64,000 nucleotides of DNA from an uncultured Rhodocyclaceae bacterium (GTDB lineage: Bacteria; Pseudomonadota; Gammaproteobacteria; Burkholderiales; Rhodocyclaceae): contig CAJQTY010000001.1 of assembly GCA_907163075.1 (NCBI GenBank), positions 1,302,001-1,366,000 of the forward strand, given 5' to 3'. Shown piece by piece: positions 1 to 64,000 of this stretch. Both the position numbers and the translations under genes were made by a program. The stretch's first letter is position 1, and each line of letters begins with the position of its first letter. Under the pieces are notes generated by a model. The model did no database searches and was not told the DNA's origin. It saw only the letters and a list, made by a program, of their open reading frames with translations.

Positions 1-459
1 GCCAAACTCGCCGAATTCGAGGCCACGCACGACGATTACCGCGCGATCATGCTCAAATCGCTGGCCGACCGCCTCGCGGAGGCGTGCGCTGAGTGGCTGC
101 ACGAGCAGGTGCGGCGCGATTACTGGGGCTATGCCGCAGGCGAGTCGCTGGACAAGGCTGCGCTCATCCGCGAGGACTACCGCGGCATCCGCCCCGCTCC
201 GGGTTATCCGGCCTGCCCGGATCACACCGCCAAGGGACCGCTGTTCGACCTGCTCGACGCGCCCGGCAACGCCGGCATGGGCATCACCGAATCGTTCGCC
301 ATGACGCCGGCAGCCGCTGTTTCCGGCTTCTACCTGGCGCATCCGCAGGCGCACTATTTCGCCGTAAGCAAGATCGGTCGCGACCAGCTCGAAGACTGGG
401 CGCAACGCGCCGGCTTCAGCGTTGATGAAGCCGCGCGCTGGCTGGCGCCCTTGCTTTGA
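1..459 (+). CDS. metH: Methionine synthase, cobalamin-dependent, C-terminal end (partial)
   Basis: This is the last 152 codons of a gene entering from the left edge, open from base 1. It matches the C-terminal activation domain of MetH, which binds S-adenosylmethionine for reductive remethylation of oxidised cobalamin. The diagnostic motif [12 protein letters not shown] is present around bases 190-225, followed by the usual ending of the domain ([19 protein letters not shown], then a tryptophan-rich helix). The homocysteine, folate and B12-binding domains lie outside the window. The reading frame ends normally in TGA, so there is no sign of decay. Confidence 0.95.
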
Positions 460-819
460 TGGCTCGCCACGGGCACGCGAAATCCCGGAACGGACGCGGC
501 GCGGGGTTCTATTTCCGCAACATGACCGAACGGCTTCTCTTCGCCGTGCGCGGTAGCATGAGAACGCTTCCCCCGGGAAGGAGGCGAGTCAATATCCGGG
601 CAAAGCAAAAGCGGCAGCACGCGCGTAAGCCAGATAAATTTTTCGCGACCGGCGAAGCGTGCAGCCCCAGCACTAGCCTGGCGCTGTTCGCGCGCCAACT
701 CGGGGTCGCCTGGAAAAACTGGGGTAACGAAGTTCCCGAAACGGTCGGCGAGCACTTCTTCAACCAACGCGAAGCTTGCCGGACCTGCCGGTTTACGTCG
801 TGCCACGAAGTCGTGCGCG
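460..819. other. Intergenic region metH-murB, no recognised gene
   Basis: A stretch of 360 bases between metH and murB. Open frames exist on both strands, but none gives a protein I recognise and none has a convincing ribosome binding site. I looked for a cobalamin riboswitch because of metH and found no B12 box in a sensible position. The murB promoter probably lies here. Confidence 0.5.
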
Positions 820-1863
820 ATGGCAGCGACTGACTCCGGCTGGCCGCTGGCCGGGTTCGATCTGGCCCGGGCCAACACGCTCGCCCTTCCCGGCCATGCG
901 GCGCTGTACGCCGAGATTACGTCGGCGGATCAGCTTGCCCGCTTCGTAAGCGAGCGCTCACCAGGTAGCTTGCGCCGTTTCGTGCTCGGCGGCGGCAGCA
1001 ATCTCGTGCTGAGCGGCGATTTCGACGGCCTCGTGCTGCACATGGCGATCGGCGGGCACGAACTGGCCGGCGAGGACGACGAAGCCTGGTATGTGCGTGC
1101 CGGCGCCGGGGAAAGCTGGCATGATTTTGTTGGCTGGACGCTGACGCAGGGCTGGCCGGGGCTGGAAAACCTGTCGCTGATTCCCGGCACGGTCGGCGCC
1201 GCGCCGATCCAGAACATCGGCGCCTACGGGCTGGAAGTGGCTGAGCGATTTCATTCGCTCACCGCCTGCGACATGGACAGCGGGGAGTTTGTCCGCTTCG
1301 ACCGCGCGGCCTGCCGCTTTGGCTACCGCGACAGCGTGTTCAAGCAGGAAGGCTGGCATCTGGACGGACGTTTCGTGATCACCGACGTCACCTTCCTTTT
1401 ACCCAAGGCCTGGCAGGCACTCGCCGGCTACGCCGAGATCGCTGCCGAACTCGCGGCGCAAAGCATTGCCTCGGCCGACGCCCGCCAGATCGCGGCGGCC
1501 GTCGTCGCCGTACGCAGGCGCAAGCTGCCCGACCCGGCACAAATCCCCAACGCCGGCAGCTTCTTCCACAACCCGGTCGTCGATGTGGCGACGGCAGGCC
1601 GCCTGCGCGCGGCGTATCCCGCCCTGCCATGCTACCCCCAGGCCGACGGACGCTGCAAGCTCGCGGCCGGCTGGCTGATCGAGCAGGCCGGCTGGAAGGG
1701 AAAAGCCCTCGGCCCGGTGAGCATGTACGAAAAGCAGGCCTTGGTCATGATCAACCGCGGCGGTGCCACGGGCGCCGACGTGCGCGCGCTGATGCAGGCC
1801 GTGCAACGCGATGTGATGGACAAGTTCGCCGTCGCGCTGACGCCCGAGCCCATCTTTCTCTGA
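820..1863 (+). CDS. murB: UDP-N-acetylenolpyruvoylglucosamine reductase
   Basis: MurB reduces UDP-GlcNAc-enolpyruvate to UDP-MurNAc with NADPH and FAD, the second committed step of peptidoglycan synthesis in the cytoplasm. The 347-residue length fits the E. coli (type I) form. The FAD-binding segment [18 protein letters not shown] is at about 65-82, [20 protein letters not shown] follows, YRDSVFK is present, and the C-terminal half has [10 protein letters not shown] and the late region around [15 protein letters not shown]. The ATG at 820 gives the expected N-terminus. The gene stands alone, with a convergent hypothetical gene downstream. Confidence 0.95.
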
Positions 1864-1965
1864 GTGGAGACGGGCCGCGAGAGACATCAGGCCGCGCTTC
1901 TGACGATACCTGGCGCGCGCGGCGCAGGGCTACCGGCCGGTTGTGCGGGTGGCTCGGCGCGCCGC

Positions 1966-2802
1966 TTACTCGACCCGCTCGAAACTCACCTGCCCGTACA
2001 TCTCCGGGCAGGTCGTCGCGATCCAGTAGCCGGCTTCCGATTCGGCGCGCTCCCAAGTCGTGGCACGTAGCGGGACGCTCTGCAGGCGGCCGTCCTCGTG
2101 CAGCCATTCAAGCGTGTAGCTGCTGAAGCCGCCGCGTTCCTGCCGGCGAATCTGGCGTATCCAGCGCGGCGCTTCGCGGCGCAAACTCGCGAGCATGGGG
2201 TCGAGGTGCAGTCGGAACAGCGGCCCCTTGCGGCGATGCTGAACGACGTAATCCTGATCCCTGGCGACTTCCTGAACGACGTGCCAGTCCGGACACGATT
2301 CGATGATGGCGGTGGCGACGCTGCCGTCTTCATTGAGGACAATTTCAGCCGCGACGATGTGGGTTTCTTCCCGGCTGTCGACGAGGTCATGCCAGGGCAG
2401 CCCGTTCCGTGTCGGCGGCGGGAAGGGAAGCGGTCGCTTGCCCTCGCGGATGCGCGCAAAAAGCGCCGATTTGAGGACATCCTCCAGTTCGATCTGGGGA
2501 AAGGCCGAGCGCGGTTGCGAAGGAAAACTGCCGGCGCCCATGTAGCCCACGTTCCACATTGTTTTCAGCCACTCGGCGGCATCCAGGGTGACCTGCGCAA
2601 GCTGCGCCTCGGAACCGGTGCCGGGAGCACCAGCATCACCGGAATCGGCCGCCGCGGACATCAATTCGGCCTCGTGCATGCGCGCGCGCAGGCATTCCTG
2701 AAACAGGGCGTTGACCCACTTTGCGTCGGCGGCTGGAAGCTGGTCGATGCGCTCGACGAAGTTCATCAGTTCGTCGGCATCGAGCGGAACGTCGTCATTC
2801 AT
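1966..2802 (-). CDS. Hypothetical protein, 278 aa
   Basis: A full-length minus-strand frame between two convincing genes, convergent with murB and divergent from the pteridine reductase. I do not recognise the family. The protein is acidic at the N-terminus (MNDDVPLDADELMNFVERI), has no signal peptide or membrane segment, and has a tryptophan- and arginine-rich C-terminal half (RREAPRWIRQIRRQERGGF). Codon use looks native. It is called from its length, position and amino-acid composition, with no functional assignment. Confidence 0.7.
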   Translation of the reverse strand: MNDDVPLDADELMNFVERIDQLPAADAKWVNALFQECLRARMHEAELMSAAADSGDAGAPGTGSEAQLAQVTLDAAEWLKTMWNVGYMGAGSFPSQPRSAFPQIELEDVLKSALFARIREGKRPLPFPPPTRNGLPWHDLVDSREETHIVAAEIVLNEDGSVATAIIESCPDWHVVQEVARDQDYVVQHRRKGPLFRLHLDPMLASLRREAPRWIRQIRRQERGGFSSYTLEWLHEDGRLQSVPLRATTWERAESEAGYWIATTCPEMYGQVSFERVE

Positions 2803-2943
2803 GGCGGGTTTCCTGACGCCAATGCGGAGTTCCAGTCTACCGTTAACTGACGGCTCCGAAAAGCCGCATTACTCGGCGCCTGCTCGGGAAATCCGTTAAA
2901 ATCCATGTCCTTGTGTTGCTCAGTGAAAACTCTGGAGTCGGGT

Positions 2944-3681
2944 GTGATCGGTAAAACGGTTTTGGTCACCGGTGCGGCCAAACGGGTCGGTCGTTCGATC
3001 GCGCGCGAACTGCATGCGGCGGGCGCCAACATCGTGGTGCATTACCGCAGCGCGCACGCCGACGCCATGGCGATGGCCGCCGAACTGAATGCGCAGCGCC
3101 CCGATTCGGCGTTCTGCCTGCAGGCCGACCTGCTCGACATCGGCGCCTTGTCCCGGCTGGTGGCGAATAGCGTGGCGCATTTCGGCCGGCTGGATGCGCT
3201 GGTCAACAATGCATCGACTTTCTTCGCCACCCCGCTGGGAGAAATTGACCTCGCCGACTGGGACGATCTGATGGGCAGCAATCTCAAGGCGCCGCTTTTT
3301 CTGACGCAGGCGGCGGCGCCGCACCTGAAGGCAAGGCATGGCGTGGTAGTCAATATCACCGACATCCACGCCGAGCGCCCACTCGCCGGTTACCCGCTGT
3401 ACTGCGCGGCGAAGGCCGGGCTGCTCGGGTTGACGCGGGCGCTGGCGATCGAACTGGCGCCCGAGGTGCGGGTCAACGCGGTGGCGCCGGGGCCGATCCT
3501 GTGGCCCGACGACAGCGCTTTCGACAGCGCTGAGCGCGCACGGATCGTCGAGCACACGCTGCTGAAACACGCCGGCAGCCCGCTCGATGTCGCCCGCACC
3601 GTGCGTTTCCTGATCGATGACGCGAGCTACGTGACCGGGCAGGTGATCAATGTCGATGGTGGGCGTAGCGCTCACCTGTAG
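2944..3681 (+). CDS. Pteridine reductase (short-chain dehydrogenase)
   Basis: An SDR enzyme expected to reduce dihydropterins or dihydrofolate with NADPH. The cofactor motif TGAAKRVGR carries the arginine typical of pteridine reductases instead of the usual TGxxxGIG. LVNNAS is also characteristic, and the catalytic Tyr-x3-Lys appears as YCAAK. The C-terminus ends in the SDR pattern ASYVTGQVINVDGG. I prefer the GTG at 2944 because GGAG sits six bases before it. An in-frame ATG at 2905 would add 13 residues but lacks a good ribosome binding site. ttcA follows after about 36 bases. Confidence 0.85.
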   Translation: MIGKTVLVTGAAKRVGRSIARELHAAGANIVVHYRSAHADAMAMAAELNAQRPDSAFCLQADLLDIGALSRLVANSVAHFGRLDALVNNASTFFATPLGEIDLADWDDLMGSNLKAPLFLTQAAAPHLKARHGVVVNITDIHAERPLAGYPLYCAAKAGLLGLTRALAIELAPEVRVNAVAPGPILWPDDSAFDSAERARIVEHTLLKHAGSPLDVARTVRFLIDDASYVTGQVINVDGGRSAHL

Positions 3682-3694
3682 TCGTTTAACCCAG

Positions 3695-3718
3695 CTCAAA
3701 CGCTCGATAGCGTTTGAG
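3695..3718. promoter_or_regulatory. Perfect hairpin at the ttcA start codon
   Basis: A 10-bp inverted repeat, CTCAAACGCT and AGCGTTTGAG, encloses a CGAT loop. The last G of the right arm is the first base of the GTG at 3718. There is no U-tract. It may be a weak terminator of the upstream gene or a fold that masks translation initiation of ttcA. Confidence 0.6.
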
Positions 3719-4626
3719 TGCCGGTGGAAAATTCTGTGGATAATTCAAAAAACCTTCAGCGCCTGAAAAAGCGCCTCGAGAGTAACGTTGGCAAGGCGAT
3801 TGCCGATTACAACATGATCGAGAACGGCGACACCGTGCTCGTCTGCATTTCCGGCGGCAAAGACTCGTACGCCATGCTGTCGACGCTGATGGCGCTGCGC
3901 GAACGGGCGCCGGTCGATTTTCGCCTGATCGCGATGAACCTTGACCAAAAGCAGCCGGGCTTCCCCGCCGACGTGCTGCCGAAATACCTGTCCAGGCTGG
4001 AGATCGAATACCGCATCGTCGAGCAGGACACCTATTCAATCGTCAAGGAGAAAATTCCCGAAGGCAAGACGACGTGTTCGCTGTGTTCCCGCCTGCGCCG
4101 CGGTGTCATCTATCGCACCGCCAAGGAACTCGGCGCCAACAAGATCGCGCTCGGGCATCATCGCGACGATATCGTGCACACCCTCTTCCTCAACCTGCTG
4201 TTCGGCGGCAAGCTCAAGGCCATGCCGCCCAAACTGGTCACCGACGATGGCGCGCATGTCGTCATCCGCCCCTTGGCGTATTGCAGCGAGAGCGACATCG
4301 CCCGTTTTGCGCGCGCCATGGAGTACCCGATCATCCCGTGCAATCTGTGCGGTTCGCAGAACAACCTGCAGCGCCAGAAGATTCGCGAGATGATGGCCGA
4401 CTGGGATCGCCGCTACCCGGGACGTACCGAATCGGTGTTTTCCGCGTTGCAGAACATCGTACCGTCGCACCTCGCCGATAACGCGCTGTTCGACTTCAAG
4501 GGTCTGCATGTCGGTGGCGCCGAACTGGCCGAACTGGATGGCGGCGATACGGTATTCGACGCTCCGCAGTTCGGGCCCGAGCTGGCCTTTCCTGCAGCCC
4601 TGAACCTGCGCGCGCCCAGTGCTTAA
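3718..4626 (+). CDS. ttcA: tRNA 2-thiocytidine(32) biosynthesis protein
   Basis: TtcA thiolates cytidine 32 of certain tRNAs using ATP and a [4Fe-4S] cluster. The PP-loop ATPase motif [10 protein letters not shown] is at about 44-53, and the two cluster-binding CxxC motifs are visible as [10 protein letters not shown] and CNLCGSQ. The length of about 302 residues is normal. The start is uncertain: GTG codons occur at 3718, 3724 and 3736. The last has the best spaced purine-rich site (GGTGGA), while the first overlaps a perfect hairpin. The family assignment is firm. Confidence 0.93.
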
Positions 4627-4710
4627 AGCGCAAGTTTCGGGCGTTTGCTATGATCAAGAAACCGTCACTGCATCTCGCTTCAACCGGAGTCTTCAGACGC
4701 TCGAATAACC

Positions 4711-5571
4711 ATGAATGATGCCCCGCACTCGCTCTCCGTGTTGTTTGCCACTGTCTCGGGAAACGCGCGGCTGCACGAGAAGCTCGGCGGTGCAGAAACG
4801 CTGCGGGCCGTTGAGCGTTGCCGGAAACGCATGGAACGGGCGATCGACGGTTTTGGCGGACGCATCGTCAAGGCCGCTGGTGACGAGGTGATGGCGGTAT
4901 TCAATTTGGCCGACGAGGCATTTCAGGCTGCCGTCGAAATGCAGCAACGGGTGGCCGACCTGCCGCCGGTCTCCGGGGTGAAGCTGGCCATTCGCATCGG
5001 CTTTTCGCATGGCCCGGTCAGCGAAAGCGCGGACGGGCTGACTGGCGAAACCGTCAAAACGGCGGCGCTGCTGGCCGGGCTGGCCCAACCCGAACAGGTA
5101 CTGACCAGTGTGCAGGCGCGTGGCTTCCTGTCACCGGCAATGCGGCGATCGACGCGTGCGCTCGAAACTTTGGCTGCCAATGGCGCGGTCTATGAACTGG
5201 TCGCCCCCGATGCGTCGGCCCCGGCAGCCAAACTTTCCACGCCGCAGGGCACCCGACTTTGCCTTCGTTATGGCGGCAGGGACGTCAATCTCGACGACGG
5301 CAAGCAAGTCATCCAGATGGGTCGCGATGCGGAAAGCGACGTCGTGATCAACGACCGCCGCGCCTCCCGCAATCACGCGCAAATCGAACGGCGGGGCGAC
5401 CGAATCATGCTGATTGACACGAGCACCAATGGCACCTTTATCACCCTCCCCGGCCAGCCAGAGTTGTTCGTGCGCCACGAGGAGTGTGTTCTGCACGGCA
5501 AGGGGGTAATCAGCTTTGCCGCGTCGGCGTCCAGTCCGGATGCCGATTGTGCGGAATTCGAGCAACTTTGA
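4711..5571 (+). CDS. Degenerate class III nucleotide cyclase domain fused to FHA domain
   Basis: The N-terminal half (about 5-155) aligns with class III adenylate/guanylate cyclases (VLFATVSGNARLHEKLGG, then AAGDEVMAVF). The first metal-binding aspartate, normally in FADISG, is threonine here. The usual GDAVNxAARL segment reads GETVKTAALL, so the transition-state asparagine and arginine are also missing. The second aspartate (GDEV) remains. The C-terminal third is an FHA phosphothreonine-binding domain (MGRDAESDVVI, RASRNHAQIE, DTSTNGTFI). It is therefore probably a signalling scaffold or pseudo-cyclase. The downstream psiF is convergent. Confidence 0.85.
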   Translation: MNDAPHSLSVLFATVSGNARLHEKLGGAETLRAVERCRKRMERAIDGFGGRIVKAAGDEVMAVFNLADEAFQAAVEMQQRVADLPPVSGVKLAIRIGFSHGPVSESADGLTGETVKTAALLAGLAQPEQVLTSVQARGFLSPAMRRSTRALETLAANGAVYELVAPDASAPAAKLSTPQGTRLCLRYGGRDVNLDDGKQVIQMGRDAESDVVINDRRASRNHAQIERRGDRIMLIDTSTNGTFITLPGQPELFVRHEECVLHGKGVISFAASASSPDADCAEFEQL

Positions 5572-5585
5572 TCAGGACTGCGGCC

Positions 5586-5906
5586 TTACTTTTTGTCCGC
5601 CTTGAGGCACTCGCTCATGAAGCTCTTGCGTTCGTCGCCCTTGAGCGCCTTGGTGCCCGCTTCGGCGTTGCACGCTTTCATCTTGTCCTGTTGCGTGGTT
5701 GCCGCCGGTTTTGAACCCAGACACTCACTCATGAACTTCTTGCGCTCATCACCTTTAAGTTCCTGTTTTCCGGCGTCGGCATTGCAGGATTTCATTTTCT
5801 CCTGTTGCGCGAGTTGCGCCGGAGAAGCCGCTTTCTTTTCAGCGTCGGCCGCAAAGGCAGCGCCTGCGGAAAAAACGAGGGCAACGACAGCAATCATGGT
5901 TTTCAT
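5586..5906 (-). CDS. psiF: PsiF-repeat periplasmic protein
   Basis: A 106-residue secreted protein with a clear signal peptide (MKTMIAVVALVFSAGAAFAAD). Two PsiF repeats follow, each of the form QxKMKxCNAxAGxxxLKGDERKxFMSECL. The repeats are similar at DNA level, as expected from an internal duplication. PsiF is phosphate-starvation inducible in E. coli; its function is unknown and regulation here is not visible. The family assignment is secure. Confidence 0.88.
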   Translation of the reverse strand: MKTMIAVVALVFSAGAAFAADAEKKAASPAQLAQQEKMKSCNADAGKQELKGDERKKFMSECLGSKPAATTQQDKMKACNAEAGTKALKGDERKSFMSECLKADKK

Positions 5907-5955
5907 CGGTAACTCCTTGATGTGGTTAAAGATGCGCGCTGATTATATGCTGAAT

Positions 5956-6900
5956 TTAAATGTCGTCGTCAAGTACCGCCTGTTGTTGACGATTGATGAA
6001 TTCGCTCATGCTGTCGATGCCGCGCAATTGCAGGATGCAGTTGCGCACAGCGGCTTCAAGCAGGACGGCGAGGTTGCGTCCGGCCGCCACGTGGAATACC
6101 ACCTTGCGTATCGGGATGCCAAGAATCTCCTGCGACTGTGCATCAAGGGGCAAGCGCGGGGCATCGTCGAGCAGGGCGTTCTTGTGCAGATGAACGATCA
6201 GCTTGAGTTTCATCTTTCGCCGCGCGGCGGTCTCGCCAAAGATGGTGCGGATGTTGAGCAGGCCGAGACCGCGCACCTCAAGGTAGTCGCGCAGCATGCC
6301 GGGACAGCGCCCCTCGATGGTGGTCGGCGCAATGCGCGCCAGTTCGACGACATCGTCGGCGACCAGGCCGTGTCCACGTGAAACAAGTTCGAGCGCCAGT
6401 TCGCTCTTGCCGATGCCCGAATCGCCGGTGATCAGCACACCCATTCCGTACACATCCATCAACACGCCATGCGCCGTTACCGTGTCGGCGAAGCGGCGCG
6501 CAAGGTAGAGGTGCAGCAGGTCGATGACCGCCGAACAGGCCTTTGGCGTGGTAAAGAGAGGGGTTTGCGTGGCTTCGCAGATTTCGCAAGCCCCAGGCGG
6601 AATTTCCAGACCATCGGCGACGATCAGGGCCGGAGGCTTTGCCGCCATCAGATCATCGACTTGCCGGTGCCAGCGCTCGACACCAACACGCTCGGCCCAG
6701 CGCTTTTCGGCCTTGCCAATGACCTGCACACGATGAGCGTAGATGAGGTTCAGGTGACCAACCACATCCGGGCCATACGTCTCCATGTCCTTGAGTTCGA
6801 CTTGCCGCTCGACACCCACCGCGGCAACCCAGTTGAGTTTGAGCTTCTCCACATGGTCTTCGAAAAGCTGGGTAATGCTCAAGGTACGTGTGGTTATCAT
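5956..6900 (-). CDS. hprK: HPr kinase/phosphorylase
   Basis: HprK phosphorylates and dephosphorylates HPr on serine, coupling the nitrogen-type PTS to metabolic state in betaproteobacteria. The Walker A motif GDSGIGKSE lies near residue 155, and the family signature EVRGLGLLNIRTIFG follows about 50 residues later. The start ATG at 6900 (MITTRTLSITQLFEDH) gives 314 residues, the usual length. A longer in-frame extension into ptsN is not credible. It follows ptsN by 16 bases and ends the recA-to-hprK run. Confidence 0.94.
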   Translation of the reverse strand: MITTRTLSITQLFEDHVEKLKLNWVAAVGVERQVELKDMETYGPDVVGHLNLIYAHRVQVIGKAEKRWAERVGVERWHRQVDDLMAAKPPALIVADGLEIPPGACEICEATQTPLFTTPKACSAVIDLLHLYLARRFADTVTAHGVLMDVYGMGVLITGDSGIGKSELALELVSRGHGLVADDVVELARIAPTTIEGRCPGMLRDYLEVRGLGLLNIRTIFGETAARRKMKLKLIVHLHKNALLDDAPRLPLDAQSQEILGIPIRKVVFHVAAGRNLAVLLEAAVRNCILQLRGIDSMSEFINRQQQAVLDDDI

Positions 6901-6916
6901 GCGGACGAACAGCCCC

Positions 6917-7363
6917 TCAGTTGGCGAATATCTGGCAGATCGTATCGGCGCTCTCGGCCTTGCAGAGTGCGTCACGGCAGGTTTGGTCGGAGAATCGTTC
7001 AGCGAGTTCGGAAAGGATTTGCAGATGGAGTTCGGTGGCGTGCTCCGGCACAAGCAAGACGAAAAAGAGAGACACCGGCACGCCATCCGGCGAGTCGAAT
7101 GGAACCGGGGCGGTCAGGCGCAGGAATGCGCCGCTGGCGTGTTTCAGTCCTTTTATGCGGCCGTGCGGAATGGCGATTCCCCGGCCCAAGCCAGTCGAGC
7201 CCAGCTTTTCACGCGCGAACAGGCTGTCGAATACGGTGCTGCGGGCAATGCCCTGGTTATTTTCGAAAAGCAGGCCAACGTGCTCGAAGACGCGTTTTTT
7301 GCTGCTTGCGTCGAGATCGAGAACGATATTCTCCGTGCGTAACAATTGAGTAATCTGGTTCAT
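6917..7363 (-). CDS. ptsN: PTS IIA-like nitrogen-regulatory protein
   Basis: EIIA-Ntr, the terminal phosphoacceptor of the nitrogen PTS. The phosphorylated histidine is in GIAIPHGRIKG, about residue 67. The length of 148 residues is typical. The gene lies between hpf and hprK in the order conserved with rpoN across gamma- and betaproteobacteria. No sugar-specific PTS component is seen nearby, consistent with a purely regulatory role. Confidence 0.94.
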   Translation of the reverse strand: MNQITQLLRTENIVLDLDASSKKRVFEHVGLLFENNQGIARSTVFDSLFAREKLGSTGLGRGIAIPHGRIKGLKHASGAFLRLTAPVPFDSPDGVPVSLFFVLLVPEHATELHLQILSELAERFSDQTCRDALCKAESADTICQIFAN

Positions 7364-7478
7364 TCGGGAGTGCGGACCAAAGCGGCGAACACGGTAATGG
7401 ATAGGGCCAGTGGCGGGGCGGGGGCGGGGTCACGCGGCGGATGCTTCCGGAAAGGGAAAATCCGCCGCGCGCAGCATA

Positions 7479-7802
7479 TTACTCCTGAACCGTATGACTG
7501 ATCTTTTGGCCGCGGTGATGATCCTGAACCTTCTGCTTGTGTTTCTGGATCTGACGATCGAGTTTGTCGACCAGGCTATCCACTGCGGCATAAAGATCCT
7601 CATCAATGGATTCGACAAATATGTCCTTGCCGGACATGTGCACGGTAACTTCCGCCTTCTGCTTCAGTTTGGCCACCGACAAAATCACGCTCACATCAAT
7701 GACGTTATCAAAGTGACGCGTGACGCGCTCAAGCTTTACAGAAACGTAATCATGAATCGCTGGGGTTATCTCAAGGTGATGTCCACTGATTTGCAGGTTC
7801 AT
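7479..7802 (-). CDS. hpf: Ribosome hibernation promoting factor
   Basis: A 107-residue short-form HPF/YfiA protein ([20 protein letters not shown]) that binds the 30S decoding region to form hibernating ribosomes. The ATG at 7802 is preceded by AAGGAG at a good distance. An in-frame upstream extension of 18 codons has no homology and is ignored. Lysine-rich C-terminus. It lies just downstream of rpoN, the conserved position. Confidence 0.94.
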
Positions 7803-7939
7803 GGTGTGGCTCCTTATCAAGGTGATAGTCGCGACCGCGACTGTCGAGTCTCCCAACCCCGCTCGTCAGAGCGGTGCCGAGGGTGAGGGTGACGGGAATT
7901 GCTTTCATCTTTTTTGTTTATCGATTATTACAATGCCAG

Positions 7940-9355
7940 TCAGATGGTCTTGCGAAGCTTTACCGGGGGAATATTGAGTGCCTCGCGGTATTTTGCAATT
8001 GTTCGACGCGCGACGACAATTCCCTGCTGCCCAAGGATGTCGGATATCTGGCTATCCGAAAGCGGTTTCTTCGGTTCTTCGGCGCCAATCAACTGTTTGA
8101 TCAGTGCCCGGATGGCCGTTGCCGAACAGGCGCCTCCGGCATCGGTGGCGACGTGGCTGCCAAAAAAATATTTCAGCTCAAAAATTCCGAGAGGCGTGGC
8201 CATGTATTTTTGCGTTGTCACCCTGGATATGGTCGATTCATGCAAGCCCAGGATGTCGGCGATTTCACGCAGCACCAAGGGTCTCATGGCGACTTCGCCG
8301 TGATCAAAAAACTGGCGTTGCCGGTCAACAATAGACTGCGCCACTCTAAGGATTGTGTCAAAGCGTTGCTGAACGTTTTTTATCAGCCAGCGCGCTTCCT
8401 GCAACTGCCCGGCGAGCCCTGAACCGCGCTGCTTGGAGAGAATTTGCGCGTACAGGCTATTGATGCGCAGGCGTGGGAAGGCGTCGGAGTTGACGTTCAC
8501 TGTCCATTGACCGCGAATCTTGCGCACGACAACATCTGGGGTGATGTAGCGCGCATCCAGGGACGCGAATTGCGCGCCGGGCCTGGGATTCAGGCTGCGA
8601 ATGAGGAACTGGGCTTCACGCAGCTGATCGTCGTCACACTCGACGAGTTTCTTGAGTTTGGCGAAATCACGGCCGGCGAGAAGATCGAGGTGATAACGGA
8701 CGATTTTCAGCGCCAGGATCTGTGTGTCGTCAGCCGGCAGCGCCTCCAGTTGCAGGGCGAGGCATTCCTGGGCGTTGCGGGCGCCGACTCCGGTCGGGTC
8801 AAAATACTGCAGATGCTTGAGGGCGATCTGCAATTCTTCCGTTTCGATTTCCAGTTCGGGAGGCAGCGTTTCGGCGAGCTCTTCGAGCGACTGGCTCAGA
8901 TAGCCGTCATCGTCGAGCGCATCGATCAGGCATTGCACCAGCGTGCTGTCGCGATCGGGGATGTTCATCAGCCCGAGTTGCCATGACAGGTGCTCGCGCA
9001 GTGACGTGGTCGCGGCCTGCACATCCTGATGCTCGCCGTCATCATCGTCAAACGACCCGGAGGCGCTGGAATAGCTGCTTTCCTCACCAAGCCAGCTCTC
9101 GTCATCTGCTGATGAAGAAGACCTGTCCGTCTCGGCCTCGTTCCTTTCCTCGGCTTCTGACTTGGTTTCGTTGGTGCTCGGTTGCGACGGGGCGTACTCT
9201 TCCTCCTGACGTTCGAGGAGGGGGTTTTCCTGCAGGTATTTTTCCAGCTCCTGCTCAAGCTCGAGCGTCGACAGTTGCAACAGGCGTATCGACTGCTGCA
9301 ACTGAGGCGTCAGTGCCAAGTGCTGCGAAAGCTTGAGCTGAAGGGATGGTTTCAT
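7940..9355 (-). CDS. rpoN: RNA polymerase sigma-54 factor
   Basis: Sigma-54 of 471 residues. The glutamine- and leucine-rich activator-interacting region I is at the N-terminus ([26 protein letters not shown]). An acidic serine-rich region II follows at about 50-110, then the core-binding domain. The RpoN box [10 protein letters not shown] is near the C-terminus and recognises the -24 promoter element. It lies downstream of lptB and upstream of hpf. All hallmarks are intact. Confidence 0.96.
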
Positions 9356-9432
9356 TTACCGAGCCTGATCGGCCGCCGGATCAAAGGACGCCGCCCGTTT
9401 CTTCCTGGGTACAGAAAGCGCATGCGGCCGGT

Positions 9433-10194
9433 TCATAGGCGGAAATTTTCGCCCAGATAAACTTTCCGGACACTTTCATTATAAATGATTTCGTCGGGGC
9501 GGCCAGAAGCGAGAACGCTGCCTTCGTTGAGGATGTAAGCATGATCACAGATACCCAGCGTTTCGCGGACGTTATGGTCGGTGATCAGCACGCCGATGTT
9601 GCGCTCCTTGAGGAAACGGATGATTTTCTGGATATCCAGAACCGCGATGGGATCGACGCCGGCAAAGGGCTCGTCAAGCAGAATGAAGCGCGGTTCGGTC
9701 GACAGCGCGCGCGCGATTTCCACCCTTCGCCGTTCGCCTCCGGAAAGCGAAGCAGCCGAACTGTTGCGAATATGGGCGATATGCAGCTCTTCGAGCAGAC
9801 GTTCGGCACGGCGCTCGATTTCATCGGGCGCCAGGTTCTGTAGCTCCAGTACGGCCTTGATGTTTTCGACGACCGTCAGCTTGCGAAAAACCGAGGCTTC
9901 CTGCGGCAGATAGGAGACGCCAAGTTTCGCGCGCTGGTGGATGGGCAGGTGGGTGATCTTCTTGGCATCGATATAAACGTCGCCGCCGTCGCAAGCGACC
10001 AGCCCGACCACCATGTAGAAGCATGTCGTCTTACCGGCGCCGTTTGGCCCGAGCAGACCAACCACCTCGCCGCTGCCGACCTCGACCGACACATCTTCAA
10101 CCACGGTGCGCTTCTTGTAGCGCTTCTTCAGGTTGTGCGTGGAAAGTGTACTCTTCGTACTTTTCGTACTCGTGCTGATATTGGTTTCGGGCAT
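9433..10194 (-). CDS. lptB: Lipopolysaccharide export ATP-binding protein
   Basis: The ABC ATPase that powers extraction of LPS from the inner membrane together with LptF, LptG and LptC. Walker A is GPNGAGKTT, the signature is [15 protein letters not shown], and Walker B is [13 protein letters not shown] followed by the switch histidine (LITDHNV). The N-terminus has an extra Ser/Thr/Lys stretch ([13 protein letters not shown]) encoded by imperfect 9-bp repeats around 10145-10175. The usual upstream neighbours lptA and lptC are absent; recX lies three bases upstream instead. Confidence 0.95.
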
Positions 10195-10197
10195 CGT

Positions 10198-10644
10198 TCA
10201 ATCGTCTTCAAAATCGCCGCGCAACAGGCGGCGGATGGTCTCTCCGGAAAACCCCCGGCTCGTCAAGAATCGCATCTGACTAGCGCGCTGGCCGGCATCC
10301 GGTGTTTCGGGTCGGTCGCCAAATTTCCGCATCCAGACTTGACGTGCGCGTGTCAGTTCGTCGCCCCCGGCAGCCAGTGCGGCTTCCACGAGGTCCTCGG
10401 CAACGCCCTGAGTGCGTAGTTCGTAGGCCAGGCGGGCGTTACCGAAGCGCCGGCCACGAGCGTTCATGCGCATTTCCACATAACGCTCGTCAGACAGCAG
10501 GCGGCTCGCACTCAGGCCGTCCAGCAATGATTCAAGTGCTTCGGCCGACTCGGCATGCGGCGAAAGCTTGCGCGCCAACTCGACGCGTGAGTATTCGCGA
10601 CGCGCCAGCAGCCGCAGGGCACGCTCGCGCAGCGTGCCGCTCAT
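10198..10644 (-). CDS. recX: Regulatory protein RecX
   Basis: A small helical protein of 148 residues that limits RecA filament growth. The family pattern is visible in LRERALRLLARREYSRVELARKL and in the repeated YELRTQGV-type helices. It starts six bases downstream of recA and ends three bases before lptB (TGAACGATG), so it is probably cotranscribed with both. It is expected to be induced with recA from the LexA-controlled promoter. Confidence 0.92.
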   Translation of the reverse strand: MSGTLRERALRLLARREYSRVELARKLSPHAESAEALESLLDGLSASRLLSDERYVEMRMNARGRRFGNARLAYELRTQGVAEDLVEAALAAGGDELTRARQVWMRKFGDRPETPDAGQRASQMRFLTSRGFSGETIRRLLRGDFEDD

Positions 10645-10650
10645 GCGCGC

Positions 10651-11670
10651 TTACTCGGTCGCGTTGATCGGTTTTGGCGAGGGCACATTGACTGCCGCGC
10701 GGATCTTGGCCTCGATCTCTTCCGCGATCTGCGGGTTGGCCTTGAGGTATTCGCGGGCGTTGTCCTTGCCCTGGCCGATCTTCTCGCCGTTGTAGGCGTA
10801 CCAGGAACCGGATTTTTCGACCAGCTTGTGAATGACGCCCAATTCAACGATTTCGCCCTCGCGCGACGTACCCTCGCCATACAGAATATCGAAAATGGCT
10901 TCGCGAAAAGGCGGTGCCACCTTGTTTTTGACGACCTTGACACGCGTTTCGTTACCGACCACTTCGTCCCCCTTCTTGATGCCGCCGATGCGGCGGATAT
11001 CAAGGCGGACCGACGCGTAAAACTTGAGCGCGTTACCACCGGTCGTGGTTTCCGGACTGCCGAACATGACGCCGATCTTCATACGGATCTGATTGATGAA
11101 GATGACGAGCGTATTCGTCCGGTTGATGTTTGCCGTCAGTTTGCGCAAGGCCTGACTCATCAGGCGGGCTTGCAGGCCGGGCAGCGAGTCACCCATTTCG
11201 CCTTCGATTTCGGCCTTGGGCACAAGGGCGGCGACCGAATCGATGACGACGACGTCAACGCTGGCCGAGCGCACCAGCATGTCGGCGATTTCGAGCGCCT
11301 GCTCCCCGGTATCCGGTTGCGAGATCAGGAGTTCGTCAAGATTGACGCCGAGCTTCTGGGCATATGTCGGGTCGAGCGCATGTTCGGCGTCGATGAACGC
11401 TGCGGTTCCGCCAAGCTTCTGCATCTCGGCGATCACTTGCAGCGTCAGCGTCGTTTTTCCGGAAGACTCGGGACCGTAGATTTCGACCACGCGCCCGCGC
11501 GGCAGGCCGCCGATGCCCAACGCAATATCGAGTCCCAGCGATCCGGTGGATACGACCTGAATGTCGTTAACGACACTGCCGTCACCCATTTTCATGATCG
11601 AACCTTTACCAAACTGCTTTTCGATCTGAGCCAGCGCTGCCGCTAGTGCTTTTGCCTTGTTGTCGTCCAT
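10651..11670 (-). CDS. recA: Recombinase RecA
   Basis: RecA, 339 residues, catalyses DNA strand exchange and LexA self-cleavage. Walker A is GPESSGKTT, the MAW motif region follows with the catalytic glutamate in [10 protein letters not shown], Walker B is [10 protein letters not shown], and loop L2 carries [20 protein letters not shown]. The start ATG at 11670 is the only credible one. A consensus LexA box lies 80 bases upstream. Confidence 0.98.
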
Positions 11671-11749
11671 TGCGGATCCTTTGTCCAGATTGGGAGTAAT
11701 TATCTCATGTTCGACGGCGCGAACCTTTGCGCTCCGCCGACGCCGATTA

Positions 11750-11765
11750 CTGTTATTATATACAG
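11750..11765. promoter_or_regulatory. LexA (SOS) box upstream of recA
   Basis: CTGT-N8-ACAG, with the wider palindrome TACTGTTATTATATACAGTA at 11748-11767, matches the proteobacterial LexA consensus very closely. It lies 80 bases upstream of the recA start and 61 bases past the end of fimV, so it most likely controls the recA-recX(-lptB) transcript. Confidence 0.92.
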
Positions 11766-11826
11766 TAATTATCCAACTACGAACGTGCCAAGAAAAGCGT
11801 GTCAGACGATCGTGCGCTACGCGGCG

Positions 11827-13800
11827 TCACACCCGGTGCTGGAACCGCGCTTCCAGAATGTCGGCCAGGAACGTCAGCTCACGCGCAATGGCCAGCGGGA
11901 AACCGCCGCGTTTATTGTCGCGCGTGTCGCGCAGCACATTCTTCAGATAGGCCAAACCTTCTCGGGAATCCCACGTGTCGCGGATGTTTTCCCGGACGTG
12001 CGGAAGCGCATCGATCGTCGGCAGTATCTTTAGCAGTTCCTCGATCGACATGTCATTTCCGTCGACGGGCGGAATCAGCTGCTTCAGGCACTCTCCTGCC
12101 GCTTCCCAAGTGGCGGGTGCGACGTTGAAATGCTTGCCGAGTTTTATCGAATAGGTCGCGAACTCTTCCCGCATTTCGTTCAGGCGGTAAATCTCGAGCA
12201 ATTTCAGCCATGGCTCCAGCGCCGTTTCCGGGGAGTGTTCCAGAAACTCCTCGAGCGCCTGGGTGGCACCCTTGATACGTCCAAAACAAACCATGATCTC
12301 GGCCAGCTCCATCACGGTGGCGTAATCCCCGCCCGCTTTGCTCTCGGCGTCACGGTGCTGAATATCGTTCGCCACGTATTCAATCATGGCGTGATCTTTC
12401 GCCGGCTCGTCGTCAAGCACGATATCCGACACGATGGCGGGCGGCTTTATGGGCGGGGGTCGCCGCGCTTCGTGTTCGCCGGACTTTTCGGCGGCAGGCG
12501 GAACATCCGGCGGAATATCGCCGGCGACCGGCAGGGACGCGGGCTTGCGCTTGCCGGAGCGGCTTACGAGCACCCAGGTCAGCGCACCGATGAGTCCCAG
12601 AATGATCAGGATTTCCAGCCACCAACCCGAGTTATCTTCACGCACTGGCCGCGCCAGCTTCTTGTCCTCGATCCTGTCGGGCGCTGCGGACGGAACGGCG
12701 GGCTTCGCCGCGGCCGCAGCTGACATCGCGGCGTCCGTGTCGCGCGCGGCTTTCTCGCTGGCCAGGCGCATTTCTTCGAGGCCAGCTTCGAGATTGCGCA
12801 CCTGCTCGGCAACTTCGAGTTGCTGGGCGGCCTGAACATAAAGCGAATTGAGCAGCCGGTACTCCAAGCGCAGCATCGTACGCGCACTTTCGGAAACCTT
12901 GCCCGACAAATGCTCGGACAAATCTGTCGACAAGCGCAAGGGAAGCTCGGAGCCTGAAGCATCCGGTTCACCATCGCCGGAAATGACCAGGTGATCTGCC
13001 ATGCGCCCTCCCGGATTTTGCGCGGCGTGCTGTTCCGGGCGAGCCGGCATCGGTGAAGTCCGGGCCTTCGCTTCCTTCGCCACCGGCTTCGCGCCAGCCC
13101 CGACCGGTGCGGCTGACGCGACGCGCCGCCTTATGTCCGGAAGATTGAGCATTACTCCTGCATCGAGGGGCAACTCCCCGGTTTCGCCCAGATCAAGCTC
13201 CGGGTTTTCACGGCGCAGCCCGGTCAGAAAACGGCGCTGCGCGCCGGGCTGATGGGGAAAAAGTGCCCTCGCGATCGACCGGGCGGATTCGCCTTCGGTC
13301 GTCTGCCAGACCTTCGGCGAGCTTGCTTCAGGCCTCGTCACCTCTCTCGCCTCTGGCGGCGGCGACGTCCCGGTTTGCTTTTCCGCCGGCTGGGCCACGG
13401 CCGGGTCGATCAACGCCGTGTAACTGCGCACAAACTCCGAGCCACAGCCGACACGCACGTTGACCTGAAGAACGGGTTCGTTGATCGTTTGGTCCGATAA
13501 AATGACCAGCGTGGACCGCCCGTTCTTACGTTCGATACTGATGCGACCGCGGGTTAGCGCCGGAATTTCGGATTCAGTTCCACCCGGACCGCCAAGCCGG
13601 AAACACGCCTCGGACGAGCGTGCATCGCCGGCGCTTTCAATGAGCTGCACTTCGGCATGGAAACGGGCGCCGAGACGGGAACGCACCGACAGTTCCCCCA
13701 GACCCAATGCGTCGGCTTTGCCAATGCACAAAGCCATTGCCGGCAGCATTAGAGCGAGCCGAAATGCTCGCCTTGTCGATCGGCGATTGAAACGCATCAA
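11827..13800 (-). CDS. fimV: FimV/HubP-family polar protein
   Basis: A 657-residue inner-membrane protein. The N-terminal signal peptide is followed by the FimV N-terminal domain (LGLGELSVRSRLGARFHAEVQL) and a LysM-like part around 165-225. A long variable region and a coiled-coil (about 315-350) precede one membrane helix at about 392-412 (ILIILGLIGALTWVLVS). The acidic C-terminal region carries TPR-like helices (MELAEIMVCFGRIKGATQAL). FimV organises the cell pole and supports type IV pili. It is moderately short for the family. It is not obviously in an operon. Confidence 0.85.
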   Translation of the reverse strand: MMRFNRRSTRRAFRLALMLPAMALCIGKADALGLGELSVRSRLGARFHAEVQLIESAGDARSSEACFRLGGPGGTESEIPALTRGRISIERKNGRSTLVILSDQTINEPVLQVNVRVGCGSEFVRSYTALIDPAVAQPAEKQTGTSPPPEAREVTRPEASSPKVWQTTEGESARSIARALFPHQPGAQRRFLTGLRRENPELDLGETGELPLDAGVMLNLPDIRRRVASAAPVGAGAKPVAKEAKARTSPMPARPEQHAAQNPGGRMADHLVISGDGEPDASGSELPLRLSTDLSEHLSGKVSESARTMLRLEYRLLNSLYVQAAQQLEVAEQVRNLEAGLEEMRLASEKAARDTDAAMSAAAAAKPAVPSAAPDRIEDKKLARPVREDNSGWWLEILIILGLIGALTWVLVSRSGKRKPASLPVAGDIPPDVPPAAEKSGEHEARRPPPIKPPAIVSDIVLDDEPAKDHAMIEYVANDIQHRDAESKAGGDYATVMELAEIMVCFGRIKGATQALEEFLEHSPETALEPWLKLLEIYRLNEMREEFATYSIKLGKHFNVAPATWEAAGECLKQLIPPVDGNDMSIEELLKILPTIDALPHVRENIRDTWDSREGLAYLKNVLRDTRDNKRGGFPLAIARELTFLADILEARFQHRV

Positions 13801-13911
13801 GGAGAGACTCTCCTTCTCAAATAGGACAGTGGAAAAACGACACCGGTACTCCGCGAATCCAGGCCATATTTTGCGCCATTTTCAGCCCAGGCAAAACGTC
13901 GCGACGCCGGC

Positions 13912-14421
13912 CTATGCCCTTATTATATCGGCACGCTGAAGAATTCCTCGCATGGCGTGCGCGACCGACTGGCTGCGTATCGCCTCGCGGCTACCGGAAA
14001 AGCGACAGGTCTCGACTTCGATTCGGCCATCCGCCGCCGCCCAGCCAAAACAAACGGTACCCACCGGTTTGTCGGGAGAACCGCCACCCGGACCGGCGAC
14101 GCCGGTGATTGCCAGGGCCCAGTCGGCGTGACTGTGGCGCAAGGCGCCGGCGGCCATGGCGGCGGCCGTCGCTTCGCTCACCGCACCGTGCGCCACCAGG
14201 GTTTCACGTTCGACCCCGAGCATTTCGCATTTGGCTTCGTTCGAGTACGTCACAAACCCGCGCTCGAACCAGTCCGAACTGCCGGCGACGGCGGTCAGGC
14301 ATTGCGCCACCCAGCCGCCGGTGCAGGATTCGGCCGTGACCAGCTTTTGCCCGGTGGACAAAAGCATCGAACCGACTTCCGCCGCCAGCGCTTCCAGCGA
14401 TTCTTGCGTACCAGGAATCAT
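13912..14421 (-). CDS. pncC: Nicotinamide-nucleotide amidase
   Basis: The stand-alone CinA C-terminal domain, 169 residues, which deamidates NMN to nicotinate mononucleotide in pyridine nucleotide recycling. Visible motifs are TAESCTGGWVAQ with the catalytic serine, FVTYSNEAK, GAVSEATAAAMA and ITGVAGPGGGSPDKPVGTV. The ATG at 14421 overlaps the pgpA stop by four bases (ATGA), implying translational coupling. The competence-type N-terminal domain is absent, as is normal for this form. Confidence 0.93.
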   Translation of the reverse strand: MIPGTQESLEALAAEVGSMLLSTGQKLVTAESCTGGWVAQCLTAVAGSSDWFERGFVTYSNEAKCEMLGVERETLVAHGAVSEATAAAMAAGALRHSHADWALAITGVAGPGGGSPDKPVGTVCFGWAAADGRIEVETCRFSGSREAIRSQSVAHAMRGILQRADIIRA

Positions 14422-14915
14422 GGCAGAAGACGGTGCAGGACGGACAAACTCAGCACGGTATAGCCGCCCGCGACCAGATCGTCGGTCATGACGCCGAAGC
14501 CGTTCTTCACCTTCTCGTCGAAGTAGCGCGCCGGCTGCGGCTTGACGATGTCGAACACGCGAAAGAGGAGGAAAGCCGTGGTTTGCCATAGCCAGCCCGC
14601 CGGGCAGAAAAACAGCACCAGCCAGAAGGGAACGATCTCGTCCCAGACGATGCTGCCGTGGTCGATGACGCCGAGATCGGCGCCCGTCCTGTGCGCCGCC
14701 AGGACGCCGCCGACGAAGCAGACGAGGAGAAACCCGAGCAGCTCGAAATCCCTCATCCACGGCCGCAGCACGGGGAACGTCAGCCAGGCGAACAGCGTTC
14801 CGGCGGTGCCGGGCGCAAACGGCGAGAGGCCGCTGCCGAATCCGCAGGCGACCAGGTGCGCCGGATGCGAGAAGAGAAAGCTCAGTGAAGGCGGTTTAAG
14901 GCTTATCTTGACCAA
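14418..14915 (-). CDS. pgpA: Phosphatidylglycerophosphatase A
   Basis: An integral membrane phosphatase of 165 residues that makes phosphatidylglycerol. Family motifs are GFGSGLSPFAPGTAGTL, VWDEIVPFW with acidic catalytic residues, and KVKNGFGVMTDDLVAG. Several hydrophobic helices are visible. It overlaps thiL by 20 bases upstream and pncC by four bases downstream, giving a tight thiL-pgpA-pncC run that is common in beta- and gammaproteobacteria. Confidence 0.94.
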   Translation of the reverse strand: MVKISLKPPSLSFLFSHPAHLVACGFGSGLSPFAPGTAGTLFAWLTFPVLRPWMRDFELLGFLLVCFVGGVLAAHRTGADLGVIDHGSIVWDEIVPFWLVLFFCPAGWLWQTTAFLLFRVFDIVKPQPARYFDEKVKNGFGVMTDDLVAGGYTVLSLSVLHRLLP

Positions 14916-15876
14916 AATGATCGAATCCTTTGCGAGTCAGGGGCAATGACTGCCCGTTTTCATCAAGCAAACGCACGTCACCGCGAAGCTCATTCTTTGG
15001 GCCAACGATGCGACCGATGCACCACAGCGGCAAATCAAGCTCGGCGGCCAGTTCGGCAAGCGCCGGCCGCTTGCCGGGCGGGGTGGCAAATGCCAGTTCA
15101 TAGTCATCGCCGCCAGCCAACTGGCAATCGCGCGCCAGCAGCGGATCGGCGCCCGCGGGCAAATGCGGGAGCTGCGCAGCGAAGAGCTCGGCATCGACGC
15201 CCGAACGCTCGGCGATGTGACCAAGATCGGCGAGCAGTCCATCCGAGACGTCGATGGCGGCATGCGCCAGTTTTCGCTCGCGCAGGGCGCGCCCCAGTTC
15301 GACGCGGGGCAGCGGCTTTTGCAGGGCGCTAACGCAGCGGGCGGCCAGTGTTTCCGCCAATTGTGTGCGGCCTTGCAGTTGTGCAAGGCCCAATGCAGCC
15401 AGGCCGGGCTGGCCGGAAACCCACAGATCATCGCCGACGCGAGCGCCGTCCCGGCGCAGTGCGGCTCCGGCGGGAACTTCACCGAGTGCCGTGACACACA
15501 GGTTGAGTGGCCCGCGCGTCGTGTCGCCGCCGACCAGGTCTACCGCGTAGCGTTTGGCGCAGGCGAAAAGTCCCTCGGCAAAGGCCGCAATCCAGCGCTC
15601 GTCGGCATCCGGCAGGCTGCCGGCGAGCAACACCCAGCGCGGCGTGGCGCCCATCGCAGCAAGATCGGAAAGGTTCACGGCCAGCGTCTTCCAACCCAAC
15701 TGGCGCGGGTCCGTATCAGGCAAAAAATGCGTGCCGGAAACCAGCATGTCGGTGGTGATCGCCAGTTCCATACCCGGCGCCGGGGCCAGCAGCGCGCAGT
15801 CGTCACCGGGACCAAGCACGGCCTGCGGCGTCGGACGCGCGAAATAACGGGCAATCAGATCGAATTCAGAGGGCAC
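14896..15876 (-). CDS. thiL: Thiamine-monophosphate kinase
   Basis: ThiL phosphorylates thiamine phosphate to the active cofactor. The protein of 326 residues starts MPSEFDLIARYF with a GTG at 15876. It shows the glycine- and aspartate-rich ATP site (GPGDDCALL), MLVSGTHFLPDTDP, NLSDLAAMGATPRW and a late IDVSDGLLADLGHI. It lies 84 bases after nusB and overlaps pgpA. Confidence 0.95.
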   Translation of the reverse strand: MPSEFDLIARYFARPTPQAVLGPGDDCALLAPAPGMELAITTDMLVSGTHFLPDTDPRQLGWKTLAVNLSDLAAMGATPRWVLLAGSLPDADERWIAAFAEGLFACAKRYAVDLVGGDTTRGPLNLCVTALGEVPAGAALRRDGARVGDDLWVSGQPGLAALGLAQLQGRTQLAETLAARCVSALQKPLPRVELGRALRERKLAHAAIDVSDGLLADLGHIAERSGVDAELFAAQLPHLPAGADPLLARDCQLAGGDDYELAFATPPGKRPALAELAAELDLPLWCIGRIVGPKNELRGDVRLLDENGQSLPLTRKGFDHFGQDKP

Positions 15877-15960
15877 AGGAAAACCCTTTCAACACCGCGG
15901 ACCGCCGCACGGAGAAAAGCATTCTCACTCTTGTTTCCGTGCATCCCGCGTCGCCGGCGA

Positions 15961-16470
15961 TCAGTTTTTCGCCCGTGCGGCGCGCTTGGCCTCAACCTCG
16001 ACCGGACGCAGCCGGGCGGCCAGCTTGTCGAGCACGCCGTTAACATATTTGTGGCCGTCAGTGCCACCAAAACCCTTGGTCAGTTCGATGGCTTCGTTGA
16101 TGATGACGCGATACGGCGTTTGCGGATAGTTGGCCAGCTCGTACGCTCCGGCCAGCAAGACGCTCGATTCGACCGGCGAGAGCTCGGCGAAGGGACGGTC
16201 GAGAAAGGATTGGAGCTGTTCCTGCAAGACCGCGTGCTGAGCGACTACGCCGCGCAGCAGAGCGGCGAAGAACTGGCGGTCGGCTTTCTCGAAGCCGTCG
16301 GAGTCGGCCAGGTGCGCTTCGATGGCGGCCTCGTCGTTACCGCCGATCTTCCACTGGTAAAGCCCCTGCAAGGCCAGTTCGCGGGCGCGGCGACGCGGCG
16401 ACTTGGACACCGGCTTGTCCTCGTTAACGACCCTGGCGTCAGCGGCGGCTGTTTGCGGCTTGGCGCTCAT
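15961..16470 (-). CDS. nusB: Transcription antitermination factor NusB
   Basis: NusB, 169 residues, binds boxA RNA with NusE in ribosomal RNA antitermination. Family features are [15 protein letters not shown] and the C-terminal [30 protein letters not shown] (given here as two adjoining motifs, residues about 115-145). It has a short basic-acidic extension at both ends. The start overlaps the ribH stop by four bases. Confidence 0.95.
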
Positions 16471-16949
16471 GCCGGTCTTTCGCCGATGGCGCGCAGCAGA
16501 TTGGCCATCTCGACCGCCGCCATGGCGCAGTCCGACCCCTTTTGCTGCGTGCGCGCCAGCGCCTGGTCGTCGTTTTCGCAGGTCAGAATTCCGTTGGCAA
16601 TGGGGATGCCGGTATCCAGTTGCACTTCCATGACCGCGCGACAGGAGTCGTTGGAAACCACTTCGAAGTGATAGGTCTCGCCACGAATGACCGCGCCGAG
16701 GGCGATCAACGCGTCATAGCGGTCGCTTTGCGCCATCGTTTGCAGCACCAGCGGTATTTCCAGCGCGCCCGGCACCGTGGCAATCTCGATATCGCCGTCG
16801 GCGACGCCAAGACGCTTGAGTTCAGCCGTGCAGGCCGCCAGCAGGCCTTCGCCGATGTCCTGGTTGAAACGGCTCATGACGATGCCGACCGACAGACCGT
16901 TACCGGCCAAGGCTGGATCGTATTCGTAAATGTTGTCGTAGCGGGCCAT
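16467..16949 (-). CDS. ribH: 6,7-dimethyl-8-ribityllumazine synthase
   Basis: Lumazine synthase, 160 residues, condenses the RibB product with the pyrimidine intermediate to make the riboflavin precursor. The motifs [27 protein letters not shown] and [16 protein letters not shown] are intact, including the catalytic histidine of the last. It sits between ribBA and nusB, 39 bases downstream of ribBA. Confidence 0.96.
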
Positions 16950-16988
16950 GTCAGCGTTTTCCGGTAGTTTCAGGTGAGGCAGATCGGG

Positions 16989-18116
16989 TCATCCGAGTTC
17001 GGCCGGCGAGGCGATGTAACCAGTCACCTCGAGGTCGAAACCGGTCATGCTCGGCATGCGGCGCGGGCTGGCCAGCAACTTCATCTTGCGTACGCCAAGA
17101 TCGCGCAGGATCTGCGCGCCGATGCCGTAAATACGCGGATCCCACTTGGCGGCCAGTGGCTGCGCCGTCGATTTCCTGCACAGCGCGGCCAGGATGTCGT
17201 TACAGGCTTCCGGACGGCGGAGAAGAACGATGACGCCGGATTCGGCCTTGGCCAGCGCCCCCTGCGCCTGGTCGAGCGAGAACGTGTGCCCGCCCGCCGA
17301 AGGGTCGAGAAAATCAAGCACCGAGAGCGGCTCATGCACACGCACCAGTGTTTCCTTGTCGGGCTGGATTTCACCCTTGCTCAGCGCCAAGTGAACTTCG
17401 TTCGAGGTTCGGTCGGTATAGGCGTGCAGAGTGAATTCGCCGTGCACCGAGCGGACCGGTTTGGAGAATGTTCGCTCGATCAACGTTTCGTTGCGGCTGC
17501 GGAAATGAATGAGGTCGGCGATCGTACCTATCTTCAGGCCATGTTCACGGGCAAACTCGATCAGGTCCGGCAGGCGCGCCATCGTACCGTCGGCCTTGAG
17601 TATTTCGCAGATGACCGACGACGGATCGAGCCCGGCCATCTGTGCAAGGTCGCACCCAGCCTCGGTGTGCCCGGCGCGCACCAGTACGCCGCCATCCTTG
17701 GCGGTGATCGGGAAAATGTGCCCAGGCTGGACGATATCCTCTGGCCGTGCGTCGCGGGCGACGGCGGCCTGCACCGTACGCGCCCGGTCCTGCGCCGAAA
17801 TTCCGGTCGACACGCCTTCCGCCGCTTCGATCGAAATCGTGAACGCGGTACTGAACTGGCTCTTGTTCTCGCGTGCCATCTGGGTCAGGCCGAGTTGCTT
17901 GCAGCGCGCCTCGGTCAGCGTCAGGCAGACCAGGCCGCGCGCGTGCGTGACCATGAAATTGATGGCCTCGGGGGTCACGTGCTCGGCGGCAAGGATGAGG
18001 TCGCCTTCATTTTCGCGATCGTCTTCGTCAACCAGGATGACCATGCGCCCGGCACGCATTTCGACAATGATGTCTTCGACCGGGGAGATGGACGGCGACG
18101 TGCTTTGCGGTGCCAT
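16989..18116 (-). CDS. ribB: 3,4-dihydroxy-2-butanone 4-phosphate synthase with degenerate GTP cyclohydrolase II domain
   Basis: The N-terminal domain (about 1-205) is a complete RibB, with ILVDEDDRENEGDLILAAE and the THARGLVCL segment. The C-terminal domain (about 210-375) has the RibA fold but lacks the three zinc-binding cysteines. Where RibA has RVHSEC and a CDCG motif, this protein reads RVHEPLSVLDFLDPSAGGH. The late segment YGIGAQILRDLGV is retained. GTP cyclohydrolase II activity is therefore unlikely, and a separate RibA should exist elsewhere. Such RibB hybrids are known in proteobacteria. The ATG directly abuts the TAA of a ribE remnant. Confidence 0.9.
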   Translation of the reverse strand: MAPQSTSPSISPVEDIIVEMRAGRMVILVDEDDRENEGDLILAAEHVTPEAINFMVTHARGLVCLTLTEARCKQLGLTQMARENKSQFSTAFTISIEAAEGVSTGISAQDRARTVQAAVARDARPEDIVQPGHIFPITAKDGGVLVRAGHTEAGCDLAQMAGLDPSSVICEILKADGTMARLPDLIEFAREHGLKIGTIADLIHFRSRNETLIERTFSKPVRSVHGEFTLHAYTDRTSNEVHLALSKGEIQPDKETLVRVHEPLSVLDFLDPSAGGHTFSLDQAQGALAKAESGVIVLLRRPEACNDILAALCRKSTAQPLAAKWDPRIYGIGAQILRDLGVRKMKLLASPRRMPSMTGFDLEVTGYIASPAELG

Positions 18117-18192
18117 TTATTTGTCCTCTGAAATATCGGGAGCGTCGGGATTGAGTATCCGCTCGACGTAGCGCGCGATCATGTTGAATCTC
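18117..18192 (-). pseudogene. ribE: 3'-terminal remnant of ribE fused to ribB
   Basis: Read on the minus strand, this segment ends MIARYVERILNPDAPDISEDK and a TAA immediately followed by the ribB ATG. It matches the end of intact ribE 7.8 kb away (LIARYVERMLNCDDAV). Similarity begins at GAGATT (18187-18192) with one extra base early on, so the piece is not translatable as part of a gene. It marks the original ribE-ribB junction before the intervening DNA arrived. Confidence 0.85.
18157..18181. repeat. Left copy of ribE-end direct repeat (candidate attachment site)
   Basis: 24 of 25 bases are identical to 25924-25948, with a 17-bp exact core ATCCGCTCGACGTAGCG. The two copies are in direct orientation and bracket the accessory island. 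Confidence 0.85.
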
Positions 18193-18586
18193 GTCACAAG
18201 TTAGTATTCATGCGGTGTTTGGCGCAGCCTGACGCCGCATGCCGTCACCCATACCATCGTCAGCTTCATGGATACAAATCGCACACATATCTGCAGGAAA
18301 GTCTTCCATTTTCCCACACCCTTGCCATTGGATGCCAGTTTTTGCCGCAATTGGCAGCGCAGCTAACAGTATCACACACTAAACTCCGGCAAGTCGCCAT
18401 CGACCGTTTAAGGCATCCCAGGCACGGGCCACACCTCTATATGGGCGAAGACCCGATTGCCCGGCTGCTGGCCAACCGGTCTCTCTCGTCGACCGCCAGC
18501 GGAAAGCAAGGGCATCTCCTTACCGCCAGATTTGACGATTGGTCTGGCGGAGCCCCTTGAGACAGAGATTGGCCGGCACGTGAGAG
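18193..18586. other. Island edge without a recognised gene
   Basis: 394 bases between the ribE remnant and the LysR gene. Open frames of up to 116 codons occur, but none resembles a known protein. I looked specifically for integrase C-terminal motifs and saw none. Confidence 0.5.
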
Positions 18587-19558
18587 TCAGCGCTGACGAA
18601 TAGCCTTTCGCCCGTTCGCTTCTGCCGTGCCCAGTTCCTTTTCGCTCAGGACATAGTCGGTGCTGTTTTCCAGACGTCCGATCGCCAGATCAATGAACGC
18701 ACGAACGCGCGAGGGTTGATCTGTCCGACTTCCGTAATAAACGAAGACGCTGATGTTATCGGCGACGTGGCCGGTGAGCAAAGGCACCAGGCGCCCCGAA
18801 CGAATATGCGAGGCGGCCGAAATGTTGGCCAGCGACCCGATCGCCTGGCCGGACAGGACGGCCTCGACCTCGAGTTCGGAGTCGTTGGTGGACAGTGCGG
18901 GCGGGACATCCCGCAGGACGACCTCACCGTCGACCTTGACCGACCACGGCAGCAAGCGTCCGCTTGCCGGGTGACGAAATGCGCAGCAGCGATGTAGCGA
19001 CAGATCGTCAAGCGAATTCGGAAAACCATGCTGTTCCAGGTAGGCCGGTGCGGCGCAGATGATCAACTGAAGCGGAAACAGTCGGCGTGCGATGACGCCT
19101 TCCTCGGCTTGAAAGCCGATGCGAAAACCGACGTCGACGCGATCCTGAACCCAGTTTCCAATCCGATCGTCGAGATGCACGTCGGGCTGTACGCCAGGAT
19201 TCTGACGACAAAACTCGTTCACCAACGGCCACAACACGGGCAGGAAGGTTGAGCGCGGCCCAACCACCCGCAAAGGCCCGGCGCGCTCGTCCTTGGCAGC
19301 GCGTACACGCAAAAGAGCGCGCTCCAGCGCGGCGACTGCCGGCTGCGCCGATTCAAGGAACTGCTGCCCCTCATCGGTGAGCGCGATGTGGCGTGTCGTA
19401 CGGTGCAGCAAGCGCACGCCCAGATGCAGCTCCAGCTGCATCAACGCCTGACTCGCTGCTTGCGGGCTCATGCCCTGTGCCGCCGCCGCCTTTCTCAGAC
19501 TCCCGAATTCCACCGCCTTGGCAAATGTGGCAATCGCGCGCAGTTCATTGATCGACAA
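18587..19558 (-). CDS. LysR-family transcriptional regulator
   Basis: A 323-residue LysR regulator with an N-terminal winged helix (FAKAVEFGSLRKAAAAQGMSPQAA in two adjoining parts, residues about 11-35) and a periplasmic-binding-like effector domain. I prefer the TTG at 19558 because AGGAG precedes it by seven bases; an in-frame upstream start would add 18 unrelated residues. It is divergent from a deleted short-chain dehydrogenase gene beginning at 19686, a common LysR-SDR pairing, so its original target was probably that gene. Confidence 0.88.
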   Translation of the reverse strand: MSINELRAIATFAKAVEFGSLRKAAAAQGMSPQAASQALMQLELHLGVRLLHRTTRHIALTDEGQQFLESAQPAVAALERALLRVRAAKDERAGPLRVVGPRSTFLPVLWPLVNEFCRQNPGVQPDVHLDDRIGNWVQDRVDVGFRIGFQAEEGVIARRLFPLQLIICAAPAYLEQHGFPNSLDDLSLHRCCAFRHPASGRLLPWSVKVDGEVVLRDVPPALSTNDSELEVEAVLSGQAIGSLANISAASHIRSGRLVPLLTGHVADNISVFVYYGSRTDQPSRVRAFIDLAIGRLENSTDYVLSEKELGTAEANGRKAIRQR

Positions 19559-19685
19559 GGTGAATCTCCTGAGCAAACATTGATTATCAATCTTTACTTG
19601 TCTCTTGATCAACTACTTGACCACTAGTTTAGTGATAGCGAACCCACTAAAGTACATTTCAGAAAATTCTGCCTGGAGTCATGTC

Positions 19686-19803
19686 ATGAGCAACAACATT
19701 GCATGCAAGGTCAAGCGATCTTCAGGAGGTCGGGCAGGCACTGTCCGCGATCAAGGTCGAAGGAGACCATCCCGCCCAGTTACAGAAGCTGGTCGGACGT
19801 TAG
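19686..19803 (+). pseudogene. Internally deleted short-chain dehydrogenase
   Basis: The frame opens with MSNNIACKV, very like the start MSNNIxGKVVVITGA of many SDR enzymes, then jumps frame. Another frame carries what looks like a protein end (LQEVGQALSAIKVEGDHPAQ, stop TAG at 19801-19803). I read it as the two ends of one gene, or of two neighbouring genes, joined by a deletion. The C-terminal family is not recognised. It faces the divergent LysR gene. Confidence 0.45.
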
Positions 19804-19851
19804 TAGTCGATCATATTGAAACCAATAGACCAAAGAATCGCGTGATTCAGC

Positions 19852-20177
19852 ATGACTGACGACCAGCCGCCATTCGTCAAGCAGGATTTTTTTGTGCGGT
19901 GTGCTTACCGCAAATCATCACCGCCTACGGAATCTTCGCCTCGTTCGAACACGGCGTCTTTTCGAGAGTCACTGTGTATTACTCGTTCGGCAACAGTGAA
20001 CTTGACGAACCGGTTCTCGGATTCCTTGTCCAGTACGTTGCTATTGTTGGACTGTACACGGTTCTAAGGTACCGAGCGCTGCAACTTCTCAAAGGCCGGT
20101 CGCGGTCGTTTGGACAATCCCGCCCAGGCACCTCGATAATACGCAGTTGGTGGTGCAAATGTGAATATCGAAGCTGA
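19852..20177 (+). pseudogene. Small two-helix membrane protein, frameshifted at a T-run
   Basis: An ATG at 19852 opens MTDDQPPFVKQDFF and reaches a run of seven T residues. One extra T would continue the frame as CAVCLPQIITAYGIFASFEH, giving two hydrophobic segments (about 15-40 and 60-85 of the joined product) up to the stop at 20175-20177. It is either a genuine frameshift or a homopolymer sequencing error. The family is not recognised. Confidence 0.4.
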
Positions 20178-20245
20178 TCCGCACCGCCTACACCGGCGGA
20201 TCAATTGCCGATCCAGCGTTCGGGAATCGTAGATAAGGAACTCAA

Positions 20246-21358
20246 TTGTTGGCGAACATCAAAGTAACCGCAGGTTTTGCCGGCCGGCGCATGAAGCGCT
20301 GGCTCGTGATCGTTCTGTCTGGAGTGGCTCTAGTGACTGCTTGTTCAAGCTACGTCATCAAGGATGCGCCGACCTTTCCGGCATCGGCTCAGTTCAAGGA
20401 TGGGCGTTTTCAGAATCCGGTTCCGCGGCCACCTATTCATTTCTGGGATGACCCGAAACTGGTGTGGACCTTCTTTTTCGACAAGCCCGCTGGCACGGTT
20501 CCCGACAAAGCAGTTCCCGTGCGCGAGCTGACGCGCGCCGAGTTGTTGGCCGCGCCCGACAACAGCGTATTCCGTCTTGGCCACTCGACGCTGCTCCTCA
20601 AGATCCACAACAAATTCTGGCTCACGGACCCGGTCTTTTACGATCGGGCTTCGCCGGTTCAATGGTTCGGCCCGACACGCTTTCATGCGCCGCCGATTTC
20701 AATCGAGGAACTCCCTCCGATTGAGGCCGTGATCCTCTCGCACAATCATTACGATCACCTCGACAATTCTGCGGTCCTCGAGCTGGCTGAAAAAACAAAA
20801 CACTTCATCGCGCCGCTAGGCGTGGGTGACCTGCTGATCTCGTGGGGAATTGACGCCACAAAGGTCCGCCAGCTTGACTGGTGGGAATCAACCGAAATTG
20901 ACTCAATCCGCTTCGTTTCGACGCCTGCGCAACATTTCTCCGGCCGGGGAGTGACGGATGAAGACAAGACCCTATGGACGTCCTGGGTCATTCTCGAAGC
21001 GGGTTTTCGACTCTTCTTCAGTGGAGACTCGGGGTACTTTGATGGCTTCAAGGCGATTGGCGCGAGTTACGGGCCGTTCGACATGGCTTTCCTCGAGACG
21101 GGGGCTTACGACGCCAGATGGGCCTACGTGCACATGAGGCCTGAAGAGACGCTGCAAGCGTTTCTCGACTTGCGTGGCAAATCGCTGTTCCCGATCCACA
21201 ACGGGACCTTTGATCTGGCCATGCATCGCTGGGATGACCCTTTCGAGCGCATCATGCAACTGGCTGAGGCGCACCAGATTTCCTTGTCCACACCGCTGAT
21301 GGGTGAGCGTGTCGGCTTTCTTGCCCCGCGCACTGGAAGCGCGTGGTGGCGAAATTGA
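20246..21358 (+). CDS. Metallo-beta-lactamase-fold hydrolase, lipoprotein (NAPE-PLD/UlaG-like)
   Basis: A 370-residue MBL-fold protein. The metal motif HNHYDHLD is at about 169-176, with later metal-site residues in TPAQHFSGRG and FFSGDSGYF. It resembles NAPE-hydrolysing phospholipase D-like and UlaG-like enzymes; the substrate is unknown. An N-terminal hydrophobic segment ends in a lipobox (ALVTAC), so it is probably a lipoprotein. The TTG at 20246 has AAGGA at good spacing; an ATG at 20291 (MKRWLVIVLSG) would remove 15 residues and directly begin the signal peptide. Confidence 0.85.
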   Translation: MLANIKVTAGFAGRRMKRWLVIVLSGVALVTACSSYVIKDAPTFPASAQFKDGRFQNPVPRPPIHFWDDPKLVWTFFFDKPAGTVPDKAVPVRELTRAELLAAPDNSVFRLGHSTLLLKIHNKFWLTDPVFYDRASPVQWFGPTRFHAPPISIEELPPIEAVILSHNHYDHLDNSAVLELAEKTKHFIAPLGVGDLLISWGIDATKVRQLDWWESTEIDSIRFVSTPAQHFSGRGVTDEDKTLWTSWVILEAGFRLFFSGDSGYFDGFKAIGASYGPFDMAFLETGAYDARWAYVHMRPEETLQAFLDLRGKSLFPIHNGTFDLAMHRWDDPFERIMQLAEAHQISLSTPLMGERVGFLAPRTGSAWWRN

Positions 21359-21530
21359 CGCCTGCTCTTTCCGGCCCGGCTTGCGGCGGGATCTCGTGAA
21401 CTCGGGCGGATTCAAGTGGATGGAGAAGGTCAGTGACGAGCAATATCCTGCAAAATAGGCAACGCACGGCAGGAGACCCCTTCGTGACTGCTCCCTGTTG
21501 CAAACAGCAATTATTACTGGAACGGAAAAC

Positions 21531-22307
21531 ATGAAGCTCAAAAAACGTTGCGCGACCACTTTCGTTGCCTTGCTCATGCTGTCGTTCGGGCTGAGCGTAG
21601 CCAATGCAGCCCTGTCCGACGGCGGACTGGAAAGGCCGAACTGGTTTACGGCACCACGGCATTCTGCCGGCATCGCGCCCGACCCGGCCAAACTGGCCGA
21701 CGTCGCGATCGTCCAGGTCTACGCCGCGCCGACCTATGGCTGGCGCGGTCTGCTCGCCGTCCATCCCTGGATCATCTTCAAGCGCTCCGGTGAAACCGCC
21801 TTCACGCGCTATGACGTGATCGGATGGCGTGGCGAAGACGTGGTCCAGCGCAACTACGCGCTTCCGGACGGTCTGTGGTACGGCGCGCAGCCCAAACTGT
21901 TGGTCGATCATCGCGGTAACGGCGCCGAAGAGATGATCGCTCAAATTGAAGAAGCTATTGCAAGCTACCCTTACGCGAACAGCTATAAAGCCTATCCCGG
22001 CCCCAACAGCAACACTTTCCTCGCCCACATCGGCCGGGAGGTTTCGGCCTTGGGCCTTGATTTGCCGGCGAATGCGATCGGCAAGGACTATCGCACAATC
22101 GACCGGCCACTCGGCCTCTCATCTACCGGAAGAGGACTGCAAGCCAATCTATTCGGATTGCTGGGCGTAAGTATCGGGCTGGACGAAGGTATCGAATTCA
22201 ATGTACTGGGCGTCAATTTCGGCCTCGACCTGAACAGCCCCGGCCTGCGACTGCCATTCATCGGCCGCATCGGAATGGACGACACGACCAGAAATAGCAG
22301 TGACTGA
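21531..22307 (+). CDS. DUF3750 family secreted protein
   Basis: A 258-residue protein with a signal peptide (LKKRCATTFVALLMLSFGLS) and a domain resembling DUF3750 (VQVYAAPTYGWRGLLAVHPW, FTRYDVIGWRG, SYPYANSYKAYPGPNSNTF). The histidine in AVHPW and the cysteine-free PGPNSNTF motif suggest a papain-like or amidase-like fold, but no activity is established. Start ATG at 21531 has a GGAACGG upstream. It lies between the MBL gene and the decarboxylase-like gene on the same strand. Confidence 0.75.
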   Translation: MKLKKRCATTFVALLMLSFGLSVANAALSDGGLERPNWFTAPRHSAGIAPDPAKLADVAIVQVYAAPTYGWRGLLAVHPWIIFKRSGETAFTRYDVIGWRGEDVVQRNYALPDGLWYGAQPKLLVDHRGNGAEEMIAQIEEAIASYPYANSYKAYPGPNSNTFLAHIGREVSALGLDLPANAIGKDYRTIDRPLGLSSTGRGLQANLFGLLGVSIGLDEGIEFNVLGVNFGLDLNSPGLRLPFIGRIGMDDTTRNSSD

Positions 22308-22406
22308 GGTGACGACACACGCGGCCTTTTGCTTCCTGGCCAATAAGAAACTGGACTGACATTCTCCAACCAAACTTCAACCAAACATGCAGGAAAAGGA
22401 AGCACG

Positions 22407-23144
22407 ATGAGAAAGAAAATCGCATCGATCTTGGCCGTTGTCTGCATTGCGCCCTGGGGGTTTGCCGGAATATCAGAGGCGCAAACCCTGGACGTCAATC
22501 AAGGTTTGAATGCCAAACAGCAAGGAATCATTCCCATTGCGGCGTTTACTGGCAAAGGCGACCTGGAGAAATTGTCAGCCGCCCTGCATGAAGGGCTGGA
22601 AGCCGGTCTGAGCATCAACGAGATCAAGGAAGTACTCGTCCAGATGTACGCTTATACCGGCTTCCCGCGCAGCCTCGATGGTCTCAACACCTTCATCTCC
22701 GTACTGGGTGATCGGCAAAAGAAGGGACTCAAGGACGACGTCGGCAAAGACGCGAGCCCGCTCCCCGCAAACAAATCCCGGCGTGAGCTCGGTACCGAGA
22801 TTCAGACTGGCCTTGTCGGCAGGCCGGTCGGCGGCCCCACGTATGATTTCGCCCCGATCATCGATACCTTTCTGAAGGAACACCTTTTTGCCGACATTTT
22901 CGGGCGCGACGTTCTGGATTTTCAGGCGCGGGAGCTGGCGACAGTGTCGGCCCTTGCCAGCCTGCCGGCTGAAAACCAGCTGCGTTCCCATCTGAGCGTC
23001 AGCATGAACGTCGGCTTGAGCGAGGCCCAGATGAGGCAATTCGTGTCCGTGCTCGGCAACAAGGTTGGCAAAGTCGAAGCGGATATCGCCGGCAGGCTGT
23101 TGGACGTGGTGTTGAAAAACAGACCACTTTCAACTGCAAAATAA
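22407..23144 (+). CDS. Carboxymuconolactone decarboxylase-family protein, exported, two domains
   Basis: A 245-residue protein with a signal peptide (MRKKIASILAVVCIAPWGFA) followed by two CMD/AhpD-like helical domains, roughly 35-120 and 140-240. Family patterns include LHEGLEAGLSINEIKEVLVQ and, in the second domain, DFQARELATVSALASLPAEN. I do not see the CxxC thiol pair of AhpD in either domain, so it may not be a peroxidase. It is probably cotranscribed with the truncated NAD(P)-binding gene 50 bases downstream. Confidence 0.85.
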   Translation: MRKKIASILAVVCIAPWGFAGISEAQTLDVNQGLNAKQQGIIPIAAFTGKGDLEKLSAALHEGLEAGLSINEIKEVLVQMYAYTGFPRSLDGLNTFISVLGDRQKKGLKDDVGKDASPLPANKSRRELGTEIQTGLVGRPVGGPTYDFAPIIDTFLKEHLFADIFGRDVLDFQARELATVSALASLPAENQLRSHLSVSMNVGLSEAQMRQFVSVLGNKVGKVEADIAGRLLDVVLKNRPLSTAK

Positions 23145-23193
23145 ATGGAAACGAGGCCCCCATCGGGGAGTACTCGAACCAAGGAAAAAGAGA

Positions 23194-23265
23194 ATGAACA
23201 AACATCCTGTCACCGTCCTGGTTGTCGGCGCAACCGGCAGCATTGCCGGCTCGTGGTGGCCGAGG
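23194..23265 (+). pseudogene. NAD(P)-binding (NmrA-like) gene start, frameshifted and truncated
   Basis: ATG at 23194 opens MNKHPVTVLVVGATGSI, the Rossmann start of an NmrA-like SDR. Inserting one G after base 23243 would continue GRLVVAEAMR, the expected next helix. The sequence then runs into a transposase fragment at about 23266. The gene is therefore frameshifted and cut by an insertion sequence. Confidence 0.7.
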
Positions 23266-23267
23266 CC

Positions 23268-23505
23268 ATGCGCTCTTGCCGGCTTTGTCCAGCGCTGCCG
23301 TGATGATCACCGCCTCCAGCCGCGCCGCCGCTGTCCATGCCCGCCCTCGGGCGGACATGGACAGCACGTCATCTCGCCAACGTTCGAGCGTGCCTGCACC
23401 AATGCCAACTTCACGAGCCACCACGTCCAACGCCGCACTTTCTGGCGGCAGCAATCGCGCTACCACTCTACCTTTGAATTTCTCTGAGTACCTTGCCATT
23501 TCCAT
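23268..23505 (-). mobile_element. IS3-type transposase OrfA fragment
   Basis: The frame starting at 23505 (MEMARYSEKFKGRVVARLLP) carries the helix-turn-helix of IS3-family OrfA proteins (DVVAREVGIGAGTLERWRDD) and continues to AALDKAGKSAW. There it diverges into the sequence of the broken NmrA-like gene. OrfB with its DDE domain is missing. The left boundary is approximate. Confidence 0.65.
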
Positions 23506-23559
23506 CCTTTATTGCCGCCCATTGTTGAGATTCTATTGCGGCGACAACTATTCTGACGC

Positions 23560-23866
23560 AGGGGGAGATGGCCGCCGCATCGGCGGCGTCGTTCTTCCCG
23601 CGCTTGCCGGAGAGGCGGTACGGGGTGACGAACTCGGGGGCGATGAGTTTGACGCTGTGGCCGTGGGTGCGGAACAGCCGCGCCCAGTAGTGGGCGCCGG
23701 AGCAGGCTTCCCGGCCGATCAGGCACGGCGGCAGTTTCGCAATGAGCAAAAGCAGTTGGTCACGAAGTACTTTGGGTTTGATCAGCACGGCTTTGCCGTT
23801 CTCATCCACGCCATGCACGGCAAAGATATTCTTGGCAAGATCGATTCCTACCGTGACAATGCTCAT
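23560..23866 (-). mobile_element. IS110-family transposase N-terminal fragment
   Basis: Starting with ATG at 23866 the protein reads MSIVTVGIDLAKNIFAVHGV, the DEDD (RuvC-like) N-terminus of IS110/IS1111 transposases, with CLIGREACSGAHYWARLF and GKRGKNDAADAAAI. It stops matching right after DAAAI, so the C-terminal serine domain is gone. A perfect inverted repeat GGACTTCCCC / GGGGAAGTCC lies just upstream at 23867-23876 and 23960-23969, perhaps the element's end region. Confidence 0.7.
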
Positions 23867-24045
23867 GGACTTCCCCTTTCGTGGTTTCAAATGGACGACT
23901 TCAGAATCACCATTTTGGCACTTCGTTGCCGTGCGCTTTCTTCTCCGCTTCCTCGGGACGGGGAAGTCCCTTTCATTCGTTATATTTCAGACCCACTGCA
24001 TTACCGCAACACCAACACAGTGCCAATTTCTTCAGGCGACACGCA

Positions 24046-25725
24046 ATGAAAATATCTAATCTAGCTCTGACCAACTTCAGAAGCATTGAAGAATTGAGCA
24101 TCGAATTCCCGTCCTTCTACACCGCGATTAGCGGCAAGAACAACTCAGGAAAATCAAATCTCCTCAGAGTATTGAAGATGCTATTTGAGCCGGAGCGACG
24201 GTTTAGATATAGAGACGAGGAAATCAACTTTCCACAATTCTTTCCCGCATGGAAGGCTAAGGACTCTGTCGAGCCGATCAAGTTTTCGATCACGCTTCAA
24301 GTTGATCGAATAAGGGACGCTGCTGTGTTCAAGCTTGCCGATGAATTCTTCAAGATTGACAAGGCTGTTCCATCAATCACTTTGCAGTTTTCCGCAGAGT
24401 ACAACAGGGATAAAGATCAACCTGAGCTTGTAGTCACCCACAGTGAAACCCAGTTGGATTCATTCAAGTCTCGCACCCTGTTCAAGACAGTTCGAAACTC
24501 AGGCGCATTTCAGTTCTATAACTCTACAGAGCCTGAAGATCCATTTGGAACGCGAAATCAGCTGACCGACCTTTTTGGCGAACTTTCAAAAGCTGATCGC
24601 GAACAGCTTGTAAAAGATCGAGACAAGCTTTCAAAAACAATCTCTAGCTTCGCCAAGAAGCACCAAAAGGACATATCCGACTTACTTGGCCGTTTGGAAG
24701 AAAAATACACCGTCGGCCTTTCGGCGCCAAAGCTTGCATTAGACTTTCTCCCAATCAATATAACTCTAGGAGACAAAAAACTTGATGTGGCACTAGATGA
24801 GTGGGGAAGCGGGACTAGGAACCGTACTCATATCCTATTGACACTATTCAAGGCAAAAAAGCTGAGCGAATCGACTGACGATGACACAAAACTCGCACCA
24901 ATCTTGGTCATCGAGGAGCCAGAGAGCTTCTTGCACCCCTCTGCCCAAGCTGAATTCGGCCGGCTAATTCAGGATTTGTGTGAGGAGTTCAAGGTACAGG
25001 TGCTAGTTGCAACGCATAGCCCGTACTTCCTAAGCCAGCAACGACCGGAAAGTAACGTCTTGCTATGTCGCAGGTCAGAAGGTGGCCAGCTACGACGCAC
25101 GGAAAGAATAGAAGTTGGAACTGAAAACTGGATGGAGCCGTTCGCACAAAATCTTGGTCTCGCAAACCCTGAATTTGAGCCATGGAGAGAGCTATTCTTT
25201 TCCCGGACTAGCCGAATTCTTCTCGTCGAAGGTGACATTGACAAAGAATATTTCGAAATGCTCAGAGATGAATCACATGGGATACATCGGCTCGACTTTG
25301 ACGGTGAGATATTTGCCTATGGTGGTACCGGAACCATAAGCAATGGCGTTTTGTTACGTTTCATCAAGGGGCGCTATGACAGATTCTTTATCACATTTGA
25401 CCTTGATGCCGAAAACGGCTTATCCAAACTGCTTCAAGGACTCGGGCTAGAAAAGTTGAAGCACTATGCTGCTGTTGGAATTAATGGCGGTGGCCGTAAC
25501 AAAATTGAAGGCCTTCTCCCTGAAAGCGTCCGAAACGCGGTCTACGGAAAAAATGGGGAACTGGTTCAACAGGTGATGGGCGGTACCAGCGATGAGGCAA
25601 AGTCAGCAAAGCAAAAACTCAAACGATTGCTGCTGACCGAATTTAAAAAGCAAGCAACTCCTGGCGCTGAGCACTTTGGTGAGTTTTACAAACTATCTAA
25701 GTTAATTACAAAGGCAATGCAGTAG
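24046..25725 (+). CDS. OLD-family ATP-dependent endonuclease
   Basis: A 559-residue protein with an N-terminal ABC-type ATPase (Walker A SGKNNSGKS at about 29-37, signature-like WGSGTRNRTHILL, Walker B ILVIEEPESFLHP near 286) and a C-terminal TOPRIM nuclease (ILLVEGDIDKEYFEML near 390, FITFDLDAENG near 450). This is the architecture of OLD and of GajA of the Gabija anti-phage system. No UvrD-like GajB partner is present, so it looks like a class 1, stand-alone OLD. The gene is visibly AT-richer than the window, with codon use unlike its neighbours, indicating acquisition. Start ATG at 24046 has no strong ribosome binding site. Confidence 0.88.
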   Translation: MKISNLALTNFRSIEELSIEFPSFYTAISGKNNSGKSNLLRVLKMLFEPERRFRYRDEEINFPQFFPAWKAKDSVEPIKFSITLQVDRIRDAAVFKLADEFFKIDKAVPSITLQFSAEYNRDKDQPELVVTHSETQLDSFKSRTLFKTVRNSGAFQFYNSTEPEDPFGTRNQLTDLFGELSKADREQLVKDRDKLSKTISSFAKKHQKDISDLLGRLEEKYTVGLSAPKLALDFLPINITLGDKKLDVALDEWGSGTRNRTHILLTLFKAKKLSESTDDDTKLAPILVIEEPESFLHPSAQAEFGRLIQDLCEEFKVQVLVATHSPYFLSQQRPESNVLLCRRSEGGQLRRTERIEVGTENWMEPFAQNLGLANPEFEPWRELFFSRTSRILLVEGDIDKEYFEMLRDESHGIHRLDFDGEIFAYGGTGTISNGVLLRFIKGRYDRFFITFDLDAENGLSKLLQGLGLEKLKHYAAVGINGGGRNKIEGLLPESVRNAVYGKNGELVQQVMGGTSDEAKSAKQKLKRLLLTEFKKQATPGAEHFGEFYKLSKLITKAMQ

Positions 25726-25898
25726 CCATCTTTTTCGTGAAACATAACGATTAAGCAACTGTCTTGGAAGTCAAGAACAGAGCCGGCCCCGGGAAATCGG
25801 ACAGAAGGATAACTGATAGCCTTACCGCCACAACGAGATTATTACGACATGGCCAGTGGTGTACAAGACTTTGTTTTAAGAAGGACATAAACTTGGCA

Positions 25899-26504
25899 TT
25901 AAACCGCATCGTCACAATTTAGCATCCGCTCGACGTAGCGGGCGATCAGGTCGATCTCGAGATTTACCCGGCTGCCCTGCTGCAAGTTGCCCAGCGTCGT
26001 TGCCTCCAGGGTGTGCGGAATCAGGTTGATGGCGAAGCAGGCGCCGCTGACCGTGTTGGTCGTCAGACTGACGCCATTGACGGTGATCGACCCCTTGCGC
26101 GCGATATACTTGGCCAAAGCTTCGGGCGCGCGTATCTCAAGCAGACGGTTGTCACCGACGGGATCGAAACGCAGCACCTCGCCGACGCCGTCGACGTGCC
26201 CTGACACAAGATGCCCGCCGAGGCGGTCGGACAGGCGCAGCGCCTTTTCAAGGTTGATCTCGCCAGGGACGTCGAGGCCGATGGTGCAGGCCAGCGTTTC
26301 CGGCGAGACGTCGACGCAAAAGTCGTCATCGCGCTTGTCGACGACGGTCAGGCAGACGCCATTGCAGGCGATCGAGTCGCCGAGCGCGACATCGTCAAGA
26401 CCAAGACGGCCGGCGTCGACGGTCAGCCGCACCGTCGGCGTGCCGTCGTTGCGCGGCGCCAGCTCGGTAATACGGCCGATGGCCGCGATGATTCCGGAGA
26501 ACAT
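25899..26504 (-). CDS. ribE: Riboflavin synthase alpha subunit
   Basis: A 201-residue riboflavin synthase that dismutates lumazine into riboflavin. It shows the two internally homologous barrels: MFSGIIAAIGRITEL with SIACNGVCLTVVD in the first, and GHLVSGHVDGVGEV with KGSITVNGVSLT in the second. The start ATG is at 26504. Its last eight residues (MLNCDDAV) differ from the remnant that abuts ribB, because the accessory island lies immediately after it. It should be the second gene of the riboflavin operon but is now separated from ribB by 7.8 kb. Confidence 0.95.
   Translation of the reverse strand: MFSGIIAAIGRITELAPRNDGTPTVRLTVDAGRLGLDDVALGDSIACNGVCLTVVDKRDDDFCVDVSPETLACTIGLDVPGEINLEKALRLSDRLGGHLVSGHVDGVGEVLRFDPVGDNRLLEIRAPEALAKYIARKGSITVNGVSLTTNTVSGACFAINLIPHTLEATTLGNLQQGSRVNLEIDLIARYVERMLNCDDAV
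25924..25948. repeat. Right copy of ribE-end direct repeat (candidate attachment site)
   Basis: Lies inside the last codons of intact ribE. It pairs with 18157-18181 (one mismatch in 25). Confidence 0.85.
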
Positions 26505-26662
26505 ATTTAAGATCAATCAGATAGGTGCGAAAAAGGCACCATTCTAGCACGATGCCTGGGCGCACCGACCGTCGATCGTATTACGCTGCGCCCAGGGCAA
26601 TCGCATGAAGACCAAGTCATTTAAATGAAAGTCCGCAAGCTTCCTTTCACCCAAGGCTTGTC

Positions 26663-26726
26663 GTCCCGGCGCACGCCGGGACCCAGTTCGTGCTCCGCCA
26701 ACCTGGATTCCGGCTTTCGCCGGAAT
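26663..26726. repeat. Two palindromic intergenic repeats (REP-like)
   Basis: Between leuA and ribE lie a palindrome GTCCCGGC-N4-GCCGGGAC at 26663-26682 and a second, ATTCCGGC-N4-GCCGGAAT, at 26707-26726. The second occurs also at 37420-37439 and 51676-51695. They could act as a terminator for leuA. The 26724-26770 sequence that follows is repeated almost unchanged at 45637-45683. Confidence 0.8.
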
Positions 26727-26794
26727 GACCAGCCTTCGGTCAACCGGCCACCGGCCATTCGGGCGACATTCGGACCATTGCCCTGTATTACGCC

Positions 26795-28477
26795 TCAGGC
26801 GGCTTTGACCACCAACCCGCTGGCACCCATACGATTGACGCCGCTCATCAGCGCCTTGATCGAGGCGGTGACGATGTTAACATCCATGCCGACACCGTAG
26901 CATTCGCGGTCGTTGCCGTTCTGCGTAAGCTCCATGAAGGCACACGCCTTGGCATCGCCACCCTTGCCCATCGAACGCTCTTCATAGCTGCGCACTTGCA
27001 GCTTGATGCCGAGATTACGTAGCGCCTGCACCGCCGCATCGATCGGGCCGTTGCCTTCGCCGGTCAACTCGCGCGTCTCGCCGTTCACTTGCACCGTGAG
27101 GCGAATGCCTTGCACTTTGCTCTCGCCAAAAAGATGGTGCTCGACGTATTTGACGGGATTGACGGTATCAAGATAAGTCTGCGCGAAAAGCTCCCAGATA
27201 TCAGCCGCCTCCATCTCGCCGCCATGCTGGTCGGTGTAGCGCTGAACCTCGCCGGAAAACTCGACCTGCAGGCGGCGCGGCATCACCACGCCATATTCGG
27301 TTTCCAGCAGGTAAGCCACGCCGCCCTTGCCGGACTGACTGTTGATGCGGATCACCGAATCGTAGCTGCGGCCAAGATCGGCCGGATCAATCGGCAGATA
27401 GGGCAGATTCCAGAGCTTGTCGGCCTCCTGTGCCGAAAAGCCCTTCTTTATGGCGTCCTGGTGCGAACCGGAGAAGGCCGTGAATACAAGATCGCCGACG
27501 TAGGGATGACGCGGGTGGATCGGCATCTGCGTGCAGTGCTCGAAGTGGCGCGCAACGGAATTGATGTCCGAGAAGTCGAGATTGGGCGCCACGCCCTGCG
27601 TGTAGAGGTTGAGCGCCAGCGTGACCAGGTCGACGTTGCCGGTACGCTCGCCGTTGCCGAACAGGCAACCTTCGACACGGTCGGCACCGGCCATCAGGCC
27701 GAGTTCGGCGGCGGCCACCGCCGTCCCCCGGTCATTGTGCGGATGCAGACTGATGAGAATGCTGTCGCGGCGCGCCAGGTGCCGATGCATCCATTCGATC
27801 TGGTCGGCATAGACGTTCGGCGTGGCCATTTCCACCGTGGTCGGCAGATTGAGAATGATCTTTTTGTCCGGCGTCGCGCCCCAGGCCGCGGTCACCGCGT
27901 TGCACACCTCAAGGGCAAAATCGAGTTCGGTGGCGGTGAAGTTCTCGGGGCTGTATTCGAGCACCCACTCGGTTTCCGGATTTTCGTCGGCCAGTTGCCT
28001 GACAAGGGTGACGGCGTTCACCGCCATCGCCACGACCTCGGCCTTGCTCATGCCGAAGACGATCTCGCGGAACGGTTTCGAAGTGGCGTTGTAGATGTGC
28101 ACGATGGCGCGACGAGCGCCCTTGAGCGCCTCGAAGGTGCGGCGGATGAGTTGCTCGCGCGCCGGCGCGAGTACCTCGATCGTCACGTCGTCAGGGATAT
28201 GCCCTTCATCGATCAGCTTGCGCACGAAGTCGAAATCGGTCTGCGACGCCGACGGAAACGCCACCTCGATCTCCTTGAAGCCAACCTTGCACAGCGTCTT
28301 GAACATGCGCATCTTGCGCTCGGCGTTCATCGGCTCGAACAGCGCCTGGTTGCCGTCGCGCAGATCGGTGCTCATCCAGGCCGGCGCCGAGGTGATACTA
28401 CGGTTCGGCCACTCGCGGCTTTCGATCTTGACGGGCGGAAAGGCGCGGTATTTGGTGGCGGGATTCTTTAACATCAT
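26795..28477 (-). CDS. leuA: 2-isopropylmalate synthase
   Basis: LeuA of the long type (560 residues) catalyses acetyl-CoA condensation with 2-ketoisovalerate, the first step of leucine synthesis. The catalytic barrel starts [15 protein letters not shown]; the metal-binding HxH is in [13 protein letters not shown], followed by [16 protein letters not shown]. The C-terminal regulatory domain (about 430-560) binds leucine. The ATG at 28477 follows AGGAG by six bases; the in-frame extension further upstream is not credible. It is divergent from an Lrp-type gene 174 bases away. Confidence 0.95.
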
Positions 28478-28651
28478 TGCTGGCTCCTCAGGTCGGCGCA
28501 AAGGCCTGTTTCGATGAGAGGATGATAGCGAAAGAAGCAAAGCAGGTGCTTGCGTATTGACCTTCATTTTCCCATCAAGTTGAAAACTAATTGCTCGCTT
28601 TTTGTATTTTTTGGCATACTATTGCTAACTTACAAATATCTTGGCAATTTA

Positions 28652-29113
28652 ATGGAAATTGACCGTTTCGACCGGAAAATTTTGCAAGTGTTGCAGGAAG
28701 ACGGACGCATCAGCAATCAGGACCTGGCCGACCGCATCGGCCTCTCGCCTTCTCCCTGCCTGCGGCGAGTGCGTGCGCTAGAGGAAGCGGGCGTCGTCAC
28801 CGGCTACCGCGCGCTGCTCAACGCCAAGGCGCTTGGCTATTCGCTGATGGCGCTGATCTACATCTCGATGGACAAGCATACGCCCGAGCGCTTTGAGAAC
28901 TTCGAAAAGGAAATCGTCCAGATATCCGAAGTGCTCGAATGCCTGCTGATTACCGGGCAGGATGCCGACTACCAGATCAAGGTCGTGGTCACCGACATGG
29001 ACGCTTTCCAGGAACTGCTGCTCAACCGCATCACGCGCATCCTGGGCGTTACCGGGGTGCACTCGAGCTTCGTTCTGCGCCGGGTAGTCGACAAGACGGC
29101 ACTCCCCGTCTGA
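28652..29113 (+). CDS. Lrp/AsnC-family transcriptional regulator
   Basis: A 153-residue regulator with an N-terminal helix-turn-helix (MEIDRFDRKILQVLQEDGRI, then NQDLADRIGLSPSPCLRRVR) and a C-terminal RAM ligand-binding domain (ALIYISMDKHT, ECLLITGQDADYQIKVV). The start ATG at 28652 gives the family length; an in-frame extension of 34 residues lies in AT-rich promoter sequence. Its divergence from leuA suggests control of leucine or branched-chain metabolism, but this is inference. Confidence 0.92.
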   Translation: MEIDRFDRKILQVLQEDGRISNQDLADRIGLSPSPCLRRVRALEEAGVVTGYRALLNAKALGYSLMALIYISMDKHTPERFENFEKEIVQISEVLECLLITGQDADYQIKVVVTDMDAFQELLLNRITRILGVTGVHSSFVLRRVVDKTALPV

Positions 29114-29117
29114 GCGC

Positions 29118-29140
29118 GCCGGCGCCCCGGCAGCGCCGGC
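29118..29140. terminator. Hairpin between convergent genes
   Basis: An 8-bp stem GCCGGCGC / GCGCCGGC with a seven-base loop lies in the 48-base gap between the Lrp gene and the isomerase gene, which point at each other. There is no clear U-tract, so termination is only probable. Confidence 0.5.
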
Positions 29141-29161
29141 CGGCGGGAGGCATCGAAGGCC

Positions 29162-30589
29162 TCAGGCCGTATGGTGATAGACGTTCCACTTCAGGTATTT
29201 CGACACCACTTCGTCGACGACGGCGGCGTGATTGCCGCGCACCATGGCGACGTGATGCTCGAAGCCGTTCCGGCACAGATGGGTGAACAGGTCGCGCATG
29301 CGTGGTAGATCGATCACGGCGATGCCGCCATCCATCGGGAACGGATCGTCGGTGAACGCGCCTTCGCCAACGTAGCCCTTCACCTTGCCGGTGAGATCGT
29401 CGGTCGAAATGCGGAAATAGGTCATCGGGCCGGATGCGACCTTGCCCTTGACCGCACCGAAACATTTTTCCGGTCCAATGGTGGTGCCCAGCACGTCGAG
29501 GTTGGAAATTTCCGGCTCGACGCCGAGGAAGCTCTTTGGAAAATTCCCGCAGTGCGTACCCACGCACTTATTGGGCTCGCGGCCATAGTTGTTGTTCCAG
29601 TCGAGCAGCGCGGGCGGTGCGCCGGAGGCCAGGGCGAGCGCATACATGGAAATGGCGCCGGCCACGTCGACCTCGCAGGCGCTCGGCATCAGGCGTTCGC
29701 TCATCATGCTCATCGAGAGACAGGTGGCACAGCCATAGTTGTCCTGCACGCTGGTCCAGCACTGAATGGCGCTAGCATCGCACTCGTTTTTCTCGATCCA
29801 GCGGTTCACCGCGATCGACAGCTTGGCCTGCTTGACGACGTTCTCGCGCTTGATGTGCGCGGGAATGCGCCCGTAGGCGGCGATCGTTTCGAGTTGCGCC
29901 TTGACCTCCGGCGCGTCCTCGTTGATCGCCTGCGCCGCGCCGAGAATCTCGGAGAGGTCGACGGTGACCACGGTCAGGCCCGAGGCCTGCAGAATCTTTT
30001 CGCTGTAGCGTACGGTCTGGAACGCCCCGGTACGCGCCCCGATGCTGCCGATGCGCGCGTTCCTGAGCCCTTTGACGGTACGGCAGACGCGGGAAAAGCG
30101 ATCCAGGTCACCGGCGAATTCTTCGCTGGCAATGTCGCAGGTGTGGGTGGTGGTATCGGAGAACTCGATACCGTACTGGTACAGGTTGTTGCACACAGAG
30201 AGCTTGCCGCAGAAGGCGTCGCGACGGCCGCGCAGATCGACCTTGTTGAGTTCGTCGTTGCAGGCCTGGACGAGAATCGGCACCTTCAATCCCGAACGGT
30301 GGATCGTTTCGACAACGGCGATTTCGTCGCCGAAATTGGGCAGCAGGACGACGATGCCGTCGATATCCTTACGGTTTTGATCAAAGAGTTGCGCGTATTT
30401 GCGCACGTCTTCCGGCGTTTCGACGGCGCCGTTGTTGGTTTCGTCGACCGGCAGGATGTGATAGCCGATACCCAGTCTGTCGAGTTGGGCGGTCACGTCG
30501 CGGCGGGCGTCGAGCGCCATTTTTCCGTTGAAGAACTCGCGGCTGCCGATGATCAGGCCGAGCGCTATCTTCTTGTCAAACACTTTCAT
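29162..30589 (-). CDS. L-fucose/L-arabinose isomerase-like protein
   Basis: A 475-residue member of the FucI/AraA isomerase superfamily, expected to interconvert an aldose and a ketose with a divalent metal. Family landmarks include IVVLLPNFGDEIAVVETI, QCWTSVQDNYGCATCLSMSM and SACEVDVAGAISM. The C-terminal part carries GNHAAVVDEVVSKYL. The substrate cannot be told; fucose is not implied. AAGGAG lies seven bases before the ATG. It is the last gene of the first transporter operon, 64 bases after the permease gene. Confidence 0.8.
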   Translation of the reverse strand: MKVFDKKIALGLIIGSREFFNGKMALDARRDVTAQLDRLGIGYHILPVDETNNGAVETPEDVRKYAQLFDQNRKDIDGIVVLLPNFGDEIAVVETIHRSGLKVPILVQACNDELNKVDLRGRRDAFCGKLSVCNNLYQYGIEFSDTTTHTCDIASEEFAGDLDRFSRVCRTVKGLRNARIGSIGARTGAFQTVRYSEKILQASGLTVVTVDLSEILGAAQAINEDAPEVKAQLETIAAYGRIPAHIKRENVVKQAKLSIAVNRWIEKNECDASAIQCWTSVQDNYGCATCLSMSMMSERLMPSACEVDVAGAISMYALALASGAPPALLDWNNNYGREPNKCVGTHCGNFPKSFLGVEPEISNLDVLGTTIGPEKCFGAVKGKVASGPMTYFRISTDDLTGKVKGYVGEGAFTDDPFPMDGGIAVIDLPRMRDLFTHLCRNGFEHHVAMVRGNHAAVVDEVVSKYLKWNVYHHTA

Positions 30590-30653
30590 CTCATCTCTCC
30601 TTGGTGACGGCTGCTCCGGCCTGCTGGCGCATTCCGGGCGGGGTGTGCGGTCA

Positions 30654-31703
30654 TCAGCGGCGGTTCATTTTTCGCTGCATCTGATCCAGTATGACGGCGG
30701 CGATGATGACCAGTCCCTTGATCACCATTTGCCAGAATTCGCTGACGCCCATCATCACCAGGCCGTCGCTCAGGACGCCGATGACGAAGGCGCCGATGAT
30801 GGTGCCGCCGATGGTGCCGCGTCCGCCGGCCAGCGACGTGCCGCCAAGCACGGCGGCGGCGATGGCGTTCATCTCGAACGAGGTGCCGCTGGCCGGGTGC
30901 GAGGCCACCAGCTGCGACGAAATGATCAGGCCGGCGATCGCCGCGCAGGCGCCCGAAACGATGTAGACGATCACCTTGACGCGATTGACGTACACCCCGG
31001 AGAGCATGGCCGCGCGCTCGTTGCCCCCGATGGCGTAGATCTGGCGACCGAGCGGCGTGCGGCCAGCGACGTAGGCGGCCACGAGAGCGACCACGATCAT
31101 CAGGATAACCGCCAGCGGAATGCCGAGAACCGTTCCGGAGCCAAGGATCGGAAATCCGTCGTTGCCGAATTCGGCGCGCCCGACAAGGTTCGGGAAGGTT
31201 TCGCCATTGGAAATGAGCAGCGCCGCGCCGCGTGCGATGTACATCGTGCCGAGCGTGGCGATGAAGGGCGCGACCGAGAAGCGCGTGATCAGCGTGCCAT
31301 TGATGAAGCCGACCAGGATTCCGGTCAGCAGTGCGAAGCCGATGATTTCGAAAACGTTCGGATAAGCCGTCGCATCCATGAAGGGCAAGGGAATGCCATG
31401 CGTTATCAGGAGGCCGGAGATCATGCCGACCAGGCCGACGATGGAGCCGACCGAAAGATCGATGCCGCCGGTGACGATCACGTAGGTCATGCCGATAGCC
31501 AGGAAGGCATTGATCGCCACGTGCTTGGAAATGATTACGAGATTGCCGAGCGAGATGAAATTCGGCGCCATGATGCAGAAATACGCCGTCACAACGATCA
31601 GGGCGATCAGGGTGCGCATCTTGAGCAGCAGAAGCACGGCGCCCGAGCTCTTCGCTTCCGGAGCCGGGCCGCTTGTGGGCGCGGCACTTGCAGATGTTGT
31701 CAT
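30654..31703 (-). CDS. Ribose-type ABC transporter permease (set 1)
   Basis: A 349-residue inner-membrane permease of the RbsC family (BPD_transp_2), with about 8-10 hydrophobic helices. The sequence includes MTYVIVTGGIDLSVGSIVGL and GGTSLAGGRGTIGGTIIGAF, both highly conserved. It would pair as a homodimer with the ATPase encoded seven bases upstream (31711-33312) and take substrate from the binding protein of the same operon. Confidence 0.9.
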   Translation of the reverse strand: MTTSASAAPTSGPAPEAKSSGAVLLLLKMRTLIALIVVTAYFCIMAPNFISLGNLVIISKHVAINAFLAIGMTYVIVTGGIDLSVGSIVGLVGMISGLLITHGIPLPFMDATAYPNVFEIIGFALLTGILVGFINGTLITRFSVAPFIATLGTMYIARGAALLISNGETFPNLVGRAEFGNDGFPILGSGTVLGIPLAVILMIVVALVAAYVAGRTPLGRQIYAIGGNERAAMLSGVYVNRVKVIVYIVSGACAAIAGLIISSQLVASHPASGTSFEMNAIAAAVLGGTSLAGGRGTIGGTIIGAFVIGVLSDGLVMMGVSEFWQMVIKGLVIIAAVILDQMQRKMNRR

Positions 31704-31710
31704 GGTCTAT

Positions 31711-33312
31711 TTACTCCGTAAGCGGACTGAATGACTCCTGGGCGGAGCTGGCGTGAGTGGAGGTCAGATGCGAGGTCATGGTCGAGGCGGCGACGAGCAG
31801 GCGCTCGCTGGCTTCCTGGCGAGGAAAGTCGCCGGTCACCAGGCCGCGCGACATGACGATGATGCGGTCGGCCGCAGACATGATTTCCATCAGGTCGGAC
31901 GTGGCGAAGACGACGCCCAGGCCTTCCTCGGCGAGTTGGCGCATGGTCTTGAAGACCTCGGCCTTGGCGCCGATGTCGATGCCCCGTGTCGGCTCGTCGA
32001 GCAGCAGGAGCTTGGGCCGGGTGAGCAGGCTCTTGCCGATTACCACCTTTTGCTGGTTGCCGCCGGAAAGCGCCGTTATTTCGACGTCAGGCGAGGAAAC
32101 CTTCACGCGCAAGGCCTTGATCATCTCGTCCACCTTGCCCGCTTCGCTGTCGCGCTGAATGGCGATTCCCCGCCTGAATTGCCACAGGCTGGAGATGCTG
32201 ATGTTTTTGAGTACCGAGAGATTCTGCATCAAGCCGTCGCGCTGCCGGTCTTCGGGCACCAGGAAGAGGCCCTGGCGGATACGCTCGGCAACGGTGAGGC
32301 CGGCAAGATTCCGGCCGTTCAGAATGATGTTCCCCGTGGTCTCGGAACGCAGCCCGAACAGGCACTCGAACAGTTCCGTGCGCCCGGCCCCCATCAGGCC
32401 ATAGATGCCGACGATTTCACCAGCGGCGATCGAGAGCGAGACGTGGTCGACCAGGTAACCCCCGCTCGCCCGCGGCAGGCACACGTTCTCGATGCGCAGC
32501 ACTTCGACGCTGCTCGTTGCCGGCGTGCTGCGCTGCGGCGGCATCTCGGTGCGCCCGACCATCTGGCTGATGATCCACGGCACGTCGACGTCGCGCATCT
32601 TCGCGCTGGCCTGCATCTTGCCGTCACGCAGGACCGAAACGTAATCGGCGATGCGCGTCAGTTCTTCGAGCCGGTGCGAGATGTAGATGATCGCCACGCC
32701 AGCCCGTTTGAGTTCGTCGATGACGCGGAACAGGACTTCGACTTCCGATTCGCTGAGCGCCGACGTCGGTTCGTCCATGATCAGCACCTGCACGTCGCGC
32801 GAAAGGGCCTTGGCGATTTCGACGATCTGCTGCTCGCCAATGCGCAGATCGCCGACCAGCGCATCCGGCGACAAATCGTGTTCAAGCCGCTTGAGTAATG
32901 CCGTGGCGCGCTCGAACTGCCGTTTGCGATCGATATGTACACCGCCCCGGGTATAGGGGTGCGTGAGAAAAATGTTCTCTGAAATACTCAGGTTCGGGCA
33001 CAGGTTGAGTTCCTGGAAGACGATGCCGATACCCTTGGCCGACGCATCGTGGACCGAATTGAAGACCACCGGCTCGCCATTCAGGCGCATTTCGCCCGAA
33101 GTAGGCGAGATCACTCCGGCCAGGATCTTCATCAGCGTCGACTTGCCGGCGCCATTCTCGCCGACCAGCGCCGTCACCGAGGAACGGCGCACCACGAAAT
33201 CAGCCTTGTCCAGCGCCACCGTTCCGGGGAACACCATGGACATTTTCAGCGCTTCGAGAATGACGCCCTGCTCCGGCTCGGGTGACTGCTTGAGTACGGC
33301 CACAGCGCTCAC
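31711..33312 (-). CDS. Ribose-type ABC transporter ATPase (set 1)
   Basis: A 533-residue tandem ATPase of the RbsA/MglA type. Half one has GENGAGKSTLMKIL, a degenerate signature (LRIGEQQIVEIAKAL) and IMDEPTSAL. Half two has the usual degenerate P-loop (GLMGAGRTEL), LSGGNQQKVVIGKSL and LLDEPTRGID. It overlaps the DUF2291 gene by four bases upstream, indicating a tightly coupled operon. The substrate class is a sugar or polyol. Confidence 0.92.
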   Translation of the reverse strand: MSAVAVLKQSPEPEQGVILEALKMSMVFPGTVALDKADFVVRRSSVTALVGENGAGKSTLMKILAGVISPTSGEMRLNGEPVVFNSVHDASAKGIGIVFQELNLCPNLSISENIFLTHPYTRGGVHIDRKRQFERATALLKRLEHDLSPDALVGDLRIGEQQIVEIAKALSRDVQVLIMDEPTSALSESEVEVLFRVIDELKRAGVAIIYISHRLEELTRIADYVSVLRDGKMQASAKMRDVDVPWIISQMVGRTEMPPQRSTPATSSVEVLRIENVCLPRASGGYLVDHVSLSIAAGEIVGIYGLMGAGRTELFECLFGLRSETTGNIILNGRNLAGLTVAERIRQGLFLVPEDRQRDGLMQNLSVLKNISISSLWQFRRGIAIQRDSEAGKVDEMIKALRVKVSSPDVEITALSGGNQQKVVIGKSLLTRPKLLLLDEPTRGIDIGAKAEVFKTMRQLAEEGLGVVFATSDLMEIMSAADRIIVMSRGLVTGDFPRQEASERLLVAASTMTSHLTSTHASSAQESFSPLTE

Positions 33313-33992
33313 GATGCGCCCCCGCCGGTGGCCTTGATTGAAACCGGCGTCACGACGAATGTTTCGGGCACGCCGGTGATGCTTATCGCGCCGAAGAATT
33401 CCAGGCTTGCGCCCGGCTTGGCGAGTTTCGGCAAGACTGATTCGATCTGCTTCAGTGCACGCTCGTTGAAGGCGCGGCCGACCTGCGCAAATTCGATCTG
33501 GTTGGTGACATTCTCGAAGGAAAAGAAGGGCACGCTGTCACGGATCGCCGACCCTTTGACCACCGGACCGATTTGCAGTGTCACTTCCTGCTTGCCCGCA
33601 GCGGTGGCGATCTCGACAACCAGGGTGCCGGCACGCGATTCGGTATTGACCGACACCAGTTTGCCTTTGGCGCGGACCGGGAAACTCCATGGGCTGCCTT
33701 CGGCATCGGCGCGATGCCCGTACTGCCTGCCCGCTTCATCCGGGTCGCGCTTGATCGCATCGATCACCTTGCCCAGATCGACGGCCTTGGCATCGAAATA
33801 CGGCACCAGTTCCTTGTCCCATACGCCATCGACGTAGCCAGCGGCGTCGAACCCGGCGGGCACTGGCGACGATGCCGTGGCCGACGTGCGCTGGTCGTTG
33901 TGCACGATCTTGCAGCCCGCAATCGGCAGCAAGACCGCGCCCAGCGTCATGACCAGCGCCGGGAGCAGAGCACTGCGCATCCCGGCGGTCAC
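33309..33992 (-). CDS. DUF2291 periplasmic lipoprotein
   Basis: A 227-residue DUF2291-type protein with a lipoprotein signal (LPIAGC), the family's VDGVWDKELVPYFDAKAVDL and a C-terminal ITGVPETFVVTPVSIKA. The start is GTG at 33992 or ATG at 33980. DUF2291 proteins accompany ribose-type ABC transporters in rhizobial and related sugar or polyol operons; their role is unknown, perhaps aiding substrate delivery. It sits between the binding protein and ATPase genes. Confidence 0.8.
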   Translation of the reverse strand: MTAGMRSALLPALVMTLGAVLLPIAGCKIVHNDQRTSATASSPVPAGFDAAGYVDGVWDKELVPYFDAKAVDLGKVIDAIKRDPDEAGRQYGHRADAEGSPWSFPVRAKGKLVSVNTESRAGTLVVEIATAAGKQEVTLQIGPVVKGSAIRDSVPFFSFENVTNQIEFAQVGRAFNERALKQIESVLPKLAKPGASLEFFGAISITGVPETFVVTPVSIKATGGGAS

Positions 33993-33993
33993 T

Positions 33994-35292
<1,299 letters not shown>

Positions 35293-36264
35293 CTACTTAT
35301 CGACGAGCAACTCGCGCGCCACTTCCAGGTCGGTGATGAGCGTGGTAATCCACTTTCCGCGCAACGCGGCGCGGATCGCCTCGACCTTGCGCGGCCCTCC
35401 GGCGACGGCTATGCAGCGCGGTGTGGCGCGGATCTGGCTGGCACTGATGCCGAGCACGCGCTTGTTGAACGAGGAATCGATGAAGTCGCCGTTGCGATCG
35501 AAGAAGCGCAGACACACGTCCCCCACTGCACCCATGCTACGCAATTCCTCGATATCCTGGATATCGAGAACATTGCCGCTGTCGCGCAGCAGGCGCGACG
35601 GCATGAGGCTGCCGATACCCGTGAGCAGTATGGACAGGTGGTCGTAGTAGGAAAAAACGTCGCGGCAGGACGGATCCTGGATCAGCGTTTCATGCACCTC
35701 GGGTGAAGAGACGACGCTGGGCGCCAGCAGGAACATGGCACGGGCGCTGGCGAGCTGGGCGAAGCGCTCGGTCAGGCGCGTGGCGTACATCTGCGAGGTG
35801 GCGCGGCCGACGCCGCCGAACACCTGCACGATATGCGTAGTGATGCCCTTGCTCAGCGGACGCATGACGTCCACCGCCGCCAGCAGGGTTTCGCTCCAGG
35901 ACGAGATGCCGACGATCTCGCTGGACGGAATGGCCATCTCGAAATAGGCGGCCGCGCTGGAGGCCAGCGCCGACATGACGCTGTCGTCGCTCGGATGCCC
36001 GGCGTCCACGACAACGACTTCGCCGACGCCGTACTTGAGCTGCAACTCGTCTTCCAGATCGGAGAATATTCCGGCCGGAACATGCACCGTGGTACGCACG
36101 ATGCCATTGGCCTCGGCGAACTTGAGCATGCGCGAGACCCGCGTTTGCGAGACACTCAACTGCCTGGCGATTTCCGGCTGGGTTAGCCGCTGTTCATGGT
36201 ACAAGCGGGCGATTCGCGTAGCCAGGCGGAACATCTGATACGTATTCTCGTTCTGAATGGCCAT
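35293..36264 (-). CDS. SorC-family sugar-binding transcriptional regulator
   Basis: A 323-residue regulator with an N-terminal helix-turn-helix (LTQPEIARQLSVSQTRVSRM, about 28-47) and the SorC/DeoR-like sugar-phosphate-binding domain (EIVGISSWSETLLAAVD, VAGGPRKVEAIRAAL). EryD of erythritol operons belongs to this family. The ATG at 36264 is preferred over one ten codons upstream. It separates the two dehydrogenases from transporter set 1 and probably governs both. Confidence 0.9.
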   Translation of the reverse strand: MAIQNENTYQMFRLATRIARLYHEQRLTQPEIARQLSVSQTRVSRMLKFAEANGIVRTTVHVPAGIFSDLEDELQLKYGVGEVVVVDAGHPSDDSVMSALASSAAAYFEMAIPSSEIVGISSWSETLLAAVDVMRPLSKGITTHIVQVFGGVGRATSQMYATRLTERFAQLASARAMFLLAPSVVSSPEVHETLIQDPSCRDVFSYYDHLSILLTGIGSLMPSRLLRDSGNVLDIQDIEELRSMGAVGDVCLRFFDRNGDFIDSSFNKRVLGISASQIRATPRCIAVAGGPRKVEAIRAALRGKWITTLITDLEVARELLVDK

Positions 36265-36567
36265 GCGCCCGCCCTGAAATATCGCGTTGAACAAAGACGA
36301 CGGAGAGCACGATGAAAACGAGCGATCGCGCCAGCGCCAGCAGTAGATTGCCTTAAAGCCTTATGAAAACCCGCGCCAGATGCCCTGGCCATGAAACTAT
36401 GCCGATATTTTACGCCTATTGGCTGATTAGCGATCTCACCGTAACCGCAGTCAGGACAAGCGCATGCAGGCTGAAAAACGATTCAACTGGCGCTCCATGC
36501 CTTCCAAGTTCCCCGAACTTCGCTGTCCCGGCGCGGAAAGCGGCGCCTCCGGGGCGCCTCAGCCAGC
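36265..36567. other. Intergenic region, regulator to dehydrogenase
   Basis: 303 bases with no convincing gene. AT-richer patches around 36390-36430 may hold the regulator's promoter. No inverted repeat matching the candidate operator at 35146-35190 was found. Confidence 0.4.
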
Positions 36568-37353
36568 TCAGGACATGAACATGCCGCCGTCGATGTTGAT
36601 CGTCTGACCGGTGATGTAAGCGGCGTCGTCGGAAGCCAGGAAACTCACCAGGCCGGCGACATCCTCGCCGGTACCGGCACGCCCCATCGGGATGCTGGCG
36701 ACCCATTCGGCCATCAGCTCACCGGGCTTGTAATCGCCCAGCAGCTTGCCCCAGGCCGCGTCGTTATAGGCCCACATGTCGGTGCTGATGATGCCCGGGC
36801 AAAACGCGTTGACGGTAATTCCCGTCTTCGCCAGTTCCTTGGCCAGGCTTTGCGTGATGCCGATCACGCCAAACTTGCTGGCCGCATAGTGCGGGGTGTA
36901 GATGAACCCCTGGCGCGCCTGGCCCGAGGCAGTGTTGATCAGGCGCCCGCACTTGCCAGCAGCGCGCATGCGCAGCGCCGCCTCCTGGCAGCACAGGAAC
37001 ACCCCCTTGGTGTTCACCGCCATGATCTTGTCCCACTCGGCCTCGGTCAGGTCTTCAAGGCGGGCCACGGTAATGACGCCGGCGTTCTGCACCGAGATAT
37101 CGACCTCGCCGAGTTCGCGCGCGACCTGCTCGTACATCGCCTTTACCTGCGCCTGGCTGGTAACGTCGACCAGCACGGAAATGGCCTTCGCCCCGGCTGC
37201 CCGCAGAGCGGCTGCGGTTTCGTGCACCAGCGGTTCGTTGGCCGCCACGCAAACGCTGGCGCCATCGCGCGCAAAACGCTCGGCGATGCTCCTGCCGATG
37301 CCCCGACTGCCGCCGGTAATCACGGCGACCTTGCCTTCGAATTGTTTCGACAT
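36568..37353 (-). CDS. Short-chain dehydrogenase (polyol-type)
   Basis: A 261-residue classical SDR. The NAD(P) motif is TGGSRGIGRS, the structural segment reads QNAG instead of NNAG, and the active site is TASGQ with YAASK. The C-terminus ends in ITGQTINIDGGMFMS. It resembles sugar and polyol dehydrogenases; the second position of the NAD site does not settle the cofactor. AAGGGA lies seven bases upstream of the ATG. It follows the second dehydrogenase across a 150-bp MITE-like insert. Confidence 0.88.
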   Translation of the reverse strand: MSKQFEGKVAVITGGSRGIGRSIAERFARDGASVCVAANEPLVHETAAALRAAGAKAISVLVDVTSQAQVKAMYEQVARELGEVDISVQNAGVITVARLEDLTEAEWDKIMAVNTKGVFLCCQEAALRMRAAGKCGRLINTASGQARQGFIYTPHYAASKFGVIGITQSLAKELAKTGITVNAFCPGIISTDMWAYNDAAWGKLLGDYKPGELMAEWVASIPMGRAGTGEDVAGLVSFLASDDAAYITGQTINIDGGMFMS

Positions 37354-37376
37354 GCTTGAATCCCTTTCTGAGTAAG

Positions 37377-37526
37377 CGCTAGTGGTCAGTCATGCTGAAA
37401 ACAAAGGCCCGCCCACGTCATTCCGGCGAAAGCCGGAATCCGGCAGGGCTCCACTGGATTCCGGATCAAGCCCGGAAGGACGGAATCTGCAGCGCCTTCT
37501 CCATTCATATTGACTGTCCACTAGCG
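37377..37526. repeat. MITE-like 150-bp element between the two dehydrogenase genes
   Basis: The ends are inverted repeats of 16 bases with one mismatch, CGCTAGTGGTCAGTCA at 37377-37392 and TGACTGTCCACTAGCG at 37511-37526. Inside lies the palindrome ATTCCGGC-N4-GCCGGAAT at 37420-37439. No coding sequence is present. It is a good candidate for a miniature transposable element or REP-type cassette. Confidence 0.65.
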
Positions 37527-37531
37527 AGCTA

Positions 37532-38296
37532 TCACCAGCAAACAAAACCGCCGTCGACGATCAGGTCGACACCGGTGCAGAAGGACGCCGCCTTGCTCGA
37601 CAGGAACACCGCCGGGCCGACCATCTCGTCGACGGTCGCCATGCGTCCGATGGGCGTGTCGCGCTCGAATATCTTGCGCTGCTCGGCCACCTCGGGGCGC
37701 AGGTTCATCGGCGTCAGCGTATAGCCAGGGCTGATGCAGTTGACGCGCAGACCGCGGTCGCTCCATTCCATGGCCAGGCTCTTGCTGAGGTGGATCACCG
37801 CCGCCTTGGAACTGTTGTAGTGCGCCTGCAGCAGGCCGCGATTGACGATGCTCCCGGACATCGAGGCGATGTTGACAATGCTGCCACGCCGCCGCGGCAG
37901 CATCACACGCGCCTGCGCCTGGCAGGAGAGGAACACGCCATCGACATTGACCTGCATGACGCGCTGCCACTGTTCCAGCGATAGCTCTTCGGCCGGCGCG
38001 GCGTTGGCGATGCCGGCGCTGTTGACCGCCACGCTCAGCGCGCCAAGATCGCGTTCGGTCGCGGCGACGGCCGCTTCCATGTCGGCGGCGCGGGTGACGT
38101 TGCCTTCTATGGCCAGCGCGCGACGGCCAAGGGCCTCGATCTGCCCCACGGTGACGGCCAGCCCGGCGCTGCCGGGCAGATCCACACACGCCACGTCGGC
38201 GCCGGCCTCGGCCAGACCGACGGCGATGCGCTGGCCAATTCCGCTACCCGCACCGGTCACGAAGGCAATCTCGCCGCGCAAATCAAATAGGTCCAT
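37532..38296 (-). CDS. Short-chain dehydrogenase (threitol/arabitol-like)
   Basis: A 254-residue SDR with the cofactor motif TGAGSGIGQ, an aspartate after the second strand (CVDLPG) suggesting NAD, VNSAG, the catalytic serine in IASMSG and YNSSK. The C-terminus ends in FCTGVDLIVDGGFVCW. It resembles dehydrogenases of polyol pathways (threitol, arabitol, sorbitol), but the substrate is inference from context. It is encoded between transporter set 2 and the first dehydrogenase. Confidence 0.88.
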   Translation of the reverse strand: MDLFDLRGEIAFVTGAGSGIGQRIAVGLAEAGADVACVDLPGSAGLAVTVGQIEALGRRALAIEGNVTRAADMEAAVAATERDLGALSVAVNSAGIANAAPAEELSLEQWQRVMQVNVDGVFLSCQAQARVMLPRRRGSIVNIASMSGSIVNRGLLQAHYNSSKAAVIHLSKSLAMEWSDRGLRVNCISPGYTLTPMNLRPEVAEQRKIFERDTPIGRMATVDEMVGPAVFLSSKAASFCTGVDLIVDGGFVCW

Positions 38297-38393
38297 GAAT
38301 ATTCCTCTGTCAGTGGTGTCGGCTCAGGAAGCCGATGGGGTTAAGGATGGTTCAGCGCCTGCTGAGCCGTATGTAAAACCAGTAAAACCGCAA

Positions 38394-39923
38394 TCAGGAC
38401 ACCGCCAGTTCCATGACCCGGGCCGGATCGGCCTCTTCGCGCGTCAGCGTTCCGCGCGCTTCGCCGCGCGCCAGAACGACAACGCGATGCGCAAGACCGA
38501 GCACCTCGTCGAGGTCCGAGCTGACCACGATCACCGCCATCCCGGTAGCCGCCAGCGCGGCAATGACCTCGTAGATGGCGGCACGCGCGCCAACGTCGAT
38601 GCCGCGCGTCGGCTCGTCCAGGATGATGACCTTGGGATCGCGCGCCAGCCACTTGGCGATGACGACCTTTTGCTGATTGCCGCCGGACAGGCTGCCGGCC
38701 AGGTGATTGTGCCGCCCCTTGACTCCGAGCCGCTCGATGAACTTCTCGGCAAAGGCCGCCGTGCGCGCCGGATCCAGCCAGCCTTTCGGTGCCACCTGGT
38801 CGAAGTTGTTGTAGGCCATGTTGTCGCCGATACTGTGCGGCAGAACCACGCCGAGCGCCTTCCGGTCGTCCGGCACGAGGACGAGACGCTCGCGGATGGC
38901 GTCCATCGGGGTCCGTATCGCAACCTGCTTGCCGCGAATCTCGATCGTTCCGCTGGCGATCGGATCAACGCCGGCAATGGCCCGCATCAACTCCGTGCGC
39001 CCCGCGCCGACGATGCCGGCAAAGCCGAGAACTTCGCCTTCGCGCACTTCGAACGAGACATCCTTGAAGCGGCCGTTCGGCGCGTGGAGATGGCGAACCG
39101 CCAGCGCCACCGGAGCGTTTTCCGGCGGCGCCGGAATCGACGGGAACAGCCGATCGACGCTGCGCCCGACCATCTCGCGCACAAGTTGCCCGGTGGATAT
39201 CTGCGCCGTGTCGTGGAAAGCCACTTGCACGCCGTCGCGCAGGACGACGATACGGTCGGCGATACGGGCGATTTCCGCCAGCCGGTGGCTGACATAGATG
39301 AACGACACGCCCTGGGCCTTCAGACGATGGATCTGCTCGAAAAGACGATCGGTCTCGCGTTCGCCCAGGGCCGTCGTCGGCTCGTCGAGGATAAGAAGCC
39401 TGGCGTTCAGCGTCAGCGCCTTGGCAATTTCGACCTGCTGCTGGGCGGCGACGCTGAGCGTGCCAACCTTCTGCGTGGCCGACACCTCCAGCCCCAGGCG
39501 TCTGAGCTGGACCTGCGCGCGCTCGACCATGCCCGCCATGTCGATGCGGCCGCCCTTCATGAGCAGGCGGCCAACGAACACATTCTCGGCAATGGTCAAT
39601 TCCGGCAGCAGGCGCATTTCCTGGTGGATCAGGCCGATGCCGGCATGCAAGGCGTCGGCCGGCGCCTGCGGCGCGTAGGGCTTGCCCTGCCAGGTCATCG
39701 ATCCGCCCGGGTCCGACTGATTGATGCCGGCGATGATCGACGACAGGGTCGACTTTCCAGCGCCGTTCTCACCCAGCAAGGCAACAAGCTCGCCGGTATG
39801 CACCGCCATGTTGACACCGCTCAGCACGGTCGTCATGCCGTAGGTTTTTCCTATGTTGCGCAGCACCAGGCCCGCACTGGCGGACTCGGAGCGGCCTTCG
39901 GCCAGGGACTCGACGGTATTCAT
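38394..39923 (-). CDS. Ribose-type ABC transporter ATPase (set 2)
   Basis: A 509-residue tandem RbsA-type ATPase. Half one: GENGAGKSTLSSIIAG, LSVAAQQQVEIAKAL, LILDEPTTAL. Half two: GIVGAGRTELMRAIAG, LSGGNQQKVVIAKWLARD, ILDEPTRGID. It belongs with the binding protein 74 bases upstream and the permease beyond that. It is not a recent copy of the set-1 ATPase; the two differ throughout. Confidence 0.92.
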   Translation of the reverse strand: MNTVESLAEGRSESASAGLVLRNIGKTYGMTTVLSGVNMAVHTGELVALLGENGAGKSTLSSIIAGINQSDPGGSMTWQGKPYAPQAPADALHAGIGLIHQEMRLLPELTIAENVFVGRLLMKGGRIDMAGMVERAQVQLRRLGLEVSATQKVGTLSVAAQQQVEIAKALTLNARLLILDEPTTALGERETDRLFEQIHRLKAQGVSFIYVSHRLAEIARIADRIVVLRDGVQVAFHDTAQISTGQLVREMVGRSVDRLFPSIPAPPENAPVALAVRHLHAPNGRFKDVSFEVREGEVLGFAGIVGAGRTELMRAIAGVDPIASGTIEIRGKQVAIRTPMDAIRERLVLVPDDRKALGVVLPHSIGDNMAYNNFDQVAPKGWLDPARTAAFAEKFIERLGVKGRHNHLAGSLSGGNQQKVVIAKWLARDPKVIILDEPTRGIDVGARAAIYEVIAALAATGMAVIVVSSDLDEVLGLAHRVVVLARGEARGTLTREEADPARVMELAVS

Positions 39924-39997
39924 GGGCTATGCCAAATCGAAGATGCGTTATCGGGGCACGCCAGGCGGCGGGGACACCGCCCGGCGTATAGAGGCGC

Positions 39998-40933
39998 TTA
40001 CGGATGCGCCTTCAGGAACTGCTCGACGTTGGCTTTGGTCGTCAGCTGCGCGTCGGTCGGCTGATCCTTTATTACCGGCTTGCCGGCCATCAGGGCGGTC
40101 GCGGCATCCACAGCCATGCGTCCCATGGCGAAGGTCTGCTGTGTCGCGGTGGCATCGAGCGAACCGTTCTGGACCGCCTTCAGCCCGCCGACGTCGCCGT
40201 CGTAGCCAAGGACCCAGACCTTTTGCGGCAGACCGGCCAGCTTGACCGCCTGTGCGGCGCCAAGGGCGATCCCGTCAGCCTGACCGAAGATCACGTTGAT
40301 CGTCGGATCGCGCTGCAGCATGTCCTGGGCGATCTTGACGCCTTCGGCCGCCGACCAGCGTTCCGTCCACTGCTCCTGCGTGATCTTCAGGCCCGGGCAC
40401 TTTTCGATCCCCATTCTGAAGCCCTTGGCGCGATCGACCTCGGGCGACGTGCCGCGCTGACCGTGGATCATCACGGCATTGCCCTTGCCGCCGGTTTTTT
40501 CACAGATCCATTCGCCGAGCTGCTTGGTGGCCAGGATGGATTCGCCGCGAATGAAGGTGTCGCCCGGAGCGCCATCGGCCTGGCGGTCGACGTTGATGAC
40601 CGGGATCTTGGCTTCGCGCGCGGCCTTCACCGGCACCGCGGCGGCGGTTGCGCCCGCCGGAATGTAGATCAGCGCATCGATCTTCTGCGTGATCAGGTCC
40701 TGGATCTGATTGACCTGCGTGGTGGCGTCGCCCTTGGCGTCAACGGTGATGATCTTGTAACCCTTTTCCTTGCCGTAGGCTTCGACGGACTGTTTGATCA
40801 TGTTGAAGAATTCCGCCTCCAGGTTAGCCACGGCCAATCCGATTTTCTTTTCCTGTGCACAAACGCCTGTCGAGGCGGCGAGTGCAGCTACGCCAACGGC
40901 AGCGGCGATTGCGATCTGCTTGAATTTGAACAT
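39998..40933 (-). CDS. Ribose-type periplasmic substrate-binding protein (set 2)
   Basis: A 311-residue RbsB-like protein with a signal peptide (IAIAAAVGVAALAASTGVCA). Two-lobe features are AVNLEAEFFNMIKQSVEAYG, VNQIQDLITQKIDALIYIPA and VFGQADGIALGAAQAVKLAG. It differs strongly from the set-1 protein, so the two transporters probably recognise different ligands. It is transcribed after the permease gene, an order less common than binding-protein first. Confidence 0.92.
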   Translation of the reverse strand: MFKFKQIAIAAAVGVAALAASTGVCAQEKKIGLAVANLEAEFFNMIKQSVEAYGKEKGYKIITVDAKGDATTQVNQIQDLITQKIDALIYIPAGATAAAVPVKAAREAKIPVINVDRQADGAPGDTFIRGESILATKQLGEWICEKTGGKGNAVMIHGQRGTSPEVDRAKGFRMGIEKCPGLKITQEQWTERWSAAEGVKIAQDMLQRDPTINVIFGQADGIALGAAQAVKLAGLPQKVWVLGYDGDVGGLKAVQNGSLDATATQQTFAMGRMAVDAATALMAGKPVIKDQPTDAQLTTKANVEQFLKAHP

Positions 40934-41068
40934 GTCTGCTCCAGTGCTTTAAATATGTCTATGTAATCAATATCGCCGTTACTTGAATGAAGGCGATGGC
41001 GCATACCTGGTGGAACGATCGAGTGTCTGTCGGATGTCCTGTTGTGGGCCCTCCTTGCGCAAACGTGA

Positions 41069-42082
41069 TTAGCCAATGCGTCGCTTGTTCGAGTCGACGG
41101 CGACCGCGAGTACGATAACCGTGCCAATGACCACCTGCTGGACGAACGGGGACACGCCGAGCAGGTTGAGCCCGTTGCGCAGCACACCGATTGTCAGCAC
41201 GCCCATCAGCGTCCCCCAGATGGTTCCCACGCCACCGGAGAGGCTGCCGCCACCGATCACCACGGCGGCGATGGTGTCCAACTCGTAGCCCATGCCGCCG
41301 GTCGGCTGCGACGAATCGAGGCGGGTGGACATGACAACGCCGGCGAGTCCGGCCAGCATGCCGCACATGGAGTAAACCGCCAGGGTGACCTTGCGCACCG
41401 GGATTCCGGCCAGCCGCGCGACCTCGGCGCTGCCGCCGATGGCATAGAGAGCACGGCCGCTGGCGCGGTACTTCATGAAGATGGCGGCAATGACGGTAAG
41501 CACGATGAACAGGGCCACGGTCACCGACAGGAAACCGAAATGCCGCCTGATCGACATGGCCGAGAACCAGTCGGCGTAACCGACGATCTGCGAGCCATCG
41601 GTGATCATGTTGGCCAGGCCGCGACAGATCGACATCGTCGCCAGCGTGGCGATGAAGGCCGGCAGGCGCGCATGGGTGATCAGCAGTCCGGAGCCAAGTC
41701 CGCATAGCGCGCCCATGGCCAGGGCGGCGACAATGCACAACTGCATGGGCACGCCGACCACGTTGGACAGCCAGCCCATGACCATCATCGACAGGGCCAG
41801 CACCGAGCCCACCGAGAGGTCGATGCCACCGATGACGATGACCGCTGTCATGCCCAGCGCCATGATGCCGAGAACGGTCAGCTGGTCGAGAACATTGAGC
41901 AGGTTGCGAAAGGAGAAGAACGTGTCGGTCAGTATCGACAGCGCGACGCACAGAACCAGCAGGCTGATCTCGGGGCCGTAGTCCACCAGTTTTCTTGCCC
42001 AGTGGGGCCGTTTGACCGCCCCTTCGGGAGTCGACGCGACGTCCGTGCGGGTGTTTGCCGATGCGTTAGTAGTGGTAGCCAA
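41069..42082 (-). CDS. Ribose-type ABC transporter permease (set 2)
   Basis: A 337-residue RbsC-family inner membrane permease with MTAVIVIGGIDLSVGSVLAL and GGGSLSGGVGTIWGTLMGVL, both conserved. About 8-10 hydrophobic helices follow a hydrophilic 30-residue leader. It lies 43 bases downstream of the kinase gene, indicating cotranscription with the kinase and transketolase. Confidence 0.9.
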   Translation of the reverse strand: MATTTNASANTRTDVASTPEGAVKRPHWARKLVDYGPEISLLVLCVALSILTDTFFSFRNLLNVLDQLTVLGIMALGMTAVIVIGGIDLSVGSVLALSMMVMGWLSNVVGVPMQLCIVAALAMGALCGLGSGLLITHARLPAFIATLATMSICRGLANMITDGSQIVGYADWFSAMSIRRHFGFLSVTVALFIVLTVIAAIFMKYRASGRALYAIGGSAEVARLAGIPVRKVTLAVYSMCGMLAGLAGVVMSTRLDSSQPTGGMGYELDTIAAVVIGGGSLSGGVGTIWGTLMGVLTIGVLRNGLNLLGVSPFVQQVVIGTVIVLAVAVDSNKRRIG

Positions 42083-42125
42083 GATGCCTCCGGGAAATGC
42101 TCTTTTATGTGGCAGGAAGACTGGA

Positions 42126-43586
42126 TCAGCGGCTCAGCCGCGAGCGCGCGACAGCCAGCGCCCAGCGTTGTCGACTGAACTCCACCGCGTCCTTCGGGCT
42201 GACCGAAAGCACGTCGCTCTGGGCGCGCTTGAGAGCTTTGAGCGCCGGCCAGTCCCACACGTTCGCCTGCAGACCGGCCAGGTGCGCCACGCCGAGTGCC
42301 GACAGCTCCGGATCGGCGCACTGGACCACCGGCCGGGCGATGTAGGCCGACAGCAAATCCAGCAGCCGCGGGTTGCGCGACGGTCCGCCGTCGAGGTAAA
42401 GCTTGCGCATCCCGGCAATGCTCTGATCCATGGCATCGATGACATCGGCGACCTGGTGGGCGATCGACTCGAGCCCGGCGGCCAGCAGCGATCCCTTGTC
42501 CGCACTCAGGGTCAGGCCGCTGATGAGGCCGACGGCCTGCGTGTCCCACCACGGAGCGCCGAGTCCGTTGAAGCCGGGCACCAGGAAAACACCGTGGCTG
42601 CTGCTCCGACTGGCGATGGCGACGGCTTCTTCCACCGGAATCTCGAACAGATCGGCGAGCCAGCGCAGCGTCGATCCAGCTGCCCGGATATTGCCCTCAA
42701 GGGCCTGCACCGGCCCCTGGCCGGCATCCCAGGCGATGGTCAGGCACAATCCCGGATGATGGGCGGCGCCGTTGCTGGTCAGGGCCATGACCGACGAGCC
42801 GGTGCCGAGGGTCGCCTTGACCTGCCCCGCTTCGAAGCCGCCATGCGCGAACAGCGCCGAATGCGAGTCGGCCATCACCGACAGCACCGGCACATCCTTG
42901 AGCGACGGGTGCAGATTGCCGGCCTGGGCGAAATGTCCCCGCGAGGGAACGACGCGCGGCAGCATTGCCCTGGGCACGTTGAACAGGGTCAACAGATCCT
43001 CGTCCCAGTCGCCGGTGTGCACGTTCAGCAACTGCGTGCGCGAGGCATTGCCGGCCTCGATGACGAAATCGGCGCCCAGGCGGCTGAGCAGGAAGGCATC
43101 GACCGTCCCGCCACACCATTCGCCGCTGCGCGCCTGCTGACGCTGCGGGTCCATCTGATCGAGCAGCCAGCTCAATTTCAGCGCGGAGAACATCGGGTCG
43201 AGCGGCAGCCCCGAGCGCTCGCGCACCATCTGCTCGACCGGCTCGGTACGCAAGCGGTCGCGCAAGCCCACCGTGCGCTGGTCCTGCCAGCTCAGCAGGG
43301 GCGATACGGCGCGCCCGTCGGCGCGCTGCCAGATGACCGCCGACTCGCGCTGGGTGCTGATGCCCACCCCGGCGATCGATACGCCGGGCTGCTGCACCAG
43401 GCAGCCGTGCACCGCCTTTTGCACGCTCTGCCATATCTCGTCGGCATCCTGCTCGACCCAGCCCGGCTGCGGCAACTGCTCGCCGAGCGGAGCGGTGAAT
43501 TTGGCGACGATGCGTCCGGAATCATCCACCAGGATGCACTTGGTAGCGCTCGTGCCCTGGTCAATGGCGAGAAGGTGGGTCGTCAT
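42126..43586 (-). CDS. FGGY-family carbohydrate kinase (xylulokinase/glycerol kinase-like)
   Basis: A 486-residue FGGY kinase. The ATP-site start is LLAIDQGTSATKCILVD, then ISTQRESAVIW, PLLSWQDQRT and the C-terminal LGTGSSVMAL and DGGPSRNPRLLDLL. The motif spread resembles glycerol and pentulose kinases; the substrate is likely the ketose made upstream. It abuts the transketolase C-terminal gene with no gap. Confidence 0.88.
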   Translation of the reverse strand: MTTHLLAIDQGTSATKCILVDDSGRIVAKFTAPLGEQLPQPGWVEQDADEIWQSVQKAVHGCLVQQPGVSIAGVGISTQRESAVIWQRADGRAVSPLLSWQDQRTVGLRDRLRTEPVEQMVRERSGLPLDPMFSALKLSWLLDQMDPQRQQARSGEWCGGTVDAFLLSRLGADFVIEAGNASRTQLLNVHTGDWDEDLLTLFNVPRAMLPRVVPSRGHFAQAGNLHPSLKDVPVLSVMADSHSALFAHGGFEAGQVKATLGTGSSVMALTSNGAAHHPGLCLTIAWDAGQGPVQALEGNIRAAGSTLRWLADLFEIPVEEAVAIASRSSSHGVFLVPGFNGLGAPWWDTQAVGLISGLTLSADKGSLLAAGLESIAHQVADVIDAMDQSIAGMRKLYLDGGPSRNPRLLDLLSAYIARPVVQCADPELSALGVAHLAGLQANVWDWPALKALKRAQSDVLSVSPKDAVEFSRQRWALAVARSRLSR

Positions 43587-44564
43587 CTATTTCTCCTTGC
43601 GCGTATCCAGCAGGGACCGCGCCTGTTGCGCGATACCTTCGGCAGTAAGGCCGAAATGTTTGAACAGAAATGTGGTACTCCCGGTCGGCGCGAAATCGGG
43701 CACGCCCATGATGCGCATCGGCACGGGATGATGCTGCACGACCAGTTCGGCGACGGCGCCGCCCAGACCGCCATAGATGATCGCTTCCTCGACCGTCACG
43801 ATGGCACCCGTCTCGCGCGCGGCGCGCAGCACCGCGTCGGCGTCCAGAGGCTTCACCGAGGACGTATTGATCACGCGCGCCGAGATTCCCTGATCGGCAA
43901 GCAACGCCGCTGCATCGAGCGCGCGCGAAACCATCGTGCCGATGGCCATGATGGTCACGTCGCTCCCCTCGCGCAGGGTCACCGACCTGCCAAGTTCAAA
44001 GGCGTGGTCTTCGGGCATCACCGCCGGCACCTTGTAGCGGCTGACGCGAATGAAGGCCGGGCTTTCCGCGCCAACGAACCAGCGCAGGACAGCACGCGTC
44101 TCGGCCGGATCGGCGGGAACGATCGCCGCCAGACTACCGATCGCCCGTATCCAGGCCAGATCCTCGATCGAGTGGTGGGTCGGGCCGAGTTCGCCGTAAG
44201 CCATGCCCGGACTCATGCCGCACAGCGCCACCGGGAAATTCGAGTAGGCCACGTCGGCCTTGATCTGCTCCAGTGAACGGCCCGTAAGAAAGGGCGACGC
44301 CGCGCAGACGAAGGGCAGCAAGCCGCCGTTGGCCAGACCCGCAGCGACGCCGACCATGTTCTGCTCGGCAATGCCGACGTTGATCAGGCGATCGGGGAAT
44401 TCCTTCTTGAACGCACCAAGGTTGCTGGAACCGACCGAGTCGTTGCAGACCGCGACGATACGATCGTCCTTGCGTGCCAGGGCGATGAGTTCTTCGACAA
44501 AAGCCTGCCGGCAGTCAAATGTGGTGACTGCCGTGCCGACAACCGTATTTTCCTCATTGCTCAT
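43587..44564 (-). CDS. Transketolase, C-terminal subunit
   Basis: A 325-residue subunit holding the pyrimidine-binding and C-terminal transketolase domains. The catalytic glutamate is in NVGIAEQNMVGVAAGLA, and later segments include PTHHSIEDLAWIRAI and FIRVSRYKVP. Start ATG at 44564 overlaps the N-terminal subunit stop by four bases (ATGA), ensuring balanced synthesis. Split transketolases typically serve specialised sugar pathways, for example apulose-4-phosphate cleavage. Confidence 0.88.
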   Translation of the reverse strand: MSNEENTVVGTAVTTFDCRQAFVEELIALARKDDRIVAVCNDSVGSSNLGAFKKEFPDRLINVGIAEQNMVGVAAGLANGGLLPFVCAASPFLTGRSLEQIKADVAYSNFPVALCGMSPGMAYGELGPTHHSIEDLAWIRAIGSLAAIVPADPAETRAVLRWFVGAESPAFIRVSRYKVPAVMPEDHAFELGRSVTLREGSDVTIMAIGTMVSRALDAAALLADQGISARVINTSSVKPLDADAVLRAARETGAIVTVEEAIIYGGLGGAVAELVVQHHPVPMRIMGVPDFAPTGSTTFLFKHFGLTAEGIAQQARSLLDTRKEK

Positions 44565-45475
44565 TGAGCCAACTCCTTCAATGCGATTTCGAACTGTGCA
44601 TCGCTCGGTACCTTGTGGTGCCATTCAACGCCGTTTTCCATGAAGGAAGCCCCCTTGCCCTTTATGGTGTTGGCAATGACAACCCGTGGCTGCGCGGGAT
44701 GGGGCGTGCTCAGGGCCTGGATCAACTCGGCATGGGAATGCCCATCGACCGTCAACACGTCCCAGCCGAAGGCCCGCCATTTATCGGCCAGCGGTTCGAG
44801 TTCATTCGTATCGGCGGTGCTGGCGCCCTGCTGCAGGCGGTTGCGATCGACTACCGCGGTGAGCGACCCGAGATGGCGGTGCGCGGCGCACATGGCCGCT
44901 TCCCAGTTGCTCCCTTCCTGCAGTTCGCCGTCGCCGAGAACGACGAAGGTACGCCAGTCCTTGCGAGTGATCTGGGCGGCCGTGGCGCAGCCGACAGCCA
45001 CCGGCAGACCATGACCGAGCGGCCCGGTGTTGGTCTCGACGCCGGGTATTTTGCGCCGGTTAGGGTGGCCGTTGAGTGGCGACAGGTCGGCGACAAAATG
45101 CGCCAGCCGGTCGGGCGAAAAGAAGCCGCAGGCGGCCAGCGTCGAATACAGCGCGGCGGCACAGTGCCCCTTGCTGAGGATGAAACGATCGCGATCCGGC
45201 CAGCGCGGCTGCGCCGGGTCGATCCGCAGTACGACCTCGAACAGGGTCACCAGGATGTCGGTCACCGAAAAGTCGCCGCCGATATGGCCCAGCCCGGCGG
45301 CCTTGATGGTGTGCAGAACCTGACGCCGGATGGCGGAACTGGCCTGAAGCAGCGGCGTGACCTGCCGCGACGGATCGGACGCGGTGAAGCCGGCCCGCCG
45401 CTCTCGCCAGCGTTCGACGCCTTCCCGGTCAACACACAGGGGAGCTGAAGGGTCGGATACAAGTGTAGTTTGCAT
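44561..45475 (-). CDS. Transketolase, N-terminal subunit
   Basis: A 304-residue thiamine diphosphate-binding subunit. The TPP motif begins GDGELQEGSNWEAAM and ends with VVDRN; the substrate-site histidines are seen in GLGHIGGDFS, SKGHCAAALY and LNGHPNRRKIPGVETNTGPL (with GHGLPVAVG). It is the first gene of the minus-strand cluster, preceded by an AT-rich promoter region. It functions with the C-terminal subunit encoded next. Confidence 0.88.
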   Translation of the reverse strand: MQTTLVSDPSAPLCVDREGVERWRERRAGFTASDPSRQVTPLLQASSAIRRQVLHTIKAAGLGHIGGDFSVTDILVTLFEVVLRIDPAQPRWPDRDRFILSKGHCAAALYSTLAACGFFSPDRLAHFVADLSPLNGHPNRRKIPGVETNTGPLGHGLPVAVGCATAAQITRKDWRTFVVLGDGELQEGSNWEAAMCAAHRHLGSLTAVVDRNRLQQGASTADTNELEPLADKWRAFGWDVLTVDGHSHAELIQALSTPHPAQPRVVIANTIKGKGASFMENGVEWHHKVPSDAQFEIALKELAQ

Positions 45476-45834
45476 ATATATTCTCTATTGAATTTATAAG
45501 CCAATATAGGGCCTGATTCCTGGGTTGTCAACTTTCTTATCGCTTTTTTTAGGCGGGGTATTTGCGCAAGAAATGGGCCGGAAAACGGAGGAATTCCGAT
45601 TGCTTGAGCAAACAAGCTTGATTCCGGAATACGTGGGAATGACCAGCCTTCGGTCAGCCGGCCACCGGCCATTCCGGCGAGATTCATGCGATCGCCCTGA
45701 TGAAAGCCCTATGACGGGAACTTCCCCGCAAAGTGCGAGTGTATAGTATGGTCTGAGTGCTCCGCGCACGGGCAACCGTGCCGTGCGCGGAGTATATTTC
45801 TGGAAAGACAGACACTCTGGAAAGGGACGAGAAC
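45476..45834. promoter_or_regulatory. Divergent intergenic region with repeat and hairpin
   Basis: 359 bases between the transketolase operon and the cytochrome gene. AT-rich DNA at 45476-45550 probably holds the operon promoter. Bases 45637-45683 repeat 26724-26770 almost exactly. A 12-bp hairpin, CTCCGCGCACGG / CCGTGCGCGGAG with a nine-base loop, spans 45760-45792, about 40 bases before the cytochrome start. Confidence 0.6.
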
Positions 45835-46209
45835 ATGAAAACGGGTATCTTGCGCGGCAGCGTCCTCATTGCCGCCACATTCGTTCTGGCCGCTTGCGGG
45901 CAAAAGGAAGTCAGCTACCAGGCCGACGTGCAGCCGATCCTCAAGCAGTACTGCCTTGAGTGCCACACCGAAGGCGGCAAGGGAACCGAGAAGAGCGGCC
46001 TGGTCATGAGCAATTATGAAAGTCTGATGAAAGGCACCCGCTTCGGCAGCATCGTCAAGCCCGGCGACAGTCTGAGCAGCGTCTTGATCATGCTCGTCGA
46101 GGGGCGCGCCGACCCGTCCCTGAAGATGCCACACGGCAAGGAATCGATACCCAAGGACAAGATCGAGGTATTGAAGAAATGGGTCGAGCAGGGCGCGAAG
46201 AACAACTGA
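45835..46209 (+). CDS. c-type cytochrome lipoprotein (PSCyt-type)
   Basis: A 124-residue protein with a lipoprotein signal (FVLAAC), one haem-binding motif CLECH and a probable distal methionine in LKMPHG. The pattern VQPILKQYCLECHTEGGKG fits the planctomycete-type cytochrome c domain. It would be an outer- or periplasm-facing electron carrier or sensor. Start ATG at 45835 follows an AAGGGA. It stands alone and is convergent with the HDOD gene. Confidence 0.85.
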   Translation: MKTGILRGSVLIAATFVLAACGQKEVSYQADVQPILKQYCLECHTEGGKGTEKSGLVMSNYESLMKGTRFGSIVKPGDSLSSVLIMLVEGRADPSLKMPHGKESIPKDKIEVLKKWVEQGAKNN

Positions 46210-46214
46210 CCCGC

Positions 46215-46248
46215 CAACGCGTTCCGCCGGAACGCCGCGAGCGCGTTG
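46215..46248. terminator. Possible terminator hairpin
   Basis: Nested inverted repeats after the cytochrome gene: CAACGCG / CGCGTTG enclosing CGTTCC / GGAACG. No U-tract is seen; it lies between convergent genes. Confidence 0.4.
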
Positions 46249-46318
46249 CAAGGCCAGGCTTCTGAAGAGTGACGGCCAGCATTCGCGCGCCGTCACTACC
46301 GCCCTCTACGCGATCAGC

Positions 46319-47191
46319 CTAAGCGAAAACCGCCCGCATTTCGCGCGCATCGGCTTCGATTTCCGGCAGGAGCTGGCCAAAGTTCCGGCGGATGATGGTC
46401 TCCTCGACATTCTCTTCGCTGCCCTGGTCAAACCAGTTGGAAATAGCGCTGGCCAGGATGTTTCCGACATAGACGATATCGGTCAGCGTGCGCACCGCTT
46501 CCGGCGCGCTGCGCGGCTGGTCGTGGTCGACGGCGGCCTCGACGATTTCCTCCGTCATGCCGAGAGCATGGAGCAGTGTGGCGCCGATGCTCTCGTGCCA
46601 TTGCACGATGATCTGCCTGACGCTTTCCGGGCTGGCGCGCAATTGCGGGTACTGGGCGACGCGGTAGAGCATATAGAAGGCGCCAAGGTCGTGCACCAGT
46701 CCGGCCAGCAGGGCCTGGTCCGGATTGATCCGGGTGTGCGTGCGCGCCAGGATGCGAGCGGCCGCCGCGGTGGCCAGCGAATGATCCCAGAGCGCCTGCG
46801 CCATGTCGCTGAATCTTTCCATGTCGCGAGAACGCATGAGCTGTCCCATGGCCACTGCCAGAGCGGTGGTGCGTACCAGGTCGACGCCGAGACGGCTGAT
46901 GGCCCCCCGGATATCCTTGGCCGGCGTGCCGTCGGGACTGTGCAGGGCGGAACTGGCCAGGCGCATCAGCTTGGCAGCAACCAGCGGCTCGACGCCGACA
47001 ATGCTGGCAATACGCGCCGTCGGCAGGTTCGCATCCTGCAACTCCCGGCGCAGACGCAAAGCGGCGTCGAAGGAGGTGGGAAAGACAACATTTCCGGCCA
47101 GTTCACGGGCAATATCCTCAAGCATCTGGAATAGCTGGGCGTTGAGCGCGTCGCCATCCGTGCTGGCGGTCGGTTCCGAGCGGTTAGTCAT
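46319..47191 (-). CDS. HDOD-domain protein
   Basis: A 290-residue single HDOD domain (about 35-235), with FPTSFDAALRLRRELQ, the helix GAISRLGVDLVRTTALAV and the HD-like GLVHDLGAFYMLYRVAQYP. HDOD domains lack a complete catalytic HD site and act in signalling or regulation. There is no receiver or GGDEF partner in the same protein. No operon partner is evident. Confidence 0.88.
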   Translation of the reverse strand: MTNRSEPTASTDGDALNAQLFQMLEDIARELAGNVVFPTSFDAALRLRRELQDANLPTARIASIVGVEPLVAAKLMRLASSALHSPDGTPAKDIRGAISRLGVDLVRTTALAVAMGQLMRSRDMERFSDMAQALWDHSLATAAAARILARTHTRINPDQALLAGLVHDLGAFYMLYRVAQYPQLRASPESVRQIIVQWHESIGATLLHALGMTEEIVEAAVDHDQPRSAPEAVRTLTDIVYVGNILASAISNWFDQGSEENVEETIIRRNFGQLLPEIEADAREMRAVFA

Positions 47192-47464
47192 GAGTGACAG
47201 GTTTCTTTTCCAGGTGTTGATCGATCGGCCAGCAAAAAAATGAACGCCAGCCAGGCCGGGTCATCGATGAAATTCAGCGGCAGTTAGCTGCCGATGCACA
47301 CTTCCCCGTACCTGAGGCGAAAGGCCAGCTCATTCCAGTTCACTCGCGCCCGCCCGTTTGCCCACTGATCCGTGTACGTGCTTGTTTTCGATTGCCGTTT
47401 TCCGGTGAAAACATCTTAGCATCTTTGGCGCTGGCTGAATTCGGGGAGCGCTATCCACGCCGGC

Positions 47465-48739
47465 CTAAAAACGCTCGTTGTCACGCAGGTAGCGCCACTG
47501 ACCGGCGGGGAGCTTGCCCAGCGATACGCTGCCGATGCGAATGCGCTTGATGCCGGTGACGCGCAGACCGACCAGCTCGCACATGCGCTGGATCTGGCGT
47601 TTTCTGCTCTCGTGCAGGACGAAGCGCAATTGTTGTTCGTTTTGCCACGACACTTGCGCACGCTTGAGCGTGACGTCGTCGAGCGCCAGCCCATGATTGA
47701 GCAGTTTCATGCCCGCCGGCGTCAGTTCGCCCTCGACGCGCACCATGTATTCCTTTTCCAGCCGTGTATCGTCGCCGGCAATCCGCCGCGCGACGCTGCC
47801 CTCCTGCGTAAACACCAGCATGCCACAGGCCTCCGCATCGAGCTTGCCAGCCTGCGCCAGGCCGCGCAAATGGGTGGCCTTGAAGGTCAGACGGCTCTCG
47901 TCCCCAGGCCAGCGATTCTCCGGGCGGATCAGTTGCGCGACGGAGTCGCCGTCCTCGCTCGGCGCGCCGTTCATGTCCAGCGACTTGTTGAGCACAATCG
48001 TCACGGTCTCGACCTGATGTTTTCCGGCTTCTTCCCTGATCTCGACCCGCGCCCTGGGATGCACCCGCGTGCCAAGCGTCGTCACGACGACACCATCGAC
48101 GCGCACCCAGCCGTTCTCGATCCATTCGTCGGCCATGCGGCGCGAACACTGCGCCATTTCGCTGATTCGCTTGGACAGCCGCGGCGGTTCGCTGAACGGG
48201 CGCCGGGGGGCGGTCGCTTCGTCCGCCTGCGGAGCAGCCGGTGCTTCGTGGCGCGGCGCCGGTATCGGCAACGGCGGGGCCGGACGGAACGCTTCGGTTT
48301 GCCTGCGCGGCGCACCCTCGCTGGCGGCGCGCGCCGGCGGCAGCGCCCGGGCGCCGGTGCTGCGTGCAATGCCGCGCTTGGGATAGGATTTGGGGATTTC
48401 CGGTGCGTGCATTTCGCGCGGCTGAGGTGTTTCCTTCTTCAGCGCTGCGCTCTCGGCTGGTGCTGGTGCCACTTCACGCGCAGGGGAGCGCGACTCATCC
48501 CGATTGAAGCGCGGTTCGGCGCGCGGCTTGTCGCCCGCCTTATATTTTTTTTCCACTTCGCCGGCTGGGCGCTCAGCTTTGGCTGTGACGCTACCGGCGC
48601 GTTGCGCGACCGATTTATTCGGCGCCTTGGAACCGCCACGGACCGGCTTGCGAAAGGGCGATCTCGCGCCATCAGTCGCGCTCGGCAAACCGGGTTTGGC
48701 AGGTAGTTTCAGAGTGGAACGGGAATTGGAGCGAGGCAT
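47465..48739 (-). CDS. RsuA/RluF-type pseudouridine synthase with long disordered N-terminus
   Basis: A 424-residue protein. The first 190 residues are Pro/Ala/Arg-rich and look disordered. They are followed by an S4 RNA-binding domain (RLSKRISEMAQCSRRMADEW) and a RsuA-family catalytic domain. The catalytic aspartate is in GKLDAEACGMLVFT, and RKRQIQRMCELVGL is the RluF/RluB-type motif. It probably modifies 23S rRNA (position 2604 by RluF analogy). Some RsuA-family consensus at the GRLD motif is altered (Lys for Arg, Ala-Cys for Thr-Thr). Confidence 0.85.
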   Translation of the reverse strand: MPRSNSRSTLKLPAKPGLPSATDGARSPFRKPVRGGSKAPNKSVAQRAGSVTAKAERPAGEVEKKYKAGDKPRAEPRFNRDESRSPAREVAPAPAESAALKKETPQPREMHAPEIPKSYPKRGIARSTGARALPPARAASEGAPRRQTEAFRPAPPLPIPAPRHEAPAAPQADEATAPRRPFSEPPRLSKRISEMAQCSRRMADEWIENGWVRVDGVVVTTLGTRVHPRARVEIREEAGKHQVETVTIVLNKSLDMNGAPSEDGDSVAQLIRPENRWPGDESRLTFKATHLRGLAQAGKLDAEACGMLVFTQEGSVARRIAGDDTRLEKEYMVRVEGELTPAGMKLLNHGLALDDVTLKRAQVSWQNEQQLRFVLHESRKRQIQRMCELVGLRVTGIKRIRIGSVSLGKLPAGQWRYLRDNERF

Positions 48740-49120
48740 GGCGGAAGGCTCTCGGAGTCAACAACCCGTCAGTTTACGCCAGTCAGTGGTTTGCACGGCA
48801 GGATAATCAGTCTCGGCCTGCAAGCCGCGCGAATAAACACTCTGCAGACAGCATGCGCCAAGATCCGCATGACAATTTGTCTCCACAGCACACCACCCGA
48901 AGACGCCCGTATTCGTTGGACTGCAGGCTGGCTGATTTAAATTGCGCGGGTTGATGAGGTTGGGCGCCGCCGCTGCGTACCTCCTCCCTGTCGACTGCAC
49001 ACTGGCCTTCCATGCCAAAGCAAAAGGCGCTAATGTCGACGCGGACCCATCCCTTGAGCTGCAATAGCCCTGCGGCGCGGCGTGGTTCCCCGAAGAACAG
49101 CAAGCAAGGCGAGGTAGAGC
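48740..49120. other. Intergenic region before the NLR-like gene
   Basis: 381 bases between two divergent genes. No tRNA, attachment repeat or recognised gene is visible. A GAGG ribosome binding site is eight bases upstream of the ATG at 49121. Confidence 0.5.
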
Positions 49121-51598
49121 ATGGCCCATGTGAGCATCTTCCTGTCCGCCGTGAGCGCCGAGTTTCGCAGCTACCGCGACGCCTTGCGCCACTATCTGGA
49201 CCGCCCCAACGTCACGGTGAAAGTGCAGGAAGACTTCATCGTCGCCGGAACGGAAACGCTGGACATGCTCGACGAGTACATCCTGCAGTGCGACGTGGTG
49301 ATTCATCTGGTCGGCGACATGAGCGGGGCGATGGCGCAGGCTGAGTCGGTGACGGTGATCCGGCAACGCTACCCGGATTTCGCCAGCCGCCTTCCGGTCG
49401 GTCCTTTTCTGGAGCCCGGCGGCCCTCCCCTTTCCTACACCCAGTGGGAGGCCTGGCTGGCCCTTTATCACAACAAGAAGCTGATCATCGCCGTGCCGGA
49501 GAACGGTGCAAAACGCGATGAAACCTACGCGCCCAACCCGCTGCAGCAGGCCGCACAAAAGCAGAATCTGGCACGTCTGGCGCAGGTCGAGCGTTACCCG
49601 GGATTTAGCTTTACCTCGGCCGACCACTTTGCCGCCGAGGTCTGGCGCTCGGGCCTGCTCGACATCCTGATCGAAGCCGGGCTGATCAGAAAAGTGATCA
49701 ACCTCCCCTACGTAAGCCTGGGCGACCTGTTCAAGGGCCGGGACTCGCTGCTCCACGAGCTGGCCGAACGCCTCGGACCGGTTCCCCGTTGCAGCGACCA
49801 AGCTACCGTCGCGCTGGCACTGACCGGCCTGGGCGGCATCGGCAAGACCCGGCTGGCGCTGGAATACGCCTGGCGTCACGCCAAAGACTACCCGGCGATG
49901 CTGCTCGTCGGCGCCGACAGCCCCGAAGCATTGAACCGCAATCTCGCCGCCCTGTGCGCCACAACGATCCTCGATCTCCCCGAGAAAGACGAGCGCGATG
50001 AAAGCCGGCAGCGCGACGCAGCCATCAACTGGCTGCAGCAGCACCCCGGCTGGTTGCTGATTCTCGACAACATCGACTCAAAACCTGCGGCGAAGCCCGC
50101 CAAAGCACTCCTTCCGCAGCTGACCGGCGGGCACGTCCTGCTCACCAGCCGGCTGACGAACTGGAGCGCTGGTGTTCGGGCGCTAGCCGTCGATCTGCTC
50201 TCGCCCGAAGCGGCGGCCGACTTTCTTCTGGCGCGCACGAACGAAAAGCGTCGCCGGCAGGCCAACGACTCGGAGGTAACGCGCACCCTGGCCAAGGAAC
50301 TGGGCTATCTCGCCCTGGCGCTGGAGCAGGCCGGCGCCTACATTGCCTATCGCACGGGCAGCTTCGAGCACTACCTGGCGCAGTGGCGGAACCAGCGGAC
50401 AACGGTGCTGGCCTGGTACGACGCGGACCTCATGGACTACCCGAAAAGCGTGGCCATCACCTGGCAGACATCGTTCGATCAGCTCTCGGAGCCGGCGCGA
50501 CGACTATTGCAGCGCCTGGCCTGGCTGGCTGCGGAGCCCATCCCTGAATCACTGCTGGCAGTTCCCATAGCGGGACTTGAGGCGTCAGAGGCCGACCCTG
50601 AAGCGGCCTTGGCCGAACTCAAGTCCTACTCCCTGGTGTCACGTTCTGCCAACGCTGACTATTTCAGCGTCCACCGGCTGGTGCAGGAGGTCACCCGGCG
50701 CGGCCAGCACGACGACCCGGCGCATGGCCGCCTGGCCGAGGCGTTGAACTGGGTGAACGACGCATTCGTGGGTGATATCCGTGACGTACGCGACTGGCCG
50801 GCCCTCGAACCCCTGGCCCCCCACGCGCGGGCGGTGGCGCTCTGCGCCGATCAAGCGGGGATTCACGATCCGGCGGCCCACTTGCTCGACCAGGTCGGAG
50901 TGCTGCTCCTTCAGAAAGCCCAGCACGCCGAGGCCGAGCCGCTGATGCGCCGCGCGCTGGCCATCGACGAGGCGAGCTTCGGCGACAATCACCCCAACGT
51001 CGCCCGCGACCTCAACACCCTGGCCCAGTTGCTCCAGGCCACCAACCGCCTGGCCGACGCCGAGCCGCTGATGCGGCGCGCGCTGGCCATCGACGAGGCG
51101 AGCTTCGGCGACAATCACCCCAACGTCGCCCGCGACCTCAACAACCTGGCCGCGCTGCTCCAGGCCACCAACCGCCTGGCCGACGCTGAGCCGCTGATGC
51201 GGCGCGCGCTGGCCATCGACGAAGCGCGCTTCGGCGCCGATCACCCCGAGGTCGCCACCGACCTCAACACCCTGGCCCAGCTGCTCCAGGCCACCAACCG
51301 CCTGGCCGAGGCCGCGCCGCTGATGCGCCGCGCGCTGGCCATCGACGAGGCGAGCTTCCGCGACGATCACCCCAACGTCGCGATCCGCCTCAACAACCTG
51401 GCCATGCTGCTCCAAGCCGCCAACCGCCTAGCCGAGGCCGAGCCGCTGATGCGCCGCGCGCTGGCAATTTTTGTTACAAGCCTGGGTACGGAGCATCCGT
51501 ATTCGAAAGGCGCAGGGGGAAATTACGTTGCTCTCCTGCAGGCCATGGGCAGGACGGACGAGGAAATCAGGGCCGAACTCGCATCGCTGACTGGATAA
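49121..51598 (+). CDS. NLR/STAND-like protein: N-terminal DUF4062/TIR-like domain, NB-ARC ATPase, TPR repeats
   Basis: An 825-residue protein of three parts. Residues 1-165 resemble DUF4062/TIR-like effector-type domains (VSIFLSAVSAEFRSYRDALR, CDVVIHLVGDMSG). The central STAND ATPase has a P-loop GLGGIGKT near 236, Walker B WLLILDNID near 312 and a sensor LLTSRL. The C-terminus (about 604-785) holds five near-identical 42-residue TPR units. STAND proteins of this layout act as ligand-triggered switches and many are anti-phage sensors. It stands alone between housekeeping genes; function and ligand are unknown. Confidence 0.85.
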   Translation: MAHVSIFLSAVSAEFRSYRDALRHYLDRPNVTVKVQEDFIVAGTETLDMLDEYILQCDVVIHLVGDMSGAMAQAESVTVIRQRYPDFASRLPVGPFLEPGGPPLSYTQWEAWLALYHNKKLIIAVPENGAKRDETYAPNPLQQAAQKQNLARLAQVERYPGFSFTSADHFAAEVWRSGLLDILIEAGLIRKVINLPYVSLGDLFKGRDSLLHELAERLGPVPRCSDQATVALALTGLGGIGKTRLALEYAWRHAKDYPAMLLVGADSPEALNRNLAALCATTILDLPEKDERDESRQRDAAINWLQQHPGWLLILDNIDSKPAAKPAKALLPQLTGGHVLLTSRLTNWSAGVRALAVDLLSPEAAADFLLARTNEKRRRQANDSEVTRTLAKELGYLALALEQAGAYIAYRTGSFEHYLAQWRNQRTTVLAWYDADLMDYPKSVAITWQTSFDQLSEPARRLLQRLAWLAAEPIPESLLAVPIAGLEASEADPEAALAELKSYSLVSRSANADYFSVHRLVQEVTRRGQHDDPAHGRLAEALNWVNDAFVGDIRDVRDWPALEPLAPHARAVALCADQAGIHDPAAHLLDQVGVLLLQKAQHAEAEPLMRRALAIDEASFGDNHPNVARDLNTLAQLLQATNRLADAEPLMRRALAIDEASFGDNHPNVARDLNNLAALLQATNRLADAEPLMRRALAIDEARFGADHPEVATDLNTLAQLLQATNRLAEAAPLMRRALAIDEASFRDDHPNVAIRLNNLAMLLQAANRLAEAEPLMRRALAIFVTSLGTEHPYSKGAGGNYVALLQAMGRTDEEIRAELASLTG
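50933..51478 (+). repeat. 126-bp tandem repeats encoding TPR units
   Basis: Units begin at 50933, 51059, 51185, 51311 and 51437, exactly 126 bases apart. The first copies are nearly identical in DNA sequence and the last diverges after about 40 bases. Each encodes one 42-residue TPR with the pattern AEPLMRRALAIDEASFGDNH. Confidence 0.92.
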
Positions 51599-51672
51599 GC
51601 CATCCGGCCGAATCAGGGACGAAAACCACTTCAACCCGCGCGTTGCTCAGGTTGAAACCGATGAACAACTTC

Positions 51673-51698
51673 GTCATTCCGGCTTGCGCCGGAATGAC
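51673..51698. repeat. REP-like palindrome between convergent genes
   Basis: GTCATTCCGGC-N4-GCCGGAATGAC, the same core palindrome as at 26707 and 37420. It lies between the convergent NLR-like and DUF294 genes and may act as a two-way terminator. Confidence 0.8.
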
Positions 51699-51763
51699 GA
51701 GGGAGGGCGATGCCGGAAAAACTCCGCGCTCGGCTTTTGCGCTGTACATCACCCGCCCGCCGG

Positions 51764-53221
51764 CTACGACACCGCGTAATCCCTGGCCAGCCGCTGCTGC
51801 AGGCTGCGCACCTGTTTCAGCGATTCCTTGAGAATGTGCCGATCAAGCGCGTGTAACTGGTCGGGGTCGATGCGGTTGGGCGGCGCGCCCGCCAGCGCGC
51901 TGCCTTGGTGCTCAAGCCGCAGCCGCTGGATATGGTAGAACGCATCGACCAGCGCCGCTGTTTCGTGGGCCGGCATCGACATCGCCGTGGCGGCCGCGCG
52001 CAGTCGCTCGACGCTGTTGGTATCGGGCACGCCGGAAGCCAGCGCGTAGATGCGCGCGGTATCGACGAAGGGGCGCGAGCCGTGCATCTTCAGGTCGATG
52101 GTGTGCGGGAAATTCTTGTCGCCATCGTAGCGAAAACCCTGCCACCAGTTGAGCGGCGACGGCCAGTTGAGCGTGCTTTCGACCAGCGCGCGCAGGAAGA
52201 TCGGGTGCGTCGGCGCGGTCGCCAGAAGCCATTCGCGCAAATCCCCGGCCAGCGCGTCCTGCCCGTAAAGCGCGCGGAAGTCGAAAAAAACGGTCGAATT
52301 AAGCAGCGCCTGCGGCTGCCCGCTCGCCATCCACTCGCCAAAAGCCGCTTTCCACTCGTCCAGCGACAGGCACCACTGTGCGTTGCCGGCCATGATGTTG
52401 CCTTTGCACAGGGGAAAGCCGCAGGCGTCGAGCGCCTGGTTCACCGCCCGCGCGAAGGGCAGGAAGGCCTGGCGCAGGCCGGCCGCCTCGTCGTCCGAGC
52501 CGGCGGCGAAGATCAGGCCGTTGTCCTGGTCGGTGGCCAGCGTCTGTTCGAGCCGCCCCTCGGAACCGAAAACCAGCCAGCACCAGGGAACGTACGGCAG
52601 CTCGAAACCTCCGGCGGTGAGTTCGATCACCTGCAGCGTGAGCAGATCGTTGAGCGCCGATATGCGCTGGCAGATGACTTCGGCGCCGACCCGCTCGCTC
52701 AGCAACTGGCTGGCGAACTCGCGCACGCCGGTAGCCAGCGTCGCCAGTGTATCGACATCGCCGGAGGCCAGAATGGCGGCAACCAGCTCGGTCGAACGCA
52801 CGCCGGGCTGGGCATAAAGGTCGGCCTGCGCGACGACGTTGAAATAGCGGCCGTCGGCTTCGGTCAGCACCAGGTGGCGGACGCCTCGCCGGACCATGAT
52901 GACGCTGGCCTGATGCGCCGTGGCGTCGGCCGGCAGTGTGATCAGGCCGCCGGTCATGATCACCGCGATTGGCGCCTCGAGATCGCCGGACTCAAGCGCG
53001 ATGCGGCGCAGTACGTCGTGCAGCGTCACGATGCCGAGCGGCACCCGGCTGGCTTGGTCGACCACCACGATGGCATCGGCGTGGGCCCGGTCAAGCATGC
53101 GCAGGGTTTCGCGCACGCTGGACGACGGCGGCACGGTGAGCGGCGTGCCGCGTGCCAGTTGGCGCAGGGTGGCGAAGGCGGAGAGCGGTGCGACGCCCGG
53201 GCTAGTACTTGATCCGGGCAT
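51764..53221 (-). CDS. CBS-pair DUF294 nucleotidyltransferase-like protein
   Basis: A 485-residue cytoplasmic protein. Two CBS modules (about 20-75 and 85-140) are followed by the DUF294 putative nucleotidyltransferase (GSEGRLEQTLATDQDNGLIF near 218, aspartates suitable for metal) and a DUF294 C-terminal helical domain. It probably senses adenylates through CBS and modifies an unknown target. It overlaps the exonuclease-fusion gene by 20 bases and is the last gene of the five-gene operon. Confidence 0.88.
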   Translation of the reverse strand: MPGSSTSPGVAPLSAFATLRQLARGTPLTVPPSSSVRETLRMLDRAHADAIVVVDQASRVPLGIVTLHDVLRRIALESGDLEAPIAVIMTGGLITLPADATAHQASVIMVRRGVRHLVLTEADGRYFNVVAQADLYAQPGVRSTELVAAILASGDVDTLATLATGVREFASQLLSERVGAEVICQRISALNDLLTLQVIELTAGGFELPYVPWCWLVFGSEGRLEQTLATDQDNGLIFAAGSDDEAAGLRQAFLPFARAVNQALDACGFPLCKGNIMAGNAQWCLSLDEWKAAFGEWMASGQPQALLNSTVFFDFRALYGQDALAGDLREWLLATAPTHPIFLRALVESTLNWPSPLNWWQGFRYDGDKNFPHTIDLKMHGSRPFVDTARIYALASGVPDTNSVERLRAAATAMSMPAHETAALVDAFYHIQRLRLEHQGSALAGAPPNRIDPDQLHALDRHILKESLKQVRSLQQRLARDYAVS

Positions 53222-55340
53222 GGTAAGTCCGTTCGCTCGCTTCGCGCGCCTCGCGCAGGGTGCGGATGCCCATGGCGGCGAGCAGCGGCAGCATCTTGAG
53301 GAAGATTTCCCCGGTCACCATGGCGTCGCCAAGCGCCGTATGGCGGCCGATGACCGAGACGCCCAGGCGCTCGGCAATGGCTTCGAGGCGATGCGACTCC
53401 TGGTTGGGATGCAGCACTGCGGAGAGCAGGAGAGTGTCGAGCACCGGCTGGTCGAAGCGCAGGCCGAGGTGTTCCTCCTTGAGTTGCAGGAAGCGCATGT
53501 CAAACGCGGCGTTGTGGCCGAGCAGCACGGTATCGGCGCAGAAGGCGTGGAAAGCCGGCAGCACGCTGTCGATCGTCGGCTGCCCGTCAAGCAGATCCGG
53601 CGTGATGCCGTGGATGGCGATCGACTCGCGCGACAGTTGGCGCTGCGGATCGACCAGTTGATCGAAACACTCGTTGCGCAGCAAGCGGCGGTTGACGATG
53701 CGCGTGGCACCAATCTGGATGATCTCGTCGCCGTCCGAGGGCAGCAGGCCGGTGGTTTCGGTATCGAACACCGTATACGCCAGTTCGCCCAGCGGCCGGT
53801 CATCGAGTTCATGCGCCGAGGCCGACCAGCTGAAGAGGTCAAAATCGTAGAACTCCGGTCGGCTGCCCTGGCGCGCCGGCACGCTGCCGCGCGGCGCCTC
53901 CTGGCGCGCCTCGGCGGACGGCAGCAGGATACGGAAGTAGGCGCGGTGCGAGACGCGCTCGCGCTGGAACCAGACCTCGCCGTTGCAGCGCTCGACAACC
54001 TCGCGCACCGACAGCGGCGTCGCCTCGCCGCTGGTATTCATCGACGCCACTTCCCATTCCATCGCCGTTTCATTGTTCATCAGCGTGCCGCTCCAGATCA
54101 GGTCGAGCTGCGCCAGCTTGCCGTCGAGCGACAGCGCCAGGCGGACCTCGCGGATCTGGTATTCGTCGAGCAGGCGGGTGGACAGGAAGGTCAGGACCTG
54201 CAGCAGGCCGAAACTGTCGATGCGCAGCCACAGGCTCTCATCGACGTTGTCGAGCTTGACCGCCAGCCCGCAGTGCTCGGCGATGCGCCGGGCGGCGGCG
54301 GCGACCAGCTCGGCGCCGAGCATTTCCTCGAGCGGCCAGCGCGCGCGCAGGTCGGCCGAGAAGGCGGCGGCCGCCTCTTCGAGGTGGCTCGAAAGCGCCC
54401 GCGCTTCGTCGCGAATGACGCCCAGGAAACGCTCGCGCTGCTCGGCCGGCATGTCATCGACGTCGGCGAGCGTCTCGGCGGCGGCGCGGATGTTGCCCAG
54501 CGGGCCCCGCCCACCCTCGGTCAGCGTCTGGATCAGCGCGTCGCGTCGCGCGTCGCGTTCGTTGGCGGCGGTGATATCGTCGAGAATCAGCACGAAGCCG
54601 GTGATCGCCTCGTCCGGCTCGCCGGCCAGCACCGGCGACATGTGCGCCAGCAGCAGCCGGCCGGAACGCGTGGCGGTGACGAACTGCACTGCATGTCCGT
54701 TGCTGGCGCCGCCCGCCCGCTGCTGCAGGCGCTCCAGCGCATGGGCGATCAGGCTGTGGTCGAACAGCGGGTAGATCGAGCGGCCGAGTCCCAGCAGCTC
54801 GCCGCCCTGCCCCCCCGAACCGGAGCACAACTCCTGCTGCGCGCGCTGGTTGTAAAGCAGCACGCGGCCATCGAGATTGCAGACGACAATACTCTGGTTC
54901 AGTTCGGCCATCAGCGCGGCGAGTCGGCTGCGTTCTTCCTCGAGCGACGCGCGCGCCTCGCGCACGCGCTCGGCGACATCGTTCTCCAGCGCATCGCGCA
55001 CCGCGAGCAACTGATTGACGGCCTGCCCGAGCTTCTGCAATTCGGGCGCCGCGTAGTCACCGACACGGGCTCCGCCGTGCGCCACCAGGGTGCCGGTTTC
55101 TTCGGCCAGGCGCAGGCTGGCGCGCACGTAGCGGCGATACGCTTCGTTGAGCGCCAGCGAGGCGATGGCGCAGGCCAGCAGGCTGACCATGCCGATGGCG
55201 GCAACGCGATCGCCGAAGCTCATCGCGTCGCCGCCATCGCCCGAACCGACCCGCATCAAGGCCACCACCACCGCCACCAGCACGAGCAGGAAAAGGCACA
55301 GCGCGGCGACGGCGATGACCAGCTTGCGCGGGAATTTCAC
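53202..55340 (-). CDS. Membrane sensor-like protein fused to DnaQ-type 3'-5' exonuclease
   Basis: A 712-residue protein: two N-terminal membrane helices (about 7-29 and 47-68), a coiled coil, a PAS domain (about 140-270), a histidine-kinase-like region and a C-terminal DEDDh exonuclease (about 520-690). The exonuclease motifs are FDTETTGL, GHNAAFDMRFL and HTALGDAMVT. The kinase-like region reads TEGGRGPLGNIRAAAE where kinases have SHELRTPL, so the phosphate-accepting histidine is missing. It lies two bases after the receiver gene and overlaps the DUF294 gene. Confidence 0.85.
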   Translation of the reverse strand: MKFPRKLVIAVAALCLFLLVLVAVVVALMRVGSGDGGDAMSFGDRVAAIGMVSLLACAIASLALNEAYRRYVRASLRLAEETGTLVAHGGARVGDYAAPELQKLGQAVNQLLAVRDALENDVAERVREARASLEEERSRLAALMAELNQSIVVCNLDGRVLLYNQRAQQELCSGSGGQGGELLGLGRSIYPLFDHSLIAHALERLQQRAGGASNGHAVQFVTATRSGRLLLAHMSPVLAGEPDEAITGFVLILDDITAANERDARRDALIQTLTEGGRGPLGNIRAAAETLADVDDMPAEQRERFLGVIRDEARALSSHLEEAAAAFSADLRARWPLEEMLGAELVAAAARRIAEHCGLAVKLDNVDESLWLRIDSFGLLQVLTFLSTRLLDEYQIREVRLALSLDGKLAQLDLIWSGTLMNNETAMEWEVASMNTSGEATPLSVREVVERCNGEVWFQRERVSHRAYFRILLPSAEARQEAPRGSVPARQGSRPEFYDFDLFSWSASAHELDDRPLGELAYTVFDTETTGLLPSDGDEIIQIGATRIVNRRLLRNECFDQLVDPQRQLSRESIAIHGITPDLLDGQPTIDSVLPAFHAFCADTVLLGHNAAFDMRFLQLKEEHLGLRFDQPVLDTLLLSAVLHPNQESHRLEAIAERLGVSVIGRHTALGDAMVTGEIFLKMLPLLAAMGIRTLREAREASERTYHARIKY

Positions 55341-55342
55341 CG

Positions 55343-55711
55343 TTAGACCCCCAGCAACTGCCGCACCTGCGCCACCAGGTCCTTGGTCGAAAAGGGCTTG
55401 GTGACGTAGGCATCGGCGCCCAGACCCAGCCCCTTGCTGACCTCGGTGTCGCGCCCCTTGGCGGTGAGCATCAGGATGCGCATGCCGGCCATTTCCGGGT
55501 CAGCGCGCAGCGCCTGGCAGACATCGAAGCCGTTCATCTTCGGCATCATCACGTCGAGCAGCACGAGCTGCGGCCTTTCGGCGCGGGCCTTGTTCAGCGC
55601 CTCTTCGCCGTCGACCGCGACCAGCACCTCGAAGCCTTCGCGACGCAACAAGAATTCGAGGGAAATGACGATATTCGGTTCGTCGTCGGCAATCAGCACT
55701 TTCTTGCTCAT
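55343..55711 (-). CDS. Single-domain response regulator (CheY-like)
   Basis: A 122-residue receiver with no output domain. Acidic residues are in IADDEPN, the phosphorylated aspartate in LVLLDVMMPKMNGFD (about 54), the conserved threonine in MLTAKG and the lysine in VTKPFS. The start overlaps the kinase stop by four bases (ATGA). It is likely the direct partner of the symporter-kinase; CrbR, by contrast, carries a LuxR helix-turn-helix, so output here must go through another protein. Confidence 0.93.
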   Translation of the reverse strand: MSKKVLIADDEPNIVISLEFLLRREGFEVLVAVDGEEALNKARAERPQLVLLDVMMPKMNGFDVCQALRADPEMAGMRILMLTAKGRDTEVSKGLGLGADAYVTKPFSTKDLVAQVRQLLGV

Positions 55712-58503
55712 GTCTTCTCCATGACAAACTGGCTGTGAACACCCTGCGCAGGGGCAATCTCCGTTGCCCCACCGGTCTGCGCGAAAGGCAGGAAAAAACA
55801 AAACGTGGCACCTTCGCCGACGGCGCTCTGAACCCACAGGCGCCCGCCGAAGTGCTCGATGATACGACGGCTGATCGGCAATCCGAGGCCGGTTCCCGCC
55901 GGCTTGGCGGTCATCGAATCACCGACCTGGCGGAATTTTTCAAAAATTAGTTGCTGATCCTGCACCCGGATGCCCGGACCGTTGTCGGCCACGGCCACTT
56001 CGAGACCGTCGGCGCCGGCGCGCAAGCTCACGCGCACCAGGCCGGCGTCGGGCGGCAGGAACTTTACCGCATTCGAGAGCAAATTCAGCATAACCTGGAT
56101 CAGGCGGTCGTGGTCGGCCAGGATGCTCGGCAACTGATCGGGCAAATCCAGCTCGACGTTGGCCCCGCGTTCGCGGAAAAGCTGGCTGGTGGCGGCCACC
56201 GACTGCTCGATGAGCGCCTTCAGATCGACCTCGGTGGCGTGCCAGTCGGCGTTGCCCGACTCGATCTTGGCCAGGTCGAGCGTCTGGTTGATCAGCCGCG
56301 TCAGCCGCTCGGCCTCGCTGACCACCAGCCCGAGGAAGCGCTCGCGGTCGGCCAGGTGCATTTTCGGATCGTCGCGCAGGATCTCGGAGAAAGCGCGGAT
56401 CGACGTCAGCGGCGTGCGCAGTTCGTGCGTCACCGACGACATGATGTCATCCTTGACGCGGTCGAGCTCCAGCAGGCGCTCGTTGGCCGCCTTCAGCTCG
56501 CGCGTGGCGGCCTCCAGTTCGCGCGACTTGCGCTCGAGTTCGCGGCTGTAGCTTCGCAGTTGCGAGGCTTCGTCAAGAATATCCATCACCTCGGACAGGC
56601 TGAGCGGCTCCTCGGTCGCCACCGAAGCCACCATCACCCGCGCCGAGGCGCTGCCGATGGCGCCGGCGAGCAGCGACTCGGCGAAATGCACGAGTTCGGC
56701 GTCGGCCTCCAGCACGTCGACGGCAACGCCGCCGTGACTGCGCGCGTAGTCGGCAAACGCCGCCTCGGCACGCTGCGGGCCGAGAAAGCGGCCGACCAGC
56801 GCGAGCAGGTCGCTGATCTTGGCGCGCCCGCGCCAGAGCGCCGCGCCGACCGGCCGCGCATGTTTCAGGGCATCGACAAAAAGCGTCGCCTGGCTAGCTT
56901 CGGCGGCGGTCGGCGGACGCATGATGGAGACGGCGATATAAGCACCGATGTTGGCGAAAAAACTCCAGAACAGGCAATGCGATATTTCATCGAGGCCGGT
57001 CAGCCCGAACAGTTGCTGCGGCCGCAGCAAGGCGATGGCGAACGGCCCCTGCGTCAGAAAATCGGCGGCCAGCCAGCCGGACTTGGCGAAGGACGGCAGC
57101 AGCAGGGTGTAGCACCACACCAAAAAGCCGGCGCTGAGCCCGGCCAGCGCGCCGCCGCGCGTGCCGCCGCGCCAGTACATGCCGCCGATCATGGCCGGCG
57201 CGAACTGGGCCACCGCGGCAAAGCTGATCAGCCCGATGGCGACCAGCGCGTAGGCTTCACCGGCCAGCCGGAAGTAGAGATAGCCGAGCAGCAGGATGAC
57301 GGCGATCGCTCCACGCCGGATGCCGAGCAACAGGCGCGAGAGGTCGCTCGATCCGGCCAGGGCCTGGCCGCGCAGGCGCAGCAGGGCGGGCATCACCAGG
57401 TCGTTACAGACCATCGTCGACAAGGCGATGGTCTCGACGATGACCATGCCGGTCGCCGCCGACAGGCCGCCGATAAAGACCAGCAGCGCCAGCCCCTCCT
57501 GGCGTTGCGCCATGGGCAGCGTGAGCACGAAGGTATCGGCATCGACGCCCTGCCCGGCGAAATGCAGCAGGCCGCCGAGCGCAATCGGCAGAACGAAGAG
57601 GTTGATCAGCAGCAGGTAGAGCGGAAACAGCCAGGCCGCGCGTTTGAGATGCGATTCGCCAACGTTTTCGACGACGGCGATCTGGAACTGGCGCGGCAGG
57701 AAGAGGATCGCCAGGCCGGCCAGCAGGGTCAGCGAAAACCATCCGGTATAGCCCTGCCCGGTGGGAATGGCGGTGGCCAGACGATGCAGACCGTCGGCAG
57801 CGGCAACGCGCCGGGCGATGTCGGCGAAGCCGTCGTAAAGCCCGTAGGTGACGTACAGCCCGACCGCCAGGAAGGACACCAGCTTGACCCCCGACTCCAG
57901 CGCAATCGCCGCGACCATGCCTTCGTGGCGCTCGGTGGCGTCGAGGTGACGGGTACCGAAAACGATGGTGAAGGCGGCCAGGATCAGGGCGATGTAGAAA
58001 CTCATGTCGGCGAACACCGGCAGCGTCGCGCTGCGGCCGGGCATGACGATCTCCGGGTAATGCAGCAGCAGGCTGACGCTGCCCGAGACGGCCTTGAGCT
58101 GCAGGGCGATGTAGGGAACGATGCCGACCACGGCGATCACCGTGACCAGTCCGCCGAGCAGATGGCTCTTGCCGTAGCGCGAGGAGATGAAGTCGGCGAT
58201 CGAGGTGATGCGGTTGGCCTTGGCGATGCGGATCATCTTGAGCAGCAGGAACCAGCCGAGCGCCATGACCAGGGTCGGGCCAAGATAGATGGGCAGGAAA
58301 CCGATGCCCGATACCGCGGCGCGGCCGACGCTGCCGTAGAAGGTCCACGTCGTGCAATAGACGGCCATCGACAGGGCATAGATGGTCGGGCTGGCGATGA
58401 TCGAGCGCCCCTGATCGGCACGCTTGTCGCCCCACCAGGCGACCGCGAAGAGCAGCACCAGGTAGAGTAGCGAAGCGGCGAAGATGGCCGGGCCGTTGAG
58501 CAT
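55708..58503 (-). CDS. Sodium:solute symporter-histidine kinase hybrid (CrbS-like)
   Basis: A 931-residue membrane protein. About 13 membrane helices (1-530) form an SLC5-type symporter; a STAC domain follows (about 560-650, LVHFAESLLAGAIGSASARV). The HisKA phosphoacceptor is in SSVTHELRTPLTSIRAF (His near 692), and the ATPase is at about 800-915 (DNGPGI, GTGLGLPISRRIIEHFGG). CrbS kinases of this design control acetate use in Vibrio and Pseudomonas. Here an organic acid is a reasonable guess for the ligand. Confidence 0.9.
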   Translation of the reverse strand: MLNGPAIFAASLLYLVLLFAVAWWGDKRADQGRSIIASPTIYALSMAVYCTTWTFYGSVGRAAVSGIGFLPIYLGPTLVMALGWFLLLKMIRIAKANRITSIADFISSRYGKSHLLGGLVTVIAVVGIVPYIALQLKAVSGSVSLLLHYPEIVMPGRSATLPVFADMSFYIALILAAFTIVFGTRHLDATERHEGMVAAIALESGVKLVSFLAVGLYVTYGLYDGFADIARRVAAADGLHRLATAIPTGQGYTGWFSLTLLAGLAILFLPRQFQIAVVENVGESHLKRAAWLFPLYLLLINLFVLPIALGGLLHFAGQGVDADTFVLTLPMAQRQEGLALLVFIGGLSAATGMVIVETIALSTMVCNDLVMPALLRLRGQALAGSSDLSRLLLGIRRGAIAVILLLGYLYFRLAGEAYALVAIGLISFAAVAQFAPAMIGGMYWRGGTRGGALAGLSAGFLVWCYTLLLPSFAKSGWLAADFLTQGPFAIALLRPQQLFGLTGLDEISHCLFWSFFANIGAYIAVSIMRPPTAAEASQATLFVDALKHARPVGAALWRGRAKISDLLALVGRFLGPQRAEAAFADYARSHGGVAVDVLEADAELVHFAESLLAGAIGSASARVMVASVATEEPLSLSEVMDILDEASQLRSYSRELERKSRELEAATRELKAANERLLELDRVKDDIMSSVTHELRTPLTSIRAFSEILRDDPKMHLADRERFLGLVVSEAERLTRLINQTLDLAKIESGNADWHATEVDLKALIEQSVAATSQLFRERGANVELDLPDQLPSILADHDRLIQVMLNLLSNAVKFLPPDAGLVRVSLRAGADGLEVAVADNGPGIRVQDQQLIFEKFRQVGDSMTAKPAGTGLGLPISRRIIEHFGGRLWVQSAVGEGATFCFFLPFAQTGGATEIAPAQGVHSQFVMEKT

Positions 58504-58512
58504 CGGCGTGAC

Positions 58513-58713
58513 CTAGTCGCGGCTGCGTTCGATGAACCAGGCCATCAGCGCGATCAGCCCGGCCCAGGCGGCAAAGATATAGACATAGATCAGCGGAATG
58601 CCGAATACGTCGACGCGGCGATCGAAGAGCGACAGCAAGGGGTAATTGAACAGCACGCAGCCGCAGAGAAACACGGCCACCAGTCGCTCGCCGGTGAGTA
58701 TCCTGAGATGCAT
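58513..58713 (-). CDS. Small two-helix membrane protein
   Basis: A 66-residue protein (MHLRILTGERLVAVFLCGCV) with two hydrophobic segments at about 10-26 and 38-60. It starts the symporter-kinase operon, nine bases before the kinase gene, and small proteins in this position accompany symporter kinases in other proteobacteria as I recall. The family is not further identified. Confidence 0.7.
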   Translation of the reverse strand: MHLRILTGERLVAVFLCGCVLFNYPLLSLFDRRVDVFGIPLIYVYIFAAWAGLIALMAWFIERSRD

Positions 58714-58952
58714 TGCGCCTCCCTGCCCTGAATATTTTCGCAACCGGCGCACCCGCAAAGCGCATGGTGACCGGCCATTGTCGTGTCCGTCGGATTATGA
58801 CAAGAAGCCGGCGCTTTTGTTTCATCTGCGGCGCGCGGTAAATACATTGAAGCCGGTACTCCGATTACCGCTGATGCTGTATTCAAATTGTCCGCCTGAA
58901 GCGCGACACTGAATCATCCGGGACGCTTTGACAACGACGAAAAGGAGTCATC

Positions 58953-59396
58953 ATGTTCAAACATATTCTCGTTCCCACGGATGGTACTCAATTCTCCCGG
59001 GACGCCGTTCAAAAAGCGGTTGCTTTCGCCAGGGAAATCGGCGCGCGCATCACCGCCTTCTACGCCAAGCCCCTGGCCCCGGTACCCTACTACGGCGAAG
59101 GTATCGGGATCGACTTGCCAACGCACTCGAAATTCAATGAGATGACAGAACGGCTGGCCGCGGAAAATCTCGACTTTGTCGAAAAAGCCTGCCAGGAGGC
59201 GGGCGTAAACTGCACCAAACTGCACCTGCTCAGCGACGTACCGCATGAGGCCATCATCGAAGCCGCGACGCGCAACGGCTGCGACCTGATCTTCATGGCC
59301 TCCCATGGCCGGCGCGGAATCAGCGCACTACTGCTGGGCAGCGAAACGCACAAGGTGCTCACGCACACCAAGATCCCGGTGCTCGTCTACCGCTGA
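58953..59396 (+). CDS. Universal stress protein UspA family
   Basis: A 147-residue single UspA domain (MFKHILVPTDGTQFSRDAVQ). The ATP-binding pattern is complete: MASHGRRGISALLLGSETHK. Single-domain ATP-binding Usp proteins form dimers and respond to stress. AAAGGAG precedes the ATG. It is divergent from the symporter-kinase operon. Confidence 0.94.
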   Translation: MFKHILVPTDGTQFSRDAVQKAVAFAREIGARITAFYAKPLAPVPYYGEGIGIDLPTHSKFNEMTERLAAENLDFVEKACQEAGVNCTKLHLLSDVPHEAIIEAATRNGCDLIFMASHGRRGISALLLGSETHKVLTHTKIPVLVYR

Positions 59397-59412
59397 ACGG
59401 ACCGCCTCCTTT

Positions 59413-60564
59413 TCAGCGCCGGTTGCTCCCCGCCACCATCTTGAACTCGAACAGCCGGCATTCGATGGCGCCGTTGTAGAGCGGCGTCTTCTTGGTCGGC
59501 GTCAGGCGCATCAGCTTGGGCAGGCGCAGGTCGGCGGTCAGCAGGTAGCAGTTCCAGCCAGCGAAATTGCGCTTGAGGGCGCTGCCGAGCAGCGGGTAGA
59601 GTGTGGCCAGTTCGTCCAGCTCCGACAGGCGCTCGCCGTAGGGTGGATTGGCGATCATGATGCCGGGGTTCGGACCGGGGTTGGCCGGCGCCTCGATCTC
59701 CAGTACGTCGCCCGTGCACAGCGTGACGGCCGGCAGCAGGCCGGCGCGGTCGAGGTTGGCCAGCGCCGCGCGTACGGCCACCGGCGCAATGTCGCTGCCG
59801 TAGATCTGCGCGTTGCCCGCCGGCTTCTCGGCATCCATGGCGCTGTCGAGCAGGTCTTTCCAGACGTCGAGGCGGAAGTTTTTCAGGCGCTGGAAGCCGA
59901 AATCGCGCCCGGCGCCCGGTGCGATGTTGAGCGCCGTCTGCGCCGCTTCGAGCAGGAAGGTGCCGCTGCCGCACATCGGGTCGAGCAGTGGCGTTCCGGG
60001 TTGCCAGCCGGACAGGCGCAGAATGCCGGCGGCAACGTTCTCCTTGAGCGGCGCATCGACCGTTTTCTGGCGCAGGCCGCGCTGGTAGAGCGGCGCGCCC
60101 GAGGTGTCGATGTACAGCGTGCATTCGTCGGCGGTGATGAAGCCGTGGACGCGCACCTCAGGTTCGCGCGTGTCGACACTGGGACGCTTGCCGGCATCGG
60201 CGCGGAAGCGGTCGCAGATGGCGTCCTTGATGCGCAGCGTGATGAACTCCAGGCTCTTGAGCGGGCTTTTGATGGCCGTGACATCGACGCGTATGGTCTG
60301 CCCGGCGCTGAACAGGGTCGGCCAGGGCGCCGCAAGCGCCAGCGTGTAGATGTCGTCTTCCTTGGCGTAGCGGCCGTGAGCGATGCGCCAGAGAATGCGC
60401 GTGGCGATGCGCGAATGCAGGTTGGCGGCGTAGCAGCACGGCCACTCGGCAGTGAAATGAACGCCTCCCGGAATCGGCTGCAAGTCGCTGACGCCGGCGG
60501 CGACGAGGTCTTCGGCAAGCAGTGCTTCGAGTCCGCGCGGGCAACTGGCAAAGAACTTCTCCAC
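59413..60564 (-). CDS. THUMP-domain 23S rRNA guanine-N2 methyltransferase (RlmL N-terminal type)
   Basis: A 383-residue class I methyltransferase with an N-terminal ferredoxin-like/THUMP region (FASCPRGLEALLAEDLVAAG) and a Rossmann methylase (LLDPMCGSGTFLLEAA, ANPPYGERL). It corresponds to the N-terminal half of E. coli RlmL (YcbY), predicted to methylate G2445 of 23S rRNA. The RlmK half is absent, as in many bacteria. HemJ is encoded nine bases upstream. Confidence 0.9.
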   Translation of the reverse strand: MEKFFASCPRGLEALLAEDLVAAGVSDLQPIPGGVHFTAEWPCCYAANLHSRIATRILWRIAHGRYAKEDDIYTLALAAPWPTLFSAGQTIRVDVTAIKSPLKSLEFITLRIKDAICDRFRADAGKRPSVDTREPEVRVHGFITADECTLYIDTSGAPLYQRGLRQKTVDAPLKENVAAGILRLSGWQPGTPLLDPMCGSGTFLLEAAQTALNIAPGAGRDFGFQRLKNFRLDVWKDLLDSAMDAEKPAGNAQIYGSDIAPVAVRAALANLDRAGLLPAVTLCTGDVLEIEAPANPGPNPGIMIANPPYGERLSELDELATLYPLLGSALKRNFAGWNCYLLTADLRLPKLMRLTPTKKTPLYNGAIECRLFEFKMVAGSNRR

Positions 60565-60573
60565 AGGGAACTC

Positions 60574-61008
60574 CTAGAAGGGTTTGAGGATGACGAGGAA
60601 GGTGACAAGCAGCAGCACGATCACCGGCGCTTCATTGAACCAGCGGTACCAGACGTGGCTGCGCGTATTGCGTCCATTCTCAAAGTCGCGCAGCAGCCGG
60701 CGGCAATAATGATTGTAGCCGACCAGGGCAGCAACCAGCGTCAGCTTGGCGTGCAGCCAGCCGCCGCCGATGCCGCCGCCGATGCCGACGCCGAGCCACA
60801 GCCAGAGCCCGGAGAGCAGCGCCAGGTAGCCGATCGGCGTCATGAAGCGGTAGAGCTTGCCGGCCATCAGCAACAGCCGGTCGCGCTCGGCGGCGCTCGC
60901 GGCCGGCACCATCGCCAGGTTGACGAAAATGCGCGGCAGGTAAAAGAGTCCAGCAAACCAGCTGGTGACCAGGATGATGTGCAGCGACTTGATTTCGAGG
61001 TAAAGCAT
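60574..61008 (-). CDS. hemJ: Protoporphyrinogen oxidase HemJ (CopD-like)
   Basis: A 144-residue membrane protein with four hydrophobic helices. The HemJ hallmarks are IKSLHIILVTSWFAGLFYLP at the N-terminus, WLHAKLTLVAALVGYNHYC in the middle and RWFNEAPVIVLLL at the end. HemJ oxidises protoporphyrinogen IX in organisms lacking HemG or HemY. The start overlaps the preceding gene's stop by one base (TGATG). Confidence 0.88.
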   Translation of the reverse strand: MLYLEIKSLHIILVTSWFAGLFYLPRIFVNLAMVPAASAAERDRLLLMAGKLYRFMTPIGYLALLSGLWLWLGVGIGGGIGGGWLHAKLTLVAALVGYNHYCRRLLRDFENGRNTRSHVWYRWFNEAPVIVLLLVTFLVILKPF

Positions 61009-61889
61009 CAGCGATTCCTTTCCTGCCAGGCGGCATCGACGCCATCGGCAACCGATGGATAGCGCAGACGAGCCCGGAGTTCCTTCTTGATGCGCCTGTT
61101 GTCGAGCCGGCGCGATTCGCTCATGAATGACATCTGCAAGGGCGAGAGCCGCCTTTCGGCCTCGCTGCGCGCGATGCGCGGCGCTGGCGGCAGGCCGAAA
61201 CGAGCGGCGACGAGGTCGAAATACTCGCCCATTTTCATTTCCGAGTCATCGCTCGCGTTGTAGCAGCGGTTGGCGCGGCCAAAGCGCAGCGCCGCACAGG
61301 TCAGCCGCGCCAGGTCGTCGGCGTGAATGTGGTTGGTGAACACATCGTCGTCGGCGCACAGCGCCGGGCTGCCCTTTTGCAGGCGCTCGACGGGCAGGCG
61401 GTCCGCCGCGTAAATGCCGGGGGCGCGCAGGATGCTGACGCGCACCGCGTGGCGGCGCCCGAAGCGGCGCAACTGCTGCTCGGCGTCGACCCGGCGCCGC
61501 GCGCGCGCGGTAGCCGGACGCAACGGCCGGGTTTCGTCGATGCGCGCACCGGCGCAGTCGCCATAGACCCCGCTGGTGCTAATGTAGATCAGCCGCTGTG
61601 GTAAACTTTTCCCTCTGGTCAGTGCCGCCAGCAGCCGGCGCGTGCGCATATCGTGCGTGCCGCGCTCGGACGGCGGCGCGAAATGCAGCACGATGTCGGC
61701 CAGTCCGGCGATACGTTTCAGGCTGGAGGCACGGTCCAGATCGGCAAACACGGGGAGCGCACCGCTGGCTCGCCAGGACGCGCACTGCGCCGGGTCGCGC
61801 AACAGGGCGAAGACGCGGAAATGGCCGAGCAGAAGCGGCAAGGTACGGCGGGCCACGTCACCGCAACCGACGATCAATAGTTTTTGCAC
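61008..61889 (-). CDS. NAD(P)-dependent epimerase-like protein (YeeZ type)
   Basis: A 293-residue extended SDR with a Rossmann start (LLIVGCGDVARRTLPLLLGH) and the strand YISTSGVYGDCAG. The canonical Tyr-x3-Lys is not evident, as in other YeeZ-like atypical SDRs, so catalysis is doubtful. It overlaps hemJ by one base and starts divergently from the ferredoxin-reductase gene, 39 bases away. Confidence 0.85.
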   Translation of the reverse strand: MQKLLIVGCGDVARRTLPLLLGHFRVFALLRDPAQCASWRASGALPVFADLDRASSLKRIAGLADIVLHFAPPSERGTHDMRTRRLLAALTRGKSLPQRLIYISTSGVYGDCAGARIDETRPLRPATARARRRVDAEQQLRRFGRRHAVRVSILRAPGIYAADRLPVERLQKGSPALCADDDVFTNHIHADDLARLTCAALRFGRANRCYNASDDSEMKMGEYFDLVAARFGLPPAPRIARSEAERRLSPLQMSFMSESRRLDNRRIKKELRARLRYPSVADGVDAAWQERNR

Positions 61890-61928
61890 GACACGATTTT
61901 ACCGGATTCATGTTTTCAGGGAGCTTCG

Positions 61929-63011
61929 ATGGGGTTTCAGGTCAGCGTCCAGCCGAGCCGGCGCAGTTTTCAGGCCGAGCCTGGTGAGCCGCTGCTCGAC
62001 GCCGCGCTGCGGCAGGGACTGATGATGCCCTACGGCTGCCGTGACGGCGCCTGCGGTTCGTGTCGCGGCAAGGTGCTGAGCGGCCAGGTGGATCACGGCA
62101 AGGCGCCGCCGCATGTGCTCAGCGCTGCCGAGCGTAGCGCGGGTTTCGCCCTTTTCTGCTGCGCCAGCGCGCAAAGCGACCTGACCATCGAAAGCCGCGA
62201 ACTGCGCTCGACGCAGGATATTCCCGTGAAAACCCTGCCGGCGCGCGTGCACAAGCTGACGCGCGCAGCGCCCGACGTGATGCTCATGGAACTCAAGCTG
62301 CCGGCCAGCGAACGACTGCAGTTCTACGCCGGACAATACATCGACATCCTGCTCAAGGAAGGCCGGCGGCGAGCGTTTTCGCTGGCCAATGCGCCGCACG
62401 ACGACGGTTTCCTGCAACTGCATATCCGCCTGATACCCGGCGGCCAGTTCACCGAGCACGTCTTCAACACCATGAAGGAACGCGACATCCTGCGCATCAA
62501 CGGACCGCACGGCAGCTTCTTTCTGCGCGAGGAGTCGGCCAAACCGATGTTGCTGGTCGCCGGCGGCACCGGCTTCGCGCCGATCAAGGCCATGGTCGAA
62601 CACGCCATCGCCGAGAACTCGACGCGGCCAATGGACATCTATTGGGGCGGGCGGGCGCTGACCGACCTGTATCTGCTGCCGACCGCCGAACGATGGGCGC
62701 GCGAGCGACCCGGCCTGCGCTTCGTCCCGGTCCTCTCCGACTCGCCGGAAGACGAGCAATGGCAGGGCCGAACGGGCTTTGTACATGCCGCGGTGATGGC
62801 CGATTTTCCTGACCTTTCCGGGCATCAGGTCTATGTTTGCGGTTCGCCGGCGATGGTCACCGCCGCGCGACACGATTTTGTCGGACAATGCCATTTACCG
62901 GAAAACGAGTTTTTCGCCGACGCCTTCGAATTTGCCAGCGACCGTACCGTCAACACACCCACAAGCACCCCCACAATCAGCACCCCAATTCCAACCCCTA
63001 TTGCAGGTTGA
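61929..63011 (+). CDS. 2Fe-2S ferredoxin/FAD reductase fusion (glucoseen-reductase-like)
   Basis: A 360-residue one-chain electron transfer protein. The N-terminal 2Fe-2S domain has YGCRDGACGSCRGKVL and a distal cysteine in FCCA. The FAD domain shows RAFSLAN and the NAD(P) domain VAGGTGFAPIKAM and YVCGSP. It resembles the CDP-6-deoxy-3,4-glucoseen reductase-type enzymes common in betaproteobacteria; the redox partner is unknown. The C-terminus is a Pro/Thr-rich tail (TPTSTPTISTPIPTPIAG) unlike the rest. The ATG at 61929 is preferred over one 15 codons upstream. Confidence 0.88.
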   Translation: MGFQVSVQPSRRSFQAEPGEPLLDAALRQGLMMPYGCRDGACGSCRGKVLSGQVDHGKAPPHVLSAAERSAGFALFCCASAQSDLTIESRELRSTQDIPVKTLPARVHKLTRAAPDVMLMELKLPASERLQFYAGQYIDILLKEGRRRAFSLANAPHDDGFLQLHIRLIPGGQFTEHVFNTMKERDILRINGPHGSFFLREESAKPMLLVAGGTGFAPIKAMVEHAIAENSTRPMDIYWGGRALTDLYLLPTAERWARERPGLRFVPVLSDSPEDEQWQGRTGFVHAAVMADFPDLSGHQVYVCGSPAMVTAARHDFVGQCHLPENEFFADAFEFASDRTVNTPTSTPTISTPIPTPIAG

Positions 63012-63018
63012 TCACACC

Positions 63019-64000
63019 ATGCCCGACGTTTTCATTTCCCGACAACCGCTGGTAAATCGCCAGAGCAAGATCATCGCCAATCGCCTGACGCTGCACTTCG
63101 GCGGCGGCGCGACGACCCGCGACGCCGCCAGGACATTGAGCACGCTGGCGGAATTCTGGCCGCAGGGCGAAAAACTCGTGTTCATCAACTGTGCCGGCAC
63201 CGGCGTCGATGCCGGCCTGCTCGACTGGCAGGCGCCGGCCAATGCGACGCTGGAAATCCATTCCGGTCCCTTGATCGAACCGGGAGCGGCCGACTTCATC
63301 GCCGCCCTGCGCGGCGTCCAGGCCTCGCTCTGCCTCGTTTTCGACGCGCAGGCGCAGGCCGCGCTGTCGGCCGGTGTCGCGTTCCGCTTCATCGCCTTCG
63401 ATGCCCAGCGCTTTACGCCGGCGCAACTGAAGGTCCTGGCGACGAAGACGCAGCCCTATGGCATCGCCGTCGCCTTCAACGTCAATGACGGACCGGGCTT
63501 CCAGGCTTGCCTGGAAGCCGGCGTCAATGCCGCCGCCAGCTGGTTCTTCAAGCAGCCGACGCGGACGCCGGCCAAGGCGCTCAATCCGGGGCAGGCGCAG
63601 ATCATCCGCGTGCTCAATCTGGTGCGCAAGAACGCCGAGGTCAAGGAGATCGAAGCCGCGCTCAAGCAGGACGTGGCGCTCTCCTACAAGCTACTGCGCT
63701 ACATCAATTCGGCCGGATTCGGGCTGTCCTGCGAAATCCAGTCCTTTCGCCACGCGGTATCCATTCTCGGCTATGACAAGCTCAACAAATGGCTGTCGCT
63801 GCTCCTGGCCACGGCCAGCAAGGACCCGATGGCGCCGGCGCTGATGCACACCGCGCTGGCGCGCGCGCGACTGATGGAAATACTGGCGCAGGGCCTGGTC
63901 GACCGCCAGGAATACGACAACCTGTTCATCACCGGCGCCTTCTCGATGCTCGACGCCCTGCTCGGTGTGAGCATGGAGAAGGTGCTCGAGTCGATGAGCC
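63019..64000 (+). CDS. EAL/HDOD (YuxH-type) signalling protein, partial
   Basis: Open from ATG at 63019 to the end of the window in one frame (about 327 codons), truncated by the edge. The start MPDVFISRQPLVNRQSKIIA is characteristic of EAL-HDOD proteins; the EAL-like part lacks the usual glutamate-alanine-leucine motif. The HDOD domain begins near NPGQAQIIRVLNLVRKNAEV. Such proteins normally do not degrade cyclic di-GMP. It is seven bases after the reductase gene and probably cotranscribed. Confidence 0.88.
   Translation, partial: MPDVFISRQPLVNRQSKIIANRLTLHFGGGATTRDAARTLSTLAEFWPQGEKLVFINCAGTGVDAGLLDWQAPANATLEIHSGPLIEPGAADFIAALRGVQASLCLVFDAQAQAALSAGVAFRFIAFDAQRFTPAQLKVLATKTQPYGIAVAFNVNDGPGFQACLEAGVNAAASWFFKQPTRTPAKALNPGQAQIIRVLNLVRKNAEVKEIEAALKQDVALSYKLLRYINSAGFGLSCEIQSFRHAVSILGYDKLNKWLSLLLATASKDPMAPALMHTALARARLMEILAQGLVDRQEYDNLFITGAFSMLDALLGVSMEKVLESMS

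What the first reader, a model, noticed from the sequence alone, without database searches (positions are those of the whole stretch)
18117..25948. Accessory island inserted at the 3' end of ribE with duplicated gene ends, but no integrase
Intact ribE and ribB, normally adjacent, are 7.8 kb apart. Immediately upstream of ribB a 76-base ribE 3' remnant survives, its TAA abutting the ribB ATG. The two ribE ends share 24 of 25 bases. Read on the minus strand, both edges also carry CTAA[A/C]TTGTGACGA. Gene-end targeting with regeneration of the reading frame is how integrative elements use att sites. No integrase is visible, so this is a relic, a satellite, or a recombinational duplication. A ribE attachment site would be unusual, since tRNA genes are the common targets.
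Basis: partly seen in the sequence, partly recalled or inferred. Interest (0 to 1): 0.72.

Follow-up and report, generated by a model that had tools for sequence, protein, structure and literature searches.

The report
Accessory island between ribE and ribB
Two neighbouring vitamin B2 genes have been pushed apart by a patch of foreign DNA; the same spot holds different foreign DNA in several related bacteria, and no integration enzyme was found there, so the patch may now move by ordinary recombination of its neighbours.

Summary
Of 28 genomes held for this Propionivibrio-like genus, 24 gave a ribB: in 15 ribE runs straight into ribB (empty site); in 4, the window included, ribB follows a ribE 3' remnant with other DNA upstream; in 5 no ribE tail is recognisable. 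The remnant genomes differ in the DNA behind the remnant. Three of the four show an insertion-like switch at a duplicated core. One relative (G007) holds an empty and an occupied allele; between them ribE is ~99% identical at its start and 90.6% over the rest, a recombination tract reaching the junction. No tyrosine or serine recombinase lies near the locus in five genomes checked. Best reading: an integrase-free hotspot, exchanged by homologous recombination in flanking genes, with the displaced ribE end kept because it carries ribB's ribosome-binding site. How that end was first duplicated is unresolved: lost or trans-acting integrase, or one old rearrangement. Integrase-free hotspots are known; two literature searches found no report of this site.

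The parts
25899..26516 (-). ribE, riboflavin synthase, 205 aa, altered last codons
   Evidence: NCBIfam PRK09289 matched to its end at residue 199; TIGR00187 matched to its position 196 of 207
16989..18116 (-). ribB, bifunctional RibBA-type gene
   Evidence: NCBIfam PRK14019 above cut-off
25924..25948 (-). core copy at the ribE side
   Evidence: 24 of 25 bases shared with 18157-18181
18157..18181 (-). core copy in the ribE remnant
18117..18197 (-). ribE 3' remnant, readable as a 26-codon leader ORF ending at the ribB start
   Evidence: in-frame counterparts in G018, G021, G008
18191..18204 (-). CTAACTTGTGACGA, ribB side
25909..25922 (-). CTAAATTGTGACGA, ribE side; CTTAGTTGTGACGA at the same place in G018
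18306..18319 (-). GTGTGGGAAAATGG, possible promoter sequence of the ribB unit
   Evidence: motif match without a chance control; the consensus scan of 18100-18600 found no promoter
18587..19612 (-). LysR-type regulator (cargo)
   Evidence: Pfam PF00126, PF03466
20246..21358 (+). metallo-beta-lactamase-fold hydrolase (cargo)
   Evidence: Pfam PF12706
21498..22307 (+). DUF3750 protein (cargo)
   Evidence: Pfam PF12570
22407..23144 (+). carboxymuconolactone-decarboxylase-like protein (cargo)
   Evidence: Pfam PF02627
22999..23505 (-). ORF with a transposase HTH fragment at its start
   Evidence: Pfam PF01527
23468..23890 (-). IS110 transposase fragment
   Evidence: Pfam PF01548; NCBIfam IS110 matched over 102 of 343 positions
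24046..25725 (+). AAA ATPase, OLD/GajA-like, 559 aa, in low-GC DNA (cargo)
   Evidence: Pfam AAA_15; PADLOC AriA, Old, GajA models; PDB OLD-family 6p74 E 1.2e-11; GC about 0.45-0.48

Best explanation
In this Propionivibrio-like clade the ribE|ribB junction is a hotspot of accessory DNA without a recombinase of its own. An occupied allele is ribE with its last few codons changed, then variable DNA (7.7 kb in the window, 7.3 kb in G021, perhaps about 9.7 kb in G018), then ribB preceded by a displaced native ribE end. SHOWN: empty and occupied sites in related species; different DNA at the same place; a switch from native to non-native sequence at a duplicated core, clear in three of four genomes; no recombinase near the locus in five genomes; one species with both alleles and a recombination tract in ribE that reaches the junction. 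INFERRED: alleles are now exchanged by homologous recombination in the flanking core genes; the remnant is kept because it holds ribB's ribosome-binding site, perhaps as a translated leader of 23-27 codons; a promoter on the island side serves ribB. NOT RESOLVED: how the core was first duplicated.
For: 15 empty, 4 remnant-bearing and 5 tail-less sites among 24 genomes with ribB. G021 has the window's flanks around a different 7.3 kb, whose asnS has a close homologue in 1 of 7 other genomes searched. ribE-side copies match five empty sites (of 15) at 24-28 of 30 bases and then 2-11 of 15; ribB-side copies of G000, G018, G021 match their best empty site at 14, 13 and 15 of 15 after the switch. 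G007: C2 (empty) and C17 (occupied) are 98.9% identical over 10.7 kb and 98.5% over 6.2 kb; five 100-base windows next to the junction have 89-96 identities, the next eight 99-100; ribE 99.2% of 124 bases, then 90.6% of 458. No recombinase match within 81 kb in G007-C2 and 116 kb in G000, none on the relevant contigs of G018, G021, G008 and G007-C17.
Against: The tract in G007 could mean import of the empty allele, or C17 may belong to another strain in the bin; C17 ends 3 kb after ribE, so its ribB side is unseen, and C2 and C17 differ elsewhere too (one 88/100 window and about 85 gap columns; 8.6 kb of C17 unmatched in the 40 kb of C2 compared). The switch is not clear in G008 (best empty site 10 of 15), and before the switch the ribB-side copies are only modestly less native (20-26 of 30) than the ribE-side ones. 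G018 and G008 have ribE and ribB on different contigs, so an island there is inferred. The ribB-side upstream segments of G018 and G021 are similar (score 68, best of 200 shuffles 25) and G021 matches tail-less G003 (53 against 27), while G000 and G008 match none: a common origin of that segment rather than separate insertions is possible.
Confidence: 0.5

Rival explanations
1. Operon fission footprint: one old rearrangement joined a ribB promoter segment to a ribE 3' end fused to ribB, while ribE kept its own drifting tail. The DNA between is later accretion, and there was no insertion that duplicated a core.
For: The ribB-side upstream segment is shared by G018 and G021 and partly by tail-less G003. 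All four remnants begin alike, with RTG followed by a codon or two and then YTC. All four remnant genomes sit in one supported ribB clade (95/90). The window's ribE tail can be read as a drifted native tail. Five genus genomes and all the Accumulibacter loci viewed have ribB without ribE next to it.
Against: Four empty-site genomes are nested in the same ribB clade, so reversion or exchange is needed. The window and G021 keep ribE and ribB in place with only the junction filled. After the switch the remnants of G000, G018 and G021 are as native as empty sites.
Confidence: 0.3
2. Relic or satellite of an integrase element with an attachment site in ribE: a recombinase, lost or acting in trans, inserted the DNA and left attL and attR.
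For: Duplicated core with reciprocal native and non-native sides; intact ribE frame; the ribE-side end TTGTGACGA shared by G000 and G018; different cargo between similar ends.
Against: No tyrosine or serine recombinase match at the locus in five genomes; no viral contig with ribE or its core; no copy of the core elsewhere in 28 genomes; recombination tract in the G007 pair.
Confidence: 0.17

Closest known systems
[quoted passage not shown] 2017, PMC5635113; passages seen)
   Same: Variable DNA between two core genes, empty and occupied alleles, no recombinase seen, recombination tract in a flanking core gene in one species
   Different: Here a 25-base gene end is duplicated at the edges and a remnant of the upstream gene stays in front of the downstream gene; excess recombination in ribE and ribB was not measured
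Integrative elements targeting gene 3' ends (recalled; no call)
   Same: Insertion at a gene end, intact frame, repeated core at both edges
   Different: No integrase found at the locus; protein gene ribE rather than a tRNA gene; no excision evidence
Defence hotspots between core genes (Pseudomonas aeruginosa core defence hotspots, PMC10250203; title and start of abstract in a listing)
   Same: Defence-like genes in some occupied alleles: OLD-like ATPase in the window, type III restriction-modification in G018 and, by DNA similarity, next to ribE on G007-C17
   Different: G021 carries asnS, asparaginase and branched-chain amino acid transport genes, so it is not a dedicated defence site

Membership tests
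Integrase-free hotspot with recombination at flanking core genes | Different accessory DNA at one place between conserved core genes, with empty sites | tested here: met
   15 empty and 4 remnant-bearing sites of 24; different contents
Integrase-free hotspot with recombination at flanking core genes | No mobile element or recombinase that explains the turnover | tested here: met
   in five genomes; only transposase fragments in the window; contigs of G018, G008 and G007-C17 end near the locus
Integrase-free hotspot with recombination at flanking core genes | Homologous recombination in the flanking core genes | tested here: inconclusive
   One mosaic ribE pair in G007; no rate against other core genes measured
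Integrative element of the tyrosine or serine integrase type | Recombinase gene in or beside the element | tested here: not met
   PF00589 and PF00239 searches in five genomes
Integrative element of the tyrosine or serine integrase type | Repeated core at both edges with native sequence on opposite sides | tested here: met
   clear for G000, G018 and G021; not clear for G008
Integrative element of the tyrosine or serine integrase type | Excision and a circular form | not testable with these tools
   needs reads or PCR

The most novel reading that the evidence does not exclude
A family of recombinase-less mobile islands whose two ends mimic the ribE 3' end: one end gives ribE a new tail, the other gives ribB a promoter and a mini-ribE leader that restores its translation, so the island can sit between two vitamin-biosynthesis genes without harm and travels by an enzyme in trans or by host recombination.
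Probability: 0.15. Interest if true: 0.62.

Novelty: new member of a known kind. Interest (0 to 1): 0.4.

Why it matters
It is a compact, checkable case of an accessory hotspot without an integrase, with an empty and an occupied allele in one binned species and a visible recombination tract. It also suggests how an operon can be opened without silencing the downstream gene: the ribosome-binding site of ribB lies inside the displaced end of ribE.

Tried and rejected
tRNA-targeted island: no tRNA in the window and no Rfam match at gathering score. Riboswitch as ribB leader: none by the same Rfam search. Extra copies of the ends elsewhere: one further CTAAATTGTGACGA in G000, inside an unrelated ORF, within the control rate; no further copy of the core. 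Phage or provirus origin: the viral collection gave 9 pattern stretches, none encoding a ribE relative, and 0 exact core matches. A one-base insertion shared by the remnants, suspected by eye, vanished in the alignment. One occupied ribE lineage: occupied ribE genes do not group, but that tree is poorly resolved (8 of 24 inner branches well supported, bootstrap not settled). Oxalobacteraceae as the same thing: 24 loci there have 0.6-9.8 kb between ribE and ribB, but no ribE remnant by eye in the 150 bases before ribB, and in 23 of 24 by eye the sequence AAATCCTTTAAAATA. Literature: 'ribE' with 'integration site' gave 20 papers, 15 listed, none on such an island by title (one checked by passages); 'genomic island', 'ribE', 'inserted', 'ribB' gave 0.

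Full report
Observation. ribE and ribB in the window are 7,782 bases apart; the remnant, the 24/25 repeat and the two motifs are at the stated places. ribE is a complete riboflavin synthase: PRK09289 is matched to its end at residue 199, so the altered last codons lie beyond that model (TIGR00187 is matched only to position 196 of 207). ribB is a bifunctional RibBA-type gene.

Comparison. The window lies in a 5.2 Mb genome, G000. Named ribB relatives include Propionivibrio dicarboxylicus and P. limicola, whose ribB proteins are identical to those of genus genomes G005 and G009. Of 28 genus genomes, 24 gave a ribB (none in G001, G015, G016, G025). Upstream of it, 15 have ribE next to it, 4 have a ribE remnant with other DNA (G000, G018, G021, G008), and 5 have no recognisable ribE tail (G002, G003, G004, G010, G020). 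In G021 the same flanks hold 7.3 kb with asnS, asparaginase and branched-chain amino acid transport genes (four of these ORFs were scanned with Pfam, the rest named by eye); its asnS has a close homologue in only one (G018, with a stop in it) of seven other genomes searched. In G018 ribE is followed by type III restriction-modification genes and an AAA ATPase. There ribE and ribB lie on different contigs, but a 127-base repeat (94%) lies about 9.2 kb after ribE and about 340 bases before ribB, consistent with an island of about 9.7 kb later broken at that repeat; parts of it have several copies in G013. G008 has ribE and ribB on different contigs in different surroundings. The window insert has no DNA similarity to the material behind ribE or before ribB in G018, G021 and G008 beyond the genes themselves.

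Insertion pattern. Over 45 aligned bases and five of the 15 empty sites, the ribE-side copies of the four genomes match at 24-28 of 30 bases and then at 2-11 of 15. The ribB-side copies match their best empty site at 14 (G000), 13 (G018), 15 (G021) and 10 (G008) of 15 after the switch. Before it they are less native (G000 23-26, G018 23-25, G021 20-23, G008 23-24 of 30), which is a modest difference. This is what an insertion inside the core would leave; it is clear in three genomes and not in G008.

Two alleles in one species. G007 has ribE next to ribB on contig C2 and a second ribE on C17, followed by sequence 81.5-83.7% identical to the G018 restriction gene. The contigs are 98.9% identical over 10.7 kb and 98.5% over 6.2 kb, with weaker stretches of 96.3% (1.6 kb) and 94.3% (2.0 kb), and 8.6 kb of C17 has no match in the 40 kb of C2 compared. 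Going upstream from the junction, five 100-base windows show 89-96 identities and the next eight 99-100; further up there is one window of 88 and a gapped stretch. Within ribE, 99.2% of the first 124 compared bases and 90.6% of the next 458 are identical. This is a recombination tract that reaches the junction. Its direction is not known, its donor was not found, and C17 may come from a second strain in the bin.

No recombinase. Matches to PF00589 and PF00239 in G000, G018, G021, G008 and G007 are all on other contigs or far off: 116 kb or more in G000, 81 kb on C2 of G007. C17 ends 3 kb after ribE, the G008 contigs are 10-11 kb, and the G018 contigs end 10-16 kb from the junction, so a recombinase beyond those ends is not excluded. 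The viral collection gave no ribE relative and no core match.

Leader. The remnant can be read as an open frame of 26, 23, 23 and 27 codons in G000, G018, G021 and G008, ending at the ribB start. A purine-rich ribosome-binding site for ribB lies inside it by eye, as inside the ribE end at several empty sites. A TGNGARAAT sequence lies upstream of ribB in eight of the nine remnant-bearing or tail-less genus genomes looked at (not in G008) and in five Accumulibacter loci (one of them 317 bases upstream); no chance control was run for it, and the consensus scan of the window region found no promoter. The ribB-side upstream segments of G018 and G021 are similar over about 115 bases (score 68, best of 200 shuffles 25) and G021 resembles tail-less G003 (53 against 27); G000 and G008 resemble none of the others by this test. 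This speaks for a common origin of the segment in G018 and G021.

Trees. In the ribB tree all four remnant genomes sit in one supported clade (95/90) together with four empty-site genomes, G012, G022, G007 and G013. The ribE tree is poorly resolved and does not group the occupied genes.

Cargo of the window island. LysR regulator, metallo-hydrolase, DUF3750, CMD protein, two transposase fragments (an HTH fragment and IS110) and an OLD-like ATPase in DNA of about 0.45-0.48 GC against about 0.6-0.65 in ribE and ribB. Parts of the transposase fragments recur at many places in G000. It is a patchwork, not a coherent element.

Verdict. A real hotspot with an insertion footprint. Integrase-free hotspots with recombining flanks are described (PMC5635113, passages), so this is a new member of a known kind; the origin of the duplicated ribE end remains open.

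Noticed in passing
L121, L129, L130, L132, L133, L137-L141, L143, L146, L149-L151, L153, L154, L156-L160, L162, L163: In 24 loci titled Massilia, Duganella, Rugamonas and kin, 0.6-9.8 kb of variable DNA (M16 protease-like and other ordinary genes, by eye) separates ribE and ribB, without a ribE remnant.
   Followed up: partly
L034 and L035 against window 36572-45308: In G003 and G002 the DNA upstream of ribB matches window DNA that lies 18-27 kb further on, so the ribE|ribB junction is also a rearrangement breakpoint there.
   Followed up: no
window 23266-23567 and 23617-23982: Pieces of transposase fragments with many copies (up to 98% identical) elsewhere in G000.
   Followed up: no
L031:6537-6663 and L066:11058-11184: A 127-base repeat (94%) near both broken ends of the supposed G018 island; parts recur in G013.
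   Followed up: partly
L069 and L070 (ribE of G025 and G001): ribE ends (NYRDDA, NCRDDV) that resemble the window's NCDDAV tail; no ribB was found in these incomplete genomes, so their junction is unknown.
   Followed up: no
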